Origin: Prosthecobacter gellanilyticus
GTDB taxonomy: Bacteria; Verrucomicrobiota; Verrucomicrobiia; Verrucomicrobiales; Verrucomicrobiaceae
Assembly: GCF_007992435.1 (NCBI RefSeq)
Contig: NZ_BKAG01000014.1
Span: 62,001 to 126,000 of the forward strand
Direction: 5' to 3'
DNA length: 64,000 bases
Shown: one piece after another, positions 1 to 64,000 of the stretch
Position numbering within the stretch: the first letter of the stretch is position 1
Layout: every line of letters starts with the position of its first letter
Notes under the pieces: model-generated
What the model was told of the DNA's origin: nothing
The model's input: the letters and a program-made list of their open reading frames with translations, nothing else
Databases searched by the model: none
Made by a program: the position numbers and the translations under genes

Positions 1-809
1 AGCTTACGGAGCTTCTGGGTGACTTCGAGCACGAGGTCGGTGGCGGTCACGCCTTCCTTGAGGGAGCCGCTGAGATACACGCCGACGACTTCTGGCACAA
101 GGAAGGTCACAGGCTGGCCGAGCATGCCGGCTTCAGCTTCAATGCCGCCCACGCCCCAGCCAACAACGCCGAGGCCGTTGATCATGGTGGTGTGGGAGTC
201 CGTGCCGACGAGTGAATCCGGATAGTACACGCCATCCTTCTCCAGCACGCCCTTGGCGAGATATTCGAGGTTCACCTGATGCACGATGCCGATGCCAGGA
301 GGCACGACCTTGAAGGTATCGAAAGCCTGCTCACCCCACTTGAGGAATTGGTAGCGTTCTTTGTTACGCTCAAACTCAAGCGCGAGGTTCTGGTTCAGCG
401 CATCCTGGGTGCCAGCGTAGTCCACCTGCACGCTGTGGTCGACCACAAGGTCCACCGGGACGAGAGGCTCCACCATCTTGGGGTTCTTGCCGAGCTCCTT
501 CACCTTCGAGCGCATGGCAGCGAGGTCGACGAGAAGCGGCACGCCGGTGAAGTCCTGAAGAACGATACGGGCGACGGTGAACGGGATCTCATACTCACCA
601 GGAGACTTGGCGTTCCAGTTGGCGAGGTTCTTGACGTCAGCGTCCGTGACCTTCTTGCCGTCCAGATTACGCAGCAGGGACTCCAGCACGATACGGATCG
701 AAACAGGCAGGCGGGAAACTTTGCCGATGCCAGCGGATTCGAGAGCGGGAAGAGAGTAAAACTTGCCGGCGGAGCCGTTGCCAGTCGTGAAGGTCTGAGG
801 GGTATTCAT
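1..809 (-). CDS. acnA: Aconitate hydratase, N-terminal part (runs off window)
   Basis: Reads leftward from an ATG at 807-809 and is open to the window edge, giving about 269 residues of a protein expected to be near 900. The translation begins [12 protein letters not shown] and contains the segments [22 protein letters not shown] and [17 protein letters not shown], which are diagnostic of the AcnA/IRP-type aconitase family. That family interconverts citrate and isocitrate in the TCA cycle, in the cytoplasm. The cysteine ligands of the 4Fe-4S cluster lie further downstream in the family and are outside the window. Family assignment is certain; whether it is the only aconitase of the organism cannot be seen. 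Confidence 0.95.
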
Positions 810-916
810 TGCGGGGGTGGTCAGGAGAAAAGCAGAGATAGCGAAGGTAGCACAAATGGCACCAGTTTTTTTTATCTGACCCATCAGTGATGATGAGATC
901 AAATGTCATCACTAGA

Positions 917-2950
917 CTATTGTGGATCAGGGGCAGGCTTGGCGACCTGTTCTCTGGGCGGAAGGAGGGTGATGCGGAGGCGGTGGACGGTGCCGTCAAA
1001 GGGGGTGCTGTTGGGGTAGTCTTTGACGCTGAGGGGGCCGAAGCTGCGGCCAGCAGCCAGGCCGGTGGCGGGCTGCCCGGGGAAGCCGGTGGCGAAGGGG
1101 GCATTCGCCAGCATCTCGCTGCGGCCGGGGATGGCGAGGGACATGAGACCGTCTGCATCCATGCCGGCGCGGACATGGCAGGTGCCGGGCTGGAGGCCAT
1201 CACCGGAAACGGTGGTGACTTTGCCGTCATGAAACACGGAGAGAGTGGGCTGGCCTGCCACAAGATGCAGGGCATAGCCGAGCTTGGCATCGCCCTGGAA
1301 GACGAGGGTGCTGTCCTGGTCCACAAGAGGGTGGTAATCGAAACTGGTGTCGATGAAGAAGCCGCGGCCCGTCAGAGGTGGTGAGGCTTTGGCATCCAGG
1401 GCATCTCCTGGAACGAGACTGAGGTGGATGGAACCATCTGAGCTCGTCTCAGGAAGGATCTCGGCCACGGGACGAGAGGCGCTGCGAAACTCGGTGGGGA
1501 AGAAGGCGGCGATGTCCTGCTTCAAGAGGGCATTCGCAGGATCGTTGGCGACATTCGTCCATTCATGAGGGTCGGTTTGATGGTCGTAGAGTTCCTCGCT
1601 GCCATCGGCATAGCGGATGTAGCGCCACTGGTCCGTGCGGGCGGCATAGCCAGCCTGCTTGCCACCGCCCATGATGGTGATGGCAGGGCGTGCGCTCTTC
1701 GTGGCCGGGTCCTTGAGCATGGGCACGAGGCTGGTGCCATCGAGATGCTCAGGGGCCTTGGTTTGGGTGAGATCACAGAGAGTGGGGTAGAGGTCGATGA
1801 GCGAGACAGGCTCGGCGCTGACGGTGTCAGGCTGCGTGATGCCGGGAGCCACGATGCAAAGGGGGATGCGGGTGGTCTCCTCCCAGAGCTTGCCTTTGTG
1901 CCACATCTGCTTTTCACCGAGATACCAGCCGTGATCCGAGGTGAAGACGATGATGGTGTTCTTGGCATTGGGGCCGGCTTCGAGTGCATCCAGGACCTTG
2001 CCGAGCATGGCATCACAGAAAGCCACACTGGCCAGATAGGCGCGCACGGCTTCCTTCCATTTTCCCTGCTTCACGATCTCGTCGTGATGACCGCCGGGCT
2101 TCTCATGGCCTTTGGCGATCTCGGGCACATCCGCGAGGTCATCGGCCTTCACTTCGGGAAGCTGGATGGAGTCGATGGGGAACAAATCAAAGTAGGCCTT
2201 GGGCACATACCAGGGCGAATGCGGACGATAGAGACCGACGGCGAGGAAGAAGGGTTGTTTGCTGCTCTTACCGAGCTGATCGGAAGCCCAGGCGACGACA
2301 GAACCATCATCCGTGAGTTCATCCGGCACATCGATCTGGCCCCAGTCCCAGTGCCAGATGTTCATGCCATTGAAGTTCTGACCTGTGTGCACGGGCAGAT
2401 CGGGGATCTGCACTCCGGCATCTGGGAAGCGGGTGTCCCAGGCGGCATCCTGCTCGAAGCCGCGACGGCCCCCATGCCAGCCTGAGAGCCTGCCCTCAGG
2501 ACCACCATGGTTGGCGTGGAAGATCTTTCCACCGGCCGCAGTGTGGAAGCCGAGAGACTTGAAGTGCTCCGGCAAAGTGGGTTTGCCTGTGATCTGCACG
2601 CTGCGGCGCCAGTCCTGCTCGTTGCCAAAGACACCGCTGGAGGAGGGCATCATGCCGGTGAGCAAGGAAGTGCGGGAGGGATTGCACAGAGCGTAGTTGC
2701 AGTGGGCGTTGGTGAAGCGCATGCCCATCTTCGCCAGGCGGTCCATGTTTGGCGTGCGTGCCTGCGGATGCCCGCCCATCCAGCCCACATAGTCTCGCAG
2801 ATCATCCGCGATGATGAAGAGCACGTTAGGCTTCCCGGCCGCACTAGGCGTGCGCTTTTTCGATGTTTTGGCCGACTTGGGAGCTGCCTGAAGCAGTGCA
2901 GGCAGCAGGGCGAGCAATACAAGAATGAGAAGGCGGCGCGGGGAGGGCAT
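917..2950 (-). CDS. Secreted formylglycine-dependent sulfatase (iduronate-2-sulfatase-like)
   Basis: 677 residues from the ATG at 2948-2950, chosen because it starts a good signal peptide (MPSPRRLLILVLLALLPALL, then QAA). Upstream in-frame starts would place charged residues first. The metal-binding Asp pair is D49-D50 (FIIADDLRDY). The activation motif is C89-N-P-S-R93 followed by TSLLTG, the CxPSR signature whose Cys is converted to formylglycine. HKGKLWEETTRIPL and TSDHGWYLGEK are typical iduronate-2-sulfatase segments. From about residue 500 on there is a beta-rich extension of about 170 residues outside the usual catalytic domain. The enzyme probably removes sulfate esters from a polysaccharide outside the cytoplasm; the exact substrate is not readable. 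It is divergent from the protease gene at 3052 across about 100 bases. Confidence 0.93.
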   Translation of the reverse strand: MPSPRRLLILVLLALLPALLQAAPKSAKTSKKRTPSAAGKPNVLFIIADDLRDYVGWMGGHPQARTPNMDRLAKMGMRFTNAHCNYALCNPSRTSLLTGMMPSSSGVFGNEQDWRRSVQITGKPTLPEHFKSLGFHTAAGGKIFHANHGGPEGRLSGWHGGRRGFEQDAAWDTRFPDAGVQIPDLPVHTGQNFNGMNIWHWDWGQIDVPDELTDDGSVVAWASDQLGKSSKQPFFLAVGLYRPHSPWYVPKAYFDLFPIDSIQLPEVKADDLADVPEIAKGHEKPGGHHDEIVKQGKWKEAVRAYLASVAFCDAMLGKVLDALEAGPNAKNTIIVFTSDHGWYLGEKQMWHKGKLWEETTRIPLCIVAPGITQPDTVSAEPVSLIDLYPTLCDLTQTKAPEHLDGTSLVPMLKDPATKSARPAITIMGGGKQAGYAARTDQWRYIRYADGSEELYDHQTDPHEWTNVANDPANALLKQDIAAFFPTEFRSASRPVAEILPETSSDGSIHLSLVPGDALDAKASPPLTGRGFFIDTSFDYHPLVDQDSTLVFQGDAKLGYALHLVAGQPTLSVFHDGKVTTVSGDGLQPGTCHVRAGMDADGLMSLAIPGRSEMLANAPFATGFPGQPATGLAAGRSFGPLSVKDYPNSTPFDGTVHRLRITLLPPREQVAKPAPDPQ

Positions 2951-2990
2951 CAATATTAAAAAGAGCATCTGGTCAAGAAAGGTGCAAACT

Positions 2991-3019
2991 GGTAAAACAT
3001 TTACCGGTTGTACCAACCG
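2991..3019. promoter_or_regulatory. Two adjacent operator-like palindromes between sulfatase and protease genes
   Basis: GGTAAA-aca-TTTACC (2991-3005) is a perfect 6-3-6 inverted repeat, and CGGTTG-tac-CAACCG (3005-3019) is a second perfect 6-3-6 repeat sharing its outermost base. They lie in the only space (2951-3051) that can hold the promoters of both divergent genes. The form fits a dimeric repressor or activator such as the LacI/GntR classes, but no regulator gene is nearby and binding is inference. Confidence 0.45.
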
Positions 3020-3051
3020 ACCGGAATATTGTCCTAACGCAAGCTCACTGT

Positions 3052-6000
3052 ATGGCACTCAGACCCAACGCGCATTCCTTGATTCGATGGAGCATCTCTC
3101 TGACCTCGCTGGGCCTGCTGGCCTGGATGTGCTGGGATCACGAAAAGAAGAGCGTCGATGAAGCAACTGCCGTGCCCCAGATGTCCGCCCAGAAGCTGGC
3201 GAAGATCACCTCGGCCCAAAAACTGGACCGGGCCAGACCGGAGGCCCAGAAGCATGCTTTGGAGGACTTCCTGGCCGGACAGCCTTTTGTGCTGGTGGCA
3301 GACGGCAAGGCCCAGCGCTTCACCGTGTCATTGTCCGAGGTGGTGGTGAGCGAGGGGCCTAACGACAAACGTTTCCGCAAGCTTTCTCCGCAGCCTGATG
3401 CACGGCGCCTCATGGAGGCAGCACGCAAGGAAGGTGGGGACAAGACCAAGCTTGTCCTCTATCCCCAGGGCCGCGAGGGCGATCCCAAGGCGCGCCATTA
3501 TCTAGGTCAGCGCATCCAGGTGCGGACTCAAGACCGCACGGCCACACTGGCCCTGGTCCAGCAATTGGGATTGCGGCTGGTGGACGAGCCTGACTATGCT
3601 CCGGGCAGTTTGATCGTGGAAACGGTGAGCGGGGGACCTGAGACGGTCTTTCGTGCGCTGGCGGCGCTGGCAGAGTCTCCTGGCACCGTTTCAGCAGGGC
3701 CTCTTCTGGGGCGCCATCATCAGAAGTATGCAGCGCCGAATGACCCCCTCTACTCCCAGCAGTGGTGGCTGAAGAACACCGGCCTGAGCGGCGGCAAGAT
3801 CGGCACGGACATGCATGCGGAGAATGTATGGAGCACTTACAAAGGGAACGGCGTGCGCATCGGCATTGTGGATGACGGGCTGGACCTGCTGCATCCGGAC
3901 CTGTCTCCGAATGTGGACAGCGGGAACAACCACTACGACTGGAATGACGAGCCCCACGACACAAATCCGCAGCCGAATCCGACCCTCGACGCGAGCATGG
4001 ATGACTCTCACGGCACAGCCGTGGGCGGTGTGGCAGGCGCACGGGGAAACAACAACCTGGGCGTGTCCGGTGTGGCTCCTGAGGTCACCCTGGTAGGCTT
4101 CCGGTTGATCTCCGCCCAGGACCCTGACGGCACGGATGACAGCGAGGATGCTGAGGCGATGTCACGCGGCAACAACATCATCGACATCAAGAACAACAGC
4201 TGGGGCTCCGGAGCACCCGCCTGGGTCACCACGCCCGCAGGCCCGCTGCTGGAAGCAGCCCGCCAGACCGGGACCACCACAGGACGCGGAGGCAAGGGCA
4301 CCGTCTATGTCTGGGCTGCCGGCAATGGCCGTCTCGACGGCGAGCAGGGCCAGAAAGATGGATCCACCAACTCCATGTTTGTCACGACGGTCTCCGGCAT
4401 CGACAACAAGGGCAATCTTTCCTCCTACAGCGAGGGCGGTTCCCATGTCGTGGTGGCGGCACCCACCAGCGGTGGATCGGGAACACTGCGGGTCTGCACC
4501 ACCGACCTGACGGGGAACAATGGCTACAACCGCACTGGCAACGGTGGCGAGCCGGCCAACATGGACTACACGGGCAGCTTCGGCGGCACCTCCTCCGCGA
4601 CACCTGCGGTTTCCGGCGCTGTGGCCCTGATGCTGGAGGCGAATCCAAATCTGACGTGGCGGGATGTGAAGGAAATCCTGCTCCGCAGTTCGGTGCAGGT
4701 TCCCTCCTTTCTGTCTCCGACTGCAGGAGGCTGGGTCAGCCGCCATGGCGGAGATCCTTCCCTGCCCCCGATCAAGCACCATGAACAGTTCGGCGGAGGT
4801 CTGATCGACACGCAGGCCGCCGTGGCCATGGCGGAGACCTGGGTGAACGTGGGCCCCATGGTCAGCACTTCCCGCACGTCTTTTGCATCGCGGGTCATTC
4901 CTGACAATAACACCACAGGCGTCAGCATCCCCATCGACTTTAGTTCCCTGGGCCTCATGCGAGTGGAGCATGCCACCCTTGAGTTGGATGTCTCGCACAG
5001 CTACCGTGGTGATCTGGAGATCACCCTGCAGTCCCCTTCCGGCGTCGTCAGCACCCTGGCCACCCGGGAGTTCGAGGACGATGGCAATGACTATGACTAC
5101 TGGTTGTTCAACAGTGTGCGCCATTGGGGTGAAGCTGGCACGGGGATCTGGACTCTGACCATCAAGGACCTTGATCCAGGCATCACCGGCATCTTCCTCT
5201 CCGCCACCCTGAACCTGCACGGGACGAACGAAAACCCGGCGCCGCAAATCACCGCGCACTCTCCAGGCCCCTTCCTGCTGAGGGCGGGAGATCCTCTCTC
5301 CATGACGGCGGATGGTACTGGCGGTGGCAAGCTGGCCTTCATCTGGTCACGCAATGGCGGCAATATCAACGGCATCGGCAACACCAAGACGCTGGACATT
5401 CCTGCCATCGTCACCGGCCAGGGTGGCAATTACCGGGTGACCGTTTACAATGGAGCGGGAAACCAGGCTTCCCCTGACATCCCCGTGGGAGTCATCGGTT
5501 CCCAGCCGCCCACAGCAGCGTTCAAACAAGGCACCACGCTCGCCATCACCGCCAATACAACCGGTCCTGCTCTGACCTATCAATGGCAGCGTAATGGCAC
5601 CCCTCTGACCAACGGGCCGAGCCTGGGCGGGGGAGTGATCAGCGGTGCTACGGCTACCACGCTGAACATCTCCAACCTTCAGATCGTCGACGCCGGCGCT
5701 TACTCCTGTGTGGTGGGCATGACCGGCACTGCCCAGACCTTTGAGACCAACTCAACGGCGGTGAGTGTGGTTTTGAAGCCCGAGGTCGTCACACCCACTT
5801 TTGGCAATACCGTCAAGGGCACGGGAGTGAACATCCAGCTCGGTGCCAGTGGCAGCCCAACCGGTTATGTGGTCACCGGGCTGCCTCCGGGAGTGATTCT
5901 CAACAAGACCACCGGCACCCTTACCGGCCGCGCCACGAAACCCGGCAGCTACTCCCTCACGATCGCCGCCACGAACAGCGCCGGCACGGGACCTGCCATT

Positions 6001-7209
6001 ACCTACGGTTGGACAGTGGAAGAGTTCCCGACGGCCGCCGTGGGCACATGGCAGGGCATCACTGAAAGGAACATGGACTTGAACCAGCAGCTGGGCGGCA
6101 AGGTCAAGATCGTCGTCACCAGCACGGGCTCGTATTCGGGCACCCTCACGTATGGCACGAAGACGAAGGCGTGCTCAGGGTATATCAATGCCCTGCCGGG
6201 CAGCGTGAATCCCACCACGGAGTTTTCGATCTCGCAGGGAGCTGGTGTCGTTCCGATGACGGGATCCTTCACCCTGAGCCTAACCAACAAGACGTTCACG
6301 GGAACCTTCAATGACGGGCGCCAGGTGTCCATCACGAACTTCAACGGTGTGCTGGGCGCCTGGAGCGCCAAGGTGAAGCCGGTGAATGCTGTCACGCTGT
6401 ACAACTGCGCTTTGGAACTGCCCGGAAGCTTCGTGGGTGATGCAGCGGTCCCCCAAGGCACCAGCTATGCTGTGCTGAGCCTGTCCACAGCCGGCGTGGT
6501 GACCTGGAGCGGGAAGCTGGCGGACGGCACCGGCATCACGGGAAGCTCGCCGCTCGGTTCCGACGGCCAGACGTGCTACCATGCGCTGCTCTACGCCAAC
6601 GCCGGCAGCGCGCAGGGCTGGGCAACGATCAACATCGCCAACACGCAGGTGACGGGCGAGGTGGACTGGTACAAGGGCTTCAAGTCCGCCAGTACCACGC
6701 GCAGCTACAGGGCTGGCATCCCCCTGCACACGCTGAACGTCCGCGGCGCACGATACTCGAAGCCAGCGACGGGTGTGATGGTGCTCGGCCTGACGCCACC
6801 GGTCTCCACCACCTCCACGACGCCGAACGCGCGGCTAATTTTCAGCAGCGCCCCGCTGAGTGCGGCGCTGGAACAGCTCTTCCAAGTCACCTCCGTCAAT
6901 GCCGTGAAGATGCCCACCAAGGTGGCTGACAATCCCAAGGCGGTGAAGCTCACGCTGGCGGCTGCCACGGGCCTCATCAGCGGTGGCTTCACCCTCAAGG
7001 ACAATGACCCTCTGGATGCGACTCCGCCCATCGCGGTGATCAGCCGCGCTGCGACCTTCAATGGCGTGCTGGTGACGCATCCGGACATCAACAAGGGTGT
7101 GGGCTTCTTCAACCTGGCCGAGCTGGCTGACGAGGTGGGCGAGAAGAACACCACGACCAAGATCATTTCCGGCAAGGTGGAGCTCACCGCTCCGGTGCCA
7201 GCGCCCTAA
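3052..7209 (+). CDS. Secreted S8 (subtilisin/kexin-like) serine protease with P-domain and Ig-like domains
   Basis: 1385 residues starting at the ATG at 3052, with an N-terminal membrane-spanning or signal segment (about residues 9-27). The catalytic triad is visible: Asp274 in GIVDDGLD, His320 in DDSHGTAVGG, Ser514 in GGTSSATP; the oxyanion Asn is N425 in WAAGNG. A proprotein-convertase P-domain follows (about 610-720, with SYRGDLEITLQSPSG and GEAGTGIWTLTIKDL), as in kexins. Then come Ig-like domains (about 725-915, including LTYQWQRNG and DAGAYSCVVG), a putative Ig domain (GYVVTGLPPGVILN), and a C-terminal region of about 370 residues shared with the 611-aa protein encoded at 10897-12732. 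It probably acts outside the cytoplasm on proteins. A 20-base perfect palindrome follows the stop, and a copy of the last 38 codons survives at 10415. Confidence 0.93.
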   Translation: MALRPNAHSLIRWSISLTSLGLLAWMCWDHEKKSVDEATAVPQMSAQKLAKITSAQKLDRARPEAQKHALEDFLAGQPFVLVADGKAQRFTVSLSEVVVSEGPNDKRFRKLSPQPDARRLMEAARKEGGDKTKLVLYPQGREGDPKARHYLGQRIQVRTQDRTATLALVQQLGLRLVDEPDYAPGSLIVETVSGGPETVFRALAALAESPGTVSAGPLLGRHHQKYAAPNDPLYSQQWWLKNTGLSGGKIGTDMHAENVWSTYKGNGVRIGIVDDGLDLLHPDLSPNVDSGNNHYDWNDEPHDTNPQPNPTLDASMDDSHGTAVGGVAGARGNNNLGVSGVAPEVTLVGFRLISAQDPDGTDDSEDAEAMSRGNNIIDIKNNSWGSGAPAWVTTPAGPLLEAARQTGTTTGRGGKGTVYVWAAGNGRLDGEQGQKDGSTNSMFVTTVSGIDNKGNLSSYSEGGSHVVVAAPTSGGSGTLRVCTTDLTGNNGYNRTGNGGEPANMDYTGSFGGTSSATPAVSGAVALMLEANPNLTWRDVKEILLRSSVQVPSFLSPTAGGWVSRHGGDPSLPPIKHHEQFGGGLIDTQAAVAMAETWVNVGPMVSTSRTSFASRVIPDNNTTGVSIPIDFSSLGLMRVEHATLELDVSHSYRGDLEITLQSPSGVVSTLATREFEDDGNDYDYWLFNSVRHWGEAGTGIWTLTIKDLDPGITGIFLSATLNLHGTNENPAPQITAHSPGPFLLRAGDPLSMTADGTGGGKLAFIWSRNGGNINGIGNTKTLDIPAIVTGQGGNYRVTVYNGAGNQASPDIPVGVIGSQPPTAAFKQGTTLAITANTTGPALTYQWQRNGTPLTNGPSLGGGVISGATATTLNISNLQIVDAGAYSCVVGMTGTAQTFETNSTAVSVVLKPEVVTPTFGNTVKGTGVNIQLGASGSPTGYVVTGLPPGVILNKTTGTLTGRATKPGSYSLTIAATNSAGTGPAITYGWTVEEFPTAAVGTWQGITERNMDLNQQLGGKVKIVVTSTGSYSGTLTYGTKTKACSGYINALPGSVNPTTEFSISQGAGVVPMTGSFTLSLTNKTFTGTFNDGRQVSITNFNGVLGAWSAKVKPVNAVTLYNCALELPGSFVGDAAVPQGTSYAVLSLSTAGVVTWSGKLADGTGITGSSPLGSDGQTCYHALLYANAGSAQGWATINIANTQVTGEVDWYKGFKSASTTRSYRAGIPLHTLNVRGARYSKPATGVMVLGLTPPVSTTSTTPNARLIFSSAPLSAALEQLFQVTSVNAVKMPTKVADNPKAVKLTLAAATGLISGGFTLKDNDPLDATPPIAVISRAATFNGVLVTHPDINKGVGFFNLAELADEVGEKNTTTKIISGKVELTAPVPAP

Positions 7210-7210
7210 C

Positions 7211-7230
7211 ACAAGGTTTGCAAACCTTGT
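7211..7230. repeat. Perfect 20-bp palindrome after protease stop
   Basis: ACAAGGTTTGCAAACCTTGT is perfectly self-complementary and starts two bases after the protease stop codon, at the point where base composition becomes AT-richer. It has no loop or T-run of a normal terminator. A weaker hairpin, 7274-7283 with 7290-7299, lies between the two convergent gene ends and could terminate either. Confidence 0.6.
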
Positions 7231-7326
7231 TTGGACAAGATATAGCTTCCTTCCGACTGCTAACTTGTTCCAAGGCGACAGCAGGTAACTGCTATCGCCC
7301 ATTTCAGAACACCAATCGCCTCGTAT

Positions 7327-10269
7327 TTAAGGTCTCATGGTACCTTCAGCCGATCCCAACAGACCACCACTGAATACTCTTCCCTCAAGGTAAAGATTAC
7401 TCGGGTTGCTCACACGTATTCTCCATGTTTTCGAATACGAATCAAACTCGGGCATCATTGATGCTGGAGAAGTACCTGGCCAAAACTCCGCCCCAGGACA
7501 TACAACTCTGGATACGGAGGGTGCTGATCCATACCGCTGCCAGGATAGAATTGTTTCAAGCGAATTCGGTGCAGCTGGAGCTGTCCAATATTCCAGAACC
7601 GGCCTAGTCAACTCAAGAACAGCCGAACCGAAAGCGGACCCATCAGGATTATAAGAAACGTTCACCGGAGGGTAAGTCGTAGTACTACCAGGTGAAATGG
7701 CTACCTTTGTGAACAGACCACCAACATGAAGCCGTCCGTAGTGATCGATAGCGAGCGACATAACATTGTCGTTAAACGATGTCTTGAATGTGTCATCCAC
7801 CTTACCAAGGTTGTAATCAGAAATTTTAACGATGTTGTTTTTATTAAAAGTTCCTGAATTACTCAACCCATAACTGAGAACTTTTGTGAAAGCCCCCCCA
7901 AAGAAAACTCTTCCATCAGCCTGGATGGCTGCACAGTAAACGGCGCCTCGTTGAGTGCCCTGAAGAAACGATAGGCGGAAGGGTTTGAGATTGAGAACCA
8001 CGGGACCACCTGAACCATCCTGGCTTACCACTGCGACTGATTCCCTGAGATTTGATCCTGAAAAGGAAGTGAATTCTCCACAGATAAGCACATCACCAGA
8101 CTCATTACACTGAAGGATATCAACCCTTCCATCTGGAAACATATTTACTCCTAAGCCGCTCACACCATTCGTGCCATTCGTGGTATCCAGACTTCCATCG
8201 TAGTTAAGTCTGGCGAGATATGGCCTCGATTGGCCGTTAACGGTAGTGAACGTACCTCCGATTAACATATCTCCATCTCTGAGAAACTCGACGCATCTCA
8301 CATATCCGTTTACTGTTGGAGGGGTGAATTCAGGGTCAGGTACAAAGGAATATGAACCACCGACACCTTCAGTGACGACTGGCATGATACTTTGATAAGT
8401 GTTTCCATTCAGAGTCGCGGTAAATCCGCCCACAAAGACAGTGCGCTTTTTATAGGTGTTGGAGGGCGTAACCAGCTTTACGTGTTCCCGAATACATGTT
8501 GCCCCAGCTGAAGAGAATTGCAGTTCAGGGAACGGAAGTGCGGCTCCGTATGATAACGCAGAGTCTGAAGTGCCGTTGGCAATCGTTAAACCATTACGGA
8601 AATTAGAAAAATCTCCCACCATACCGGTACCGTCGAGTCCAGGCCCTTGGCCACAACCCATTAGTATAAACCCCTCTTGGGCGACACACATGCTCATAGG
8701 GGCAGAGTACACGTAAGCTGGCCTGGGTAGCGTGCCGTGAGGAGTAGTCGGCCAAATTGCAGACGTCGTTAGCCATGTAGGCGAATTATCAGCAAAGCTG
8801 TTGTAGTAAGTTGACCATTGCGGATCCATCGTCTGGATGGTCGTGAAGCTTCCATACATCATTCTTTGATTGGAGGCTGGAGCAATCATCGTCGGAAATT
8901 TAGCCCGATGCAGAAGCGGATAGGTGCCACCATACTGCTGATGGTAAACACTCCATGCCACATTGTAGTCTGACACAAAAAGGGGCTTACCAGCTGGCCT
9001 TGGCTTCACTGCAATACCAAATGTGTAGGACGCCTCTGGAGATGCGGGGCTGGATGCGCCTCCATTTGAGTCGGTGTTGCCAATCGTGACAGTCGTTGTC
9101 ACGTTAGTCGTCGCGGGATTAGCTAGGTGACTTGCAAGCGGGTTGCCCCGAAGAACAATTTTCTCTGTCTGCAACGGCTGGATAATGACAGGCAGAGGCG
9201 TCACGCAATTAAAGTTGGCACCGTTTGTGCCACTGAATAATATCGATGATAACGTGAGGGGTCCGTGAGGACCAGGTGACGTACCAGCCAAAATGTCGTT
9301 CTTTACGCTGATCTCAAACTCGGCGTAGTCATCATACACAACATATTGATTTGTTCCAAGGGCGTCCGTTGGAGTCGTCGTGCCATCTGCCAAATTGAGT
9401 CCATTTGAGGTGACCGAAATCTCACTTTGAGATCCTACGAAAGTAATCGGAAAGCTATAAATGATCGCGTTGCTCGAGTCATGCATACGAAACTCAAAAG
9501 ACTGAGCGCCGTAGACTGAGGGATCAATAATGATCTGAAATTGAAGACCGCCACCATTTGGATAAAGAGTCGCGGGGGAGCTCGACACTAGGCTTACGCC
9601 TGGAGCACTAGTGATGGTCGCTTTACAACCAAGAACTGCGGAGGCTGTGTCATTTTTAATTACATAGTATACATTATCCACGTCGCCGTTGCGGTCCACA
9701 TGGCCAAGGTTTGTCCGATTGTCGCGGAGCGCTGGTCGGCCAGACTCGATCAGTTCATAGGCCACATCTGTCGATGACGGCGCGGAGCCATCATATTTTC
9801 TCTTGTAACTATGCATCCAAACCCCATTGAATGAGGTTGCAGGATCGTGACTCCTCACAAGGTCAAAGCGAAAGTTGGGCTGAGTGACGGAGTTGGTCTC
9901 AAACTGGATCCAGTGGTCTCCCGCCAAAGATGCGGAGGCCTTCAACTTAATGCTGAAATAGTAGCCGCCGTTGAGATCTGAGGTCAGTCCTTCGGAGAGA
10001 TAAAACATTTGTTTCTCATAACCTGAAAGTTGAACCTTCAATTCGAAGAAACCTACATTTAACGGAGTCGCTCCTCCGGCCGTTTTCTTGATTTGGTATC
10101 TTCTTTCTAGTGAGAATGGGGTTTTTACATTGCCAAAATCAGCGGTACCAAGGTTGAAAATTTGCGCCCCCCCTAATTCGACAACCTCAAACGTCACGCT
10201 CTGCGCTCGCAGCGAGGTAGTTAATAACAGTATCCAGGGAACCAGTAGAGTAAATAGTACGTTTTTCAT
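7327..10269 (-). CDS. Secreted delta-60 beta-propeller protein
   Basis: 980 residues from the ATG at 10267-10269, chosen because it begins a clear signal peptide (MKNVLFTLLVPWILLL, cut near LRAQS). The N-terminal half is beta-rich and resembles choice-of-anchor or Ig-like modules without a firm match. The C-terminal half carries delta-60-type propeller repeats: DGDMLIGGTFTTVNGQ, GDVLICGEFTSFSG, GRVFFGGAFTKV and GRLHVGGLFTKV, each with the D-G-x-(I/F)-(I/V)-G-G-x-F-T core. No membrane anchor or sorting tail is visible at the C-terminus. The gene is clearly more AT-rich than both flanks and lies between the protease gene and a relic of a protease-like 3' end, which suggests insertion or rearrangement. 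Function unknown; extracellular. Confidence 0.85.
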   Translation of the reverse strand: MKNVLFTLLVPWILLLTTSLRAQSVTFEVVELGGAQIFNLGTADFGNVKTPFSLERRYQIKKTAGGATPLNVGFFELKVQLSGYEKQMFYLSEGLTSDLNGGYYFSIKLKASASLAGDHWIQFETNSVTQPNFRFDLVRSHDPATSFNGVWMHSYKRKYDGSAPSSTDVAYELIESGRPALRDNRTNLGHVDRNGDVDNVYYVIKNDTASAVLGCKATITSAPGVSLVSSSPATLYPNGGGLQFQIIIDPSVYGAQSFEFRMHDSSNAIIYSFPITFVGSQSEISVTSNGLNLADGTTTPTDALGTNQYVVYDDYAEFEISVKNDILAGTSPGPHGPLTLSSILFSGTNGANFNCVTPLPVIIQPLQTEKIVLRGNPLASHLANPATTNVTTTVTIGNTDSNGGASSPASPEASYTFGIAVKPRPAGKPLFVSDYNVAWSVYHQQYGGTYPLLHRAKFPTMIAPASNQRMMYGSFTTIQTMDPQWSTYYNSFADNSPTWLTTSAIWPTTPHGTLPRPAYVYSAPMSMCVAQEGFILMGCGQGPGLDGTGMVGDFSNFRNGLTIANGTSDSALSYGAALPFPELQFSSAGATCIREHVKLVTPSNTYKKRTVFVGGFTATLNGNTYQSIMPVVTEGVGGSYSFVPDPEFTPPTVNGYVRCVEFLRDGDMLIGGTFTTVNGQSRPYLARLNYDGSLDTTNGTNGVSGLGVNMFPDGRVDILQCNESGDVLICGEFTSFSGSNLRESVAVVSQDGSGGPVVLNLKPFRLSFLQGTQRGAVYCAAIQADGRVFFGGAFTKVLSYGLSNSGTFNKNNIVKISDYNLGKVDDTFKTSFNDNVMSLAIDHYGRLHVGGLFTKVAISPGSTTTYPPVNVSYNPDGSAFGSAVLELTRPVLEYWTAPAAPNSLETILSWQRYGSAPSVSRVVCPGAEFWPGTSPASMMPEFDSYSKTWRIRVSNPSNLYLEGRVFSGGLLGSAEGTMRP

Positions 10270-10414
10270 GGGGGGGCGGGGCCGTAGTCCCGTTGCGCCA
10301 CTTGTCAAGCGGCCATCAAAGGCTTGCTATGGCTTAAGTCGGCGACTCCGCAAAACATGACGACAGGAAAGTCATTTGTTAAGCGTTCACGCCTAACAGA
10401 GGTGTCAAAAAAAC

Positions 10415-10531
10415 GTGGGCTTCTTCAACCTCGCGGAGCTGGCGGATCCGCTGGTGGTGGGTGAGAAGAACATCACAACGAAGATTCTTTCCGGCAAGGT
10501 GGAGCTCACGGTCCCGGCGTCAACGCCTTGA
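10415..10531 (+). pseudogene. 3'-terminal relic of a protease-like/paralogous secreted gene
   Basis: 38 codons plus TGA read VGFFNLAELADPLVV then GEKNITTKILSGKVELT and end in TP. The end of the 3052-7209 protease reads VGFFNLAELADEV, GEKNTTTKIISGKVELT. The DNA is also highly similar. Upstream the frame closes within 21 bases (TAA at 10394-10396) and there is no start codon, so only the 3' end of a paralogue remains. A run of seven A residues lies just upstream of the break point. Confidence 0.85.
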
Positions 10532-10640
10532 GTCCAGAAGGACGATATCTTCAGGGGGGAGACGGCTATACAACGGTCAAGCACCCAGCTTCGACCATTC
10601 GAGAAGTAGTGTCCAAACTACCGGAGGAAGTGCTGGATGT

Positions 10641-10803
10641 AGCATCTTGCAAAACACCTTTCCGAAAAGCACCGGCGGGGAGGTGCCATTGGCGGCGTCA
10701 GGCGCTTGCCTGTTATTTTCAAATAGCAGGCGGCTCACTTTCCTTGCCACTGGCACCTCCGCTCTCAGCGCTTCCTGTTTCGAAATCTGTTTTGCAAGAC
10801 GCT
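10641..10803. repeat. 163-bp imperfect inverted-repeat element
   Basis: The outer arms AGCATCTTGCAAAAC (10641-10655) and GTTTTGCAAGACGCT (10789-10803) pair with a single transition difference. Further in, GGAGGTGCCA pairs with TGGCACCTCC (10751-10760). The centre holds a small hairpin, GCCTGTTATTT / AAATAGCAGGC. The whole stretch can fold into one long stem-loop. It contains no coding sequence and fills most of the space between the relic and the next gene. The shape suggests a non-autonomous (MITE-like) element or a structured RNA; no target-site duplication was recognised. Confidence 0.6.
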
Positions 10804-10840
10804 CTAAAAGCCCGTGAAGAAAAGAGCCTCTTGAAGCATG

Positions 10841-10871
10841 AAAAACCCTCCGGCGTTGCTGCCGGAGGGTT
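10841..10871 (-). terminator. Intrinsic terminator of the 611-aa secreted protein gene
   Basis: AACCCTCCGGC (10844-10854) and GCCGGAGGGTT (10861-10871) form an 11-bp perfect stem with loop GTTGCT. On the minus strand it is followed by five T residues (the A-run 10841-10845), 26 bases beyond the stop of the gene ending at 10897. Confidence 0.9.
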
Positions 10872-10896
10872 GGAAGTCTTTGCCGACAGAAGGATG

Positions 10897-12732
10897 TTAC
10901 TTGACCTTCACGGGGGCAGACTGGTTGTCATAAATGGCAAGCGCAGGGAAAGGGGCAGTAATGCTTTTTGGAACATAAGACGGAAGCCCAGGGATAGCGC
11001 CAAGGTTATAGGTGGCAGACAAGTGCTGAACGTAGAGGGCGAAAATTCCGCTGGCCTGCCCCGTGCTAGTATTGAGGTAGACGACCACTGTGAGGGTGTT
11101 CTTGTAGTTCGTTTTTGTGGCATCAGTGAACAGCAAGGACACCGGGCGGGAGTCACCTGCGAGAGGCACTTTCCGGCCATTGATCGTGAGGGTGGTGAGG
11201 TCGGGGGAAATGGTGAAAGGCACTTTCGTGTCGTTGACCGGCAATCCGCTCATCTTGCCGTTAACCTTGATACCCAAAGCCTCTGAAGGGAGTTTACTCA
11301 AGTCGAACTCCTCAATCCGATGAAACGGATTTACCTCATAGGTGCCCGCGGTGCCGGACGAGATGAGTCCTGGAGGAGGAGTTCCTGTGCCCAGTGGCGT
11401 CAGGACATCTGGGATAGTGATGTCGCCAGCGAGGGTGGTCTGAGTCTTGGCATCCACCGGAGGGAGAATGAAATTACCAGCGGCAAGGGGCACCCCGGCC
11501 TCGGCCGTATTGAGGAGAACGCCCTGGAAGGCGACCTTGCGCTTCACGATCTTGAGCGGGAGCTGCTGGAACCCTACGCCGATTGGCTCTGCGCTCGGAC
11601 CATCTGGATCAAAGATGTCCGTCAGCGTGAAGGTGCCGCTGAAGACACCCGTCGCAGGATCGACTTTGCCGGTCCAGATTTTGGCCCATTCAGCCACCGA
11701 AGAGGGGGCGGAATTATCACCAAAGACAGGGACGAGAGCATTCTTGGCATCGATCGTGAGCTTAAGGGGAAGCGTGCCGAGATATTGGTCGAGATCGAGA
11801 CCAGCACCGCTCACATCAAAACCGAACTGGAAGTTACCACCGACTGTCATGACGCCAAGCAATTGGGCAAGGGTCTGACCTTTGCCTGGAAGCACCCAGG
11901 GCTCCATAGTCAGCAGCAGGGGAAGCGGGCCGAAGCCAGCGCGATAAGACGGGTCCTTGGGGCGGTTTCCAGGCTTGGCATACCAGAAATCAGCCGCAGG
12001 CGCAGTGGCGGTGACCACATGGAATCCATCACTACCATTGGAGACGAGGCTGATCTTGCCGGCGAAATAGCTGCCCGGCACTCTCAAGGCATTCAGGTAC
12101 AGGCGGTAGCCACGATTGGCATCTGGCAGAAGGGAGGCGGTGAGGGCGGTGCCATCCGAAAGCTTGCCCGCAAGCTTCAGCACGCCAGCGGCGTCCACGG
12201 TGCCTGCAGCGTAACCGGAGCCGGAAGGCCCGACGGCCACATTTCCAGAAGGTGTGAAAGCAAGGGTGTATTTACCCGGCAACTTGTCTGTGGCGGTCTT
12301 GGCACGGGGAGTCAGCTTCGCGCCCGTCGTAGCGACGCGATTGGTCGCGCCTGTCAGGGTGAGGGTGGATTCCAGGGCCTGTCCCAGGTTTTTGATCGCC
12401 AGAGACAGTCCAAAGGCGGGCAGAGTAGCACCGCGGCTGATATTGATCACGGCTGGAGAGGTCGTAGCGAGATCCGATCCCGCGTCATAACCAAATGTGG
12501 CCAAAAACGGATATACCTTGCTGTCATCGATTGTCAGCTTGCCAGTAGCCTTGCCGGTGCTGGTTGTAGTGAGGGTGATAAAGCCAGCCGGTGTGCCAGT
12601 GGCCTCATCCCCAGTGAAGAGGAGGGCTTCATAGCTACCGACGTGGGAGGCAGGGAGGACCGGAGCCACCGCTGCAAATGCAGAGGTAGAGGCCACCAGG
12701 AGAACGACTAGGTGTTTTAACAGGTTCTTCAT
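10897..12732 (-). CDS. Secreted repeat-domain protein sharing the protease's C-terminal domain
   Basis: 611 residues with a signal peptide ([20 protein letters not shown], cut before AVAP). No enzyme motif is visible. The protein is built from beta-rich modules of the pattern G-x-Y-x-x-x-(F/L)... [21 protein letters not shown]... FYAGK-type segments. These align with the C-terminal 370 residues of the protease at 3052-7209 ([19 protein letters not shown] against ATGLISGGFTLKDNDPLDA). The relation to the protease tail is seen directly; a role as a cell-surface or matrix protein is inference. It ends in a strong terminator and its start is about 140 bases from the divergent SDR gene. Confidence 0.8.
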
Positions 12733-12872
12733 GTAAGAGGTGTATTGGGAGCGCTGGTAGATGCACCAAAACGACTGATCTTCAAGCTTCCTTGCCTGTC
12801 AGTTGTGTTTCTCCATTCGACACCGCCGTATCGCTTGCTCTAAATTCAGCGATCCCCCCATTTGACCGCCCC

Positions 12873-13658
12873 ATGTCCACCTCCTCCATTTTTGAGCTCT
12901 TTTCTCTTCAAGGCCAGACCGCAGTTGTGATCGGCGGCACGGGCGAACTCTGCGGCGCCATCGCGGAAGGCTTTGCGTCCGCAGGTGCGGAGGTGGTGCT
13001 GGTGGGCCGCGATCCGGCGAAGGCGGAGAAGCGCCTGGAGGCCATCCATGCCGCCGGTGGTGAAGGCTACTTCGTGAGCGCTGATGCTGGCCGCAAGGCG
13101 GACCTGCAACTGCTGCTGGATCAGGTGCAGGAGCGCTCCGGCGGCTGCCACATCCTTGTCAATGGAGCTGGAGTGAACTCCCCTACCCCGTTCCTCGACA
13201 TCCCTGAGGAAGAGTTTGACCGCATCATGAACATCAACACGAAGGGTGTGTTCCTGGCCTGCCAGGTGTTTGGCAAATACTTCGTGGAGAACAAGATCCC
13301 GGCGTCCATCATCAACCTGGGCTCGATGTCCGGCCTGATCCCGCTGAGCCGTGTGTTCACCTACAGCATGTCCAAGGGCGCGGTGCACAACCTGAGCAAG
13401 AATCTGGCGCGCGAGTGGGCCCCTAACAACATCCGTGTCAACACGCTGGTCCCCGGCTTCTTCCCGGCGGAGCAGAACAAGAAGGTGCTGGTGCCTGAGC
13501 GCGTGGCGAAAATCATGGGCCACACACCGATGGGCCGCTTCGGCGAGTCCCGCGAGCTCGTGGGTGCGGCGCTGCTGCTGGCCTCCAACGCAGCCTCCTC
13601 CTTCATCACCGGTCATGAGATGGTGGTGGATGGTGGTTATGCCTCCATGACGATCTGA
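12873..13658 (+). CDS. SDR-family NAD(P)-dependent oxidoreductase (mannonate/gluconate dehydrogenase-like)
   Basis: 261 residues; the ATG at 12873 is used because earlier in-frame residues are not SDR-like. The cofactor loop G21-G-T-G-E-L-C-G28 replaces the usual TGxxxGIG with a leading Gly. NGAG97-100, Ser141/Ser143 (LGSMSG), Tyr154 and Lys158 (TYSMSKGA) complete the classical SDR active site. The C-terminal [12 protein letters not shown] is typical of sugar-acid dehydrogenases such as D-mannonate oxidoreductase or gluconate 5-dehydrogenase. Cytoplasmic. The exact sugar acid cannot be decided from the sequence, and no uronate-pathway neighbours are present. Confidence 0.9.
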
Positions 13659-13764
13659 TCTGATTTTAGCCGCCCCAACGGTTAACCAACATTGAAGAAT
13701 GTAGAAAGATGAGGGTAGAAATATTTCAGCCACTCTTTCCAACCCATTTTTCTACATCAACTCT

Positions 13765-13792
13765 GAACTGAGAACCGAGAACCGTGAACTCG
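13765..13792 (+). repeat. Period-7 degenerate array (GAACYGA type)
   Basis: Four consecutive heptamers GAACTGA-GAACCGA-GAACCGT-GAACTCG sit in the space before the small gene at 13841. The same heptamer type, reverse-complemented, forms the larger array at 17827-17908. Confidence 0.65.
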
Positions 13793-13840
13793 CCCTCCTG
13801 GACACCTCCGAACACTGTGAACCTCGTTGATCTGGGGTTC

Positions 13841-14068
13841 ATGGACTCACGCAGCAAGCTCATCGACCTGGCTGCCTTCCTGGACCGTGTGCAGAAGGCT
13901 GGGCAGGAGGGTGACTTCCGCGTGCAGGCTCTGAAGAACGCGATCAAGCTGCTTTCGCAAGACCAGCCGACGCGCGCCAAGGAGGTGCTGCTGAGCTTCA
14001 GTGATCCGAGCAGCGAGCCGATTGAGAAGGCGACGATGCAGGGGGCGATCGGCGCTTTTAAGGGATAG
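13841..14068 (+). CDS. Small helical protein of unknown function
   Basis: 75 residues from ATG 13841 (an in-frame start 57 bases upstream exists, but its residues are encoded partly by repeat sequence). The sequence is predicted helical (RSKLIDLAAFLDRVQKAGQ, VQALKNAIKLLSQD) with no cysteines or known motif. It lies between the SDR gene and the TatD-like hydrolase gene, all in one direction. The high-GC codon use matches the neighbours, which supports it being real. No function assigned. Confidence 0.6.
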   Translation: MDSRSKLIDLAAFLDRVQKAGQEGDFRVQALKNAIKLLSQDQPTRAKEVLLSFSDPSSEPIEKATMQGAIGAFKG

Positions 14069-14079
14069 CCGAGGGAGCC

Positions 14080-14225
14080 GTTCACGGTGGTTGACGATGG
14101 TTTACAGTTGTTGACCGTTGTTTCCCAAACCACCAGACGGCCTAACCAACAAATCTCATCTTCTTCATCGGCCTGGTCAAACTACCGTCAACGATCGTAA
14201 ACAACCGTCAACCACTGTAAACTTC
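14080..14225. repeat. Inverted pair of period-10 degenerate arrays
   Basis: Left array: GTTCACGGTG-GTTGACGATG-GTTTACAGTT-GTTGACCGTT-GTTTCCC from 14080. Right array, in inverse orientation: GTCAAACTAC-CGTCAACGAT-CGTAAACAAC-CGTCAACCAC-TGTAAAC, 14176-14222. Each unit is 10 bases with the core GTTKAC or its complement GTMAAC. The two arrays face one another across about 50 bases and end ten bases before the next gene start. Confidence 0.7.
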
Positions 14226-14234
14226 CCCGCTGCC

Positions 14235-15035
14235 ATGCCTTACATCGAACCTCACGGCCACATGGTCAGCCGGACCACCGACGACTACGAGCGCATGGCG
14301 CTGGCGGGCTGCCAGGTGATCTGCGAACCGGCGTTCTGGGCCGGGTTTGACCGGGCATCCGCCCATGGCTTCTACGACTACTTCCGCCAGATCACGGAGT
14401 ATGAGCCGAAGCGCGCGGCGAGGTTTGGCATCCAGCATTTCTGCTGGCTGTGCATCAATCCGAAGGAAGCCGAGGACACGAAGCTGGCGGACGAGGTGAT
14501 CGCTCTAATCCCGCAGTTTTTACATCTCCCGAATGTGCTCGGCATTGGCGAGATCGGGCTGAACAAGAACAGCCGCAATGAGTTGCGCATCTTTGAGCAG
14601 CATGTGCAACTGGCTCAGGATCACAATCAGCTGGTGCTGATCCACACACCGCATCTGGAAGACAAGCTGAAGGGCACCAAGCTCATCGTGCAGGCGCTGA
14701 AGAACTTCCCGAAGATCACGCCGGATCGTGTGATCATTGATCATGTGGAAGAGCACACGATCGATCATGTGCTGGACCAAGGTTTCTGGGCGGGCATCAC
14801 GCTTTATCCGGAGAGCAAATGCACACCACATCGGGCGATCGACATGCTGGAGCATCGCCGTGCGGAGCGGATCTGGATGAACAGCGCGTGTGACTGGGGT
14901 GTGAGTGATCCACTGGCCGTGCCGAAGACTATGCAGGCCATGCGCCAGCGCGGCTGGTCGCCAGAGATGATCCAGCAGGTGGCGTGGGAAAATCCGCGCA
15001 CTTTCATGGCACAAGGCGGGAAGTTTTCGCTGTGA
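14235..15035 (+). CDS. TatD-family metal-dependent hydrolase (EboB-like)
   Basis: 266 residues from ATG 14235. The N-terminal metal-binding pair is H-G-H in YIEPHGHMVSRTTDDY. Further family segments are GIGEIGLNKNS, LVLIHTPHLEDK, DRVIIDHVEEHT, GFWAGITLYPESKC and SACDWGVSDPLAVPKT. The set matches TatD-like amidohydrolases found in the Ebo clusters that affect eustigmatophyte/cyanobacterial-type metabolite export. Here none of the other Ebo genes (UbiA-like prenyltransferase, dehydroquinate-synthase-like, isomerase-like) is adjacent, so the pathway assignment is open. Cytoplasmic. The short space upstream is occupied by the period-10 arrays. Confidence 0.85.
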   Translation: MPYIEPHGHMVSRTTDDYERMALAGCQVICEPAFWAGFDRASAHGFYDYFRQITEYEPKRAARFGIQHFCWLCINPKEAEDTKLADEVIALIPQFLHLPNVLGIGEIGLNKNSRNELRIFEQHVQLAQDHNQLVLIHTPHLEDKLKGTKLIVQALKNFPKITPDRVIIDHVEEHTIDHVLDQGFWAGITLYPESKCTPHRAIDMLEHRRAERIWMNSACDWGVSDPLAVPKTMQAMRQRGWSPEMIQQVAWENPRTFMAQGGKFSL

Positions 15036-15089
15036 GGCGGCGTTGATGCTGGCGGTCTGGGAATGCCTCCCGACACGCCAACATCACGC

Positions 15090-16052
15090 ATGAAACTCGT
15101 CTTATCCCTCTGCCTGCTCACCAGCATCGCCTTTGCGGCGGAAACCCCGGCTCAGAAGAAGCCCGCGGAAGCCGCCAAGAAGCCTGCGGCTGCCCCCAAA
15201 AAGGTCTATCCAAAGAACCCGACGCCGACGGCGGCCAATGTGAAATATGGCCCGCATGAGCGGAATGTCTTCGACTTCTGGCAGGCGAAGTCTGACAAGC
15301 CCACGCCGCTGCTTTTCTACATCCACGGCGGTGGCTGGATGGCGGGTGACAAGGCAGGTATCTCGGTGGAGCCGTATTTGAAGGAGGGCATCTCCGTGGT
15401 GTCCATCAACTACCGCTACATTTCCCAGGCGCAGGAAGTGGTGCCCCCGGTGAAGGCGCCGCTGCATGATGCGGCACGCGCGCTGCAGTTGGTACGCAGC
15501 AAGGCGGGTGAGTGGAACATCGACAAGGCACGCATCGGCGCGAGCGGTGGCTCCGCAGGCGCCTGCTCCAGCCTCTGGCTGGCCTTTCATCCGGACCTGG
15601 CGGATGCGAAGAGCGAAGATCCGATCGCCCGTGAGTCCACACGCCTCTGGTGCGCGGCGGTGAACGGTGCGCAGACGACGCTGGACCCACAGCAGATGAA
15701 GGAGTGGACCCCTAACAGCAAGTATGGTGGTCATGCCTTCCTGACGAAGGCTGAGGGCAATGACTTCGCGGCCTTCCTGAAGGCTCGTGAGAAGATCCTT
15801 CCATGGATCGCAGAGTATTCACCCTATGCGCTGGTGACGTCGGATGATCCGCCGATCTACATGAACTACGGTCCGCCGCCTGCCCTGGGCCAGGAGCAGA
15901 AGGACCCGACGCACACCGCGAACTTCGGCGTGAAGCTGCAGGAACACTGCAAGGCGAATGGCGTGGCTTGTGACCTCTACTACAGCGGTGTCACGGGTGT
16001 GCCGGCGAGCTCCACGGAGTATCTCATCAAGAAGCTCAAGGAAGTGAAGTGA
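15090..16052 (+). CDS. Secreted alpha/beta-hydrolase esterase
   Basis: 320 residues from ATG 15090, which starts a signal peptide (MKLVLSLCLLTSIAFAAE); a start 27 bases upstream would spoil it. A Lys/Ala/Pro-rich linker (about 17-45) precedes the hydrolase fold. The oxyanion motif is H79-G-G-G-W83 and the nucleophile is Ser155 in G-G-S155-A-G, as in the HSL/BD-FAE carboxylesterases. The segment FDFWQAKSDKPTPLLFYIHG is typical of planctomycete/verrucomicrobial homologues. It probably acts in the periplasm on acyl or acetyl esters, perhaps of polysaccharides. A good terminator follows. Confidence 0.88.
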   Translation: MKLVLSLCLLTSIAFAAETPAQKKPAEAAKKPAAAPKKVYPKNPTPTAANVKYGPHERNVFDFWQAKSDKPTPLLFYIHGGGWMAGDKAGISVEPYLKEGISVVSINYRYISQAQEVVPPVKAPLHDAARALQLVRSKAGEWNIDKARIGASGGSAGACSSLWLAFHPDLADAKSEDPIARESTRLWCAAVNGAQTTLDPQQMKEWTPNSKYGGHAFLTKAEGNDFAAFLKAREKILPWIAEYSPYALVTSDDPPIYMNYGPPPALGQEQKDPTHTANFGVKLQEHCKANGVACDLYYSGVTGVPASSTEYLIKKLKEVK

Positions 16053-16104
16053 GCTGAGGGAGGGAACTCCTGGAATGATGGAGTTTTGGAGTGATGAAAA
16101 ACAG

Positions 16105-16135
16105 AATGGCGGGCATACGTGCCCGCCATTTTTTT
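16105..16135 (+). terminator. Intrinsic terminator after esterase gene
   Basis: AATGGCGGGCA (16105-16115) pairs perfectly with TGCCCGCCATT (16120-16130) around loop TACG, followed by a T-run. It lies 52 bases after the esterase stop. Confidence 0.92.
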
Positions 16136-16168
16136 GTGCCTAGATTTGTGGATTAACCAAGAGTTTTG

Positions 16169-16256
16169 AACCGCTAATGAGACGCTGATATGACGCTAAT
16201 ACTCAGAGGGGTTTTCTCTTCTTTATTAGCGTTTCATTAACGTCTAATTAGCGGTT
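16169..16256. repeat. 88-bp palindromic intergenic repeat, copy 1
   Basis: Starts AACCGCTAATGAGACGCT and ends AGCGTTTCATTAACG then TCTAATTAGCGGTT, so the ends are inverted repeats (AACCGCTAAT / ATTAGCGGTT). The centre CAGAGGGGTTTTCTCTTC is a spacer. A second copy with the same order of motifs lies at 20847-20933. Confidence 0.8.
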
Positions 16257-16277
16257 GGAAAATTCTGGGCTCGCAGA

Positions 16278-17813
16278 TTATTCTTCGAGGAGGCCTTTGG
16301 CGATGATGCGGTCGACGGGGTTGAAGTCGTCGGTGAAGACGGAGCCGTTCAGGGGGAGCTGGTTGGAGGCGAGGTAGCTTCGGGTGACGCGGTTCTGCCA
16401 GGTGCCGTTGGCGTAGAAGCGGTCGGTGAGCAGCGGCTTCCAGTCCTGGCGGGAGGCGAGGATGATGATGTTCTGGGACATGGTAGGCGCGCCGTGCACG
16501 GCGAAGGCTTCGACATGAGGGAAGACGGTGCGCAGCGTGGCCAGGAGGCCGGAGAGGAGCTCGGCGCGCTCACCTTTCGCAGCGGAGATGGCGTTCATGA
16601 CGAAGGTGCCTTCGGGGGTGAGATGATCAGCAATGAGCTGGAAGAACTCCTTGGTGACGAGATGCGATGGGATGGAGCGCACGCCGGCGTAGGCATCGCC
16701 AAAAATGAGATCCCACTTTTGGTTCGTCTGTTCATTGAGGAAGCGGCGGGCATCGCCGGCATGAGCATTCACGCGGGGATGGTCAGCGAGCTTGAAGAAC
16801 TTTTTTCCGACTTCGATGACCTCGGGATCGATCTCGGCGACGTCGACCTTGGCTTCAGGGAACTCGCGGGAGAGGGCCTCGGGCATGCCGAAGGCTCCGG
16901 CGCCGATGAAGAGGGCGCTGTCGATCTTCGGCTGGTCTTTCAGCAACGGCAGACGCCAGTAGTGCTGGTAGTCCATGACCAGGGAGCCATCATCCGGGTT
17001 CATGGCACCTTCCGGGGTGGAGTCGAGACGAAGCAGGCGCTGCTTGTGCGGGCTAACGCCGGTCTCGGAGATTTCGATGCGGTGATAGAAGGACTCCTTC
17101 ACGAAGAGCACGTCCTTGCCAGGCTGCTCATTCGCCTGAGAAGAGAAGCCCGCGATGATGGGAGCAAGTACAGCGAGGATGCCGGCCTTCTTGGTGCTCT
17201 TGTTCAGGAAGAAGGCGACGAGGGCCAGGATCACCAGCAGCACGCCGCAGCCGAGGAAGATGCTGCGCACGCCGAAGTGGGAGAGCAGGACAAAGCCGGA
17301 GAGGAAGGTGCCCACAAAGCTGCCCAAGGAACCGAGCATGGAGATGGTGCCTGCGGCAGCGCCGACATGCGTGTCTTTCTGCGTGAGACTATAGAGTCTG
17401 ACGGCGGCAGGAGAAACCGCGCCGAGCAACGCGCCAGGGATGGCGAAGAGGAAGAGCGAGAGCATGACGGAACCGCCGATCATGCCACTGGAGGAGAAGC
17501 TCTGACCAAAGCCGAGATGCAGCGGCGGAATGAGGAAGGTCAGCAGCGCTGAACCGCCTAACAAAAAGCCCAACAACCCAAGATGCGCGTGTTTGTCCAC
17601 CAACCGACCACCGAGGAAACCACCGGCGCTGAAGGCGATGAGGATGACGCCGATAAGGGCGGTCCAGGTGTAGACGCTATTCCCAAAGATGGGGGCGAGC
17701 AGGCGGAAGGCACAGATCTCAATGACCATCATGGCGGCTCCGGCGAGGAAGCAGGCGGCTCCGAGATACAGGCGGGTGGGTAGCGGAGAGGGAGTGGGGG
17801 CAGGGCGGGACAT
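16278..17813 (-). CDS. Fused membrane-transporter-like / spermidine-synthase-like protein
   Basis: 511 residues. The N-terminal about 240 residues hold roughly seven or eight hydrophobic helices (for example LGAACFLAGAAMMVIEICAF, ALIGVILIAFSAGGFLGGRL). The C-terminal half is an aminopropyltransferase-like Rossmann domain: ALFIGAGAFGMPEALSR (nucleotide loop), VDVAEIDPEVIEVGKKFF, and GDARRFLNE with DLIFGDAYAGV. This architecture is known as fused MFS/spermidine synthase. The decarboxylated-SAM-binding Asp and catalytic Asp positions look partly conserved, but whether it makes polyamines is not established for this family. Inner membrane. Transcribed away from the lipoprotein gene at 17931, across a repeat-filled spacer. 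Confidence 0.87.
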   Translation of the reverse strand: MSRPAPTPSPLPTRLYLGAACFLAGAAMMVIEICAFRLLAPIFGNSVYTWTALIGVILIAFSAGGFLGGRLVDKHAHLGLLGFLLGGSALLTFLIPPLHLGFGQSFSSSGMIGGSVMLSLFLFAIPGALLGAVSPAAVRLYSLTQKDTHVGAAAGTISMLGSLGSFVGTFLSGFVLLSHFGVRSIFLGCGVLLVILALVAFFLNKSTKKAGILAVLAPIIAGFSSQANEQPGKDVLFVKESFYHRIEISETGVSPHKQRLLRLDSTPEGAMNPDDGSLVMDYQHYWRLPLLKDQPKIDSALFIGAGAFGMPEALSREFPEAKVDVAEIDPEVIEVGKKFFKLADHPRVNAHAGDARRFLNEQTNQKWDLIFGDAYAGVRSIPSHLVTKEFFQLIADHLTPEGTFVMNAISAAKGERAELLSGLLATLRTVFPHVEAFAVHGAPTMSQNIIILASRQDWKPLLTDRFYANGTWQNRVTRSYLASNQLPLNGSVFTDDFNPVDRIIAKGLLEE

Positions 17814-17826
17814 GGGGACAGAAAAA

Positions 17827-17908
17827 GTTCTCGGTTCGCGGTTCTCAGTTCACGGTTTTCCAAGCAGTGGTTTGTTCCTCGTTCTTGGTTCCTGGTTCTT
17901 CGTTTCCA
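17827..17908 (-). repeat. Period-7 degenerate array (GTTCNNG type)
   Basis: Successive heptamers GTTCTCG-GTTCGCG-GTTCTCA-GTTCACG-GTTTTCC, a 12-base break, then GTTCCTC-GTTCTTG-GTTCCTG-GTTCTTC-GTTTCC. It fills the spacer between the MFS/spermidine synthase start and the lipoprotein stop. It is the reverse complement type of the array at 13765-13792. Confidence 0.8.
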
Positions 17909-17930
17909 GGGGAGGGCTTGGACGGAAGGA

Positions 17931-18407
17931 TCAGTCGTTGTAGAAGATCAGAGCGCCGATCTTCCAGCCTTCGGAGGTCTTGATGAGCGTGAAGAAATCT
18001 GTGCCGGTGACGGTGCTGCGGCCCTTGGTGAGCTTCCAGCGGACCTCGGCCTGAGCCACGCGGCCATCACCGGAGATCTTCATGCCGGTGGGGACCTCGG
18101 TCATGGGCTCAGGGGAGCGCTCGTGACCGATCTTTTGACCGTGGAGGAAATCTGTGAGGCCCTGGCTGGAGGCGCTGCCGCCGCTTTCCACGAAGGTAAC
18201 GCGGGCGGTGGGGTGGAAGCAGGAGCCGTAGCCGTCCATGTCCTTCGCGGACCAGGTGGAGAAGTATCGGTTCAGGAAGGCCTCAACGCCTGCCTGCTCC
18301 TGATGAGCAGCCTGGGTGCAGGAGGCGATGATGAGAGTGAATGCGCAGAGCAGCCCCTGGATGACATGCCTGGCCTTGAGTTTTGCGCTTCGGGTTTTGT
18401 GTCTCAT
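17931..18407 (-). CDS. Lipoprotein with SnoaL/NTF2-like domain
   Basis: 158 residues. A basic N-terminus is followed by a hydrophobic stretch and lipobox LIIASC, with the lipidated Cys near residue 30. The mature part (AFLNRYFSTWSAKDMDGYGS, CFHPTARVTFVE, VRWKLTKGRSTVTGTDFFTLIKTSEGWKI) has the cone-shaped SnoaL-like/NTF2 pattern of a nuclear-transport-factor-2 fold. These domains bind small ligands or act as small enzymes; none can be named. Membrane-anchored on the outer face of the inner membrane or in the outer membrane. Confidence 0.82.
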   Translation of the reverse strand: MRHKTRSAKLKARHVIQGLLCAFTLIIASCTQAAHQEQAGVEAFLNRYFSTWSAKDMDGYGSCFHPTARVTFVESGGSASSQGLTDFLHGQKIGHERSPEPMTEVPTGMKISGDGRVAQAEVRWKLTKGRSTVTGTDFFTLIKTSEGWKIGALIFYND

Positions 18408-18458
18408 TCGATCGGATTTCGGGTTTCGTTATTCCGCGCAGAGCGCCCGTCACGTCAC

Positions 18459-19370
18459 TCACTCTTGCTCGATCTTTTCCTCGGGCACCCCCATGAGGAC
18501 GAGCAGGCGGTTCAGATCTTCGACGCCGTAGTAGTCGATCTCGATGCTGCCCTTCTTCTCGTTGTGCTTGATGGCGACGTTCGTGGAGAGGTGCTGGAGC
18601 ATGCGCTGCTCGCAGGTTTCGATGGCGCGGAGGACATCGGCGTCATCGAACTTGGGCTTCGGGGCCGGAGGATTGATGATGTTATGCGCGAGCTTCTCGG
18701 TGGCGCGGACGGTGAGGCTCTTTTTCAGCACCTCGTCCGCGGCTTTGATCTGCTGCTCCTTCTCCTTCAGCATCAGGAGCACCTTCGCATGACCGGCGGT
18801 GATCTTGCCCTGGGAGACGAGGTCCTGCACGGACTCGGCCAGATCCAGAAGACGGATGGCATTTGCCACGGTGGCGCGGTTTTTACCGACGCGCTTGGCG
18901 ATGTCTTCCTGCTTCATCTGGAAGTCGTTCGCCAGACGATCATAGGCACGCGCCTCTTCAATGGGGTTCAGGTCTTCGCGCTGAAGGTTTTCAATCAGCG
19001 CCATTTCCAGCACATCACGATCACTGGCCTGACGGACGATGACGGGGACCTCTTTAAGACCCAGTTCACGGGAGGCGCGGAAGCGGCGCTCACCGGCGAT
19101 GAGCTCCAGCTTGCCATTCACGGGGCGGACGATGAGCGGCTGGATGATGCCGTGCTCGCGGATGGACTCCATGAGTTCCGTGAGCTGCTCGGCCACGAAT
19201 TCTTTACGAGGCTGCAGAGGGCTGGGCACCACCTGGTCCAGTCCGACCTTCTGCACGGTGTCTCCGGGAGCAGGCTGGCTGAGAGCAGGAATACGAGGCA
19301 ATGATGATGCGCCCGCTGGTGAAGCGGTGATCAGGGCGCCGAGTCCTTTGCCGAGTGCGGGTTTTGCCAT
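18459..19370 (-). CDS. parB: Chromosome partitioning protein ParB
   Basis: 303 residues from the ATG at 19368-19370 (MAKPALGKGLGALI, the classic ParB opening). The CTP-binding motifs are visible: PLQPRK, LIAGERRFRA and ALIENLQRE. They are followed by the helix-turn-helix MKQEDIAKRVGKNRATVANAIRLL and a C-terminal dimerisation segment ending in KIEQE. ParB loads at parS and spreads to drive origin segregation. Its usual partner parA is not adjacent, which is unusual; the neighbours are a lipoprotein and an aminotransferase. No exact parS 16-mer was noticed in the window. Confidence 0.96.
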   Translation of the reverse strand: MAKPALGKGLGALITASPAGASSLPRIPALSQPAPGDTVQKVGLDQVVPSPLQPRKEFVAEQLTELMESIREHGIIQPLIVRPVNGKLELIAGERRFRASRELGLKEVPVIVRQASDRDVLEMALIENLQREDLNPIEEARAYDRLANDFQMKQEDIAKRVGKNRATVANAIRLLDLAESVQDLVSQGKITAGHAKVLLMLKEKEQQIKAADEVLKKSLTVRATEKLAHNIINPPAPKPKFDDADVLRAIETCEQRMLQHLSTNVAIKHNEKKGSIEIDYYGVEDLNRLLVLMGVPEEKIEQE

Positions 19371-19502
19371 AGGAGGGCGAGGGTATAGTGAGGGCGGCAG
19401 CCGGTGCAAGGGCGCAATCCCGTTTGTCACATTGTGTCAGTCCTTGCCATCCCCCCATTTGCCCCTACTCTCCGCCTCCCTTTTCCTGCCTCCCCTCAAA
19501 AA

Positions 19503-20585
19503 ATGAGCTCACACGTCAAACTCTACATCCCAGGTCCCGTCGAAGTCAGCGCTGACACCTTCGCTGCCATGTCCCAGCCCATGATCGGGCACCGCGGCAA
19601 GGGATTCTCTGACATGTATGCGGAGATCCATCCGATGCTGCAGCAGCTCTTTGGCACCACGGGCCTGGTTTTCCTGAGCACCTCCTCCGCCTTCGGCATC
19701 ATGGAAGGCTGCATCCGCAATCTGGTGGCAAAGAAAGTGCTGAACTGCTGCAACGGCGCCTTTTCCGACAAGTGGCATGATGTGTCCAAGCGCTGCGGCA
19801 AGCAGGCGGAAGCCTACACCGTGGACTGGGGCAAGCCAGTCATGGCCGATGAGATCGACAAGCGCCTGGCCACAGGTGAGTTCGATGCGGTGACTTTCAT
19901 CCACAACGAAACCTCCACCGGCGTGCTCAGCCCGATCGCCGAGATCGCCGCGCTGAAGAAGAAGTATCCGGACGTGATGTTCATCACGGACAGCGTCTCC
20001 GGCTTCACCACGGTGCCGGTGAACTTTGATGAGCTGGGTCTGGACGTGCTGCTCACGGGCAGCCAGAAGGCTTTTGCGCTGCCTCCCGGCCTGGCGCTCT
20101 TCACCGCGTCTGAGGCTGCGATGGCCCGTGCGGCGACGATCAATGATCGCGGCTACTACTTCGACTTCCTGGAGTTCAAGGCGAACGGCGAGAAGAGCAT
20201 GACCCCTTCCACGCCGTGCATCAGTCTGATCTACGGTCTGCGTCATCAGTTGAAGAAGATGATCGCTGAAGGCCTGGACAACCGCTATGCCCGCCACGCC
20301 AAGCTGAACGGCCTGGTGCACGACTGGGTGACGCGCAATGGCTTCGAGTTCTTCGCGCCTGAGGGTTATCGCTCCAAGTCCCTGACCTGTGTTTCGAACA
20401 ACAAGGGCATCGACGTGGCGGCTCTCATCGGCTTGCTGAAGAAGAACCACGGCCTGATCATCGATGGCGGCTACGGCAAGCTGAAGGGCAAGACCTTCCG
20501 CATCAGCAACATGGGTGATGAGACCGAAGAGAGCATCAACGCGGTGATCGCAGCGCTGGATGACAGTCTGGCGAAGCTGGGCTGA
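19503..20585 (+). CDS. Class V aminotransferase (alanine-glyoxylate/serine-pyruvate type)
   Basis: 360 residues from ATG 19503 (MSSHVKLYIPGPVEVS). The family opening IPGPVxVS and GHRGKGF, the substrate-loop LSTSSAFGIMEG, the PLP-anchoring Asp in FITDSVSGF and the Schiff-base Lys189 in TGSQKAFALPPGL are all present. Members transaminate small amino donors with glyoxylate, pyruvate or phosphohydroxypyruvate. A cytoplasmic role in glycine/serine metabolism is the likeliest, but the donor cannot be fixed. Divergent from parB and followed by a terminator. Confidence 0.92.
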   Translation: MSSHVKLYIPGPVEVSADTFAAMSQPMIGHRGKGFSDMYAEIHPMLQQLFGTTGLVFLSTSSAFGIMEGCIRNLVAKKVLNCCNGAFSDKWHDVSKRCGKQAEAYTVDWGKPVMADEIDKRLATGEFDAVTFIHNETSTGVLSPIAEIAALKKKYPDVMFITDSVSGFTTVPVNFDELGLDVLLTGSQKAFALPPGLALFTASEAAMARAATINDRGYYFDFLEFKANGEKSMTPSTPCISLIYGLRHQLKKMIAEGLDNRYARHAKLNGLVHDWVTRNGFEFFAPEGYRSKSLTCVSNNKGIDVAALIGLLKKNHGLIIDGGYGKLKGKTFRISNMGDETEESINAVIAALDDSLAKLG

Positions 20586-20616
20586 TCAGTCCGAAATAAT
20601 ATCTTGTTAGACATTT

Positions 20617-20658
20617 TTCAGCCTCGGTGATGATCTCGCCGGGGCTGAATTGTTTTTT
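20617..20658 (+). terminator. Intrinsic terminator after aminotransferase gene
   Basis: TTCAGCCTCGG (20617-20627) pairs with CCGGGGCTGAA (20639-20649) with one G-T pair, followed by TTGTTTTTT. It lies about 30 bases after the stop. Confidence 0.85.
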
Positions 20659-20669
20659 GGCAAAGTCGT

Positions 20670-20800
20670 CATGCGCTTTAGCGCGTGATTGTTTTGGTAG
20701 GTCTTGGGGCGTGATGAGCAGGGTGGTGGGGCGGCTCCACGGTGCACGCTTAATCGAGGTGGGTGCGGGCTAAAGCCCTGCACTACTTTGGTCAATCGCC
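20670..20800. repeat. Short degenerate palindromes in intergenic space
   Basis: CATGCGCTTTAGCGCGTG and GTGCGGGCTAAAGCCCTGCA are two small inverted repeats of similar type (GCGC/GGGC stems around TTTA/TAAA). They are spaced about 90 bases apart in non-coding DNA downstream of the aminotransferase. They look like members of a dispersed REP-like family; only two were seen here. Confidence 0.45.
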
Positions 20801-20846
20801 GGGGCTGACTTGTGTTTGGGTAACTCGTTCACGGAGCCCTGTTTTT

Positions 20847-20933
20847 TACCGCTCATTTGACGCTGATAGGACGCTCATACTCAGAAGGGTTTCCCTTCTT
20901 TATTCGCGTTTCATTAGCGTCTTATCAGCGGTT
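20847..20933. repeat. 88-bp palindromic intergenic repeat, copy 2
   Basis: ACCGCTCATTTGACGCTGAT at the left and ATTAGCGTCTTATCAGCGGTT at the right bracket the same CTCAGAAGGGTTTCCCTTC-like centre as copy 1 at 16169-16256. The two copies differ by scattered substitutions that partly preserve pairing between arms. Confidence 0.8.
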
Positions 20934-20958
20934 CAAGGCTCCTTGTTTCCCAGAGTTT

Positions 20959-21033
20959 TAACCGCAGATTACGCAGAGGGCACAGATGGTTTTGATTCTG
21001 AGCATCTGCGGCCATCTGTGTTATCTGCGGTTA
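20959..21033. repeat. 75-bp palindrome TAACCGCAG...CTGCGGTTA
   Basis: The ends TAACCGCAG and CTGCGGTTA are perfect 9-bp inverted repeats, with CACAGATGG / CCATCTGTG pairing further in. The right arm supplies the last codons and the stop of the GIY-YIG gene. Confidence 0.75.
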
Positions 21034-21392
21034 GCTTTCTTCGTGATCGGTTTGCCAGCGAGTAGCAGGGAGACGTCGTCTTTGCGGGACCGGCTTTTGA
21101 GTTTGGACTCCTTGGCTGTTCGGCTGAGTTTTTTGAAGGCGAACTCGGCTTTCAGGGCGGCGGACACGCTGGCAGCGGGCCAGGATTTGAGCAGGATCAG
21201 CGGGCCGCGACCGCGGGTGTAGCGGGCGCCTTTGCCGCTGTGATGGAGCTTGAGGCGCTTTGTCAGGTCGTTGGTGATGCCGCAGTAGAGGGTGTCATCC
21301 GCACAACGCAGGACGTAGAGGACCCAAGGCTTGGGTTTGGGAGATGGGGTGGCGGGACTGGGCATGAAGGCGCGGCTGGCCGCGAGCGGCAT
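21021..21392 (-). CDS. GIY-YIG nuclease-domain protein (UPF0213-like)
   Basis: 123 residues; a start 27 bases later (MPSPATP) is equally possible. The GIY-YIG core is visible as VLYVLRCADDTLYCGITNDL, where L-Y-V and Y-C-G stand in for GIY and YIG, then KRLKLHHSGKGARYTRGRGP, with the Arg and Tyr positions typical of the small YhbQ-like family. These proteins are small single-domain putative nucleases of DNA repair or unknown role. The C-terminus is rich in Lys/Arg and its last codons plus the TAA stop lie in a palindromic repeat, so the gene end has probably been reshaped. Confidence 0.82.
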   Translation of the reverse strand: MPLAASRAFMPSPATPSPKPKPWVLYVLRCADDTLYCGITNDLTKRLKLHHSGKGARYTRGRGPLILLKSWPAASVSAALKAEFAFKKLSRTAKESKLKSRSRKDDVSLLLAGKPITKKANRR

Positions 21393-21457
21393 GCCTGCCC
21401 TGCCATTGAGGCCGCTGCGCTCGCCGATTCAAAAGGACATTCTTTTCGAGAACGGGT

Positions 21458-22096
21458 CTATTTGTGCGGGTGACCGCTGTGATCCCGGATGATGGAGTTC
21501 TGCGTGAAGCCGTCCCAAGAGGTGGAGTGCGGGAAGATGAAGCGGGCGAAGTGACCGGTTTCGTAGAGGAACCCGGTGGACCAGGAGCCAGAAAAACAGG
21601 TGGCCTCGAGGATGGCAGTGCGGCCGTGGAAGGTCTTGGTGGCCATGAGGGTACGGACGGGCTGGAAGCGCATCTCCTCCTCGTATTCCGGGAATTCGTC
21701 CTGATAGTCGAAGACGATGATGTTCCAGCCGGGAAGCTGGACCTGCGCCTCGCGAGCGCCGGAGGCGGAACGGATGGCATCTGGGTGACGGTGGATGAAG
21801 TGGTGCTCCTTGGTCCGCAGAACGTCCAGGGGCTCGAGACGCGAGGTCTCCACGACGACGGTCTCCTGAGGTTTCTTCAGCAGGTGATATCCATAGCTGG
21901 CACGGATGTGATACATGTCGTTATCCCGCTCCCAGGCGATCTTGCGGTAAAACTCGCCCACTCGGTCCGGGAAGGTCAACCCGGTGCGGGTATGGGGATT
22001 GAGGTCCGCCGAGAACCGCCGAGTGTGATCCAGAGGGACGTCAAGGCAGCTCGAGAGAAGGAATGCAGCGGAAAGGGCGAACCCAAGGTGTTTCAT
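21458..22096 (-). CDS. Lipoprotein of unknown function
   Basis: 212 residues from the ATG at 22094-22096, chosen because it begins a lipoprotein signal (MKHLGFALSAAFLLSSC, Cys17). An ORF extension to 22324 exists but has no export signal. The mature protein is mixed alpha/beta with features such as GREAQ-type VQLPGWNIIVFDYQDEF and TKTFHGRTAILEATCFSG. No family was recognised. It is probably anchored in an envelope membrane. Confidence 0.7.
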   Translation of the reverse strand: MKHLGFALSAAFLLSSCLDVPLDHTRRFSADLNPHTRTGLTFPDRVGEFYRKIAWERDNDMYHIRASYGYHLLKKPQETVVVETSRLEPLDVLRTKEHHFIHRHPDAIRSASGAREAQVQLPGWNIIVFDYQDEFPEYEEEMRFQPVRTLMATKTFHGRTAILEATCFSGSWSTGFLYETGHFARFIFPHSTSWDGFTQNSIIRDHSGHPHK

Positions 22097-22394
22097 GGCT
22101 GGGAGAAGGAGGATGCGGATAGCTGGAAGCTGGCGGTCTTGGATGGACGAGGCGGCGGGAGTGTTCAACCTGGGATACGGGTGATCGAGTGCGATTGATC
22201 TTAACAGTCCTAAAGCTTTGGCCCCAAAATACTTCGCCGAGGCGCCCTGATTCGCATCTCCTCGCCCCGATCTTTTCTCAAGATAGCTATCGTTGTACCA
22301 TGCAAGATGCCAATCTGTAGTCACGGCACCGCCATCGCCAAAATGACAAATCTCCTGTGACGGGATTGATACGCAGTAGGCCTCAACGCAAAAA
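22097..22394. other. Intergenic space between two lipoprotein genes
   Basis: About 300 bases between two leftward lipoprotein genes. It should hold the promoter of the downstream one. I see no gene, tRNA or clear repeat in it. Confidence 0.4.
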
Positions 22395-22910
22395 TCAGTC
22401 TAACAAGCTAGCCTTTACACGTATCGATTTCTCCACTTCCTGTTCGGATGCACTTGGAGGACGAACACCAACCTGAGCAGCCCACCAACCTGAATTTTTG
22501 ATCTTTTGCTCTTCAAGCGCTTTAGCACCAAGAAGAGCATGGTCTTCCACCGTTCCTTCGTAACCGGTTCCATAAAGAGCGATGCCTCTCATCTGAATGA
22601 TGCAAAGCCCCTGACCTAGAATATATCTTGGTTCAGCTTGCTCCAGGATCACCTTTGACAAAGTGCGCTGCTTCCGAGCGGCTACGGTCACGGCTTCCGC
22701 ACCAAAATCTTGGAGCGCGATTTTTGCCGACTGGACTACTTTGGGCTTGGGATGCCCACTGCTGGTCCATACACCTGCCAGTTCAAATCCTTTGTCAGTG
22801 TCACGCACCACTGAGAGGTTCTTTTCAATGCCGCCGCACGAGGTCATCACGAAGCACAGGATGATTGCGAAGACAGGCAGCACGACGGCGGTATTTGAAA
22901 CTCTTTGCAT
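22395..22910 (-). CDS. Lipoprotein of unknown function
   Basis: 171 residues with signal and lipobox FVMTSC (Cys25). The mature part starts GGIEKNLSVVRDTDKGFE. It contains a run of small beta and helix segments (AKIALQDFGAEAVTVAA, LGQGLCIIQMRGIALYG, YEGTVEDHALLGAKAL). No domain recognised. It is the last gene before the mobile-element boundary. Confidence 0.65.
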   Translation of the reverse strand: MQRVSNTAVVLPVFAIILCFVMTSCGGIEKNLSVVRDTDKGFELAGVWTSSGHPKPKVVQSAKIALQDFGAEAVTVAARKQRTLSKVILEQAEPRYILGQGLCIIQMRGIALYGTGYEGTVEDHALLGAKALEEQKIKNSGWWAAQVGVRPPSASEQEVEKSIRVKASLLD

Positions 22911-23163
22911 AGGGAGATATTGTTTAGCCTGTTCAATCCTGGTGAGGCTCCAGCGCTTTGAACGACATTTGCATGGGTTAGCAAATGTATTTCATAGAGC
23001 AATCTCAATGACCAACTTTGCCATTCAACGCCTTCTTATCTTTGGGACGTCAGCCTCCATGCGGAGTTGTTATCAAGAGCATCTGGTCGCGTCCAGAGAT
23101 CTCAACAGACATGGTTGAGGTCATTCCCTCTCAAGGGCTCAAATCCTTGATTTTACAGAAGAG

Positions 23164-23190
23164 AGCGGGTGATGGGAATCGAACCCACGT
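23164..23190 (-). tRNA. 3' fragment of a tRNA gene (probably tRNA-Gly), attachment-site remnant
   Basis: On the minus strand the stretch contains a T-arm GTGGG-TTCGATT-CCCAT followed by acceptor strand CACCCGC and discriminator T. No matching acceptor 5' strand GCGGGTG, D-arm or anticodon arm is found upstream, so only the 3' part is present. Acceptor GCGGGTG/CACCCGC with discriminator T fits tRNA-Gly (inference). It lies 113 bases before the tyrosine recombinase gene, in the orientation expected for the distal attachment repeat of an element inserted into the 3' end of a tRNA whose intact copy would be at the other, right-hand end. Confidence 0.7.
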
Positions 23191-23302
23191 TTCAATTCCG
23201 CCCTCCAATGATCCCCACAACTTGTTAAAAATGAGGGTTTTCAAACATAGCGAAACATTGACAAATGTTGCCAGATGTTACCTCAAGTGTTACTAGTCTA
23301 GT

Positions 23303-24529
23303 ATGGCTTCAGTTGCGAGACAAAAAGGCTCCGATTTCTATTATGCGTTCTACCGCGTTCCAGTGGGAATTGGGGAGAACGGCGAAACAAGGTGGAAACT
23401 GTTGAAAAAGTCCACGCGAAAACTGAAATACGACGACGCAATGGTTGAGGCGAAAGCCCTGGAGACAAACGCCAGAGCCAAAGCTGGCGCAGGTGACATT
23501 AAAGCTAAGCAATACCTGCGCATCCTCGAAGATGCTCATGGGAATGCTCTGAAAGGCACACTAAATCAGGCGACAGCGACCGCATACCTAAGCCGGATTA
23601 TGGAGATAGCCATCGGCTTACCTCTTGTGAGCTATACTATTGAAAGCTGGTTTAGAGAGTGGCTTGGCTACAAATCCAGCATCAATAGAAGCGCTGGAAC
23701 GATCGTCAGATACACAGGAGTGGTTGAGAGCTTTCTCAATACGTTAAGCCAGGAGAGAAGAGCTTCCCCGCTGGGAACCTTGGGTATGAATGAATTGGTC
23801 GCCTTTCAAAAAGCAAACAAAGAGGCAGGCAAATCCTCCACTACAGTAAACCTCGCGATCAAGACTCTTTCTATGGCATTAAACAGAGCTCTCGAGCTTG
23901 GTCTCATAAAAACGAACCCGGCAAAGGGATTTGATAAGGTCACAAGTTCAAAAATGAAAAAAGATGTGTTCGAGCCAGGACAAGTTGCAAAGCTTCGCGA
24001 CACAGCATCTGGGGACTGGAAAGGAGTGATTCTTTTCGGATACTACACAGGTATGCGTCTGGGCGACATCACCGGACTCTCGTGGAGCAACGTGGACATC
24101 CAATGTGAATGGCTAACTTTCGTCGATCGAAAGACGTCCAAACAACTCCAGATTCCTTTGCATCCCATGGTGACCCGATATTTGAAGGAACAAGTGAGAC
24201 CGAGCGACAACAGTGCTGTATTTCCTAGCGTTCATGGAAAGGCCACCAGTGGAAGGAGTGGACTGAGCACCAGCTTTGCCACAATAATGCGCAACGCGGG
24301 TATCTCAGGAAAGCAGATAAAGGCCGGAGGAGTTGAGGGGCGCTCTCGGAACACTTTAACATTTCACAGCCTCCGACACAGTTTCACTTCTGCGCTTGCT
24401 AATGCCGGAGTGCCAGCTGAGACCCGACAGAAGATCACTGGCCATCTAGACAACAAGACACATCAGATCTATACACATCATGATAAGCAGACACTAAAAA
24501 ACGCCGTTGATTTAATTCCAACAATTTGA
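23303..24529 (+). CDS. Phage-type tyrosine recombinase (integrase)
   Basis: 408 residues. The catalytic residues are Arg252 (YYTGMRLGDITGL), the HSLRH box with His355 and Arg358, His381 (ITGHLDNKT) and nucleophile Tyr390 (HQIYTHHD). An N-terminal arm-binding segment (YYAFYRVPVGIG) and a SAM-like core-binding domain (about 105-205) precede. The enzyme should integrate and excise the element at the tRNA 3' end found just upstream. Codon use is more AT-rich than the genes to the left. No terminator of normal form was seen before the convergent gene. Confidence 0.96.
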   Translation: MASVARQKGSDFYYAFYRVPVGIGENGETRWKLLKKSTRKLKYDDAMVEAKALETNARAKAGAGDIKAKQYLRILEDAHGNALKGTLNQATATAYLSRIMEIAIGLPLVSYTIESWFREWLGYKSSINRSAGTIVRYTGVVESFLNTLSQERRASPLGTLGMNELVAFQKANKEAGKSSTTVNLAIKTLSMALNRALELGLIKTNPAKGFDKVTSSKMKKDVFEPGQVAKLRDTASGDWKGVILFGYYTGMRLGDITGLSWSNVDIQCEWLTFVDRKTSKQLQIPLHPMVTRYLKEQVRPSDNSAVFPSVHGKATSGRSGLSTSFATIMRNAGISGKQIKAGGVEGRSRNTLTFHSLRHSFTSALANAGVPAETRQKITGHLDNKTHQIYTHHDKQTLKNAVDLIPTI

Positions 24530-24606
24530 ACAGAGTGGATGGAGCTTTTTTCCAATAGCGGGCAGCCACGGAACCCAGTTGTAACAATCTTCGCCCCGTT
24601 AGCGTC

Positions 24607-26016
24607 TCAAGGTGTAATGCCGGCTTCTTCGCAGTCGGTTTTATAGAGGTCCATCTGCCGTCTGAGTAGAGTATGTTCGCAATTCAATAGTTTGAGTCCT
24701 AAATAGTGCCTCCTATCAAGTGCTTCCAATAACGCCCATCGCGGCGGCAAGGTCAGGGCGTGAGCAGAAGGACCTGCCGGCTGATAGCCTTCTGCGATTC
24801 CCCAAAGATGGGTCAACTCTGGTTCGAACATCTCCCACCTCGTTTTAACATCACTGAGCACGGCATCCAATGGTCGAGCGAAGTCCACCTCAACCAAAAA
24901 TCTGGAATGATCATGGTGGAACATCCACCGACTTTCAGGTACATAACCCCTGGGAGGACAAAAATAGTATAAAATTACCTTTTGGGTCGTGTCCAAACCA
25001 CCCCAGGGACAGCAAAAGGCCTCCCACTCTGGATACACTGTCAGGCTTCGGATGCGTGCCCTGAACTCGTAAAAGAAAGCGTTCCGTTCCCACTGCCGCA
25101 GAAACAGATTCAGATCTTGTTTTCCCTCGGGACTATTTAGACAACGCCACCACCACAGCCCACTGCCTTCAAGATCGTCCTCCTTGGGCTGACTAGGCAG
25201 TGACCTGAATCCTTTTCCGCCCTTCAAATTGAAGGCATCTTTTGGAATCAGGCCACTCGCCATTGCAACCTGGTCCCTTTCTTGACTTTTTACACGGCTT
25301 TCGACCGGTCTTCCCATAACAGGAAGTGACACGTTCCCGCTTCGTAACTGGCTGGCAATAGCCGCTGGGTGCATCTTGAAGACGTCTATATCTTTGACTT
25401 CGAGATTGACGTGTTCCGACAGAAACTTCGGCCTGTCACACATTGGGACATGGTTCTGTTCCCAATGGTCCCATTCGCTCGCAAAAAGCCACGCAGTTGC
25501 ATCTCCAAAGTTCGAAAAGAACATGTAGGGTCCATTATAAAGAAAGGAAGACAGTCGCGCCTGAATCTCTGCAGCTAGGGCCGTATTGATCCAATCTTTG
25601 GCAGAATGAAAATGTAGGAGTGGTTTTAAAGTCCGTTCTACCAGCCTGCACATCACCTCGACCCAAGGACAGTCTAACGGAAGCAAACAGGCTTCTGGAC
25701 TCTCTGTTACCTCTATGACGGGCCAGAGATCCCATCGCCCTCGGTTGCGGAGGACCCTTACCCCTGGTGCCGGGATAGGAGATGCCCTTTGGAGGAAAAA
25801 AGTGCCGGAGCGGGAAACCCGTTTTGTTCCAGGATAATGCAAAACTGTGCCCCGGACCGTCAACGTCTCCTTTTTTGGTGTAGTTGGACGTGGTATGGAA
25901 CACCAACCGGATGCACTAGCACCATCATCCAGTTTCGAACAGTGCGTGGCCAGTTCGTCATACGCGAGCATTCCGTCCAGGTAACGTGCAATGATTCTTA
26001 GGTTAGCCTCACTCAT
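24607..26016 (-). CDS. Unknown 469-residue element-borne protein
   Basis: Start taken at the ATG 26014-26016 (MSEANLRIIARYLDGML); an in-frame start at 26145 would translate the inverted repeat at 26066-26102. The sequence is rich in Trp and aromatic residues (for example GLWWWRCLNSPEG, WEAFCCPWGGLD) and ends with a helical segment (YLGLKLLNCEHTLLRRQMDL). No motif or family recognised. It lies convergent to the integrase and divergent from the helix-turn-helix gene, which is a usual place for accessory cargo or regulatory genes. Function unknown. Confidence 0.6.
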   Translation of the reverse strand: MSEANLRIIARYLDGMLAYDELATHCSKLDDGASASGWCSIPRPTTPKKETLTVRGTVLHYPGTKRVSRSGTFFLQRASPIPAPGVRVLRNRGRWDLWPVIEVTESPEACLLPLDCPWVEVMCRLVERTLKPLLHFHSAKDWINTALAAEIQARLSSFLYNGPYMFFSNFGDATAWLFASEWDHWEQNHVPMCDRPKFLSEHVNLEVKDIDVFKMHPAAIASQLRSGNVSLPVMGRPVESRVKSQERDQVAMASGLIPKDAFNLKGGKGFRSLPSQPKEDDLEGSGLWWWRCLNSPEGKQDLNLFLRQWERNAFFYEFRARIRSLTVYPEWEAFCCPWGGLDTTQKVILYYFCPPRGYVPESRWMFHHDHSRFLVEVDFARPLDAVLSDVKTRWEMFEPELTHLWGIAEGYQPAGPSAHALTLPPRWALLEALDRRHYLGLKLLNCEHTLLRRQMDLYKTDCEEAGITP

Positions 26017-26065
26017 GCTTCTCCATGAATTATTCGGAGAATTACTGTCAAGGCCATTTATCGAA

Positions 26066-26102
26066 ATGTGAAACAGCTTCGCAACTTGAGAGTGTTTCAC
26101 AT
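26066..26102. promoter_or_regulatory. Inverted repeat ATGTGAAAC-N19-GTTTCACAT
   Basis: Perfect 9-base arms at 26066-26074 and 26094-26102. They lie in the 400-base space (26017-26422) between the divergent 469-aa and helix-turn-helix genes, which otherwise shows no gene. It could be an operator or recombination site; the wide spacing argues against a simple terminator. Confidence 0.5.
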
Positions 26103-26422
26103 GGTACGGAGGACAATGGCATGAGGGCGCAGGCGGAACCATCATCCCTACATGGCACCTCTAAACACATCCTGCCTCACTCCCCCAGCAACCTCACGCC
26201 CCGAATGGTTACAATTTCCCAAGTCCCCGGCCCGGTGTCCAATTACCTCGCTTTCAAGATCAAAACTTTATGAGTTGTGTACGCCCTGTCGGGCAAATGG
26301 CTTCAAGCCGCCGGTTGCGAGCAGATCCTTGAAAGCGTCCAAGCACGCAAAGAGGGGTGTTCGTCTGTACAATATACCCTCCCTTTTGTCTTGGATTGAA
26401 AATCAGACCGAGGACAGCATCC

Positions 26423-26635
26423 ATGAGCACGCCTAACAACAATAACCCAAAGAGGGGCTTGCGTCCCCTGGTGGTCTCCATCCAAAACGCTGCCCAACTA
26501 CTTGATGTTAGCGAGAAAACAGTGAGGCGGCTCATCGAAAAGGGCGTTCTGAAGCCAACTCGTGTCTTGCGGATTTTAAGGATTCCCGTGATTCAAATCC
26601 AGGCACTGATCAATGGGGACAACCCCACCAGGTAA
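26423..26635 (+). CDS. Excisionase-family helix-turn-helix protein
   Basis: 70 residues from ATG 26423. VVSIQNAAQLLDVSEKTVRRLIEKGVLKPTRVLRILRIPV matches the winged helix of excisionase/MerR-like DNA-binding proteins that begin with a tandem Ala-Ala-(K/Q)-L-L-x-V-S helix-turn-helix. In mobile elements such proteins direct excision or regulate early genes. The gene starts the rightward block of element genes and is followed closely by the next gene at 26757. Confidence 0.85.
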   Translation: MSTPNNNNPKRGLRPLVVSIQNAAQLLDVSEKTVRRLIEKGVLKPTRVLRILRIPVIQIQALINGDNPTR

Positions 26636-26756
26636 GTGGTCCAGAGAGGACAGAACTGGTCAGTCCCGTCCCCGGCTCCCATGGCCTCATCAGCTTCCGT
26701 TAACTACACACGCCAAGCCTCCTTTGACTTGGCGACAGAAACGAAAAATCATTACC

Positions 26757-27548
26757 ATGACCAATACACTAGACCAAATGACAACCACGGTTGTCACGAG
26801 CCCTGAAAGTGAGCCTACAACGATCAGTGTCTCCGCGCTCAAACACGATGCGACTGTGCAGAATCAGCACCCGATCGAGACTGAGCAGTCACGCGAGGCC
26901 ACTACTCTGCCTACTGTAGCGCCCACCGAAACCCTGCCTACTACAGTTGGCCCAGGTGGCCTCTCTGCTCTGAACGCTGAAGAGAAGGCGAGACTCGCAG
27001 AGCAAGAAAACATCATTGAGAAAGCAATGGACGGCTTTCGAGAAATGGGTGCAGCACTTGCTGCGATCTGCCGTGGCGGGCTCTTTCGCGCCACTCACCA
27101 TACTTTTGCGGAATATGTCACCGCAAGATTCGGGTTTAGTCGGCAACGAGCGTACCAGCTGATGGCAGCAAGCGAATATCACTCAACGCTTGCGTCGCAA
27201 AACAGCAACATCCTCAAGCTGACGTCAGAACGAGCAACACGAGAACTGATGAAAGTCCCGAATGATCGTGTCGCCGAAGTCCTTGAAGAGGTGATCGAAG
27301 GAGGAGAGCCAACCGCGGAACGGATTATTGAAGCTAGGGAAAAAATTGTGCCTAAGGTCCAGAAAAAGAACTCGAAGGCAAAGAAGAAAGTCATCGCGGT
27401 CAAGTCAGCCATCAAAGCGGCTGAAACATGGTCGACCTTCCTCACTGACTGCACTTTGACGGAACTTCCCAAGGACCAGCGGAAGGATCTCGTCACCGCT
27501 ACCAAGAACGCAGTATCCGTCCTGAAGAAACTGGCCCCCGCAGCCTAA
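26757..27548 (+). CDS. Phage/plasmid DNA-binding-like protein
   Basis: 263 residues from ATG 26757. A Thr-rich N-terminal part precedes a conserved central segment (about 80-150) with FREMGAALAAICRGGLFRAT, HHTFAEYVTARFGFSRQRAY and QLMAASEY. This resembles a widespread phage and plasmid domain with helix-turn-helix-like features (DUF3102/ParB-like neighbours). The C-terminal half is very Lys/Ala-rich (KIVPKVQKKNSKAKKK). A role in partition or copy control of the element is plausible but not shown. A hairpin follows at 27561-27591. Confidence 0.6.
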   Translation: MTNTLDQMTTTVVTSPESEPTTISVSALKHDATVQNQHPIETEQSREATTLPTVAPTETLPTTVGPGGLSALNAEEKARLAEQENIIEKAMDGFREMGAALAAICRGGLFRATHHTFAEYVTARFGFSRQRAYQLMAASEYHSTLASQNSNILKLTSERATRELMKVPNDRVAEVLEEVIEGGEPTAERIIEAREKIVPKVQKKNSKAKKKVIAVKSAIKAAETWSTFLTDCTLTELPKDQRKDLVTATKNAVSVLKKLAPAA

Positions 27549-27560
27549 TCCTAAACTGAG

Positions 27561-27591
27561 CGTCTGGGCATGGGTGAACTGTGCCCAGACG
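27561..27591 (+). terminator. Hairpin after DNA-binding-like gene (no T-run)
   Basis: CGTCTGGGCA (27561-27570) pairs perfectly with TGCCCAGACG (27582-27591) around an 11-base loop, 12 bases after the stop. It lacks a T tract; it may terminate or process the transcript. Confidence 0.5.
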
Positions 27592-27610
27592 TCTAACAAC
27601 TCATTGTACC

Positions 27611-29032
27611 ATGCAATCTCCTTCAAGTCCCCTAGCTTCGGTGGCAGCTAACACGCGTGACGTGTTACGACGCTACGGCAGGCCCTTCATTCTTAACAAA
27701 GGCAAATATTGCTTAAACGTCCCCTGCGTCGCACACCTGTTTGGCCGCAAAGCCAAACTGTATTGGGAGCCGCTAGAAAGTCAGTTCTACCATGTCGCAA
27801 ACACATCGTTCATTCTTGAAACGGCAACCATCGAGGCCGTGATCACGCTGCTGCGTGATTTCGTGGCAGCGCTCGCAGCCCGAGAAAAAGTATCGCTGGC
27901 TTCGCTGAACTTAACCGACTCGGCGATCCGAGCAATCCTGAGCGTGGTGAAATCAGCAAGCACGTTTCCATCCTATCCGCACCAAAATCTATTTCCTGTG
28001 GCGAACGGTGTTATTCGCTTCGGCGTGAGGAAGGTCCGTTTGCTGAAATCACGAGTCGAGCACGGGTTTACCCATCAGTGCCCAGTGAAATATAATTCGG
28101 AAGCTAAATGCCCCAAATTTCAGAAGTTCCTGGAGGAGGTGCTACCTAACTCTGATGATCGACGAGTGCTCAAGCTCTATCTCGGCGGTGCCTTCACGGG
28201 ATTGAATCCGACTCGTCGCATCCTGTTGATTCGAGGCTTGGGAGGAAGCGGCAAAACTACTTTGATGCGACTTCAAGAGAGTCTGCTTGGTCGCAGGTTT
28301 ACGGGTGACTTGAGGATCGACTCCCTTAGTAGTCGATTTGAAAAATCGTTCTTTATGTCGGCACGGCAGCTATCTGCCAAGGATGTACCGGCAGATTCCC
28401 TCCAGCGTCGGTCGGCCAAAGCTCTGAAACATCTGAGTGGGGGAGACGTCACGCAGGCTGAGCAGAAGTTTAAGGGCAAGGTCGACATTCACGGTAGCTT
28501 CTTCATTGTGATCACCTCTAACGGTGAACTGCGCGTCAGCTGCGAGAATGATGAAGGTGCATGGCTCGATCGCCTGCTAATTTTAGACTTTCAGAAAGCA
28601 CAACTTTGCAAGCGCAGTGCCAACTACGCTGATCAACTACTTGCAACAGAGAGCGAGGGTATCCTCAACTTTTTCATTGAAGGTGGACAGGAGTTTCTGC
28701 GGGAAGTCGCAAAACACGGAACTATCCGGACGAATCCTGACCAAGTTCGCCGCGCCTTTAATCTCATCGTCCTTGCGTCGAAGAGTCTCGATATCTTCGT
28801 TGCTTTGCACGTGGCTAAAGCTCCAAGCGAGGCTCTCTCGAACGACATGATCATCCGCAAGTATGTTGAGTTCTGCCGGTGCAATGACGTCACCCCGGCA
28901 TCGTCTCATGTTGTCTATGCACGACTGCCAGACCTCATGCTTCACATTCACGACTCCACCCAGAGCACGCGAATGAATGAAGGGGGCGGGAGCAACAAGG
29001 CCTACGCTGACGTTACATTCATCGATGTCTAG
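27611..29032 (+). CDS. D5/P4-type SF3 helicase
   Basis: 473 residues from ATG 27611. The Walker A motif is GLGGSGKTTL with Lys215. The SF3 motif B region (SAKALKHLSGGDVTQAEQKF) and motif C (GSFFIVITSN) follow, then the C-terminal D5-like helical domain. This is the helicase half of phage/plasmid P4-type replication proteins; a primase domain is absent from its N-terminus, which is only about 200 residues of unassigned sequence. It probably unwinds an origin on the excised element, and the iterons 730 bases downstream are the obvious candidate origin. Confidence 0.9.
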   Translation: MQSPSSPLASVAANTRDVLRRYGRPFILNKGKYCLNVPCVAHLFGRKAKLYWEPLESQFYHVANTSFILETATIEAVITLLRDFVAALAAREKVSLASLNLTDSAIRAILSVVKSASTFPSYPHQNLFPVANGVIRFGVRKVRLLKSRVEHGFTHQCPVKYNSEAKCPKFQKFLEEVLPNSDDRRVLKLYLGGAFTGLNPTRRILLIRGLGGSGKTTLMRLQESLLGRRFTGDLRIDSLSSRFEKSFFMSARQLSAKDVPADSLQRRSAKALKHLSGGDVTQAEQKFKGKVDIHGSFFIVITSNGELRVSCENDEGAWLDRLLILDFQKAQLCKRSANYADQLLATESEGILNFFIEGGQEFLREVAKHGTIRTNPDQVRRAFNLIVLASKSLDIFVALHVAKAPSEALSNDMIIRKYVEFCRCNDVTPASSHVVYARLPDLMLHIHDSTQSTRMNEGGGSNKAYADVTFIDV

Positions 29033-29052
29033 CAGCGGAAACTAACAAGCAA

Positions 29053-29086
29053 AGCCACCTCCTTCACCCCGAGGAGTGAGGTGGCT
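29053..29086 (+). terminator. Hairpin after helicase gene (no T-run)
   Basis: AGCCACCT (29053-29060) pairs with AGGTGGCT (29079-29086), with more pairing possible inside. It lies about 20 bases after the helicase stop. It overlaps a possible GTG start of the next gene, which is one reason to prefer the later ATG. Confidence 0.45.
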
Positions 29087-29149
29087 AATACGCCTGGGCC
29101 ACTAATTGATGATCCCCAGGCCCCTCTAAATAAAATCGTTCCCACGCTC

Positions 29150-29764
29150 ATGTCCAGACCACACTCTTTCTCTCGGTCGTTCGCACGCGGCCACTCCGTC
29201 AATGGAGCCATCATTCTCAAGCACCTTGGATACAAAGTAGGAAGGAGCAAAAATTGGAGAAACGAGAAGCAATGGTGCTATAATTCAACCCAGGAACTGG
29301 CAAAAAAAATGCCATACCTTAGCCCTTCCGCCATCGATGCAAATATCAGAAAGTTGAAGGCGAAAGAGGTCCTGGAAATTGGATGCTACAATAAGTGGAA
29401 GCAGGACAGGACACGATGGTTTCATGTCCCCGCACATATTAGAAACGAAGTCGATAAGGACTTGGTCAGCTTTGATCCCAATGATGCTCGCACACACGGA
29501 GTGCCCGCAGCTGTGCTTCTATTCAATCTCCGCTATTGGATCAAGAAAGAACTCAAGAAGGCAACCGATACCAATGTAGCTCACGAGATGTCTCCATCGG
29601 AACTGAATAGGCATCTCCCATTTTCAGTTTCCACCATCAAGAGTGCGTTGAAGACATTGGAAAAGGCTGGAGCCATCATCAGGACCTCCAAAAACATGTC
29701 CGAATATTCTCTGCCGCCGGGTGAAATGCAGCAGTTGAGACGTGAAGCTAAGCTCAAAACCTAA
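29150..29764 (+). CDS. Winged-helix-like protein, candidate replication initiator or regulator
   Basis: 204 residues from ATG 29150; a GTG at 29081 would add 23 residues but lies inside the hairpin at 29053-29086. Two similar segments (STQELAKKMPYLSPSAIDANIRKLKAKEVLEI and SPSELNRHLPFSVSTIKSALKTLEKAGAII) look like tandem winged-helix DNA-binding domains, the arrangement found in many iteron-binding Rep proteins. Basic overall. The five iterons start two bases after its stop codon. Assignment as initiator is inference from this layout. Confidence 0.6.
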   Translation: MSRPHSFSRSFARGHSVNGAIILKHLGYKVGRSKNWRNEKQWCYNSTQELAKKMPYLSPSAIDANIRKLKAKEVLEIGCYNKWKQDRTRWFHVPAHIRNEVDKDLVSFDPNDARTHGVPAAVLLFNLRYWIKKELKKATDTNVAHEMSPSELNRHLPFSVSTIKSALKTLEKAGAIIRTSKNMSEYSLPPGEMQQLRREAKLKT

Positions 29765-29765
29765 C

Positions 29766-29865
29766 CAGTCAGAATCAGGATGGAATCAGTTGGAATCTGG
29801 ATGCCCCTAACAAATGCAGGATGAGTTCGGTCAGGATCAGGACGCAATCAGTCAGAATCAGGATG
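29766..29865 (+). repeat. Five 17-bp iterons at 20-21 bp spacing (candidate replication origin)
   Basis: Repeat starts are at 29766, 29787, 29807, 29828 and 29849. Units are CAGTCAGAATCAGGATG (first and fifth, identical), CAGTTGGAATCTGGATG, CTAACAAATGCAGGATG (weakest) and CGGTCAGGATCAGGACG. The 20-21 base spacing is two turns of B-DNA, as in Rep-protein iterons. The array lies in the only non-coding gap between the winged-helix gene and the gene at 29888. Confidence 0.85.
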
Positions 29866-29887
29866 ACATTACCCCTTGTAAACCTTT

Positions 29888-31120
29888 GTGAAACCATTGG
29901 AAGATCCATTGAAAGCACATTTAAAAGAAGTCCGCGAAGCGGAGTCTCTTCAAAATAACATTCATCATGCCAGTGTTGATCAGTCACAAGAGCTCATCCT
30001 GTGTGATGCAAAACCCATGCCTGGCTCCGCCGTTGATGCAGAGTGCAATCTCATAGATGCAGACCCTCCTCCAGACGAAATTATTGATAATTCACTCACT
30101 GAGGTCATCATGGCATTACGGTTAGAGCATGATCATCTCGTCACTCTCGACGACATCAAAGATGAAGTCTTCAATGTTGATGAGCTAACTATTTCCGAGA
30201 CTGCTTACACATGGGATCAGGTCATGACGGCTAATGATGAATTCGGTCCGGCCTTTGATTTGATCAGCACACCTCATGAACCTCGTGCTGCCAACATTGC
30301 CTGTGCTCTCAGAGATTTCATCAAGACGGCAAATCCTGAATTAATTGAGCACTTGGTTAAATGCCGTGATCCGGATGAATTACTTCGCCTCCTTGCAGAT
30401 GACTATTTGAACTACTTATCTGAGCATTGGAGCCGTCGATTTCGATCTGATCATTTCGATGAGGAGTTCACCAAGGAGCGTGCATTTTTTGCCGCACTTG
30501 AATTGCTCGTCTTAGGGTTCCAGCAAACCGATCCTTCAGAAGGCAAATGTGGGTTCGCTCCTTGGCATATCAGTTTGGTTCATGGTGCCATTGTGGATCA
30601 TTCAAAACTGGCCGATAAGGCGCGAGAGGACTTGTTGGTGGCTCGGGTGCACACTATTTATTGGGACCGTCGTGATCAGTCTGCCAGTCCAACTCGCCAT
30701 CAACAGGATGACGCCAGATTGTCCCCAGTTCAGAGGTGTAGAGTCCTGAAGAACGCCTTGATCGAACGAGTGAAGACAGGAGCTCTAATCACTCGCAAAT
30801 ATCGCAACTCAAAGGGGGAAATTCAATGCGTGGGAGTTAATTTCCGTCCTCTCCTTGTTTTTAGAGAGGGTGATCTGACGGCAGCAGAGAAGACGTTCAA
30901 AGATTATCCCGGCACAAGCGTGAATGACTTGCTGATCATCATTGATAACTGCGTGCGAGTCAAAGTTGATATGATGACCGGAAATGGGTACGACAAAGAC
31001 CCATCTTGGCATGCTGAGAAAGGTGCCGTCTTATCTTTTCTCTTCAAACATTTGGACACGATCACGCAACAGTTAAAAGATCGATATGCCTATGACTACA
31101 CCAAGCTTTTGAAGGCTTGA
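29888..31120 (+). CDS. Unknown 410-residue element-borne protein
   Basis: Start is a GTG (29888) shortly after the iterons; no better ATG is nearby. The N-terminal 100 residues are acidic and Asp/Glu/Ile-rich, the middle (ANIACALRDFIKTANPELIEHLVKC, FFAALELLVLGFQ) is helical and the C-terminal third carries VQRCRVLKNALIERVKTGALI and DLLIIIDNCVRVKVDMMTGNG. No catalytic motif recognised. It could be a replication accessory protein given its position beside iterons; this is inference only. Confidence 0.6.
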   Translation: MKPLEDPLKAHLKEVREAESLQNNIHHASVDQSQELILCDAKPMPGSAVDAECNLIDADPPPDEIIDNSLTEVIMALRLEHDHLVTLDDIKDEVFNVDELTISETAYTWDQVMTANDEFGPAFDLISTPHEPRAANIACALRDFIKTANPELIEHLVKCRDPDELLRLLADDYLNYLSEHWSRRFRSDHFDEEFTKERAFFAALELLVLGFQQTDPSEGKCGFAPWHISLVHGAIVDHSKLADKAREDLLVARVHTIYWDRRDQSASPTRHQQDDARLSPVQRCRVLKNALIERVKTGALITRKYRNSKGEIQCVGVNFRPLLVFREGDLTAAEKTFKDYPGTSVNDLLIIIDNCVRVKVDMMTGNGYDKDPSWHAEKGAVLSFLFKHLDTITQQLKDRYAYDYTKLLKA

Positions 31121-31450
31121 CGTTTCCAGCACTTTAGAATCGTTGACACCCCTTTCCGCTGTCACCATCCTCAACCTTCTCCAGAACACCTCAAAACTCA
31201 TCTGAGAGCAAAGCAGACGGCATCCAGGGAACTTGGAATGAGGTCCACCAATCATCCATCCGATCCAGCTGCAGAATCCTCATGGCAAAGCAGACAAAGC
31301 TGTACATCGGCCGGCAATTTTGATATCATAGAATAACCGTTGATAATTCATGATTATTCACTCGCTGCCAACACAGTGAGCGCGGGATGAGTGGCTCTCT
31401 TTTGAGGCCATTCGATTCGTGACGGCTAGCGTAAAAGTAGAATAGCTAAA
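31121..31450. other. 330-bp intergenic region
   Basis: I see no gene or structured RNA here. The right half is AT-richer around AATTTTGATATCATAG and carries an imperfect AATTCATGATT inverted repeat that could belong to the promoter of the next gene. Confidence 0.35.
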
Positions 31451-31873
31451 TTGAAACTGAACAAGGCAATATCATACGAGGCACCAGAAGGATGTCTCAG
31501 AGGCACAATAGTAGGCGCAGCACTGAACGAGGACTTCAAGAATGGGAAGACGAGAGAAAACCTCCGCATCACCATCGCCGTAGATCCCCTCCCCCACGAT
31601 CCAATCCATGACTTTCGTGTTCGGGCTGACTACTGGGGAAATCAGAACAATGGCCTCCTTGAAGATCTCTTTCGGATTCTAGGGTCTGAAGTAGTGAACC
31701 TGACGGATGAGGAGGGAAATATCCTCTCATCGAAACTCTCGATGCTGGAAGGAAAGCGAGTGAAGTTTAATGTCACTCATGAACAAAGGCCTGGGTTTGC
31801 TATTCCGTTCAGGAAGGTCACCAACTTGAGACCACTTGAATCAGAGAGCCTATCCTTGCTTGCGAGACTTTAA
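31451..31873 (+). CDS. Small element-borne protein, possibly a DNA-associated beta-barrel
   Basis: 140 residues from a TTG start at 31451 (no ATG in frame near the conserved-looking N-terminus LKLNKAISYEAPEG). The sequence alternates hydrophobic strands (CLRGTIVGAAL, ENLRITIAVD, KRVKFNVTHEQR) with a helical insert (NNGLLEDLFRILGSE), like small oligonucleotide-binding folds of phages. No family match that I can name. A 10-bp hairpin follows 18 bases after the stop. Confidence 0.55.
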   Translation: MKLNKAISYEAPEGCLRGTIVGAALNEDFKNGKTRENLRITIAVDPLPHDPIHDFRVRADYWGNQNNGLLEDLFRILGSEVVNLTDEEGNILSSKLSMLEGKRVKFNVTHEQRPGFAIPFRKVTNLRPLESESLSLLARL

Positions 31874-31891
31874 ATGGGATCGACCAATGGT

Positions 31892-31924
31892 TCTCCAGTG
31901 CTCATGAAATGTGGGCACTGGAGA
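31892..31924 (+). terminator. Hairpin after small element protein gene (no T-run)
   Basis: TCTCCAGTGC (31892-31901) pairs perfectly with GCACTGGAGA (31915-31924) around a 13-base loop. No T tract follows. The remaining sequence up to 32150 shows no gene. Confidence 0.5.
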
Positions 31925-32149
31925 GGCCTTGAACGTGGATTTCTGAAGGTGCATTTTGCCGACAGCTTTTTCGTGATGCGACTTGAATCAAAGTTGCCCA
32001 GGAGAAGCTAAGTTTTTCACCTACCCGTCAATGTACAAATCGATAGGCTTCAACTTTCTTTAAAAGCGGCATTTCTGGATCCATGCCTCATCAGGATTCA
32101 AAGCGACTTTTCCGGCTCCACACGAAATCGTCGTCTAGCTGAGTTTTAA

Positions 32150-32186
32150 TAAAAAGGGGAGAAGTCAATCAGATGCCTTCTCCCCT
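32150..32186 (-). terminator. Intrinsic terminator of the AT-hook-like gene
   Basis: AGGGGAGAAG (32155-32164) pairs perfectly with CTTCTCCCCT (32177-32186). On the minus strand it is followed by T residues (A-run 32150-32155), nine bases after the stop at 32195. Confidence 0.9.
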
Positions 32187-32194
32187 GCTTGAAC

Positions 32195-32479
32195 TTAGTC
32201 TGTCGCTTTCTTCGATTTTGCCCAACGCTTCCGCTGCGCCTGGGCAATTTTTTCTTTAGCTTCAGGTGACATAACTCGCTTCACCTTCTTTTTGGCAGGG
32301 ATGCTTTTGACTGCATCACCACTACTTGCAGAAGCCTTTGTACCAGGCTTGCGACCACGTTTAGCTCCTGCGGATTGTCCTAACAGACTGGAAAGTTCAG
32401 CCTGTAACTTTTCGATCTGTTCATGAATTTCAACAGCACGTTTGAGCTGTTCCAACGATAACACGGTGTTCTTTGCCAT
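32195..32479 (-). CDS. Small basic DNA-binding-like protein (AT-hook-like)
   Basis: 94 residues. The N-terminal coiled-coil-like helix (LEQLKRAVEIHEQIEKLQAELSSLL) is followed by an AT-hook core, K-R-G-R-K-P-G, a Lys-rich linker and the terminal motif MSPEAKEKIAQAQRKRWAK. The last motif recurs at the C-terminus of many small bacterial nucleoid-like proteins. A role in DNA binding is likely from composition and AT-hook, target unknown. It has its own strong terminator. Confidence 0.75.
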   Translation of the reverse strand: MAKNTVLSLEQLKRAVEIHEQIEKLQAELSSLLGQSAGAKRGRKPGTKASASSGDAVKSIPAKKKVKRVMSPEAKEKIAQAQRKRWAKSKKATD

Positions 32480-32579
32480 AGGCCTTAATTAACCGGCATC
32501 ATTCGCGGGGCGTCAAGATCTACTGAAGGTAGGTGGCTGAACTCAATATCCTGCGAGCTGCTGCGTCTGAGATCTCCTA

Positions 32580-33032
32580 CTACTCATCGGCCAGCGCTTC
32601 ACGGGCTACTTTGATACGCATTGCCTCCACAAGCTCGATCTGTCGAAGCGCAGCTGTTTCCAATTCTGGAAGGTTTAGACCAACATCCACAACGTGCAGG
32701 GATCGCCATAAACGAAGCTTTCCTTCAATCCCTAATGCCAGCACTTCCAAAGCTTCAAGGCGTCCCAGTGCAGCATTTCCGGCTTTCAATTTTCCAAGCA
32801 GTAATTTCTCGACAGACCACGCTCCCGCATTCTTCAATCCGCTCTCATCTCCGCCTAGCCGTTCGTTCAGTTGTTTGAGGGTCGACTGATCATTCCGGAT
32901 TTGATCTCTCAACGTCGTAAGCTGCTCGATGTCGCCGGAAGCAGACGAAATGAGTGAGTCGAGCAACTCCAAGGCAGCGACCGAACCCGCAAGATGGTCG
33001 GTGAGGTAAGTGATGAGATTTTTATGGTTCAC
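32580..33032 (-). CDS. Helical stress-associated-type protein
   Basis: 150 residues beginning MNHKNLITYLTDHLAGSVAALELLD. The sequence, with repeated long helices (DIEQLTTLRDQIRNDQSTL, ALEVLALGIEGKLRLWRSL), resembles a family of ferritin-like four-helix proteins often found beside stress genes in soil bacteria. The usual iron ligands cannot be assigned, so function is unknown. Cytoplasmic by composition. It lies near a similar helical gene and the heat-shock genes. Confidence 0.6.
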   Translation of the reverse strand: MNHKNLITYLTDHLAGSVAALELLDSLISSASGDIEQLTTLRDQIRNDQSTLKQLNERLGGDESGLKNAGAWSVEKLLLGKLKAGNAALGRLEALEVLALGIEGKLRLWRSLHVVDVGLNLPELETAALRQIELVEAMRIKVAREALADE

Positions 33033-33146
33033 GGTTTTGAAAAAATGTTTCTGGCGGATCAGCGGTAGAGGAGCCAGATGGCCCCACGCTTGGCCAATAC
33101 GTAGGAGGCCCCGACGTCATGCCCCTAATAGCCACGTGTGTAAGGT

Positions 33147-33557
33147 TTAGCGCGACTCACACGCTCCTGGCGTAGCGGTCTCGACGCTTGGCTTGGCGCT
33201 AGAGGTCGGAACACGTGTGGCTTCTTGGACTAAATCCAGCCCTAATGCGTTTAGCTTCGCAGTAAGGTCACGAATCACGATGCGAAGGGTCAGGCATTGA
33301 TTGATAGTTTCTTGCAAATCAGATTGCGGCCGCGGCTTCTCTGTCCTTGCAAGCATAGCAGTCAAGAGCTGCGAATGTGCTGCCTTGAGCAGCGCGATTT
33401 TCTCATCTAAATCGGCAACAACGAAAATGATCTCACTCTCCGTTGGCCCGTTAAAACTTCCGGCGCGGAGCAGACCATGAAATTGGTCCGCTATTGTTTC
33501 AGCGCTGGTAAGCCTCGCCTCATTCAAGACGATTTCTTTTTGAATGTGAAGTGACAT
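33147..33557 (-). CDS. Unknown helical protein
   Basis: 136 residues from the ATG at 33555-33557 (MSLHIQKEIVLNEARLTSAE); an ORF extension to 33659 looks less protein-like. Mostly helical with heptad-like leucines (VVADLDEKIALLKAAHSQLLTAML, QCLTLRIVIRDLTAKLNALGLDL) and a Ser/Thr-rich tail. No motif recognised; possibly forms a coiled coil. Confidence 0.5.
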   Translation of the reverse strand: MSLHIQKEIVLNEARLTSAETIADQFHGLLRAGSFNGPTESEIIFVVADLDEKIALLKAAHSQLLTAMLARTEKPRPQSDLQETINQCLTLRIVIRDLTAKLNALGLDLVQEATRVPTSSAKPSVETATPGACESR

Positions 33558-33792
33558 GGTCGGACGGATAAACACTGGTTGGATTGACGCTTTTCTCGAT
33601 GCTCCTTCAGATCCGATGTGGTTTGCCGCGTAGGCATGGCGCAAGTTATCCACGGCCATCTGAAATCTACTTCGAAGGGTCTGACATGGTTGACGAAACT
33701 TCTGAGACTATGCGGGTATGTTGCGGCGAATAGTTCAAGCCTCACTCACATGGCCCAGCTATTGGGTGGCATCTGAGACATGGCTCGTGTGG

Positions 33793-33820
33793 GGCGTGAG
33801 GCCGCACTGGACCTCACGCC
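33793..33820 (-). terminator. Hairpin after double Hsp20 gene
   Basis: GGCGTGAGG (33793-33801) pairs perfectly with CCTCACGCC (33812-33820) around a 10-base loop, 17 bases past the stop at 33838. No T-run on the minus strand, so termination is uncertain. Confidence 0.5.
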
Positions 33821-33837
33821 GATGGCACGCTCTCGGC

Positions 33838-34797
33838 TCAAGACTTCGGCAACGTGACCACGATGAGAGCTTCTTTCTTGTCGACTTTCATCTTCTCCGC
33901 TTTGAAGGGACCAGGGATCGTGAGGAGCTGTGCATACTGGGTCCGCTGCTGAGTGTAGCCCTGGCTGTTATCGCTCCTAGCAGCCTCTTCATTTTTTGCC
34001 TCGATTCTTACGGTGGCCCCTTCGACCGTCACATTCACGTTCTCCATATTGCGGTCTGGAAGGTAAGCGCGGATAACATATTTATCGGCCTCTTCCTGAA
34101 GATCGACGGTTGCTCCAAATCGCGGGCTGTCGAAGAAGTCTCGCAAGCCATCGTCAAAACGGAATTCGTGGAATGATTCGTTGAAAATACGATCCATTTC
34201 CCGCCGCATCTTTTCCATGCGGGCAAAGACGTCCTGCTCCCGCTGGTCCAACGGAGCATAGGGCACAATGGGATGCCGTTTTAACGTCTCTAGCGAATCT
34301 GCGACGTCAGTCCCCTTGGGCACAGTGACCACGATGACGTGATCGGCCTGTTTGCGTTCCACCTGGATTGGCTTTCCAGATTGGGCCTGTTCCAACTTGA
34401 TCACCTGTTCATAGCGACCCGCGCCACTTTCGGCCGGGGCGTTGATGTGCAGTGAGTTGCCGTCCTTTCGGATTTCCACGGATTCCAAGGTGCGGCCCGG
34501 AAGATGCAAGCGCACCATGTAGCTATCCTGCTTCTCCCTCAGATCCACCGAGGCCGTCGAGCTAGACTGCTCCTCGGCGGCACCCTTAACAGTTCCCCAG
34601 GAGTCACGGAATATGTTGGACATCTCATCCTGCCATCGTTTCATCTTCTCCATAAAGCCGGGCGGAGCCTGCTCTTTTTGGGGAGGAGTTTTTGGGTCCT
34701 CCGCCAGACCTTGAAGGGTAATAAAGGATACAAAACCCGCCACACACAGCACAGCAACCATGTGGCGAACAAAGGTAAGTTGGATGTGAGTTTTCAT
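33838..34797 (-). CDS. Exported protein with two alpha-crystallin (Hsp20-like) domains
   Basis: 319 residues from the ATG at 34795-34797. A signal or anchor segment (VAVLCVAGFVSFITLQGLAE, about 12-32) precedes two alpha-crystallin-type domains, one near residues 75-165 (SVDLREKQDSYMVRLHLPGR, HVIVVTVPKG) and one near 230-319 (TVDLQEEADKYVIRAYLPDR, ALIVVTLPKS). Each is preceded by an amphipathic helix (MKRWQDEMSNIFRDSW, RMEKMRREMDRIFNESF). Hsp20 chaperones are usually cytoplasmic and single-domain, so a secreted tandem form is unusual. It is the second gene of an operon after the single-domain Hsp20. Confidence 0.85.
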   Translation of the reverse strand: MKTHIQLTFVRHMVAVLCVAGFVSFITLQGLAEDPKTPPQKEQAPPGFMEKMKRWQDEMSNIFRDSWGTVKGAAEEQSSSTASVDLREKQDSYMVRLHLPGRTLESVEIRKDGNSLHINAPAESGAGRYEQVIKLEQAQSGKPIQVERKQADHVIVVTVPKGTDVADSLETLKRHPIVPYAPLDQREQDVFARMEKMRREMDRIFNESFHEFRFDDGLRDFFDSPRFGATVDLQEEADKYVIRAYLPDRNMENVNVTVEGATVRIEAKNEEAARSDNSQGYTQQRTQYAQLLTIPGPFKAEKMKVDKKEALIVVTLPKS

Positions 34798-34866
34798 TGG
34801 ATGATGTTGGTAAAGTTTAAAGGGATGGGTGAAGGGCAGGCACAAAAGGCCTGCCCATTCTTGCAA

Positions 34867-35322
34867 TCAGCTAACTTTTACTTGGATCTGTTTGGGTTTG
34901 GCTGACTCGCTTTTGCGAACCCGGACGCGGAGCACACCATTTTTGAAGTCGGCGGTCACGCTTTCGGGGTCAGCGTCGTCAGGAAGCGCGAAGCTGCGTG
35001 AGAAGCCGCCATAAGGGCGTTCCACCCTGTGATAGCGAAGGTCCTCCCTGCCCGCCTCGAACTTGCGTTCACCGCTCAAAGTGAGCATGCCGCCTTCCAA
35101 GGTGACGTTGACATCTTCCTTGTTCACGTCAGCTATCTCGACGGCGATCCGGTATTCTTGTTCATCTTCCATGATATCCACTAGAGGCATCCATGCCGGA
35201 CCGGAGGATGAACCATTGGAGTTTTCACGATGGTTCGCGGTGGTGTTGAAGGCACTGCGAATACGATTCTGGAATTCCTCGAGCTCACGCAGCGGATTCC
35301 AGCGAACGAATGTGTTATTCAT
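34867..35322 (-). CDS. Hsp20-family small heat-shock protein
   Basis: 151 residues from ATG 35320-35322 (MNNTFVRWNPLRELEEFQ). The alpha-crystallin domain (about 45-140) contains WMPLVDIMEDEQEYRIAVEI, the GGMLTLSGERK segment and the ALPDDADPESVTADFKNGVLRVRV end characteristic of class A Hsp20. It prevents aggregation of unfolding proteins in an ATP-independent way in the cytoplasm. The gene heads an operon with the exported double-domain homologue 69 bases downstream. No CIRCE element was seen upstream. Confidence 0.95.
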   Translation of the reverse strand: MNNTFVRWNPLRELEEFQNRIRSAFNTTANHRENSNGSSSGPAWMPLVDIMEDEQEYRIAVEIADVNKEDVNVTLEGGMLTLSGERKFEAGREDLRYHRVERPYGGFSRSFALPDDADPESVTADFKNGVLRVRVRKSESAKPKQIQVKVS

Positions 35323-35762
35323 GTTGTATGGTAGGGATGTGGATAGCGACAGTTGCCGGCACCGCTGGGCTATCCTTCCAGCAATCCGGGGGCACCTGAC
35401 CTCCTGCACTCTTTCTCGAGCGCGGAAGCGGCACTCGATTTTCTGCCCTCATCAAAAGGCGTGCCAAAAGCTTTCCCCAGAGGAGGCCGTCAGCCTGACA
35501 AGTTTTGAGAGAAAAATTGGCACATTATCTGTCACAATTGTGAAGACCATATCTCATCAAGCACGCCCCAATTTAGAACACAGTTGCCGCCTGATGTTGC
35601 AGTCTTTGCTCGATGGAAAGGGCTATCGGGGCTGCAGGGTCAAGTTATGACACTCTCGTTTTCATCTCTGTAGACCGTCCTGCCCCCATAGACAAAATTG
35701 AGAGAAAGCAAGAGCCAATAGTTGACAAGAAATAAGAGGTAAACACGGTGCTTGGTCGCCGT
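35323..35762. other. 440-bp intergenic region
   Basis: Upstream of the Hsp20 operon and of the small gene at 35763. It must contain promoters for both directions, but I see no confident sigma or heat-shock motif, repeat or RNA. Confidence 0.35.
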
Positions 35763-35966
35763 ATGAAATTCATTCAATTCGATCAATCCGGACACTCCGT
35801 TTTCATCAACATTGACCACATCGTACAAGCCAAGTGGGAACCGAAAAAGAAGGTTTTGAGCCTTACGCTCGCCAATCAGACCAGTATTCTTCATCTGGCT
35901 GATCCTGTATCTTCATCGGTAAAAGAGGTGCTTGAAGGGCAGGTGTTTCGCATCGCCGCTATCTGA
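35763..35966 (+). CDS. Small protein of unknown function
   Basis: 67 residues from ATG 35763 (MKFIQFDQSGHSVFINIDHI). The pattern of short beta strands (HSVFINIDHIVQAKW, KVLSLTLANQTSILHLAD) is reminiscent of small beta proteins such as bacterial carbon-storage-like or SH3-like folds. No family is recognised. Strand bias and length suggest it is real, at moderate confidence. Confidence 0.5.
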   Translation: MKFIQFDQSGHSVFINIDHIVQAKWEPKKKVLSLTLANQTSILHLADPVSSSVKEVLEGQVFRIAAI

Positions 35967-36132
35967 CCCGCTTTACAGGTGCCACTGCGGCACTACGGAG
36001 TTCAGGCCTTTTACTTCAGGGATGCTCTCACGGGCAGTAAGCTCGTGCCCTCGTGTCGTCGCTTGCAGGCTGTGGCTAGTACGGCTCCAGAGCACACACT
36101 TTTGAAAGATTGCAGGCACCTACGGTGTTTGG

Positions 36133-36477
36133 GTGAACATCACCCAAATTCGGTACAATGCTACCCGTAATTCTTTCTCAGTGGCTCCCACATTCTGTCA
36201 AATGACCAAGACCTTGGCCCAGTGGGGAGAACATGTGCAGATCAATATCAGTGACCGGCCAATCGAGGCTTGGTGGTCCTGCCCTTTTTGTAACCAAACC
36301 TTTAACGTCGCTGTCCGGGATACCAAAGAAGCTGGCGTGTTGTTGGCCAAGCTAGCGTTCATGGACCACATGGAAGAACACCATTCTGAGAAAATAGGTG
36401 ATACCCGAAGGTCGGGCAAACTGCAGCGCGATAGGAGCCTGTCATCCAAGCCTAAGCCGAAGCAGGACGGAGTTTGA
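36133..36477 (+). CDS. Small C2H2-zinc-finger-like protein
   Basis: 114 residues from a GTG at 36133; ATG 36202 is an alternative. WWSCPFCNQTF supplies a Cys-x2-Cys pair, and 30 residues on MDHMEEHHSEK supplies His-x4-His, the ligand order of a C2H2 zinc finger, though with a longer loop than the classical one. The C-terminus is Lys/Arg/Ser-rich. DNA or protein binding is likely; the target is unknown. It is followed ten bases later by another small gene in the same direction. Confidence 0.5.
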   Translation: MNITQIRYNATRNSFSVAPTFCQMTKTLAQWGEHVQINISDRPIEAWWSCPFCNQTFNVAVRDTKEAGVLLAKLAFMDHMEEHHSEKIGDTRRSGKLQRDRSLSSKPKPKQDGV

Positions 36478-36486
36478 ATGTAAGAG

Positions 36487-36771
36487 GTGGGGGCCCCCGT
36501 CCCTCCAGGCCACTGTGTTGACGACGCTCTGCCTTCGGGCCAACAGGTTGTATTAGCTTACACAGAAAATCCCCATCCCGTAGAAATGCACTACGATGAG
36601 CTTACTGAACAATGGGTCGACAGGAGTGGCCGAAAAGCTCTAGGCGTGCGGTTCTGGAAGACAAAGGCTCAGTTTCAACGCGACCTGGGAGAAGTTGCCG
36701 ACAACATCATCCGTCCAAAACTCAAACCTCATCTAAAGCAACAGTCCTGGGACCAAAAGGCCGAGGCTTGA
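36487..36771 (+). CDS. Small unknown protein downstream of zinc-finger-like gene
   Basis: 94 residues from a GTG at 36487. Contains a putative beta-rich first half (VVLAYTENPHPVEMHYDELTEQWV) and a helical end (FWKTKAQFQRDLGEVADNII). No family. Probably co-transcribed with the preceding gene because only nine bases separate them. Confidence 0.45.
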   Translation: MGAPVPPGHCVDDALPSGQQVVLAYTENPHPVEMHYDELTEQWVDRSGRKALGVRFWKTKAQFQRDLGEVADNIIRPKLKPHLKQQSWDQKAEA

Positions 36772-36956
36772 CCGACATTTCAGTTGGCAAGACCATTATC
36801 ATTTCCTGCGACATGGACCCCATAGGCTTGGCCTTCAGGCTCCGCCCTTCAAGCGTCATGGTTGTTAAAGCTCCAGACTAAAGAAAAGCTACGTGACCGC
36901 CCTGATAAGGGTTTCAGGTTGATCGAGCACAGACTTTTATGCATCAAGGCTCCGCT

Positions 36957-37148
36957 ATGCAAAACCACGAACTAAAGTCCCTCCTGGCTAATTCACAGCT
37001 GAGCATCGCACATATCAACGACCTCACCCAGCACACGCGATCCCTGCTGGACGAGGTGCGAAGAAAGCAAGAAATCTTGGACAAAAGCGATGTGGAAATT
37101 CGCAAGCGCTACGAAAGGGTGAAGGCTGAGCCACAGCGGATCTATTGA
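36957..37148 (+). CDS. Small coiled-coil-like protein
   Basis: 63 residues from ATG 36957 (MQNHELKSLLANSQLS). The whole sequence is helical with charged heptads (LLDEVRRKQEILDKSDVEIRKRYERV). No family recognised; lower confidence because of size. Confidence 0.4.
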   Translation: MQNHELKSLLANSQLSIAHINDLTQHTRSLLDEVRRKQEILDKSDVEIRKRYERVKAEPQRIY

Positions 37149-37150
37149 GG

Positions 37151-37264
37151 TCAAGGCCGGGAAGGCGGGACAACCTGGAAGTCGTCCAGTTGTGGGCCGT
37201 TGAAGGTGTATTTGAACGAGCCCTTAAAGGTCCACGGCTTCGAGCTGAAGATGCACAGGATATC
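37151..37264 (-). pseudogene. Possible relic of a coding sequence
   Basis: A 37-residue open stretch without start, reading DILCIFSSKPWTFKGSF then KYTFNGPQLDDFQVVPPSRP and a stop, looks protein-like (aromatic/Lys alternation) but is closed by TGA just upstream. It may be the tail of a lost gene, or chance. The surrounding 290 bases otherwise hold no gene I can support. Confidence 0.25.
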
Positions 37265-37440
37265 TCACACCAGTGCACGAGGCTCCTGGCACTGACCGCC
37301 CCCTTACTCAAGTCGGCTTTGGTGTTGTTGCGATTCCACATCATGCGACACGTTCCAAGGGATTGATCGTTGAAGTTAAGCAAAGGAACCGAGATCACGT
37401 CCACAAGGTCATTCTGGATGACTTGGCCACGCTTGCTAGG

Positions 37441-37956
37441 CTAAAGCTCCAACGGTCGCGGTCCCAAAGTTTTCAAGCGACTTTCGGCTCCAAAGATCTC
37501 CTCAAACGCCGGATCATAGGCAGCCTTCATTTTTAGCTCTTCATCCAGATCACACGCGGTCTTCAGCTCTGCCTTCATCTGTTCAGCGTTACCCAAGGCG
37601 GAATGACATTGGGCCAGGCAGTAGTGAAACCCGGCCTCCCCTTCCCACCTCTTCCTGATCGATTCTAGCCACTCCAGGGCTTCCTTTGGGGCGCTAGCAG
37701 TGTTCCGATAGCTGGCAACGTCTAAAGCCTTCTCCAGAGAGCCAGGTTCCGAAAAGCTCAACGTCTCAGCCAGGTATGAGGCCTTGAGATAGCTTCCAGC
37801 CCTTACCAGGATGGCGATGTGCAGCGATATGACCTCTGTGGTGACCTTTAATTGTGACGGTAGGTCTTCGAGAACATTCACTGCCTCCTCTAGCATCCCG
37901 AGAGAAATGAAGCCCTCGGCCGTATCCAGCTCACGACGAAATTGCTCAGTGGTCAT
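37441..37956 (-). CDS. TPR-like protein
   Basis: 171 residues. Helical repeats of about 34 residues are visible (RRELDTAEGFISLGMLEEAVNVLEDL, FHYCLAQCHSALGNAEQMKAELKTACDLD), with the Ala/Gly/Ala spacing of tetratricopeptide repeats. Such proteins bind partner proteins. It follows the membrane protein gene at 37975 by 18 bases on the same strand, so the two are probably one operon. Confidence 0.75.
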   Translation of the reverse strand: MTTEQFRRELDTAEGFISLGMLEEAVNVLEDLPSQLKVTTEVISLHIAILVRAGSYLKASYLAETLSFSEPGSLEKALDVASYRNTASAPKEALEWLESIRKRWEGEAGFHYCLAQCHSALGNAEQMKAELKTACDLDEELKMKAAYDPAFEEIFGAESRLKTLGPRPLEL

Positions 37957-37974
37957 GACTTCAGCTCTTTAGCA

Positions 37975-38922
37975 CTAACGATGCTGAAGTCTTTGCACTT
38001 GAGTCTTTGGACTCTTTGCCATCGCGTCTGCCATTCCTCCGAGAACCGTGCCGAATACCAACGTCATCAAAAGCACGCCGCACAGAGCAAGCGAACCAAT
38101 CGCAGACACCAATATTGCAAGGCCTTCACCGACCCGATTATTGCACATCGCAACCACGCCTAGAACCATCGCAACCGAGAAGAAGACCATTCCGATGAGA
38201 GTCCAAAAAGTGAGGACTCCAATGACTATGCAGATCCAGCCGGCTTTAGCAGCTGAGGACTTGGGTTTGATGGATGTGGGCAGAGGCGGCGGGTAGTAGC
38301 TAGGGAGTGGAGGTGATTCCATTATAGAAATTATAGAGCTATAGTGGAGGTTGCTCAAGTCCGATTCTTTTGCCGCTCTCCCGAGCAGTGTTGCTTCAAA
38401 TCTATCCCACACAGCCTTGTGAAGCGCGTTCAACGTTGTGTGCTTCTGCGGTTCTCCCCATGCCTCAACCAGCCATTTAACATCAGTCTTGTTCAGCAGC
38501 CGCAGCTTCTTGTATCCAAGGCGAGCATAGGAGTATTCCAAGGCCGTGATCACATTTCCAGGAATGCTCTCCATGACATTGTAACCAGGCTGCCGCAGAC
38601 GAGGGGAGTAATCGAGCATGAACGACTCATAGGCAGCGAGATCATAGAGCATCGCAAGAAACGGATGCCATTCTTCACCGTTAGCTCTACAAGTTCTGAT
38701 CAAGGCTCTGAGAGCTATAGAGGCCTCACGAAACGCTGCGGGGAGCGGAAGGTTGCTCAAAGCTAGATCGAGACGCTCTGTGGGTGTATCCTTCAACGCT
38801 TTAATGTCATCGGCCCAGAAACTACCATCCTTTAAATCGCCTCGGTGCTTCGCCCAAAAAGCCTCTCGGTGTCTTGCTACTTGGGCGCTGGATTTGGAAT
38901 CAATCCATCTCATGGCATCCAA
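37975..38922 (-). CDS. Unknown protein with C-terminal membrane segments
   Basis: 315 residues. The N-terminal about 210 residues are soluble and helical (DLALSNLPLPAAFREASIALRALI, AAYESFMLDYSPRLRQPG). A Pro-rich linker (PPLPSYYPPPLPTSIKPK) leads to about three closely packed membrane segments (AGWICIVIGVLTFWTLIGMV, AILVSAIGSLALCGVLLMTLV). The tail resembles small membrane modules such as DUF4190, without firm match. Probably inner membrane with a cytoplasmic N-domain. Operonic with the TPR-like gene. Confidence 0.6.
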   Translation of the reverse strand: MDAMRWIDSKSSAQVARHREAFWAKHRGDLKDGSFWADDIKALKDTPTERLDLALSNLPLPAAFREASIALRALIRTCRANGEEWHPFLAMLYDLAAYESFMLDYSPRLRQPGYNVMESIPGNVITALEYSYARLGYKKLRLLNKTDVKWLVEAWGEPQKHTTLNALHKAVWDRFEATLLGRAAKESDLSNLHYSSIISIMESPPLPSYYPPPLPTSIKPKSSAAKAGWICIVIGVLTFWTLIGMVFFSVAMVLGVVAMCNNRVGEGLAILVSAIGSLALCGVLLMTLVFGTVLGGMADAMAKSPKTQVQRLQHR

Positions 38923-39017
38923 TCGAACAACATGAGGCGGCGAATGTCATGCTCATCCGTCAATCGCAACTTGTCATTACAATCAAGGAGCGGAGATTCT
39001 AGCTATGTTCAACCGAC

Positions 39018-39674
39018 TTATTTGTTGGCAACCAACGCAACAATTCGGTTGATGACCGACAACGCGGACTCTCGGGTGAGCAAATTAAGCCGCACCTTGT
39101 AAACCTTCCCACTCTCAACACTCACGTGCAAAGTGTCGCTAGTGTAACCAATAACCTCGCCGGCAACCTTTAAGCCGTTGTTGAAAGCAAGATCAACCTT
39201 TTGAGCTTTGATCGTTACTGGTTCGACCTTGGGAGGTTCAGGCGGTGGCGCGGGCGCTGGGGCCAGCGAGACGCTAGGCGCTGGCGTGTAGTGATAGGAT
39301 GATGGCGAAGCCGATGAGGATGAGTATGGACTCGGTGAAGTGTAGGTGCGGGATGGCGTGCTAGAGGACCCGTAGGAGCTGTAGTGGGAAGTGTGTGAGC
39401 TGTGGGAAGAATGACCTGATCGCGAGGATGAATAATGGGAAGAGTGCGACCGGTGAGAACTATGAGACCTGTGTCCCACAAGAAAAATGCCGTTCTCCAT
39501 CGCCCTTGAGGGAGTTAGTACAACAGGAGGATCTACTTCGCTTGAAGACTCATCTCTCCTCGTAAACATCAATGTCCGGCCCAAAGGTTCAGCTTCCCCG
39601 CTGCTAGGAGATAGAAGCGCTGCAACGGCTCCGGTCAGCGAAAAAATGCGGCGGAAGAGGATGCTATTCTGCAT
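39018..39674 (-). CDS. hxsA: His-Xaa-Ser system substrate protein HxsA
   Basis: 218 residues with a hydrophobic export segment at the N-terminus (FSLTGAVAALLSPSS). From His68 to Ser99 there are nine His-x-Ser triplets in two runs: HRS-HSS-HRS-HSS-HYS (68-82), a break SSRSG, then HSS-HSS-HTS-HYS (88-99). A Ser/Pro/Ala-rich linker follows, then a small beta domain (about 155-210: LAFNNGLKVAGEVIGYTSD, KVYKVRLNLLTRESAL). In the known family, such proteins are the presumed targets of the paired radical SAM maturases encoded by the divergent genes 85 bases away. The nature of the modification is not known to me. Confidence 0.92.
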   Translation of the reverse strand: MQNSILFRRIFSLTGAVAALLSPSSGEAEPLGRTLMFTRRDESSSEVDPPVVLTPSRAMENGIFLVGHRSHSSHRSHSSHYSSSRSGHSSHSSHTSHYSSYGSSSTPSRTYTSPSPYSSSSASPSSYHYTPAPSVSLAPAPAPPPEPPKVEPVTIKAQKVDLAFNNGLKVAGEVIGYTSDTLHVSVESGKVYKVRLNLLTRESALSVINRIVALVANK

Positions 39675-39758
39675 TTTTGTTAGTGTGTTCCGCTCGAGGA
39701 AACGCTAATTTATACCTAAAATCAATCCCAAAAAGCAATCGCTGAGTCTCTCAGAGGC

Positions 39759-40151
39759 ATGACTTCGGACACCCAACCAATAACGACGTATCAAAACGAT
39801 GTAACGGTGCTGGCCAATAAGGATGTCTATTCCATGAATAACATCCTTCGGACGGCCCACCGCTTTTCCGACCTGTATTTCATCGACGTGCAAGCCACAG
39901 ACGGGACGGATGTTCGAATTCTCCTGAAGGCGAAATCAGCAGCAGGTGAGGAGCCCAGTTCCCTTGAAGGCAGGTTTCTCAACGAGCTTCTGGACGGCAA
40001 GCTTCGGGAGATTATTGCCGAGGAGTCTCGCTTGGAACGGGATGTAATCCTCGCTCATGCGTTATCAAGACACCCAGTCCTTTTGAAGGAATATGAGGCT
40101 GCAGAAGCTTTCACAGATCCAGTTGGCCTCCTCACGCCTGACGAGACATGA
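39759..40151 (+). CDS. hxsD: His-Xaa-Ser system protein HxsD
   Basis: 130 residues from ATG 39759, preceded by AGAGG. Opening region NDVTVLANKDVYSMNNILRT, then AHRFSDLYFIDVQATDGTDV, and helical end. The pattern matches HxsD, the small third component always found next to HxsB and HxsC; its fold suggests a peptide-binding partner like the RRE domains of RiPP systems, but that is inference. Its stop overlaps the start of hxsB by four bases. Confidence 0.85.
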   Translation: MTSDTQPITTYQNDVTVLANKDVYSMNNILRTAHRFSDLYFIDVQATDGTDVRILLKAKSAAGEEPSSLEGRFLNELLDGKLREIIAEESRLERDVILAHALSRHPVLLKEYEAAEAFTDPVGLLTPDET

Positions 40152-41599
40152 ATGGCTTGAACCGAAGCTTTAAGGGGCCGGAGTCGTATCGGAACGGCAG
40201 CAGTTACAGGCTCCTGCCTATGAAGTTCATGCGCTTTAGGGATGACAGATATCTAGTTACCAGCATGGGCGGGGACTACATGTTTCTCAGCCAGACAAAG
40301 CTGAACGACATCGTCACTCACAAGCTTCAACAGACAGACACTTTATACCCAGATCTGTTGGCCAGTCATCTGATCGCCGATGACAGTTCAACAGCTCATC
40401 TGGATCTGCTGGCAGCCAAGTATCGAACTAGGCACTCGCGGCTTCCCTCTTGGACTGCGCTTCACATGTTCGTTACGACGCTTCGATGCGATCATTCCTG
40501 CCAATACTGCCAGGTCTCCAGGGTGTCGGAAGACCGTGAGAGCTTTGACATGACCCCAGCCATTGCTGACAGGGCCATTGGCTTAATGTTCCAAAGCCCC
40601 TCCGCATGTCTGAAGGTCGAATTCCAAGGTGGCGAGTCCTTGCTCAACTTCGATCTGGTTCGGTATATTGTTTCTGAGGCTAAGCGCCGCAATGATGGCC
40701 GGCAGCTTGAGTTCGTGATCACGACCAATCTGGCCAATCTGACAGAAGAGATCCTCAGCTTTTCAGAGGAGCATGGGATCTCATTTTCCACATCCCTCGA
40801 TGGACCAGCTGCGCTACACAATGCAAATAGGCCCAGGCCGGGCCGAGATAGCCATGCAAAGACAGAGGAAGGAATCGAGAGACTCCGTCAACGTCTGGGC
40901 AAGGACGCGGTTTCCGCGTTAATGACGACGACCGCAGCGAGCCTTGATCAGCCAGAACGGATCATCGACGAGTATGTCAGAATGGGTTTCGACAGCATCT
41001 TTCTGAGATACATAAGCCCATACGGCTTCGCCGTGAAGAGTTCGGCGAGAATTGGCTATGAGACCAAGAAATTCGTGGACTTTTTCAAGAGAGGTCTTGC
41101 CTACATTGTCGATCTCAACAGACGTGGGATCTTTGTCCGAGAGACATATACACAGATTGTGCTTCAGAAAATCCTGATGCCAGGCGCTTCAGGCTATATC
41201 GACCTGCAATCGCCCGCAGGCATGGGGATAAGTGGCATCGTTTATAACTACAATGGCGAGGTTTATTCCTCCGACGAGGGACGCATGCTGGCTGAGATGG
41301 GAGACAGAACGTTCCGGCTTGGAACAGTTCATGACACCTATGAGAAGTTGTTTCTCGACAGTCCTCTTCTGCCAATGATTCACGAATCGATGCTGGAAGG
41401 GGTTCCAGGGTGCACCGACTGCGCACTCCAACCCTATTGCGGATCAGATCCTGTGTTTCATCACCGGACTCAGGGTGACTTCATCGGTCATCGTCCAACA
41501 AGTTCATTCTGTGAGCGAAACATGGCCATCATCAAGCACATCCTAACGTTGCTCGAGGACGACAAGGAGACTGCTTCCATTCTCAAATCCTGGCTATGA
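40148..41599 (+). CDS. hxsB: His-Xaa-Ser system radical SAM maturase HxsB
   Basis: 483 residues. The radical SAM cluster motif is C114-DHS-C118-QY-C121, followed by the SAM-binding GGE in VEFQGGESLLNF. An auxiliary-cluster (SPASM-like) C-terminal region has GVPGCTDCALQPYCGSD and a later Cys in SSFCERNM. The long N-terminal 100 residues without catalytic motifs are typical of HxsB. It overlaps hxsD and hxsC by four bases at each end, so all three are translated together. It is expected to modify the His-x-Ser repeats of HxsA. Confidence 0.95.
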   Translation: MNGLNRSFKGPESYRNGSSYRLLPMKFMRFRDDRYLVTSMGGDYMFLSQTKLNDIVTHKLQQTDTLYPDLLASHLIADDSSTAHLDLLAAKYRTRHSRLPSWTALHMFVTTLRCDHSCQYCQVSRVSEDRESFDMTPAIADRAIGLMFQSPSACLKVEFQGGESLLNFDLVRYIVSEAKRRNDGRQLEFVITTNLANLTEEILSFSEEHGISFSTSLDGPAALHNANRPRPGRDSHAKTEEGIERLRQRLGKDAVSALMTTTAASLDQPERIIDEYVRMGFDSIFLRYISPYGFAVKSSARIGYETKKFVDFFKRGLAYIVDLNRRGIFVRETYTQIVLQKILMPGASGYIDLQSPAGMGISGIVYNYNGEVYSSDEGRMLAEMGDRTFRLGTVHDTYEKLFLDSPLLPMIHESMLEGVPGCTDCALQPYCGSDPVFHHRTQGDFIGHRPTSSFCERNMAIIKHILTLLEDDKETASILKSWL

Positions 41600-42765
41600 T
41601 TCCCTTAGCTGCCAAATTTCAATCGCGTCCTGAGGGACGAAGCTTCGTTGCCAGACTTACGAACGATAAAAGTCTGCCCAGCCCTCTTTGTGATGACGAG
41701 ATACTCGTATCGCGTGGCGATGAACCTGCTCCCAGTGGAAGTTATCAAGGATTGATTCGAATTGCCGGTGCCGCCCACTCGGAAGAGGAACTGATTCTTG
41801 GCGACGAGTTTTCATACCTTGATGATGGTGACATCGTCAGAATCAATGAATTCGCTGGTGAGCTCAGGGTCCTTTATCGCAAGGGCTCCTATCATAACGT
41901 CCTTTTCTTTACCGAGCGATGCAACAGCAGGTGCCTAATGTGCTCGCAACCTCCACGGGACGTCGACGATGAATATCTAATCGATGACATCCTCGAGGCA
42001 ATTCCCCTCATGTCGCAGGATACCAAGGTGCTGTGTATCACTGGCGGAGAGCCCACCATTTTGGGCTGGCGTCTCATCGAGGTTCTGACAGCTGTGTCGA
42101 GGTATCTTCCTGACTCCTCGCTGCACATGCTCAGTAACGGCAGAGCATTCGCATATCGTGCGACCGCGAAGGCTGTTAGCCAGGCAGGCTGTCGCGATCT
42201 GATGATCGGGGTGCCTCTCTATGCAGACATTGCAAGCGTTCATAACTTTGTCGTTCAGGCAAGGGACGCTTTTGACCAGACGATCAGGGGAATGATGAAC
42301 CTGGCCCGCTTCAACATCGCACTCGAAATTCGTTTTGTGATCCATCGTCAGACGGTCTCACGCCTTGTTCAGACCGCTAAATTCATAGCTCGCAATCTTC
42401 CCTTTGCGTCACAGGTGGCATTCATGGGCCTGGAGACCATTGGCTTTACTCGATCAAACCTGAGCGTTCTATGGATTGATCCCTGGGAATACCGAGACGC
42501 TTTGAGAGAGGCTGTCACAATGTTAGCTGCAGCCGGAATGAGGGTGATGGTCTATAACCTGCCCTTGTGTTTGATTCCCGAGGAAATCTGGCCGTTTGCA
42601 CAGCAGTCTATAAGCGACTGGAAAAACATATACATGCCCGAATGTGCTGGCTGCGCAATGAAGGCGCAGTGTGCAGGCTTCTTCGCGTCAGCTTCATTCA
42701 AATATAGTGACCATATCAGACCGTTTGATACAGTGAGTCAGCTTCCATCCTTTTCGATCATCTGA
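41596..42765 (+). CDS. hxsC: His-Xaa-Ser system radical SAM maturase HxsC
   Basis: 389 residues. The cluster motif is C109-NSR-C113-LM-C116 in FTERCNSRCLMCSQPPRD, with CITGGEPT the SAM-binding segment. The C-terminal MPECAGCAMKAQCAGFF gives a Cys-x2-Cys-x5-Cys auxiliary-cluster pattern. Its N-terminal domain (about 1-100) is unlike that of HxsB. It is the last gene of the operon and its end overlaps the convergent gene at 42738 by 28 bases. Confidence 0.95.
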   Translation: MIPLAAKFQSRPEGRSFVARLTNDKSLPSPLCDDEILVSRGDEPAPSGSYQGLIRIAGAAHSEEELILGDEFSYLDDGDIVRINEFAGELRVLYRKGSYHNVLFFTERCNSRCLMCSQPPRDVDDEYLIDDILEAIPLMSQDTKVLCITGGEPTILGWRLIEVLTAVSRYLPDSSLHMLSNGRAFAYRATAKAVSQAGCRDLMIGVPLYADIASVHNFVVQARDAFDQTIRGMMNLARFNIALEIRFVIHRQTVSRLVQTAKFIARNLPFASQVAFMGLETIGFTRSNLSVLWIDPWEYRDALREAVTMLAAAGMRVMVYNLPLCLIPEEIWPFAQQSISDWKNIYMPECAGCAMKAQCAGFFASASFKYSDHIRPFDTVSQLPSFSII

Positions 42766-43172
42766 TCTAACAAATCTGTCGCGTCTGCCGGGACTACTTC
42801 ATCATGCCCCTCATGAACAATGAGAAGATCATATCCGGAAATTCGCTTTAACTCGAGCTTTGTTCCTGCTGGAAGCTTCCTGAGTCCGACCGCCTTGTTC
42901 CCTTCCCACCGCTTTACCTCAACAGGAAGTCGAGTGGTAATAAATTTTGGCACATAGCTTTCAGGGGTATGAGCGATACCTCCAGATGCGGGAATCGCTG
43001 GTTGCACTTGTTGCGGGCTGCCACTCGGGGAGAGATAGTTGCTTGGCTGTGCATAGTTGAGAGGACGACCTGAAGGTTTGTCGCCGCCACACCCTTTGGC
43101 CATGAGTCCGAGGCCAAACATGACAATCCCAACTATCATTAGGTTTGAGCAACCGTCATTCTTTTTTGCCAT
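42738..43172 (-). CDS. Small exported or membrane-anchored protein next to Hxs operon
   Basis: 144 residues from ATG 43170-43172 (MAKKNDGCSNLMIVGIVMFG). A single hydrophobic anchor (residues about 11-27) precedes a Pro/Ser-rich linker and a C-terminal beta domain (VEVKRWEGNKAVGLRKLPAG, KLELKRISGYDLLIVHEGHDE, VVPADATDLLDQM). The last segment resembles small SH3/SHD1-like modules. It overlaps hxsC by 28 bases on the opposite strand. Function unknown. Confidence 0.65.
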   Translation of the reverse strand: MAKKNDGCSNLMIVGIVMFGLGLMAKGCGGDKPSGRPLNYAQPSNYLSPSGSPQQVQPAIPASGGIAHTPESYVPKFITTRLPVEVKRWEGNKAVGLRKLPAGTKLELKRISGYDLLIVHEGHDEVVPADATDLLDQMIEKDGS

Positions 43173-43426
43173 ATCGAAATCACTGCCAGAAACTTGCCAC
43201 AGATGCAAGCTCGGGCAGCTATAGCTGTGGCATCACGATGAATTGAAGTATTCTGCATCTTTGTCACGCCACAACAGATCAAGCCCCCAAGCATAACGCC
43301 ACACAATCAGTTGGGCTTAGGACCATCCGAATCCAAAAGCGAAAAGTGGGTTCTATTATTTGCCCCGGCAATATCCCGGAAACCGTTCATTAACCCTTGC
43401 GTAATAATGCATAACAACTTTTACAA

Positions 43427-43454
43427 TTGACTTGCTAGGGTGCCTTCATAATCT
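43427..43454 (+). promoter_or_regulatory. Possible sigma-70 promoter for the small His-rich protein gene
   Basis: TTGACT (43427-43432) and TAATCT (43449-43454) are separated by 16 bases. The expected transcript would start only a few bases before the ATG at 43466. The rest of 43173-43426 shows nothing I recognise. Confidence 0.3.
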
Positions 43455-43465
43455 CATTCCCTCCC

Positions 43466-43636
43466 ATGAAACGCATCATCCTCATTATCGCAATAGTAAC
43501 TGCATCGGTCGCTGGCTACGCTGTTGGCAAAAGTTTGTTGGCCAATCACACCCACGACGCAGGTCATAGCGGTGGATTGGATCAAAACGGTGGGCATACT
43601 GACAGCCGCACAGGTCTGTATCACTACCACCGTTAA
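43466..43636 (+). CDS. Small exported His-rich protein (GHxGGxD...YHYH type)
   Basis: 56 residues from ATG 43466. A signal or anchor segment (MKRIILIIAIVTASVAGYAV) is followed by NHTHDAGHSGGLDQNGG, then HTDSRTGLYHYHR and a stop. The GGLDxxGGH-x-(D/N)-xx-TGxYHYH pattern is that of small secreted YHYH-type proteins, which are thought to bind metal through their His residues. A hairpin (43654-43662 with 43672-43680) follows. It lies 700 bases after hxsC, on the same strand, and is rich in His, so it could be functionally linked, but this is only a suggestion. Confidence 0.65.
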   Translation: MKRIILIIAIVTASVAGYAVGKSLLANHTHDAGHSGGLDQNGGHTDSRTGLYHYHR

Positions 43637-43834
43637 TCCAGCATCCCGAAACGAAGCCCTAGCTCGCAAAACTGGGGCTTTGCTGATATTTGGGGGCTGT
43701 AAACGCATCTTAAATCCTGAGTAAATACTCCATGGATAACCAGATGCACGCCGATCAAAGGATTCGCGGACAATGGAAGTTAGGACACTGCCCAAAGGTC
43801 ACAAGCATACTCCTTCCGGAAGACTGTTAGCCAG

Positions 43835-44677
43835 CTATTTGTTAGGCGCTGGCATTCCTTCCACGACAAGATCCACCACAACCGGAAAGTGATCACTGCC
43901 AGGCGTGTCTTTGAGAACCATTGCCGCAGGCCTACCCAGATCTCGAACATAGATGTGATCGAGGCAGGCATCTGGATATCTTCCCTTCCCCGGTATTGTG
44001 ACCCTGTGCTCTATTGGGATTCCCTCAAAAGCCCAGAAGAATCCAGCTTCCTCGATCTTCTTCAAAGTTCTGTCGCCGGCTAGATTGAGCTGTTCCTTCG
44101 AGGTATTGAAATCACCAACCACAACCACGCTTTCTTTTGGTTTGGCCTGGCTCTTCACGTGGTCGATGAGCTGCTCCATCGCGTCTTCACGTTTAGACGT
44201 ATTCTCGACCGGATTGCCAAGATTGCTTTTTAAATGGAGGCCATAAACGTGCAGTGGCTTTTCTGAGATCATCAGCTTCGCATATGCATAGCCACGAGGA
44301 GCATTGGCCCAGCCCCTTTTCCACGACTCTGCCCACGCTCCATCAGCCGGGAATCGAGAAAGAATGGCTATCTGTTGCTCGCCTATCGAACCGTTGAAGC
44401 TGTCTTTGAAACGGCTTGTGACATGGACGCTGAAGCCGGGAAGAAGTCTGGCCAGTTGTTCAGCAGTCTCAGCATTCCGAACCTCCTGTAGAACGATTAC
44501 ATCAGCTCGAAACTGAGGAAGAACCGCGGAGACCTCGACGACATGGGCATCACGTTCAGCTTGAGTCGCACCTGGCTTTTTTCCTGGGTACCATTCAAGA
44601 TTCCAGGTCACGACTCGAACAACATCAGCACCGTGACTGATCCCCAAGAAAAGAGCGAAGAGGATTAACCACCGCAT
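43835..44677 (-). CDS. Secreted endonuclease/exonuclease/phosphatase-family protein
   Basis: 280 residues with signal peptide (MRWLILFALFLGISHGAD). Catalytic motifs: VTWNLEWYPG (Asn), VLQEVRN (Glu), YGLHLKSN, VVVVGDFNTSK (Asp and Asn) and the terminal SDHFPVVVD (Asp-His), all as in the EEP superfamily. Members hydrolyse phosphodiesters of nucleic acids or of phospholipids; the exported location favours extracellular DNA or lipid. Its start overlaps the stop of the gene at 44665 by 13 bases on the same strand, so the two are one operon. Confidence 0.92.
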   Translation of the reverse strand: MRWLILFALFLGISHGADVVRVVTWNLEWYPGKKPGATQAERDAHVVEVSAVLPQFRADVIVLQEVRNAETAEQLARLLPGFSVHVTSRFKDSFNGSIGEQQIAILSRFPADGAWAESWKRGWANAPRGYAYAKLMISEKPLHVYGLHLKSNLGNPVENTSKREDAMEQLIDHVKSQAKPKESVVVVGDFNTSKEQLNLAGDRTLKKIEEAGFFWAFEGIPIEHRVTIPGKGRYPDACLDHIYVRDLGRPAAMVLKDTPGSDHFPVVVDLVVEGMPAPNK

Positions 44678-45186
44678 ACTTTACAGGCTATTCCGTCAGT
44701 CGGTCCACAAGGCCTCCCCGAACCAAAATAACGGCAGCCGGAATTGTGTCGCTTTCCAGTCGAGCTGATAACGTGACTAGCTCCTGGCGAAGACGTCTGT
44801 GGAGATGAGGGCGTCAGTGAGTTCGATCCAGTCGAAGGTCGATAGGTCGGTGCAGGCGTTGAGACTACCTGACGACGCAAGGCTTCGTTCTCCTGCTGTA
44901 GTTGGGAAACTTTTGCTTCGAGCTCAGATATCCTTCTCAACAAAGCTTCAGAATCCGGCTTGGATCCGGCCGTTATCGCCTGGCGAGACTCTGAACTGAG
45001 TTTGTCCAACGGGAGTCGAACCAAGCCGAAATCGGTCATCAAGGTCACTTCCACCTCCGTTGAGGACATGACTCGACCCTTGAGTTTAGACCCATCTACA
45101 AGGCTGATGCCCATTGGTGTGTCGGCAGCAAGGCACTGACCAAGGCACGTTATGACGGCGGCAATCAGGAGGATTGTGGTTTTCAT
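44665..45186 (-). CDS. Exported protein with Cys-rich C-terminal motif
   Basis: 173 residues with signal peptide (MKTTILLIAAVITCLGQCLA). The first mature segment is a beta module (ISLVDGSKLKGRVMSSTEVE, LVRLPLDKLSSESRQAI) similar to the C-terminal domain of HxsA. A coiled coil (LLRRISELEAKVSQLQQENE) and Ser/Thr/Pro linker follow. The tail SGCRYFGSGRPCGPTDGIAC then KVCGG provides four cysteines (a metal- or disulfide-binding motif seen in other planctomycete/verrucomicrobial small proteins). Co-transcribed with the EEP-family gene downstream. Confidence 0.75.
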   Translation of the reverse strand: MKTTILLIAAVITCLGQCLAADTPMGISLVDGSKLKGRVMSSTEVEVTLMTDFGLVRLPLDKLSSESRQAITAGSKPDSEALLRRISELEAKVSQLQQENEALRRQVVSTPAPTYRPSTGSNSLTPSSPQTSSPGASHVISSTGKRHNSGCRYFGSGRPCGPTDGIACKVCGG

Positions 45187-45241
45187 GGTGCGCGGGAGGT
45201 TGGAGAACCTAGTTCATCGTCAGGAAAACGCCAGTCAGGGT

Positions 45242-45574
45242 TCAGACTGCCTTTTCATGCGTGTCACAAAGGTTGGCTACCCTATGGTGTCCTTCTCGCT
45301 CATAAGCCCAGGCGGCCACGCGAGCTGAAGCATTTGCATCCGCAGAAAGCCATATAAAACCCACCCCACAAACAAGCCGCCTGATCAACACTGGCTCTTG
45401 TCCAACTTTGAGGGGAGCATTACAAGATTGAGGAAGTGATGCCGGAGATATGGGCGAAGGCCAAGTCACGCGACACGACCGGGCGATCATCGTCATCGTC
45501 CAAGCCTGTGACCGCACGCCTTCAAACTGCGGCATAAGGTGCTTCCCGTTACGCTTACGGACGAAAGGAGCCAC
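45242..45574 (-). CDS. Weakly supported ORF
   Basis: 110 residues at most. The C-terminal half looks protein-like (VCGVGFIWLSADANASARVA, AWAYEREGHHRVANLCDTHE) with Cys/His pairs that could bind zinc. The N-terminal half is not convincing and there is no clear start. It lies in a 520-base space (45187-45709) that otherwise holds only promoter-sized non-coding DNA. Confidence 0.25.
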   Translation of the reverse strand: MAPFVRKRNGKHLMPQFEGVRSQAWTMTMIARSCRVTWPSPISPASLPQSCNAPLKVGQEPVLIRRLVCGVGFIWLSADANASARVAAWAYEREGHHRVANLCDTHEKAV

Positions 45575-45709
45575 GTGTGTGCAAAGACCGGCAGAACAAA
45601 TACACGTTCATGACCAGACCACGACACCTTTCCCCCTCCAAGATGACCTCGCTCACGCGTCCTAAACATGCCTTAATCCAGTGCCATTCACGCCCGACCC
45701 TTTCCTGCT

Positions 45710-46156
45710 CTATTTTGAGGACAGCCAGTTTGTTGCCTCGGGAGATAGGAACTCTATTGGATCGTACATCTCAACCTCAAATGACAGCTGCTTTTGCGCA
45801 AAAAGTTGATCAAATTTGGCCTTTTCTGAACTATCATGACGAAGAGGCAAGCATTCAAAATCGCCATCCAACTCCTTGATCGCCGATGCAATGTCATAAG
45901 GAACTCGAAACAAAATTATCCGATTGTTCGGAAGATCTTTCAATTTTGCCATCAACACCTCGAACGCCTTACTACCTCGTCCAATCAACTCACCATTTAG
46001 GCGATATTCAGCACTTTTTAACGTTAGCCCATGGTCCCATTCAACCACAATTTGCCCTTGGTTCGCTTTTACTGGAACTGGATGAGACTTGCCGCACGAC
46101 AAGACACATAAAATCAAACTCACAGAAGCGATGATGACAGTGATGTGACGTTGCAT
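45710..46156 (-). CDS. Lipoprotein downstream of Rhs toxin gene, candidate immunity protein
   Basis: 148 residues with lipobox CVLSC (signal MQRHITVIIASVSLIL). The mature part has beta strands (GQIVVEWDHGLTLKSAEYRL, NRIILFRVPYDIASAIKEL) and an acidic end. It starts 11 bases after the stop of the giant Rhs gene, so both are probably on one transcript. Small proteins immediately after a polymorphic toxin are usually immunity proteins; a lipoprotein would act in the periplasm or at the outer membrane. No family recognised. Confidence 0.6.
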   Translation of the reverse strand: MQRHITVIIASVSLILCVLSCGKSHPVPVKANQGQIVVEWDHGLTLKSAEYRLNGELIGRGSKAFEVLMAKLKDLPNNRIILFRVPYDIASAIKELDGDFECLPLRHDSSEKAKFDQLFAQKQLSFEVEMYDPIEFLSPEATNWLSSK

Positions 46157-46167
46157 AGTCGTTGAGA

Positions 46168-49100
46168 TTAAAGTTGGTCAGCCAGCCCAGTTTTCACGCT
46201 AAGACGCCCCGGGTCAATCGTTGGAGGGACTCCAGTTCCTGGAGCTCGTTGGTAATTCTGCGTATAGTCACATACATCTTTAAAGGAATGAATATAACTA
46301 CCCCCAATGCTTGTGCCATTCGCATAATATCTGTCCTTTCCTAGATATGTGAAATTTTCATTAACCCAATGGGACGGTGGCGGGGGATTCGTATTTTTGT
46401 TCCAAAGCTTTCCTGTGTCGCCTGGAATCCAATCGTCGGCTACCGCGTCAGGAGTAGTCTTCGAATTGTTACCATTGTAATTTGACCTTGGGTCATATGT
46501 TCCTTTGTTGTCCGCATAGTCCCCCATCATTCTAGCGAATTCTCCGGGCTTCGAACAATCCATAGCTCCGCCTGGTGTGTCCCTCAATTGAGTTAGGGCG
46601 GTCTTCCAATCCGTTGTAGGTTCCCAGTAGGATCTGAGTGAACCATCTTTGCGTCTTCCTCCCGTGAAAACTTCCTTCCAAGACGAAGCTGGATATACAG
46701 CACGACCGCTACTGAATACAACATTTTTTGCGAATTTCTCGAGGTATTCCACTGTTGCAATTCTCGCCTTCACGTGGGCGTCAAGATCAGCGACTGTTCT
46801 AAAGCTAAATTCTCGAGGCGAGGCAATTAAACATGAAACGATTTCGGACTGCAGAGTCGTTGTCACCTTTGCAGTTCCTGTGATCATGACGATCGAATCT
46901 CCGCTAAGTGTCGTTCCTGTGCCAGGCTTGGAGGAATGACCCGACACACCTGCACCCGTAATGTAGCTGGCAAATGCCGACTTCTCCTTTTGGGGCACTC
47001 TAAGAGCCAGCCCACGTGGGTCAAAAGCGGTCCACGGATTTTGCTTCACATAGGCGTAGAGGTTGGGGCCGTCCACGAAGCCAGCGGGGTCGCGGCTCAA
47101 CCACACGCCCGTCTCCAGATCACGGTAGCGGAAACCCTCATTCAAAAGGCCTGTTGGATCTTCATCCTTGCTGTTGCCACGTTGTTTGTCCGCATTCGTT
47201 CCCGTCTCTTTGGTACGCTTGCCAAATGCTTCATAGCTGGCGGTCCACGTTACCTCGCCTGAAGCATTAGTCTGTGCTACGATGTCTCCACGCCCATTGC
47301 TGAGGTTGAATTTGGTAATGCCACTTCGCTGCGTGAAGAGCAGTCCACCCACGCCCCCACCCATGTCTGGGCCTCGTGTATAGACCACCTCGGATGTCGT
47401 CGCAGTAAAGGCTCCGGAACTGTCCGCAACATGCTCAGAAACACTCAACCCACCAGAGAATACGATTGCCGTATATTTGACGGGCTCACCCGGCTTGGCC
47501 AGCGTCGTGTGAATCCGGCGAGTGCGATAGTCATAACGATGAAACCACAATTGCGTTCCCGTTGGTTTGGTATCGTGCACCTGAACCAGTCTGTTGAATG
47601 TGTCCCAGGTATAGGAACTGGAATGCGTTGTCGTGCCTCCCGTATCGTAGTTCGTGGAGTGCAGGCTTTTACGATTGCCGTTGAGGTCATACGTCAGGTT
47701 TTGCCATTTTAATGTGTCCCCCGCAGGGCTGCGCTCTTCGGCAATGACGAGCTGATTGGCGTTGTTGTAGGTGTAAATCCATTTCGTTGGCTCGGCGGCA
47801 TCAGCTACGGTGCCATCTGGATGGGTGACCGTTTTGCTGATTCGGTTATGGGAGCTGTCATAGGCATGACCGGTGACCAGGCGAGGAGCAGTGGCCGCCA
47901 GGCTCAGGGAAGCCGCTTCCCGAACTTCCTCTTTGGACAAGCGGTTGGACGCGTCATAGCTCATCGAGGTGATCCGAGCCCTGGCGGTTCCGCCACCACT
48001 GCCTGTCCATTGCTCGGATTGGGAGGTCACATTGCCCAGAGCGTCATGTGTCCATGAAAAACTTGCCACCACGCTTTCTGCCGATGGAGGATCCACAGCT
48101 CCTGGAGCAAGAAGCTGACGATGAGTAAGACGCCCAAGGCTGTCATAGGTATTGCGGGTGGACTGCCCGTTGGCTGAGGACAATGTCAGGGCACGTCCGG
48201 CAAGGTCATAACCGTAGCGTGTCGTTTTTTTGGCCGCATCAAAGCCTGTCAATGGGCCTTCATCGATACTCAGGGGGCGGTTGATCGCATCGTAGCTTGT
48301 CACCGTTCGGCGGCCATGCGCAAACGTTGCTGACAGGCGGTTGCCAGCAAGGTCATAGGTATAACGGTGGGTCACGCCCTCGCCTGCAATGTAGCGCCTG
48401 CCCCCCATGCGGAAAGGCTCATAGGTGATCCCGCCTCGTGTTTCTGAGATCATCCTGCCCAGATCATCGTAGGCATAAGACAGGCACCCGTCTGGGGCGT
48501 TGGATTCATAGACGATGGTCAAACGACCGGCAGAGTCATAGACTATGTCCCGGTAAGGCCGTGGACTTTCGGGCATGGCATTTTCAATGTCATAAGTCAC
48601 TCGTTTGAGACGGTTGCGCAGATCGTATGCATAATCGGTTGTTAGACCCTTCGGTGACGTCTCGGAGACCTTGTTGGCACCATCATAGCGATAAGTCCAT
48701 ACGTCAGAAACTGCGTCCGCACCATAGCTGAGGCGTGATCCTTGGAAGGTCTGGGTAATGAGACGATTCTGAGCATCATAGGCAAACGTCGTCGTCTTGC
48801 CCCGTCCATCGGTCACGGACGTTCTGTTACCTGCGGCGTCATAAGCGAAGTTATTTTGAATGCCCGAGTGGTCCGTGGTGCCGATCAGCCTGCCAAAGGC
48901 ATCGTAAACGTTGGTCACCGTTTGATCCAGCGCATTCGTGGTCGTCAACACATTGCCTTGGGCGTCCAAGGTCAGCTCAGACTCGTTGCCGAAGTCATCT
49001 ACCGTTTTGACGAGCCTGCCCGCAGGGTCATAGAACTTGGTCGTCACTGCCCCCTGCGGGTCGGTCACCTCAAGGACACGTCCACTGGGATCATAAACTG

Positions 49101-52100
49101 TGCTGATCATCGGCGACACCATCGGTGATCCGACTGGTTGCGAGGCGTCCACAACCAGAGGATGTGTCACCCTGGTCGGACGGTTACGGGCGTCATACTG
49201 TGTCGTGGTGGTATTACCCCGAGGGTCAGTAACACTTGTGGAATTGCCAACCAAATCGTAGTGAGTGAAGACCGATGTGGAAAGAGAATTCTTCTGCACA
49301 TTGATGCGCAGGGGCATCCCGGATGCATCAAAATGAGTGGTGGTCTCAATACCGTCCTCGGAGATGCTCTTCCAGGGTTTCCCATGAGGCGTGAGCATTT
49401 GCAAAACATGCGAACCGTCAGCAAAATAGGTATCAATCAGGCGATCCTGACAGTCGTAGATTAGAGCCTTGTTGGCTCCGATTACCGGCCCCGCCTGAGC
49501 GATAGGCTGAGGTGAGGCTGACATGTTGCGATAAGTGAACACAACCACACCCGCATCAGGAGCCCGCTTCGTCAGCGGCCTGTAAATAGCGTCGTAGGTG
49601 ATGTATGTTTCATTCCCGCGAGCATCGAAGGCGTGGAGAGGCTTGAATCCAGAAACATCAAACACCGATCCGCCAACGAAGTCCTTGGTCTGTGACCGGC
49701 TCTTAGAAAGCCCTGTATCGGGGTCAACAAAAGGAGTGGTTAGGTGGTTGTCCGTAAAATAGACCGTGATGCGCTCTGCCGGATTTGTGGCCGAGGCGTT
49801 TGTCACCGAGCGAATAGGCCTGCCTAGCAGATCGTAGGTCAGTTCTGTCACTGTCCCGCGTGCGTCCACTTGCCGAACGGGCAGACCGAGATCGTTGTAA
49901 CTAGTGGACGTGACAATGTCTGCTGGTGCTGCATCAGCGAGGCCGTTCCCGTTGAGGTCCACTGTGCTTTTGACCCTGCGGTTCAGCGCATCGTATTCGT
50001 GGAAAACATTCCTGAAACATTCGTCTTGTTCCTGGATGATGTTCCCATGGGGGTCATACTTGATACGCTTGATAGCCCCATCCGGGAAATGGGTCAGCGT
50101 GAGACGGTTACGCGAGTCATAGTAAAAGCGTGTGATTCGCCCGAGCGCATCTTCGGTCGATGCAGTGTTGCCGTTGAAATCATGAATCGTCTTCGTGGTA
50201 CTGGTCTGGCCATCAATGATCCGCTCTTCGATGACGGTCCGCCACCAGTAGTCGTTCTGGTTCGTAAATGCGGCAATATTGCGCTTGGTGACGATGGATG
50301 GCGCGAGTCCTGCGGGAGGTGCATGCTGATCCCAAGGAGCTTGTGAGGCTGTGGGGTTGGAACTAGGAAGTGCCGAAAGAGTCTCCCTGGTCACGATCCC
50401 CGGGAACAACGAGTTCTCATACTCCATTGTTTTGCGGGAACCTCCTGCGTGTGGAACACCGCTGAATGCAATTGGTGAACCGTATCCCGTAACTTCAGAA
50501 AGCCTGCGCCCATACGGCTGCGTCAACGGGTCAGTCGGCATGTTCTCAAACCCATAAGACGTCACAACACCTTCCCCCGAAGCTGCGAGATGCGACACTG
50601 AGGCCAGCTGTCTGGTGGCTGGGTCATAAGTGAAACTCTTCGTGTGCCCCATAGCGTTGATCTCCAGTGTCGGATCGTCATATTTTCCAACACCGAATGA
50701 AACCACAGTTGAACCGTATTTAACTTTCACCACGCAATTGTCCCCGTAACCAAAAGTCGTTTTATGGCCGTCTTGATCCTCAGATTCAGATAACGCAAAA
50801 TGGGCTTGTGGAAGAAACGTGAACTTCTCCACTCCACCCATCGGGTCGACGATCCTCATCTTGGTGAATGTATATGTGGGCGTCTCGTCATCTGGGACAG
50901 TGATTGCATAGGGGATCGGCTTTACGGGATCCGCAAATTCGTATCGGTAGACACGGTCCTTACCGTCACTCTGACGGACAGTGAACGAGGTTGTGATTTC
51001 GCTGTCGCCCTGGGCGACGGCCACAGTCTTCTTTGTGATTATCACAGGCGGTCCCTCCGGCGGGCTAACGGCCGTGAGAACCAAGGGCGATCCTTTCGGC
51101 AGCTTTTTTGTGACATCCGCCACTGAAACAAAAGTGCCGGAAGACGGCTGCAGCTGGAAAACATAGGTATTACTGCGTTCATCTGTGATCGAGGAGACAG
51201 CCACGTGCTGATGCGCGACTCCCAAAAGGTCATTCTCTTCCACCTCGTTAATCAATGTATGTCCATACTGGACTGCCGCAGAGCCACGCTGCACCTGCGT
51301 TAACAGCACGTCATCCTGAGGAGTAAACTTTGCTTGATCACTTACCTGTCTGATGATGGAGAGACCGGCTGACTGGGAGTACGTGTAATTCGTCACATCA
51401 CCTCCAGGGCCCTTGACTGCAACGACCTTGCCTCCTTCCTGAGTGATCGTGATTTTATATCCTGGTCGCTTGAGGTCTTCAATGGAGGAAGGAATCAACG
51501 TGGAGTACGATGGATAATGGTAATGGAGCTCGTTGCCGAGCCGATCCCTAACCTTGATCAAACGGGCATACTGAAGGCGCGTCTTTGACTCGGAGCCTAC
51601 AACTCTGTCATTCGAATAGAACTGGCTAAGCTCCGTGGGCAGCAATTCTTCATAGGTGCACACCGTGCCGAATTTCTTATGCAACGTTAATTGGCCGCGA
51701 GACGACATTGTCTGGAGAGACGCGTGGCCATAACGCATGGCCGATCCTGGGTTTCCAGGCTGATCAGGAAGCTCTACGACGGGGGCGGTAACGACGTCTC
51801 CCACCAACACATTTTGACTGGATTTGGCGTCATCACTTTCTGCAAAGTTATGATACCAGAAAGGTCCCTGCACATGTTGGAACACCTGCGATTGTCCAGC
51901 CTCGTCAACGACCGTCGCTTTGGTTCCTTCGAAGGTGATGTAGCTGCAAACATTGGATGACCAGCCTGGCCCGAAAGGGAGATCAGGTCTCTCAGAAGGA
52001 CGAAGACCTGATCTGACATTGTAGCAACTCGGAGCCAGATCTCTACGCACCTGCAACGGTAACAAGCTGCCCTCCGCCTCAACAAATACGTCGCTTACCG

Positions 52101-55100
52101 AGTGCCTGAGCTGCGTGGTATAGGCATCGATATAGGTTTCTTCACCTCGTTGTCCGCTTTCGTCTTGGACTTGCGGCTTCGAATCAGCCATGGGCACCCC
52201 GTTGAGTCCAACCTTGCGGTAACGTGAGCCAGCACCATCGTTGAATTGGAAATCGTCGCTTTCGCCATCCTCTGCCTCACCTGAATCCCAAAGAGTTACC
52301 ATGATCATCTTGCCATCTGTAGGCGAGAATTGAAGGGGCTGACTTTTATTTTGGCCTTGAGGGATCTCTACCTCCTGAATCTCTTGAGTAAGAAATTGAG
52401 GTTCGTCATTCGCCCTGAGTCGATAAGTCCTGACGAGCAGCTTGAATGGAGGAAGAACCTGAACTGCGTCCGCTTCTATCTCGACGCGGACCTCCATTGC
52501 ATATGCGTCACTGTTAGGGTGGTCGCCGCCGCCGTTGGGAGGAGGAGGGTCGTTCTCATTGGGAAGATGTTCTTCTAAATCTCCCCAGTGAAGCCCGTTC
52601 ACGAAAGTTCTAAATATTCCCCAGCGAATCTGAGGATCGGGAAGATCTGGATCATAATCAGCGTCATTGGATGAAATAATCTCATATTCTTGAACTGTTT
52701 CGACGGACTCCTCACCCACATAAGTTTCTCCAGGATGATTACGGCAGGGCGTTGTGTCCCCGGCAAAATCAGGAACTTCTTTGTCAGGCACATGCTCCAA
52801 AACTCGTGTCAGAGGGTTATCTACACTAGCCTCCCCGTCGTCAGAACGCGTGAACATACCGGTAGGCCCTTGAGGCACAAAGTACCTGTCCACTGCCAGG
52901 AACGGACCGCCGCCCTCCACTTCAGGCTGCTCATACTTTGGAACGTCGTCCACCAGAACAAAACTTCCTGGATTTCCTACTGGCAGTTCGGAGGGAACGA
53001 CAGGCTCCGCGGCCACAGGCAACACCCCAGGCTGAACAGGGATCTCAGGAGGAAGATTGGGAGGGACCGGTGGAGTCGGAGATGGCCGAATTCGAATCGA
53101 GCATGGAATTGAATAAGATCTCTTGTAAGCATCCGTGACGCTTACGCTAAACGAAAAACTGCCAACTTGGCTTGGCCTTCCGCCAAGCACACCAGATGCG
53201 GACAACGCCATACCCGGCGGGAATGAACCTCCTTTGATTTGAAAAACGGGAGATTCTGCGTTGGTGAGGAATTGCGTCGATGGATAAGGCTGGTTCAAGT
53301 ATCCAGACACCAGAGTTGGCACACTCAATGTTAGAGGAGCCAGGCATCCAACCTTGACCAATGCCTCGGAGAATTTCCCATTGTTCTCAACACGGACAAT
53401 CGCACCGTACTGTCCGACTGAACTAATCTGTCCCGCCAATACTCCCGTCTCAGCATTTAACGCCACTCCTTGAGGTAGCGGAAGCAGTGGAGCTGGTGGT
53501 GGAGCCGTCTTGATTGTGAAATGGCTGGCGCCTGCCACCCCGCCTGAACGCGGAATGGCAAGATTGAAGGTTTCCCCGGTAGCGACAGCCTTGGTCGTAT
53601 CATAGATTTTGATAGGACCTCGGATTTCTGGCCGTGGAGACACGCTCAGACGAATTGGCATTAGCTCATACTCACGCGTTTGTTCCGAGGCGGATGCTTT
53701 CTGCCTCACGATGCAGGGTAATTCGATAGTTCCGACATTATCTGCGGTGCCTTCGATTGTCACCACACGGCCATCCTGCGTCAAACTCAGCCAATCGGGC
53801 AAATTGCTTCCGTCCACAATCAGCTCTTCAAATTCAGGAGGAGGAACACCAAAGGGCAACGTGAATGTGTCCCGAAGTTCAAACGTCACCGAGAATTCAT
53901 CCTGTAAAACAGCCGAAGTAGCCCCCTCTGTTACCACGAGTTCAGCAACGGGAACACCGATATGAACACGTCGCCGTTGAGTACTACCCATGCCAAAATT
54001 CGGCGTTGCCGCGACGTCAATATAGGTGTGATGAAACCCTCCCGGCACATCGCCTCGCAACGTCCTGCCTTGAAGGTGCAGCCAGTCCAGTGCAGGATTG
54101 TCCACCACCGTCAGCATGCCCGCACCGGCCGCAATTACCGCATCAACCACTTTAGCTTGATAAGTATTCTCATTCTCATCGAGACGATCCTCCATCGTGA
54201 CTGGAACATAGGGAGTCAGAATACTGATCGGATCCTCAGGCGGAATTTCGACAACCTCACGCACTTCAAGCCATACCTGTCTCTGTGTTGATCTGCCTAA
54301 AGCGTCTATGGCTGTGACGGAAAACCCATACACAGTTGGCTCGTCGCGGTCGAGCATTCCTGACACTTGGTTAGTGACGGGGTCCAGGGTTAGTCCCTCT
54401 GGAAGAGATGGTGAGAATGTGAATTGATATGGGCCAAGTCCACCTGTCGCCGACAGCTGCACCGGCCCATAGGCTGTTGTAGCCCCTTGGTAGGCTGGAA
54501 AGAATGGCGCCGAAAGAGTAAGCGGCTCAGCTGAGACAATGGTGAACGTCTTTGACACACTGCGGATCGTGTCGTCCTTAACTGTCAAAGTAAACGTCAC
54601 CGGGTCCGTGCTCCCTGACAATGAGCCAACCACCTTGCCATTCTTAATTTCAAGGCCCTCGGGGAACGATCCACTCATTTCAAAACGAACTTCTCCCTCC
54701 GTCCCTGTCACCTTCAAATCGACAGGGCCGTAAGGCATTAATGGTCTTCCTGGTGGGAAAGTCGCGTTGAAGGTCAGTGGCAGAAAACCGCGGCCAATAT
54801 AGAACTGCCGCGAGAAAGACGCCCCCGCATTGTCGGTGACTCGAAGCGTGAATGACCAACCTGGCTCGCCGCCAGGGTTGACCATGGTCCCTGAGATTCC
54901 ACCGGAGCTTGTAAGATCCAAACCTGGTGGGAGACTTCCCGCGACCAAAGAAACCTGGTAGCCGCCAGCGCCTCCGATTAGAGATACAGCGCTCTCGTAC
55001 CGGATTCCCTTGATAACTGCCGGAAGGTTTCCGGACATGCTCAATGGGGGTGGCGGTGGTGGGCTGTCCTGCTCACGGAATGAAAGCTCGATGTTCCTCA

Positions 55101-58100
55101 CAACCGACTGGCCTAAGGCATCAGTGACTTTGACCAATGCTACATACCTGCCAGATGGAGGGTACTCTTCCTGGCCTTCCCCAAGGCCAAACCTGTCAGA
55201 GGTCCTCAAAGTGAGAGCTGAAGGCAACGTTACAGACGTGTCCTCCTGAAGCTCAAAAACATAAGGTGGCAGACCGCCAGTCTGAACAATCGGTTCGGAA
55301 ACGCTGGCATCTGAATAGTAGTAAACGAACCCAGCAGATGCATCCAAGGTGGAGCATACCTTGATGCTGTTGTTGATTATTCTGGTGACACCGCGCACAT
55401 CTTTGAGTTCGAGAGCGAAGCTCATGTCCCCTTCGCCTGCACTCGAATCGACGGTTCCGGTAATCTGCCACATGGGTGATCCAGGTGGTGACTCAGGATC
55501 TTGCAAAAGAGATAGCCCCGAAGGCAACGAGGAACCCGATGCCAGCTGATATTCGTAGGGTGCCTGGCCTCCAGACGGAGAAAGTGTCACGCTGAAAGGC
55601 ACCCCATGAACAGCATTTCCCAACGAGCCTTCCGGCGAAGCTGGCAAGGGATCAGCACTTCGCGGATCGGTTGGTGTTCCGCCAATTGGAAAGAGCTCAT
55701 CGTAGTTGCTCACGGAATCCAGGTCCCAGTCATCGTCATAGGCCCGTGCAGAATCCAGGGAGCCGTTGTCACGATGAAGAGCGGCAACGTGCAACTCATC
55801 GCGGAATACACGCTCATAGTCATTCAAAACAATACGCAAAACTGGTTGGCCGCCGATCAAGACAAGTTCGCCAGTCACATCATTCCTGTCGTTGACATCC
55901 AAGAGTGTATGTCCCTGCATAGTGAGGAAGGAACGAGGTTCCGTCTTGTTTCTGTATTCCTCGACATTAGTCAGGAAATCACCATCTGGATCATCCGCTC
56001 CGTCGTGTGGATCTGACATGTTGAGGATGGTCGGGCGGCTAAGTTCATACACGTCGTCCATGCTGTCTCCATCAGTATCGAACTTGGTCTGCCAATTTGC
56101 TCGCACATCGAACCCTCTTTGGTATGCCTCCACATTGGTATACTCGTCGGAATCCAGGTTTCCGTTTTCGTCATCAGCATTGGTCTTGTCCAGCCCCCAA
56201 AAGTCTTCCAAACGGTCTGGGATACCGCCGTGATCAGTATCGGTCAGGTCAACTTCCGCGTGATCAGGAACACCATCTCCATCGCTATCAGAACTTAACG
56301 GGTTCAAGGCAAAGACGACGCCAAATTTGTCGTGTGCATGGACTTCCTCGTCATCCGTTAAGTAATCGTCATCTGAGTCCTGATCACGAGCATACGTTTG
56401 GTTGGTCAATTCCTCCCCGTCCCACAGACCATCATCATCGGTGTCCCTTTCAGCGGGGCTACTGTAGCTAATATAATAGGTCTCCCATTCATCTGTCAGT
56501 CCATCACCGTCTGTGTCTGTCAGATTGTCGCTCGTACCAAGAGCGGCCTCGAACTCAGCATGAAGTCCGTCACCGTCAGTGTCTGTGGTATCGGTGAAAT
56601 AATGGTAGCTCCAGTAAAGGACAAGCCGGTCGGAAAAGAAGTCATCATTCGAGTCCCACTTCGTCGAATCGGTCCCCAGCCATCCCTCCAATACTGGGCC
56701 GAGGCCATCCCCATCAACATCCGCCGCTGTGTCATCTACTGCGAGGACTTTGAAATAGTAGACCAGCCAGTCATGCGGTGCAGGATTGCCACCACCATTG
56801 CTAGTCGGACTTCCGTCATGCATCGGCACTTCCCAAGTAACGGCTAAATCATGCTCGACACTAGCGTTCAGCCCGTCCATGTCAGCATCGCGGTCCACGC
56901 CATTTATCGTAATCGTCTTGGTGTCTGACGAACCGTAAGCATTCGTAGCTGTGACGCTGAAAGAGAATCCCTGGGCTCCCATGGTACCGTAAAGCAAACC
57001 CGACGAACTCATGGCGACCCCTTCCGGCAACGAGTCCGCATTCCATGCAGCGGACTGTCCATCAACGCATCCAAATTGGATGGAGAAGGGAGTCCAGATG
57101 GATTCGTCGGGGTACGATCCCATATAAATCTCCACTCCTGGTGGAGGTGCGTTACCCACACTGATCGACGCATCTTGGGTAACTGAATTTGCCCCATCAT
57201 GGACCTGCACGGTGAAGTTCCACGTGCCAGTAGCGCCTCCGCCCAGGCTGGCATTGCCCGCAATCTCACTGCCGGACAATGACAAACCAGGCGGCAAAGC
57301 CCCCGAAACAATACTCCAAGTATAAGATCCAGTTCCGCCCTGTGCATTGAACGACCAGGAGTAAGGTTCCCCATCTTGACCGTCTGACAGAGTCGCTGAA
57401 CTCGTGATTAGCAGGTCCACAGGTGGTGCCGTTCCGATGTTAAGTGTCACCTCTTGATCACATGTACCGTCATTGGCGTTGGTCGTCCCCACGCGGACAA
57501 CAAACGTGAATTGCCCGGTCGCCTCAGGAGTGCCCGAAAGTGTGCCGTTAGTCGACAGTGACAAGCTCGGCGGCAGTCCACCATTGGGGAGGCTCCATGT
57601 ATATCCGCCAGTTCCTCCAGTTGCCGCGAATGACCAACCATAGGACTGGGAATAGGTCGCGTCAGGGAGCTGTGCATCACTGACAATCGCCAATGGCCCT
57701 GGTGGCGGAGCCTCAACTACCAAAACGTGGTTGATGCTCGTCCCACGATTGTCGCCATCCACGACTTGGACTGTGAAATGATACACACCTTCTGACACAC
57801 CAGTGCCCTTCAAACATGCCCCGTCAAAGCTGAACTCAGATGGCAAATCTCCGGCGATAACACTCCAGGTCACTCCGCCACTGTGGCCCTCGACAAGAAA
57901 TTCAGGAGAGACGTATTGGGTTCCAACGGTAGCCCGTGGGAGGCTCTCAGGCCCAAGGATGTTTATCGATGGACGAATGTCTGAAGGAAACAGGAAGGAT
58001 GGATCATCGCCATCATCGAAATAGGTCGACGAAGGGTATGAGACGGCGAGGGTTGGATCAGACGCTAGTTTAGTCTCATAGAAAGGGTTATAACGAACAG

Positions 58101-58836
58101 TGGCTACCTCATACCCGTCTTTGAGCCCATCCCCATCGCTGTCACCATGTGTAATCCGAGTTCGAGTGCCTGTGGATGGATAAAAAATGGTAGCTTCCTG
58201 CTCATTCGTCAGTCCGTCGTTATCGAAATCGCCGCTCGGATTCGTAGAGACGATTTCATCCTCGTAGTCTGTCAAACCGTCCCCATCGGTATCAGCCATT
58301 AAAGGAGAGGTGAACGTCGTGTTGACTTCGTAGCCGTCCGCCCAGCCATCACTGTCTGTATCACTGTTCGTCAAACTCGTGAAATACACATACGTTTCAT
58401 CCCAATCGCTCAACTCATCCGAATCGCTATCCGTGTGCTTGAGTTGGTACTCATAGAGATCGTTGATGCCATTTCCGTTGCTATCAACCACGAGCGGATT
58501 GGTGAACATGATATTCACTTCAGATCCGTCGAGTGCGCCATCGTCATCAGAATCAGGATCAAGAGGATCCGTTCCCAATGCTGCTTCTTGCCCAGTAGTA
58601 AGACCGTCCGTGTCCACATCCTCCGGGTCATTCGTGTCATCGTAGGTGTAGTTGGTGGTTCCATCTCCGTCGGTATCCACGTCGATCCAGGCAGCCCGTA
58701 TAGGAGGCGGACATGGCATCAAGATCAGTTGCGCAATCAATAGGCCATGAAGGATATAGGCGCGACGTGCCCAAGAGCGAAACCAAGGGAGCGGATTGAG
58801 ATCTTGAATTCCTTTGCTGCAATGACGGGAGCTCAT
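46168..58836 (-). CDS. Giant secreted Rhs/YD-repeat protein with C-terminal transglutaminase-like toxin domain
   Basis: 4222 residues. Export segment at about 25-47 (AYILHGLLIAQLILMPCP). Region 50-270: thrombospondin type-3 calcium repeats (DTDGDGTTNYTYDDT, DSDDDGALDGSEV). Then putative Ig domains (TGGTGGYTWSL, GLPPSLSLS) alternating with more TSP3 repeats, Ig modules, and from about 2300 the Rhs/YD repeats (YDAFGRLIGTTDHSGI, YDAAGNRTSVTDGRGK). The Rhs core ends with ETGVWLSRDPAGF, NLYAYVKQNPW and FDPRG at about residue 3943. The last 279 residues (46171-47007) align with Bacillus Tgl: Cys4094 in AMDCSKPG, Glu4160 in HWVNENFTYLGKDRYYANG, with Asn in place of the catalytic His and His4183 nearby. 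It probably acts on neighbouring cells after self-cleavage at the core, delivering a transglutaminase. Confidence 0.93.
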   Translation of the reverse strand: MSSRHCSKGIQDLNPLPWFRSWARRAYILHGLLIAQLILMPCPPPIRAAWIDVDTDGDGTTNYTYDDTNDPEDVDTDGLTTGQEAALGTDPLDPDSDDDGALDGSEVNIMFTNPLVVDSNGNGINDLYEYQLKHTDSDSDELSDWDETYVYFTSLTNSDTDSDGWADGYEVNTTFTSPLMADTDGDGLTDYEDEIVSTNPSGDFDNDGLTNEQEATIFYPSTGTRTRITHGDSDGDGLKDGYEVATVRYNPFYETKLASDPTLAVSYPSSTYFDDGDDPSFLFPSDIRPSINILGPESLPRATVGTQYVSPEFLVEGHSGGVTWSVIAGDLPSEFSFDGACLKGTGVSEGVYHFTVQVVDGDNRGTSINHVLVVEAPPPGPLAIVSDAQLPDATYSQSYGWSFAATGGTGGYTWSLPNGGLPPSLSLSTNGTLSGTPEATGQFTFVVRVGTTNANDGTCDQEVTLNIGTAPPVDLLITSSATLSDGQDGEPYSWSFNAQGGTGSYTWSIVSGALPPGLSLSGSEIAGNASLGGGATGTWNFTVQVHDGANSVTQDASISVGNAPPPGVEIYMGSYPDESIWTPFSIQFGCVDGQSAAWNADSLPEGVAMSSSGLLYGTMGAQGFSFSVTATNAYGSSDTKTITINGVDRDADMDGLNASVEHDLAVTWEVPMHDGSPTSNGGGNPAPHDWLVYYFKVLAVDDTAADVDGDGLGPVLEGWLGTDSTKWDSNDDFFSDRLVLYWSYHYFTDTTDTDGDGLHAEFEAALGTSDNLTDTDGDGLTDEWETYYISYSSPAERDTDDDGLWDGEELTNQTYARDQDSDDDYLTDDEEVHAHDKFGVVFALNPLSSDSDGDGVPDHAEVDLTDTDHGGIPDRLEDFWGLDKTNADDENGNLDSDEYTNVEAYQRGFDVRANWQTKFDTDGDSMDDVYELSRPTILNMSDPHDGADDPDGDFLTNVEEYRNKTEPRSFLTMQGHTLLDVNDRNDVTGELVLIGGQPVLRIVLNDYERVFRDELHVAALHRDNGSLDSARAYDDDWDLDSVSNYDELFPIGGTPTDPRSADPLPASPEGSLGNAVHGVPFSVTLSPSGGQAPYEYQLASGSSLPSGLSLLQDPESPPGSPMWQITGTVDSSAGEGDMSFALELKDVRGVTRIINNSIKVCSTLDASAGFVYYYSDASVSEPIVQTGGLPPYVFELQEDTSVTLPSALTLRTSDRFGLGEGQEEYPPSGRYVALVKVTDALGQSVVRNIELSFREQDSPPPPPPLSMSGNLPAVIKGIRYESAVSLIGGAGGYQVSLVAGSLPPGLDLTSSGGISGTMVNPGGEPGWSFTLRVTDNAGASFSRQFYIGRGFLPLTFNATFPPGRPLMPYGPVDLKVTGTEGEVRFEMSGSFPEGLEIKNGKVVGSLSGSTDPVTFTLTVKDDTIRSVSKTFTIVSAEPLTLSAPFFPAYQGATTAYGPVQLSATGGLGPYQFTFSPSLPEGLTLDPVTNQVSGMLDRDEPTVYGFSVTAIDALGRSTQRQVWLEVREVVEIPPEDPISILTPYVPVTMEDRLDENENTYQAKVVDAVIAAGAGMLTVVDNPALDWLHLQGRTLRGDVPGGFHHTYIDVAATPNFGMGSTQRRRVHIGVPVAELVVTEGATSAVLQDEFSVTFELRDTFTLPFGVPPPEFEELIVDGSNLPDWLSLTQDGRVVTIEGTADNVGTIELPCIVRQKASASEQTREYELMPIRLSVSPRPEIRGPIKIYDTTKAVATGETFNLAIPRSGGVAGASHFTIKTAPPPAPLLPLPQGVALNAETGVLAGQISSVGQYGAIVRVENNGKFSEALVKVGCLAPLTLSVPTLVSGYLNQPYPSTQFLTNAESPVFQIKGGSFPPGMALSASGVLGGRPSQVGSFSFSVSVTDAYKRSYSIPCSIRIRPSPTPPVPPNLPPEIPVQPGVLPVAAEPVVPSELPVGNPGSFVLVDDVPKYEQPEVEGGGPFLAVDRYFVPQGPTGMFTRSDDGEASVDNPLTRVLEHVPDKEVPDFAGDTTPCRNHPGETYVGEESVETVQEYEIISSNDADYDPDLPDPQIRWGIFRTFVNGLHWGDLEEHLPNENDPPPPNGGGDHPNSDAYAMEVRVEIEADAVQVLPPFKLLVRTYRLRANDEPQFLTQEIQEVEIPQGQNKSQPLQFSPTDGKMIMVTLWDSGEAEDGESDDFQFNDGAGSRYRKVGLNGVPMADSKPQVQDESGQRGEETYIDAYTTQLRHSVSDVFVEAEGSLLPLQVRRDLAPSCYNVRSGLRPSERPDLPFGPGWSSNVCSYITFEGTKATVVDEAGQSQVFQHVQGPFWYHNFAESDDAKSSQNVLVGDVVTAPVVELPDQPGNPGSAMRYGHASLQTMSSRGQLTLHKKFGTVCTYEELLPTELSQFYSNDRVVGSESKTRLQYARLIKVRDRLGNELHYHYPSYSTLIPSSIEDLKRPGYKITITQEGGKVVAVKGPGGDVTNYTYSQSAGLSIIRQVSDQAKFTPQDDVLLTQVQRGSAAVQYGHTLINEVEENDLLGVAHQHVAVSSITDERSNTYVFQLQPSSGTFVSVADVTKKLPKGSPLVLTAVSPPEGPPVIITKKTVAVAQGDSEITTSFTVRQSDGKDRVYRYEFADPVKPIPYAITVPDDETPTYTFTKMRIVDPMGGVEKFTFLPQAHFALSESEDQDGHKTTFGYGDNCVVKVKYGSTVVSFGVGKYDDPTLEINAMGHTKSFTYDPATRQLASVSHLAASGEGVVTSYGFENMPTDPLTQPYGRRLSEVTGYGSPIAFSGVPHAGGSRKTMEYENSLFPGIVTRETLSALPSSNPTASQAPWDQHAPPAGLAPSIVTKRNIAAFTNQNDYWWRTVIEERIIDGQTSTTKTIHDFNGNTASTEDALGRITRFYYDSRNRLTLTHFPDGAIKRIKYDPHGNIIQEQDECFRNVFHEYDALNRRVKSTVDLNGNGLADAAPADIVTSTSYNDLGLPVRQVDARGTVTELTYDLLGRPIRSVTNASATNPAERITVYFTDNHLTTPFVDPDTGLSKSRSQTKDFVGGSVFDVSGFKPLHAFDARGNETYITYDAIYRPLTKRAPDAGVVVFTYRNMSASPQPIAQAGPVIGANKALIYDCQDRLIDTYFADGSHVLQMLTPHGKPWKSISEDGIETTTHFDASGMPLRINVQKNSLSTSVFTHYDLVGNSTSVTDPRGNTTTTQYDARNRPTRVTHPLVVDASQPVGSPMVSPMISTVYDPSGRVLEVTDPQGAVTTKFYDPAGRLVKTVDDFGNESELTLDAQGNVLTTTNALDQTVTNVYDAFGRLIGTTDHSGIQNNFAYDAAGNRTSVTDGRGKTTTFAYDAQNRLITQTFQGSRLSYGADAVSDVWTYRYDGANKVSETSPKGLTTDYAYDLRNRLKRVTYDIENAMPESPRPYRDIVYDSAGRLTIVYESNAPDGCLSYAYDDLGRMISETRGGITYEPFRMGGRRYIAGEGVTHRYTYDLAGNRLSATFAHGRRTVTSYDAINRPLSIDEGPLTGFDAAKKTTRYGYDLAGRALTLSSANGQSTRNTYDSLGRLTHRQLLAPGAVDPPSAESVVASFSWTHDALGNVTSQSEQWTGSGGGTARARITSMSYDASNRLSKEEVREAASLSLAATAPRLVTGHAYDSSHNRISKTVTHPDGTVADAAEPTKWIYTYNNANQLVIAEERSPAGDTLKWQNLTYDLNGNRKSLHSTNYDTGGTTTHSSSYTWDTFNRLVQVHDTKPTGTQLWFHRYDYRTRRIHTTLAKPGEPVKYTAIVFSGGLSVSEHVADSSGAFTATTSEVVYTRGPDMGGGVGGLLFTQRSGITKFNLSNGRGDIVAQTNASGEVTWTASYEAFGKRTKETGTNADKQRGNSKDEDPTGLLNEGFRYRDLETGVWLSRDPAGFVDGPNLYAYVKQNPWTAFDPRGLALRVPQKEKSAFASYITGAGVSGHSSKPGTGTTLSGDSIVMITGTAKVTTTLQSEIVSCLIASPREFSFRTVADLDAHVKARIATVEYLEKFAKNVVFSSGRAVYPASSWKEVFTGGRRKDGSLRSYWEPTTDWKTALTQLRDTPGGAMDCSKPGEFARMMGDYADNKGTYDPRSNYNGNNSKTTPDAVADDWIPGDTGKLWNKNTNPPPPSHWVNENFTYLGKDRYYANGTSIGGSYIHSFKDVCDYTQNYQRAPGTGVPPTIDPGRLSVKTGLADQL

Positions 58837-59427
58837 GAAAATGCGATGACGTGGCGCTTTGTAGTGCCTGTTGGAATGGTCGGTCTCGCCGAGTTGGAGG
58901 CATCACCTTCAACTCAGAGATATATATTTTCACGGTAAATGCGGTTTAGCGGAAACCACCTCAGTGAAGCAAGAGAAAACGCCGCTCTATTCAAATGACT
59001 AAAGGCTCTACCAAATGCTTCCTGCAAAACCTGTGATCGCAAAAGGAGCTATCCCGCAAAAGCGGTCGACGAGCTAGCCGCTTGTGTACGAACAAACTAC
59101 GGACAGCTTTCTCTAAAAATCCTCGTTCGGCACAAGGAAGACAACAACTTTTGAGCTTTACGCCTTTCACTCCTCCGCTACGCTTTTGGCAGTTCAGGGA
59201 GACCTGAACCGGGGCTTTAGAATCCCGCCCGTTAGCGGCCGACGTGTGCCGCAAATCACGTCGCTTCACGACCATGCACAATGGCCGGGAGGCGACGGCG
59301 TATGTCCAGAGCCTCCGGGCTTAAAGGTCGTCGCGGCTGTCTAACGGCGGTTTCTAAACTCTCCGGCCACCTCGGCGGATTCATAGTGGATCTGCCTTCT
59401 TGGTGGCGAGTTTTGAGAATCGCCACC
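58837..59427. other. 590-bp divergent intergenic region
   Basis: Between the Rhs gene and the SUMF1-domain gene. It contains a small hairpin, GTTCAGG-gaga-CCTGAAC (59192-59209), and GC-rich DNA that can be read as an N-terminal extension of the next gene but without an export signal at its start. I see no other gene or RNA. Confidence 0.4.
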
Positions 59428-60726
59428 ATGACATCCCTCTCTCATTCATTCCGTATAGATCATTTCCTGTCTGCCACATTGACGGCTGTAGCTTTCGCCC
59501 TCCTGGCCCTATCTGGTGCCTCACTGAAGGCAGAGCCTCCAGAACTGCTTCCCTTGAAACAGCAATACGAAAAGCTGACTTTTGAACGAGTCCAGACAGC
59601 TTACGACGCTGGGCTCAAAACCCTCAATGACCGCTACCTGGAGGCCATTGATCGGACGATGGCTTCCTCAAGATCCAAAGGTGATCTGGAAGCGGTGCTT
59701 GCTCTGGGAGGTGAGAAGAGCCTGGTCCTCGATAAAAAGCCTCTCCCTGAGATCGATGGTGACACGAAGCCTGCAGTAGCGACTCTTCGGAAGGTTTATC
59801 ATGAGCAGCTGAAGACCCTGGAGCAACAGCGTGACACCAATCTGAAGACCATCCTCACTCCATATCTGGAGAGGCTAAAGGCACTGGAAACCTCACTGAC
59901 AAAAGCCGATCGAGTAGATCAAGCCAAAGAGGTCATGGTCTATCGATCTGGCCTTGCTTCCGCTGATGTTGCTGTGGTTCCTCAAACGATCAACGGTGGA
60001 GAGGTCATTAACAGCCTGGGCATGAAGTTTATCCCGGTCAAAGGCACTACGGTTCACTTCTGCATTCATGAAACACGCCGCCAGGACTACGCTGCCTTTG
60101 CTGCTGATGTGTCAGACGTGAATGCAGCCTGGAAGACCTTCTCAGTGGAAAGGACCGCCGCCGGCCATGAAGACGATCATCCGGTTGTCCATGTAAGCTG
60201 GGAAGATGCGGTCAGGTTCTGCGAATGGCTCAGCAAGAAAGAGGGCAAAAAATACCGCCTTCCGACCGACAAAGAATGGAGCTACGCCGTGGGCTGTGGA
60301 AACTCAGAGAAGTGGACCAAGAGCGCCACACCCGAGAGCCTCAACAACAAGGTGGCGGAATATCCCTGGGGAAAGAAATACCTACCAGCTTCCGCGGTCC
60401 GATTTGGCAACGTCGGCGATCGATCCTACATCTCCAAGTATCCCAACAATCCATTCCTGGAAACCTACGACGACGGGTTTGTGTCTACGGCCCCAGTCAT
60501 GAAGTTCGATCCCAATGAGAACGGGCTATATGACATGTGCGGCAACGTCTGGGAATGGGTGGCCGACTACTGGAACGAATCCAAAGCTGAGCACGTTCTG
60601 AGAGGTGGTGGATGGACAAGCAGTAGTAGCACTTCACTGATGAGCAGCCACCGCATTAAAATGGGTGAGGAAGCAGTTCAATACTATCGTTCGTATGGGT
60701 TCAGGGTGGTGTTAGAGGGACCTTGA
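59428..60726 (+). CDS. Exported SUMF1-domain protein lacking the FGE cysteines
   Basis: 432 residues from ATG 59428 (MTSLSHSFRIDHFLSATLTA), with a hydrophobic export segment; an in-frame ATG at 59281 would add 49 Arg-rich residues. A helical coiled-coil region (about 40-165: VLALGGEKSLVL, LKTLEQQRDTNLKTIL) precedes the SUMF1-type domain (about 185-430: NSLGMKFIPVKGTTVHFCIHETRRQDYAAF, HPVVHVSWEDAVRFCEWLS, DMCGNVWEWVADY). At the usual active-site end, RGGGWTSSSSTSLMSSHRIK replaces the two catalytic cysteines of formylglycine-generating enzyme with Ser/Thr. It is thus probably a non-catalytic or differently acting member. The giant nuclease-domain gene starts 86 bases later. Confidence 0.88.
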   Translation: MTSLSHSFRIDHFLSATLTAVAFALLALSGASLKAEPPELLPLKQQYEKLTFERVQTAYDAGLKTLNDRYLEAIDRTMASSRSKGDLEAVLALGGEKSLVLDKKPLPEIDGDTKPAVATLRKVYHEQLKTLEQQRDTNLKTILTPYLERLKALETSLTKADRVDQAKEVMVYRSGLASADVAVVPQTINGGEVINSLGMKFIPVKGTTVHFCIHETRRQDYAAFAADVSDVNAAWKTFSVERTAAGHEDDHPVVHVSWEDAVRFCEWLSKKEGKKYRLPTDKEWSYAVGCGNSEKWTKSATPESLNNKVAEYPWGKKYLPASAVRFGNVGDRSYISKYPNNPFLETYDDGFVSTAPVMKFDPNENGLYDMCGNVWEWVADYWNESKAEHVLRGGGWTSSSSTSLMSSHRIKMGEEAVQYYRSYGFRVVLEGP

Positions 60727-60812
60727 CTCCTCGTCTCCTAGCAAGCTCTAAACCTGAGTAAACTCGTCCACACGGACTTGCGCGCCCCAAGTCCGTGCGC
60801 GAGTCTCGGATC

Positions 60813-63800
60813 ATGTCACAGACCGGTTTTTCACCACGTGAGTTCCTAAAGAAGAGGAAGCCTGAGAAGTTCTCTGACTCAGTCTCGCAGAATGCTCCCA
60901 TATTGGATAGATCGTTACTTGAGTACCATCTCGAGACACTGACATCACGCAGCCAGGAAAATGACTTTGAAAGTTTTTCCAGGCGACTGGCGGAACAGGA
61001 GATTTGCCCAAATCTTCTTCCACATACAGGTCCAAGTGGCGGGGGAGATAGCAAGGTAGATGCCGAGACTTATCCTGTGGCTGATAGCTTGACGTTGAAA
61101 TGGTTTGTGGGGACAGGCCGAGCGGCTGCGCAAGAGCGGTGGGCTTTCGCATTCAGTGCAAAGAAGGATTGGCGTCCCAAAGTCTACAGTGACGTTGCTA
61201 AAGTAGTCGCTACCAACAGGGGCTATAAGAAGGTTTTCTTCGTGACAAATCAGTTTGTGCCCGACCGTGTTCGTGCGGAAGTTGAGGACGCTTTACGTAC
61301 CACACACAACATTGATGTCCGCCTCCTCGACCGAACGTGGATTTTGGATCGAGTGTTCGACAACAAGAGGGAGTTGCTTGCCATCACCGAGCTAAAAATC
61401 AGAACGGAGCTACGCGTTCAACGAAGGATTGGCCCTCTGGATATTCAGAAAGAGAATGAACTGAAAGGAGTCGAGGAGCAAATCGAACAATCCGTTGGGC
61501 AGTTGAAAATGACACCTGCCCTCGTTGATGATTGCTTGCGAGCTGTTGAGCTCGCGCGTGAACTCGAACTTCCACGGACCGATATTGAAGGTCGCTTGGT
61601 AAGGTTGAAACGAGTGGCGAATGAATGCGGTACAGGACACCAGCAATTTAAGGCGGAATATGCATGGGCCTGGACAGCATTTTGGTGGTTTGAAGACTAC
61701 GCTACATTTCTGACTCACTATGCCGAAGTCGAAAAGCATTCACGTGGAACGACCAATGTTTATGAAGCCGAATTGCACTTCAACCTTTGGTGCAATTTGC
61801 AGATGTCTGCGCGGTGTGGAAAACTTGCTGTCAGTGAAGATGATTTAGCTACCTATACACGAAATTTGACGGATCTTTTATGCCGACTGGCTCAAGAGGA
61901 CGAGAAGCCGAGCAGCGCTCTGCAGGCAGAGACATTGATATTGTTAATGAATTCGACCTTGGCTGCGCGAGATCTTGAAGACGGTTGGTTTCAGAAGGCA
62001 ACCGATGTCATCGATAGATCTGCCGGTTTAGTGGGCTTTCCATTCGAGCCTCTGGTTCAAATTCTGACCGAACTCGGCAAACTTGTGGGTGACCATCCTG
62101 CATACGATGCTTTGCACGACAAACTTATTGAGATGGTTGCCTCAAGGAAAGGCAATGCTGTGGCGGCAGGACTACTTGTGCAGCGGGCCGCGCAAGCCCT
62201 CGACGAAGGACAGCCATATCGGGCCATTCAATCGTCAGGTAAGGCTCTGATGCGCTTGTATATGCATGAAACTCGCCGCGAATTGATTGAAGCGCTATAC
62301 ATCTGCGGGAATGCCTATGCCGAGGTCGGATTGACATGGGCTGCACGAGGAACAGTACTCACCGCCGCGTCACTGGCAGTGAATGAGTTTTGGACGTACG
62401 ATGAAGTAACCTCAGGTCAAGCGATGTGCTTTAGTCGGCTTCAATGGCTTGAGCTTCGACTCGGAAGACTACCTTGTTGTCTGATTTGGCATCAGACGAC
62501 CCACGCAATTGAATCAGCGCTTCAACAAAAAGGAGCGAACAGGCCGGAAGCATTGGAACGGCTGATGTGGTTCGATGGGTGTCTTGCAATCCTTCTTCTC
62601 AAAGCCGACTTATGGCAACTAAACAAGCTGTCGCGGCTGCCAGATGTTCTTAATGCTCTTGAGTTGCCTATATGTGGAGCATCACTGCGGTTTGCGCTGG
62701 GACATGAGTGCTCCTTGCCCAAAGAGCTGGAAATTCCGGACAATGAGATCGCCGACTTTTTTCGAAAACTGCGCAACCAGCCTGCAGCTGAAGAGATGCC
62801 GGACTTACCTTTACTGGGTAACCAGCAAAAGGTCACCTGGGAGTCCCGCATTCTGGGCTGTCGCATAACCGTCAATGCAGAGAACCGTTCGCCTTGCGTT
62901 GAACTTGCCGAGTCATTGCTCGCAGCGTTAGAAGCATTCCTAGCAACTGGAATTGAACACCGGCTTTTTTCCATGGAGCCGCGTCTCGTTATCAATATCC
63001 GTCGATCGGATTTTACAGCCTTCCCATTCAGATTTGAATATCTGCAGTCCAGAACACCGCCGACTGTTGATGTCATCACAGGAGAATTTCATCCACACAA
63101 GTTGGCCCGCCCGCTGCAGCATGAGCTTCAGGTCAAGATCAAAGAGTTCCTTGTAGGAGTCATCGTGAGATTTTTCCTCGTAGAGTTTTCCGAAGAACGC
63201 ATGAAGAGATTGATTGGAGATGAGCAGGCGTTAGATCGAGCCGTGAGCTTTACCAGCAGCTTTGTCAGCTTGGGAAACGTCTTGGGGTATTCCCCAAAGA
63301 CTACGCTGGACTCGTGGCTTGAGGACGGACATACGGAATATCCATTAAAGCGACATGAAGCATGGAATTCAGCGGAGCCTGAGTTGCCTGCTGCAACTAA
63401 GCCATCCGAAGTTCCGCAACCTTCTCAAAAGCAGGGAGAGTTTTGGCAGACAAACACAGCTCACACAGAGATGGAAACCGTCTCTTTGATTCGCATGGCA
63501 CTGTGGAATAAAGCAAACTGGGGGGGAGTGGCATATAGTTGGGACGAAACGCGTAAATCGCCTCCCTACCTCGCCTTGGCTTTCGGCGATTCTACCGCAG
63601 GTCGGGAAATATTTTCTCACTGGCGGAAAGAGGTTGGGAAGATAGACAAGCAGAAGCGCTTGCGACTGGCGATCATTAAGGGAATCGACAAGAGTAACCC
63701 GCACGCATATCGGGTTATGGTCAGCGCCAATCCAAAAGCGGGCCCATCTTCCAGTGGGGTCCCTAAATTACTGTTCATGGCGAGTCGCTCTTGCACTATG

Positions 63801-64000
63801 AAGCCATTGTCAGATGGAAACCTGCGAACCTTTGCAGAGCACTACAAAGCTTTAGGGTACTTCGCATTCATGCCGGCACAATCACATGGCACAGCATCCC
63901 CACCAGAGCTCTTTAGTGATGGAGCGATTCTATTGAGCGAAATACATATTCGAGATGCATGGGAGATCGGACCGCATGACATTGAAGCGTCCGCACTAAA
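60813..64000 (+). CDS. Very large protein with N-terminal restriction-endonuclease-like domain (runs off window)
   Basis: 1062 residues from ATG 60813, open to the window edge. Residues about 50-190 look like a PD-(D/E)XK nuclease: a helix NDFESFSRRLAEQEICPNLL, then GPSGGGDSKVD (Asp79) and 35 residues later WAFAFSAKKDWRPKV (Lys117, with Ser in the Glu/Gln position), followed by KKVFFVTNQFVPDRVRAEV and LLDRTWILDRVFD. The rest is mostly helical, TPR-like in places (LVQRAAQALDEGQPYRAIQSSGKALM), and later beta-rich. Such nuclease plus large sensor proteins occur in anti-phage defence; that role is inference. No partner gene is visible on the left besides the SUMF1-domain gene. Confidence 0.8.
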   Translation, partial: MSQTGFSPREFLKKRKPEKFSDSVSQNAPILDRSLLEYHLETLTSRSQENDFESFSRRLAEQEICPNLLPHTGPSGGGDSKVDAETYPVADSLTLKWFVGTGRAAAQERWAFAFSAKKDWRPKVYSDVAKVVATNRGYKKVFFVTNQFVPDRVRAEVEDALRTTHNIDVRLLDRTWILDRVFDNKRELLAITELKIRTELRVQRRIGPLDIQKENELKGVEEQIEQSVGQLKMTPALVDDCLRAVELARELELPRTDIEGRLVRLKRVANECGTGHQQFKAEYAWAWTAFWWFEDYATFLTHYAEVEKHSRGTTNVYEAELHFNLWCNLQMSARCGKLAVSEDDLATYTRNLTDLLCRLAQEDEKPSSALQAETLILLMNSTLAARDLEDGWFQKATDVIDRSAGLVGFPFEPLVQILTELGKLVGDHPAYDALHDKLIEMVASRKGNAVAAGLLVQRAAQALDEGQPYRAIQSSGKALMRLYMHETRRELIEALYICGNAYAEVGLTWAARGTVLTAASLAVNEFWTYDEVTSGQAMCFSRLQWLELRLGRLPCCLIWHQTTHAIESALQQKGANRPEALERLMWFDGCLAILLLKADLWQLNKLSRLPDVLNALELPICGASLRFALGHECSLPKELEIPDNEIADFFRKLRNQPAAEEMPDLPLLGNQQKVTWESRILGCRITVNAENRSPCVELAESLLAALEAFLATGIEHRLFSMEPRLVINIRRSDFTAFPFRFEYLQSRTPPTVDVITGEFHPHKLARPLQHELQVKIKEFLVGVIVRFFLVEFSEERMKRLIGDEQALDRAVSFTSSFVSLGNVLGYSPKTTLDSWLEDGHTEYPLKRHEAWNSAEPELPAATKPSEVPQPSQKQGEFWQTNTAHTEMETVSLIRMALWNKANWGGVAYSWDETRKSPPYLALAFGDSTAGREIFSHWRKEVGKIDKQKRLRLAIIKGIDKSNPHAYRVMVSANPKAGPSSSGVPKLLFMASRSCTMKPLSDGNLRTFAEHYKALGYFAFMPAQSHGTASPPELFSDGAILLSEIHIRDAWEIGPHDIEASAL

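What the first reader, a model, noticed from the sequence alone, without database searches (positions are those of the whole stretch)
39018..42765. Complete His-Xaa-Ser (Hxs) radical SAM maturation system
hxsA is divergent from the translationally coupled hxsD-hxsB-hxsC operon (two four-base overlaps). Two radical SAM enzymes with auxiliary-cluster cysteines face one exported repeat substrate. The family is known from genome mining, but the chemistry and purpose remain largely open, so this locus is a good case to study.
Basis: established knowledge. Interest (0 to 1): 0.8.

Follow-up and report, generated by a model that had tools for sequence, protein, structure and literature searches.

The report
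His-Xaa-Ser protein maturation cassette
Four neighbouring genes encode an exported-looking protein with a His-x-Ser repeat and the two radical enzymes and helper thought to modify it; the system is known, its chemistry is not, and this copy carries an unusual form of the repeat protein.

Summary
Confirmed: hxsA (39018-39674, -) stands divergent from hxsD-hxsB-hxsC (39759-42765, +) with two ATGA overlaps. HxsB and HxsC pass their NCBIfam cut-offs easily; HxsD falls just short; HxsA matches four HxsA models only through its repeat and passes none (as do 7 of 9 other HxsA tested). It is an Hxs system. Added here: (1) HxsB is a SPASM-type radical SAM enzyme that keeps one set of four auxiliary-cluster cysteines (41 of 41) and has lost the other, where D-E-x-R-M is invariant. 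(2) The HxS block keeps its form (Ala at -2 in 35 of 43; HYS closes 38 of 49 blocks) while the tail behind it changes between lineages: PG-binding, PEGA, others or none; the window's tail matches no Pfam family. (3) The domain fused to HxS in the nearest relative resembles the gene beside hxsC (42738). (4) HxsB is absent from 47 other same-genus genomes but present on hundreds of plasmid records. Best reading: HxsB and HxsC modify the HxS segment in the cytosol, most likely by His(i)-Ser(i+2) cross-links of triceptide type, before export. The system is secure; the chemistry is inference (about 0.35), and the purpose is open.

The parts
39018..39674 (-). hxsA: 218-aa substrate with signal-like N-terminus (by eye), two HxS blocks, Ser/Pro-rich linker and a C-terminal domain without a Pfam match; no Cys
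39378..39473 (-). core of HxsA: blocks HRSHSSHRSHSSHYS (residues 68-82) and HSSHSSHTSHYS (88-99), each closed by HYS
39675..39758 (.). 84-bp gap between the divergent starts of hxsA and hxsD; probably holds both promoters (inferred; a sigma-70-type scan found none)
39759..40151 (+). hxsD: accessory protein, predicted beta-alpha-beta-beta-alpha core with C-terminal helices
   Evidence: TIGR03976 45.3 bits, cut-off 50; AlphaFold pLDDT 81.5, pTM 0.62; no Foldseek match at E <= 0.001; best VIA Z 8.0
40148..41599 (+). hxsB: SPASM-type radical SAM enzyme; RS cysteines C114, C118, C121; one auxiliary set C422, C425, C431, C455; invariant D376, E377, R379, M380; N-terminus with strands then helices as in an RRE
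41596..42765 (+). hxsC: second radical SAM enzyme; RS C109, C113, C116; four further invariant cysteines C325, C350, C353, C359
42738..43169 (-). possible fifth gene: convergent with hxsC (28-bp overlap), hydrophobic N-terminus (by eye) and a C-terminal domain like the tail of the Bryobacterales HxsA; role inferred
   Evidence: BLASTP E 5e-6 for the pair, 12 of 50 identical; Z 9.1, 0 of 2000 shuffles; only 1 other of 96 genomes matches, without a full HxsB

Best explanation
A four-gene His-Xaa-Ser (Hxs) cassette. HxsA is made with an N-terminal signal and is captured before export; HxsB, through its own RRE-like N-terminal domain, and HxsC act on the two HxS blocks, with HxsD as an accessory subunit. 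The modified chain then leaves the cytoplasm and is displayed outside, held by its C-terminal domain. The most likely chemistry is oxidative cross-linking within each H-x-S unit, His imidazole to Ser beta-carbon (i to i+2, as in triceptides), up to nine links of -2 Da each; the conserved closing HYS may mark the end of the run. Shown: gene set, repeat, cysteine sets, exchange of tails, wide horizontal occurrence. Inferred: that HxsA is modified (0.85), C-C cross-link (0.35), export (0.8), the roles of HxsC and HxsD, and any biological purpose.
For: Family matches of HxsB and HxsC and gene order. HxS proteins beside hxsB in 40 of 46 loci scanned. Invariant RS and auxiliary cysteines in 41 of 41 full-length HxsB and 40 of 40 HxsC. 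HxsB model matches thioether synthase 5why, TigE 8vpo, anSME and ChlB, all in the PDB as radical SAM proteins. No Cys in HxsA, so thioethers are excluded. Spacing i to i+2 with aromatic donor as in triceptides: MscB joins Phe to Ser C-beta, HaaB and ScaB join His C2 to Ala C-beta, YhhB His C2 to Arg C-beta (PMC11002830, passages). The order of Ala at -2 and the closing HYS (38 of 49 blocks, 6 of 230 other units) looks like recognition of a defined core.
Against: HxsB scores best, outside its own family, with PapB (101.6 bits) and below that with cyclophane families (YhhB 66.2, GrrM/OscB 54.9, AmcB 51.2, FxsB 48, all far under their cut-offs). It lacks one auxiliary set; whether known cyclophane enzymes do too was not tested. 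HxsD and HxsA fall below their cut-offs. Export was judged by eye. Motif counts are not corrected for relatedness, and H and S are fixed by how units were picked.
Confidence: 0.55

Rival explanations
1. HxsB oxidises Ser in HxS to formylglycine, as anaerobic sulfatase maturases do; the aldehydes, perhaps joined to His by HxsC, make a reactive or cross-linked surface protein.
For: anSME is among the best profile and structure matches (4k36 to 4k39), and TIGR03942 matches at 1.9e-16. Ser is the fixed residue of the unit.
Against: anSME has both auxiliary sets; HxsB has lost the one with the PCD loop. A fixed His two residues before Ser is not needed for this chemistry (recalled anSME motifs).
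Confidence: 0.15
2. HxsA is chiefly a histidine-rich metal-binding protein outside the cytoplasm; the maturases only tune or stiffen the ligands (for example by epimerisation or single links).
For: Nine His in 30 residues at fixed spacing of three; a copper-binding ribosomal peptide with His cross-links is reported (PMC10206099, title in search listing).
Against: Ser and the closing HYS are as conserved as the pattern of His, which simple metal binding does not need. No metal gene was listed beside hxs in most of the 17 plasmid or phage stretches read; chrA lies about 11 kb away in one Klebsiella plasmid and a siderophore receptor about 3 kb away in Sphingobium.
Confidence: 0.2
3. The cassette here is a decaying import: genes are present but the substrate has drifted and is no longer modified.
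For: HxsA and HxsD are below their cut-offs, and no other genome of the genus has HxsB (0 of 47).
Against: All four frames are open; all 14 conserved cysteines of HxsB and HxsC are kept; both HxS blocks are perfect. Failing the HxsA cut-offs is common among HxsA beside intact maturases: 7 of 9 others tested fail.
Confidence: 0.07

Closest known systems
His-Xaa-Ser (Hxs) system, NCBIfam TIGR03976 to TIGR03979 (described by Haft and Basu 2011, recalled; cited in PMC9062424, passages)
   Same: hxsA, hxsD, hxsB, hxsC side by side; HxsB and HxsC over the cut-offs
   Different: hxsA divergent, the only such case in 40 loci; HxsA passes no HxsA model; tail without a Pfam match
Bryobacterales Hxs locus (L002)
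   Same: Nearest HxsB, 59% identity, sister on the tree (100/99); same D-B-C order
   Different: hxsA co-directional and upstream of hxsD; its tail resembles the window's 42738 product, not the window's HxsA tail
Triceptide (three-residue cyclophane) systems: XncB, OscB, MscB, YhhB, HaaB
   Same: SPASM-type radical SAM enzyme and a motif with an aromatic residue two before the acceptor (PMC11002830, passages)
   Different: HxsB is far below those families' cut-offs; two radical SAM enzymes instead of one; tandem units on an anchored protein rather than a small peptide
Thioether synthase 5wgg/5why (CteB, name recalled), anSME, TigE, ChlB
   Same: Fold and core motif; Foldseek E 1.8e-16 to 1.6e-12
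   Different: HxsB lacks the cysteines of the PCD/PCH loop and the fourth Cys of CX2CX5CX3C; HxsA has no Cys

Membership tests
Hxs system | HxsB over TIGR03978 cut-off | tested here: met
   614.9 against 370 bits
Hxs system | HxsC over TIGR03977 cut-off | tested here: met
   381.6 against 267.9 bits
Hxs system | HxsD (TIGR03976) | tested here: inconclusive
   45.3 against 50 bits, full-length match and right place; R83, R94, S103 invariant in 22 HxsD
Hxs system | tandem His-Xaa-Ser repeat protein encoded beside the maturases | tested here: met
   nine units in two blocks, 84 bp from hxsD
HxsA equivalogs (TIGR03979, NF038296, NF038309, NF038313) | score over the curated cut-off | tested here: not met
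   30.9/121.65, 17/48, 18.2/65, 15.8/55; of nine other HxsA only a Klebsiella one (162.8) and an HxsA2 (90) pass a model. So it is not filed as an HxsA equivalog, only as the HxS substrate of an Hxs system
Hxs system | modification of the HxS segment | not testable with these tools
   needs mass spectrometry; no chemistry found in the library
SPASM radical SAM enzymes with two auxiliary clusters | full seven-cysteine motif | tested here: not met
   PCD-loop cysteines and fourth Cys of CX2CX5CX3C absent from the aligned columns; four others in 41 of 41. Stray Cys in the 352-393 region in 3 of 41 (L011, L018, L098) and in 432-440 in 1 (L097)
Triceptide-forming enzymes | match to a named cyclophane maturase family over its cut-off | tested here: not met
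   YhhB 66.2/445, GrrM/OscB 54.9/310, AmcB 51.2/425, FxsB 48/370
Triceptide-forming enzymes | aromatic donor at i, acceptor at i+2 | tested here: met
   H-x-S by definition of the repeat; precedents. Resemblance of motif only, not of product
RiPP recognition element (PqqD-like) in HxsD | PqqD-like winged-helix fold | tested here: inconclusive
   predicted order beta-alpha-beta-beta-alpha-alpha-alpha; no significant match

The most novel reading that the evidence does not exclude
The HxS block is a portable chemical head. HxsB, a SPASM-derived enzyme with an invariant D-E-x-R-M loop in place of one auxiliary cluster, and HxsC turn it into an unbroken run of His-Ser three-residue rings capped at HYS. 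Mobile elements carry the cassette between phyla, and each lineage re-docks the head on its own outer anchor, here on a new domain with a possible split-off partner (42738), in a chromosomal spot whose relatives hold anti-phage or peptide-modifying cargo.
Probability: 0.18. Interest if true: 0.78.

Novelty: new variant of a known kind. Interest (0 to 1): 0.5.

Why it matters
HxsB-like genes covering at least 80% of the query sit on 393 plasmid records, yet no chemistry or role turned up in the library searched. The comparison gives testable parts: a fixed core with a closing unit, an enzyme with one auxiliary set and a named replacement loop, and a mass prediction. If the inference holds, tandem His-Ser rings on an anchored protein would be a new kind of bacterial surface material.

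Tried and rejected
Island borders: the aminotransferase gene at 19503 is matched in 46 of 48 genus genomes, own included, but in six stretches read beside it (one only 5.2 kb) no other of the 30 window genes tested matched at 1e-8, and in the reverse test of five stretches against 112 kb of this contig only that gene region matched. No tRNA, no Rfam family over its threshold and no flanking direct repeat of 22 bp or more. GC of the hxs genes (0.51-0.53) does not stand out from the window (0.538). So no empty site was found and the borders stay unknown.

HxsA tail as SHD1- or SH3-like: not established. No Pfam family reached its cut-off or E below 0.09. Against the domain of 44665, 40 of 2000 shuffles score as high; against the L002 tail, 956 of 2000. 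In 68 family genomes only the own one and G203 (E 0.003) match.

Hxs as a defence system: PADLOC gave nothing for two window neighbours (37975, 42738); the hxs genes themselves were not sent. HxsD as RRE: neither supported nor excluded; no PqqD chain is among the rows shown.

Conserved neighbours: across 35 loci (five to ten kb of flank where held) the clusters shared by three or more loci are mainly A, D, B, C and antisense frames of them; three or four related loci share other frames. On mobile elements the neighbours differ; an S8 peptidase with an AAA/ATP-binding gene lies near hxs in two (L100, L108) and thermonuclease genes in two (L094, L095), too few to use.

Rows dropped: five partial HxsB (L031-L034, L036) and two HxsC (L006, L036); with partial rows kept the four auxiliary cysteines of HxsB stand at 32 of 33 (C425: 32 of 35). 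The tree left out those five and L005, L009, L021. HxsD was found by BLASTP in 22 of 35 loci; I did not pursue the 13 misses.
Full report
What is there. Both overlaps are ATGA and the divergent gap is 84 bp. HxsB scores 614.9 bits (cut-off 370), HxsC 381.6 (267.9), HxsD 45.3 (50). HxsA fails all four HxsA models (30.9/121.65; 17/48; 18.2/65; 15.8/55) and matches only through the repeat. This is not rare: of nine other HxsA scanned, only a Klebsiella protein (162.8, TIGR03979) and an HxsA2 (90, NF038296) pass a model; one with a PG-binding tail misses narrowly (113.8) (several were given with rough starts). HxsA has 11 His, 46 Ser and 10 HxS; none of 20,000 shuffles reached 10. Nine units form two blocks; the tenth, at residue 183, lies in the tail.

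The repeat in relatives. Forty-six loci were scanned: 36, nine plasmids and one phage. Forty hold a protein with at least three tandem units, 43 proteins in all; L005, L007, L016, L032, L034 and L036 do not. In L005, L007 and L016 hxsB starts within 700 bases of the contig end. In 49 blocks with 279 units, x is S 110, R 74, Y 44, A 23, others 28. Y takes the last unit in 38 of 49 blocks and 6 of 230 other units. Three of 49 blocks lack an aromatic residue in the last x or the next five. Residue -2 is Ala in 35 of 43 proteins; the window has Val. H and S are fixed by how units were picked, and nothing is corrected for relatedness. Of seven further plasmid stretches, five hold such a protein (L103 the same as L097), only one of them closing with HYS, one with Cys as x; L106 and L108 show none. 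The window is the only one of the 40 loci with hxsA on the other strand.

The tail. Behind the block come PG_binding_1 over its cut-off in all 11 proteins so labelled (alphaproteobacteria, Bacteroidota, Klebsiella, Aeromonas); PEGA over the cut-off in two myxobacterial proteins, 13 against 20.8 in a third and no hit in a fourth; in Calothrix a domain with a sub-cut-off match to TftA (2.1e-10, 39.9 against 500 bits) and no Pfam hit; an unassigned domain in Bryobacterales, another in the window; or nothing. On a tree of 38 HxsB the window pairs with the Bryobacterales protein (100/99); the six tail labels need seven changes on the best tree (least possible five), PG-binding three, of which supported branches force two; the Klebsiella row is a long branch of unsure place. 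A smaller tree of 30 without the plasmid rows needed only the minimum of four for its five labels. So exchange of tails is indicated by the wider set, not by the smaller one alone.

A possible fifth gene. The frame 42738-43169 (-) overlaps the end of hxsC. Its C-terminal domain aligns with the tail of the Bryobacterales HxsA (12 of 50 identical, E 5e-6 for the pair; Z 9.1, 0 of 2000 shuffles). The window's HxsA tail resembles neither. A domain fused to HxS in the nearest relative and encoded beside hxsC here hints at partnership, on one case.

The enzymes. Aligned by profile to the thioether synthase 5wgg and to anSME, HxsB has no Cys opposite the PCH/PCD loop nor opposite the fourth Cys of CX2CX5CX3C, but keeps CX2CX5C and a distal Cys. 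In 41 full-length HxsB, C114, C118, C121, C422, C425, C431, C455 and D376, E377, R379, M380 are in all; stray Cys occur in the loop region in three and after C431 in one. By recalled anSME numbering the kept set is AuxII and the lost one AuxI; the distal Cys is beyond the printed alignments, so its assignment is inference. I saw no mention of this in the listings and passages looked at. In 40 HxsC three RS and four further cysteines are invariant. The HxsB model (pLDDT 82.7, pTM 0.84; residues 1-8 and 349-361 under 50, so the loop before the DExRM stretch is poorly modelled) matches 5why (1.8e-16), TigE (3.4e-15), anSME (5.4e-14) and ChlB (1.6e-12). Its N-terminus shows strands then helices, as in an RRE (RRE of these enzymes recalled). 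HxsD is predicted as a small alpha/beta core with helices and has no significant solved match.

Distribution. HxsB over the cut-off occurs in 2 of 288 genomes of the order (own and G050), with a contig-end fragment at 369.5 bits in G271; among the 47 other same-genus genomes there is none. Of plasmid records 483 match, 393 over at least 80% of the query; 322 of the 483 are Klebsiella and 342 typed conjugative; weak matches include other radical SAM enzymes. Thirteen phage records match, two over at least 80%, one a Leptospira phage with hxsA, D, B and C annotated. Passages in two papers name Hxs genes in a list with integrating-element and phage genes (P. aeruginosa, PMC8446631) and at a Vibrio parahaemolyticus position that holds a galactitol cluster in another strain (PMC6537148).

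The spot. Seven of 48 genus genomes, own included, match the nuclease-like gene 43835; in G049, G076 and G090 it is close (76, 68, 71-85%) and 44665 lies beside it. Near them are a radical SAM and RimK-type ATP-grasp pair (G049), a resolvase and a CD-NTase with SLATT effector (G076), and SIR2-like and DAC-domain proteins (G090). In the window an integrase (23303) and a D5/DUF5906 protein (27611) lie upstream. Whether hxs belongs to that element is not shown.

Mechanism. Radical SAM enzymes are cytosolic (established knowledge), so an exported substrate must be modified first. HxsA has no Cys, so thioethers are out. His-x-Ser fits the i, i+2 rule of triceptides, with precedents for His donors and for a Ser acceptor (PMC11002830, passages). 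Against it, HxsB scores best with PapB, not with cyclophane families. Modification stands at 0.85, the C-C link at 0.35. What it does outside the cell is open: metal binding, surface structure, or competition.

Verdict. A real, intact Hxs system of known kind with an unassigned substrate tail. It is worth study mainly because the chemistry can be tested directly.

Noticed in passing
window 23303-31120: Phage-type tyrosine integrase (23303-24529, PF00589), D5_N/DUF5906 protein (27611-29032) and an HTH-like protein (29150-29764): looks like an integrated satellite-like element upstream of hxs.
   Followed up: partly
window 43835-45186; L076, L077, L078: A nuclease-like gene and its neighbour mark a spot with different cargo in related genomes: radical SAM plus ATP-grasp, CD-NTase plus SLATT, SIR2-like plus DAC.
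   Followed up: partly
L077 9786-11802: CD-NTase (SMODS, AGS_C) with SLATT_6 effector, an apparent CBASS.
   Followed up: no
L076 5860-8963: Radical SAM protein nearest to CefB (221.6 bits, cut-off 600) with RimK-like ATP-grasp and an unassigned 303-aa protein: possible unnamed peptide-modifying cluster.
   Followed up: no
window 46168-58836: A 4222-aa ORF with Rhs/YD-type repeats by eye; no family search was run on it.
   Followed up: no
window 33838-35409: Two adjacent ORFs that look like Hsp20-type proteins by eye; the first has only weak partial matches (23-25%) elsewhere in 48 genus genomes.
   Followed up: partly
window 59281-60726: FGE-sulfatase domain protein (PF03781, 3.5e-35).
   Followed up: no
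L100 6631-9404 and L108 8904-11279: S8 peptidase beside an AAA or ATP-binding gene near hxs on two plasmids.
   Followed up: no
L104 5293-5625: A Mesorhizobium HxS protein with Cys as x in its last unit.
   Followed up: no
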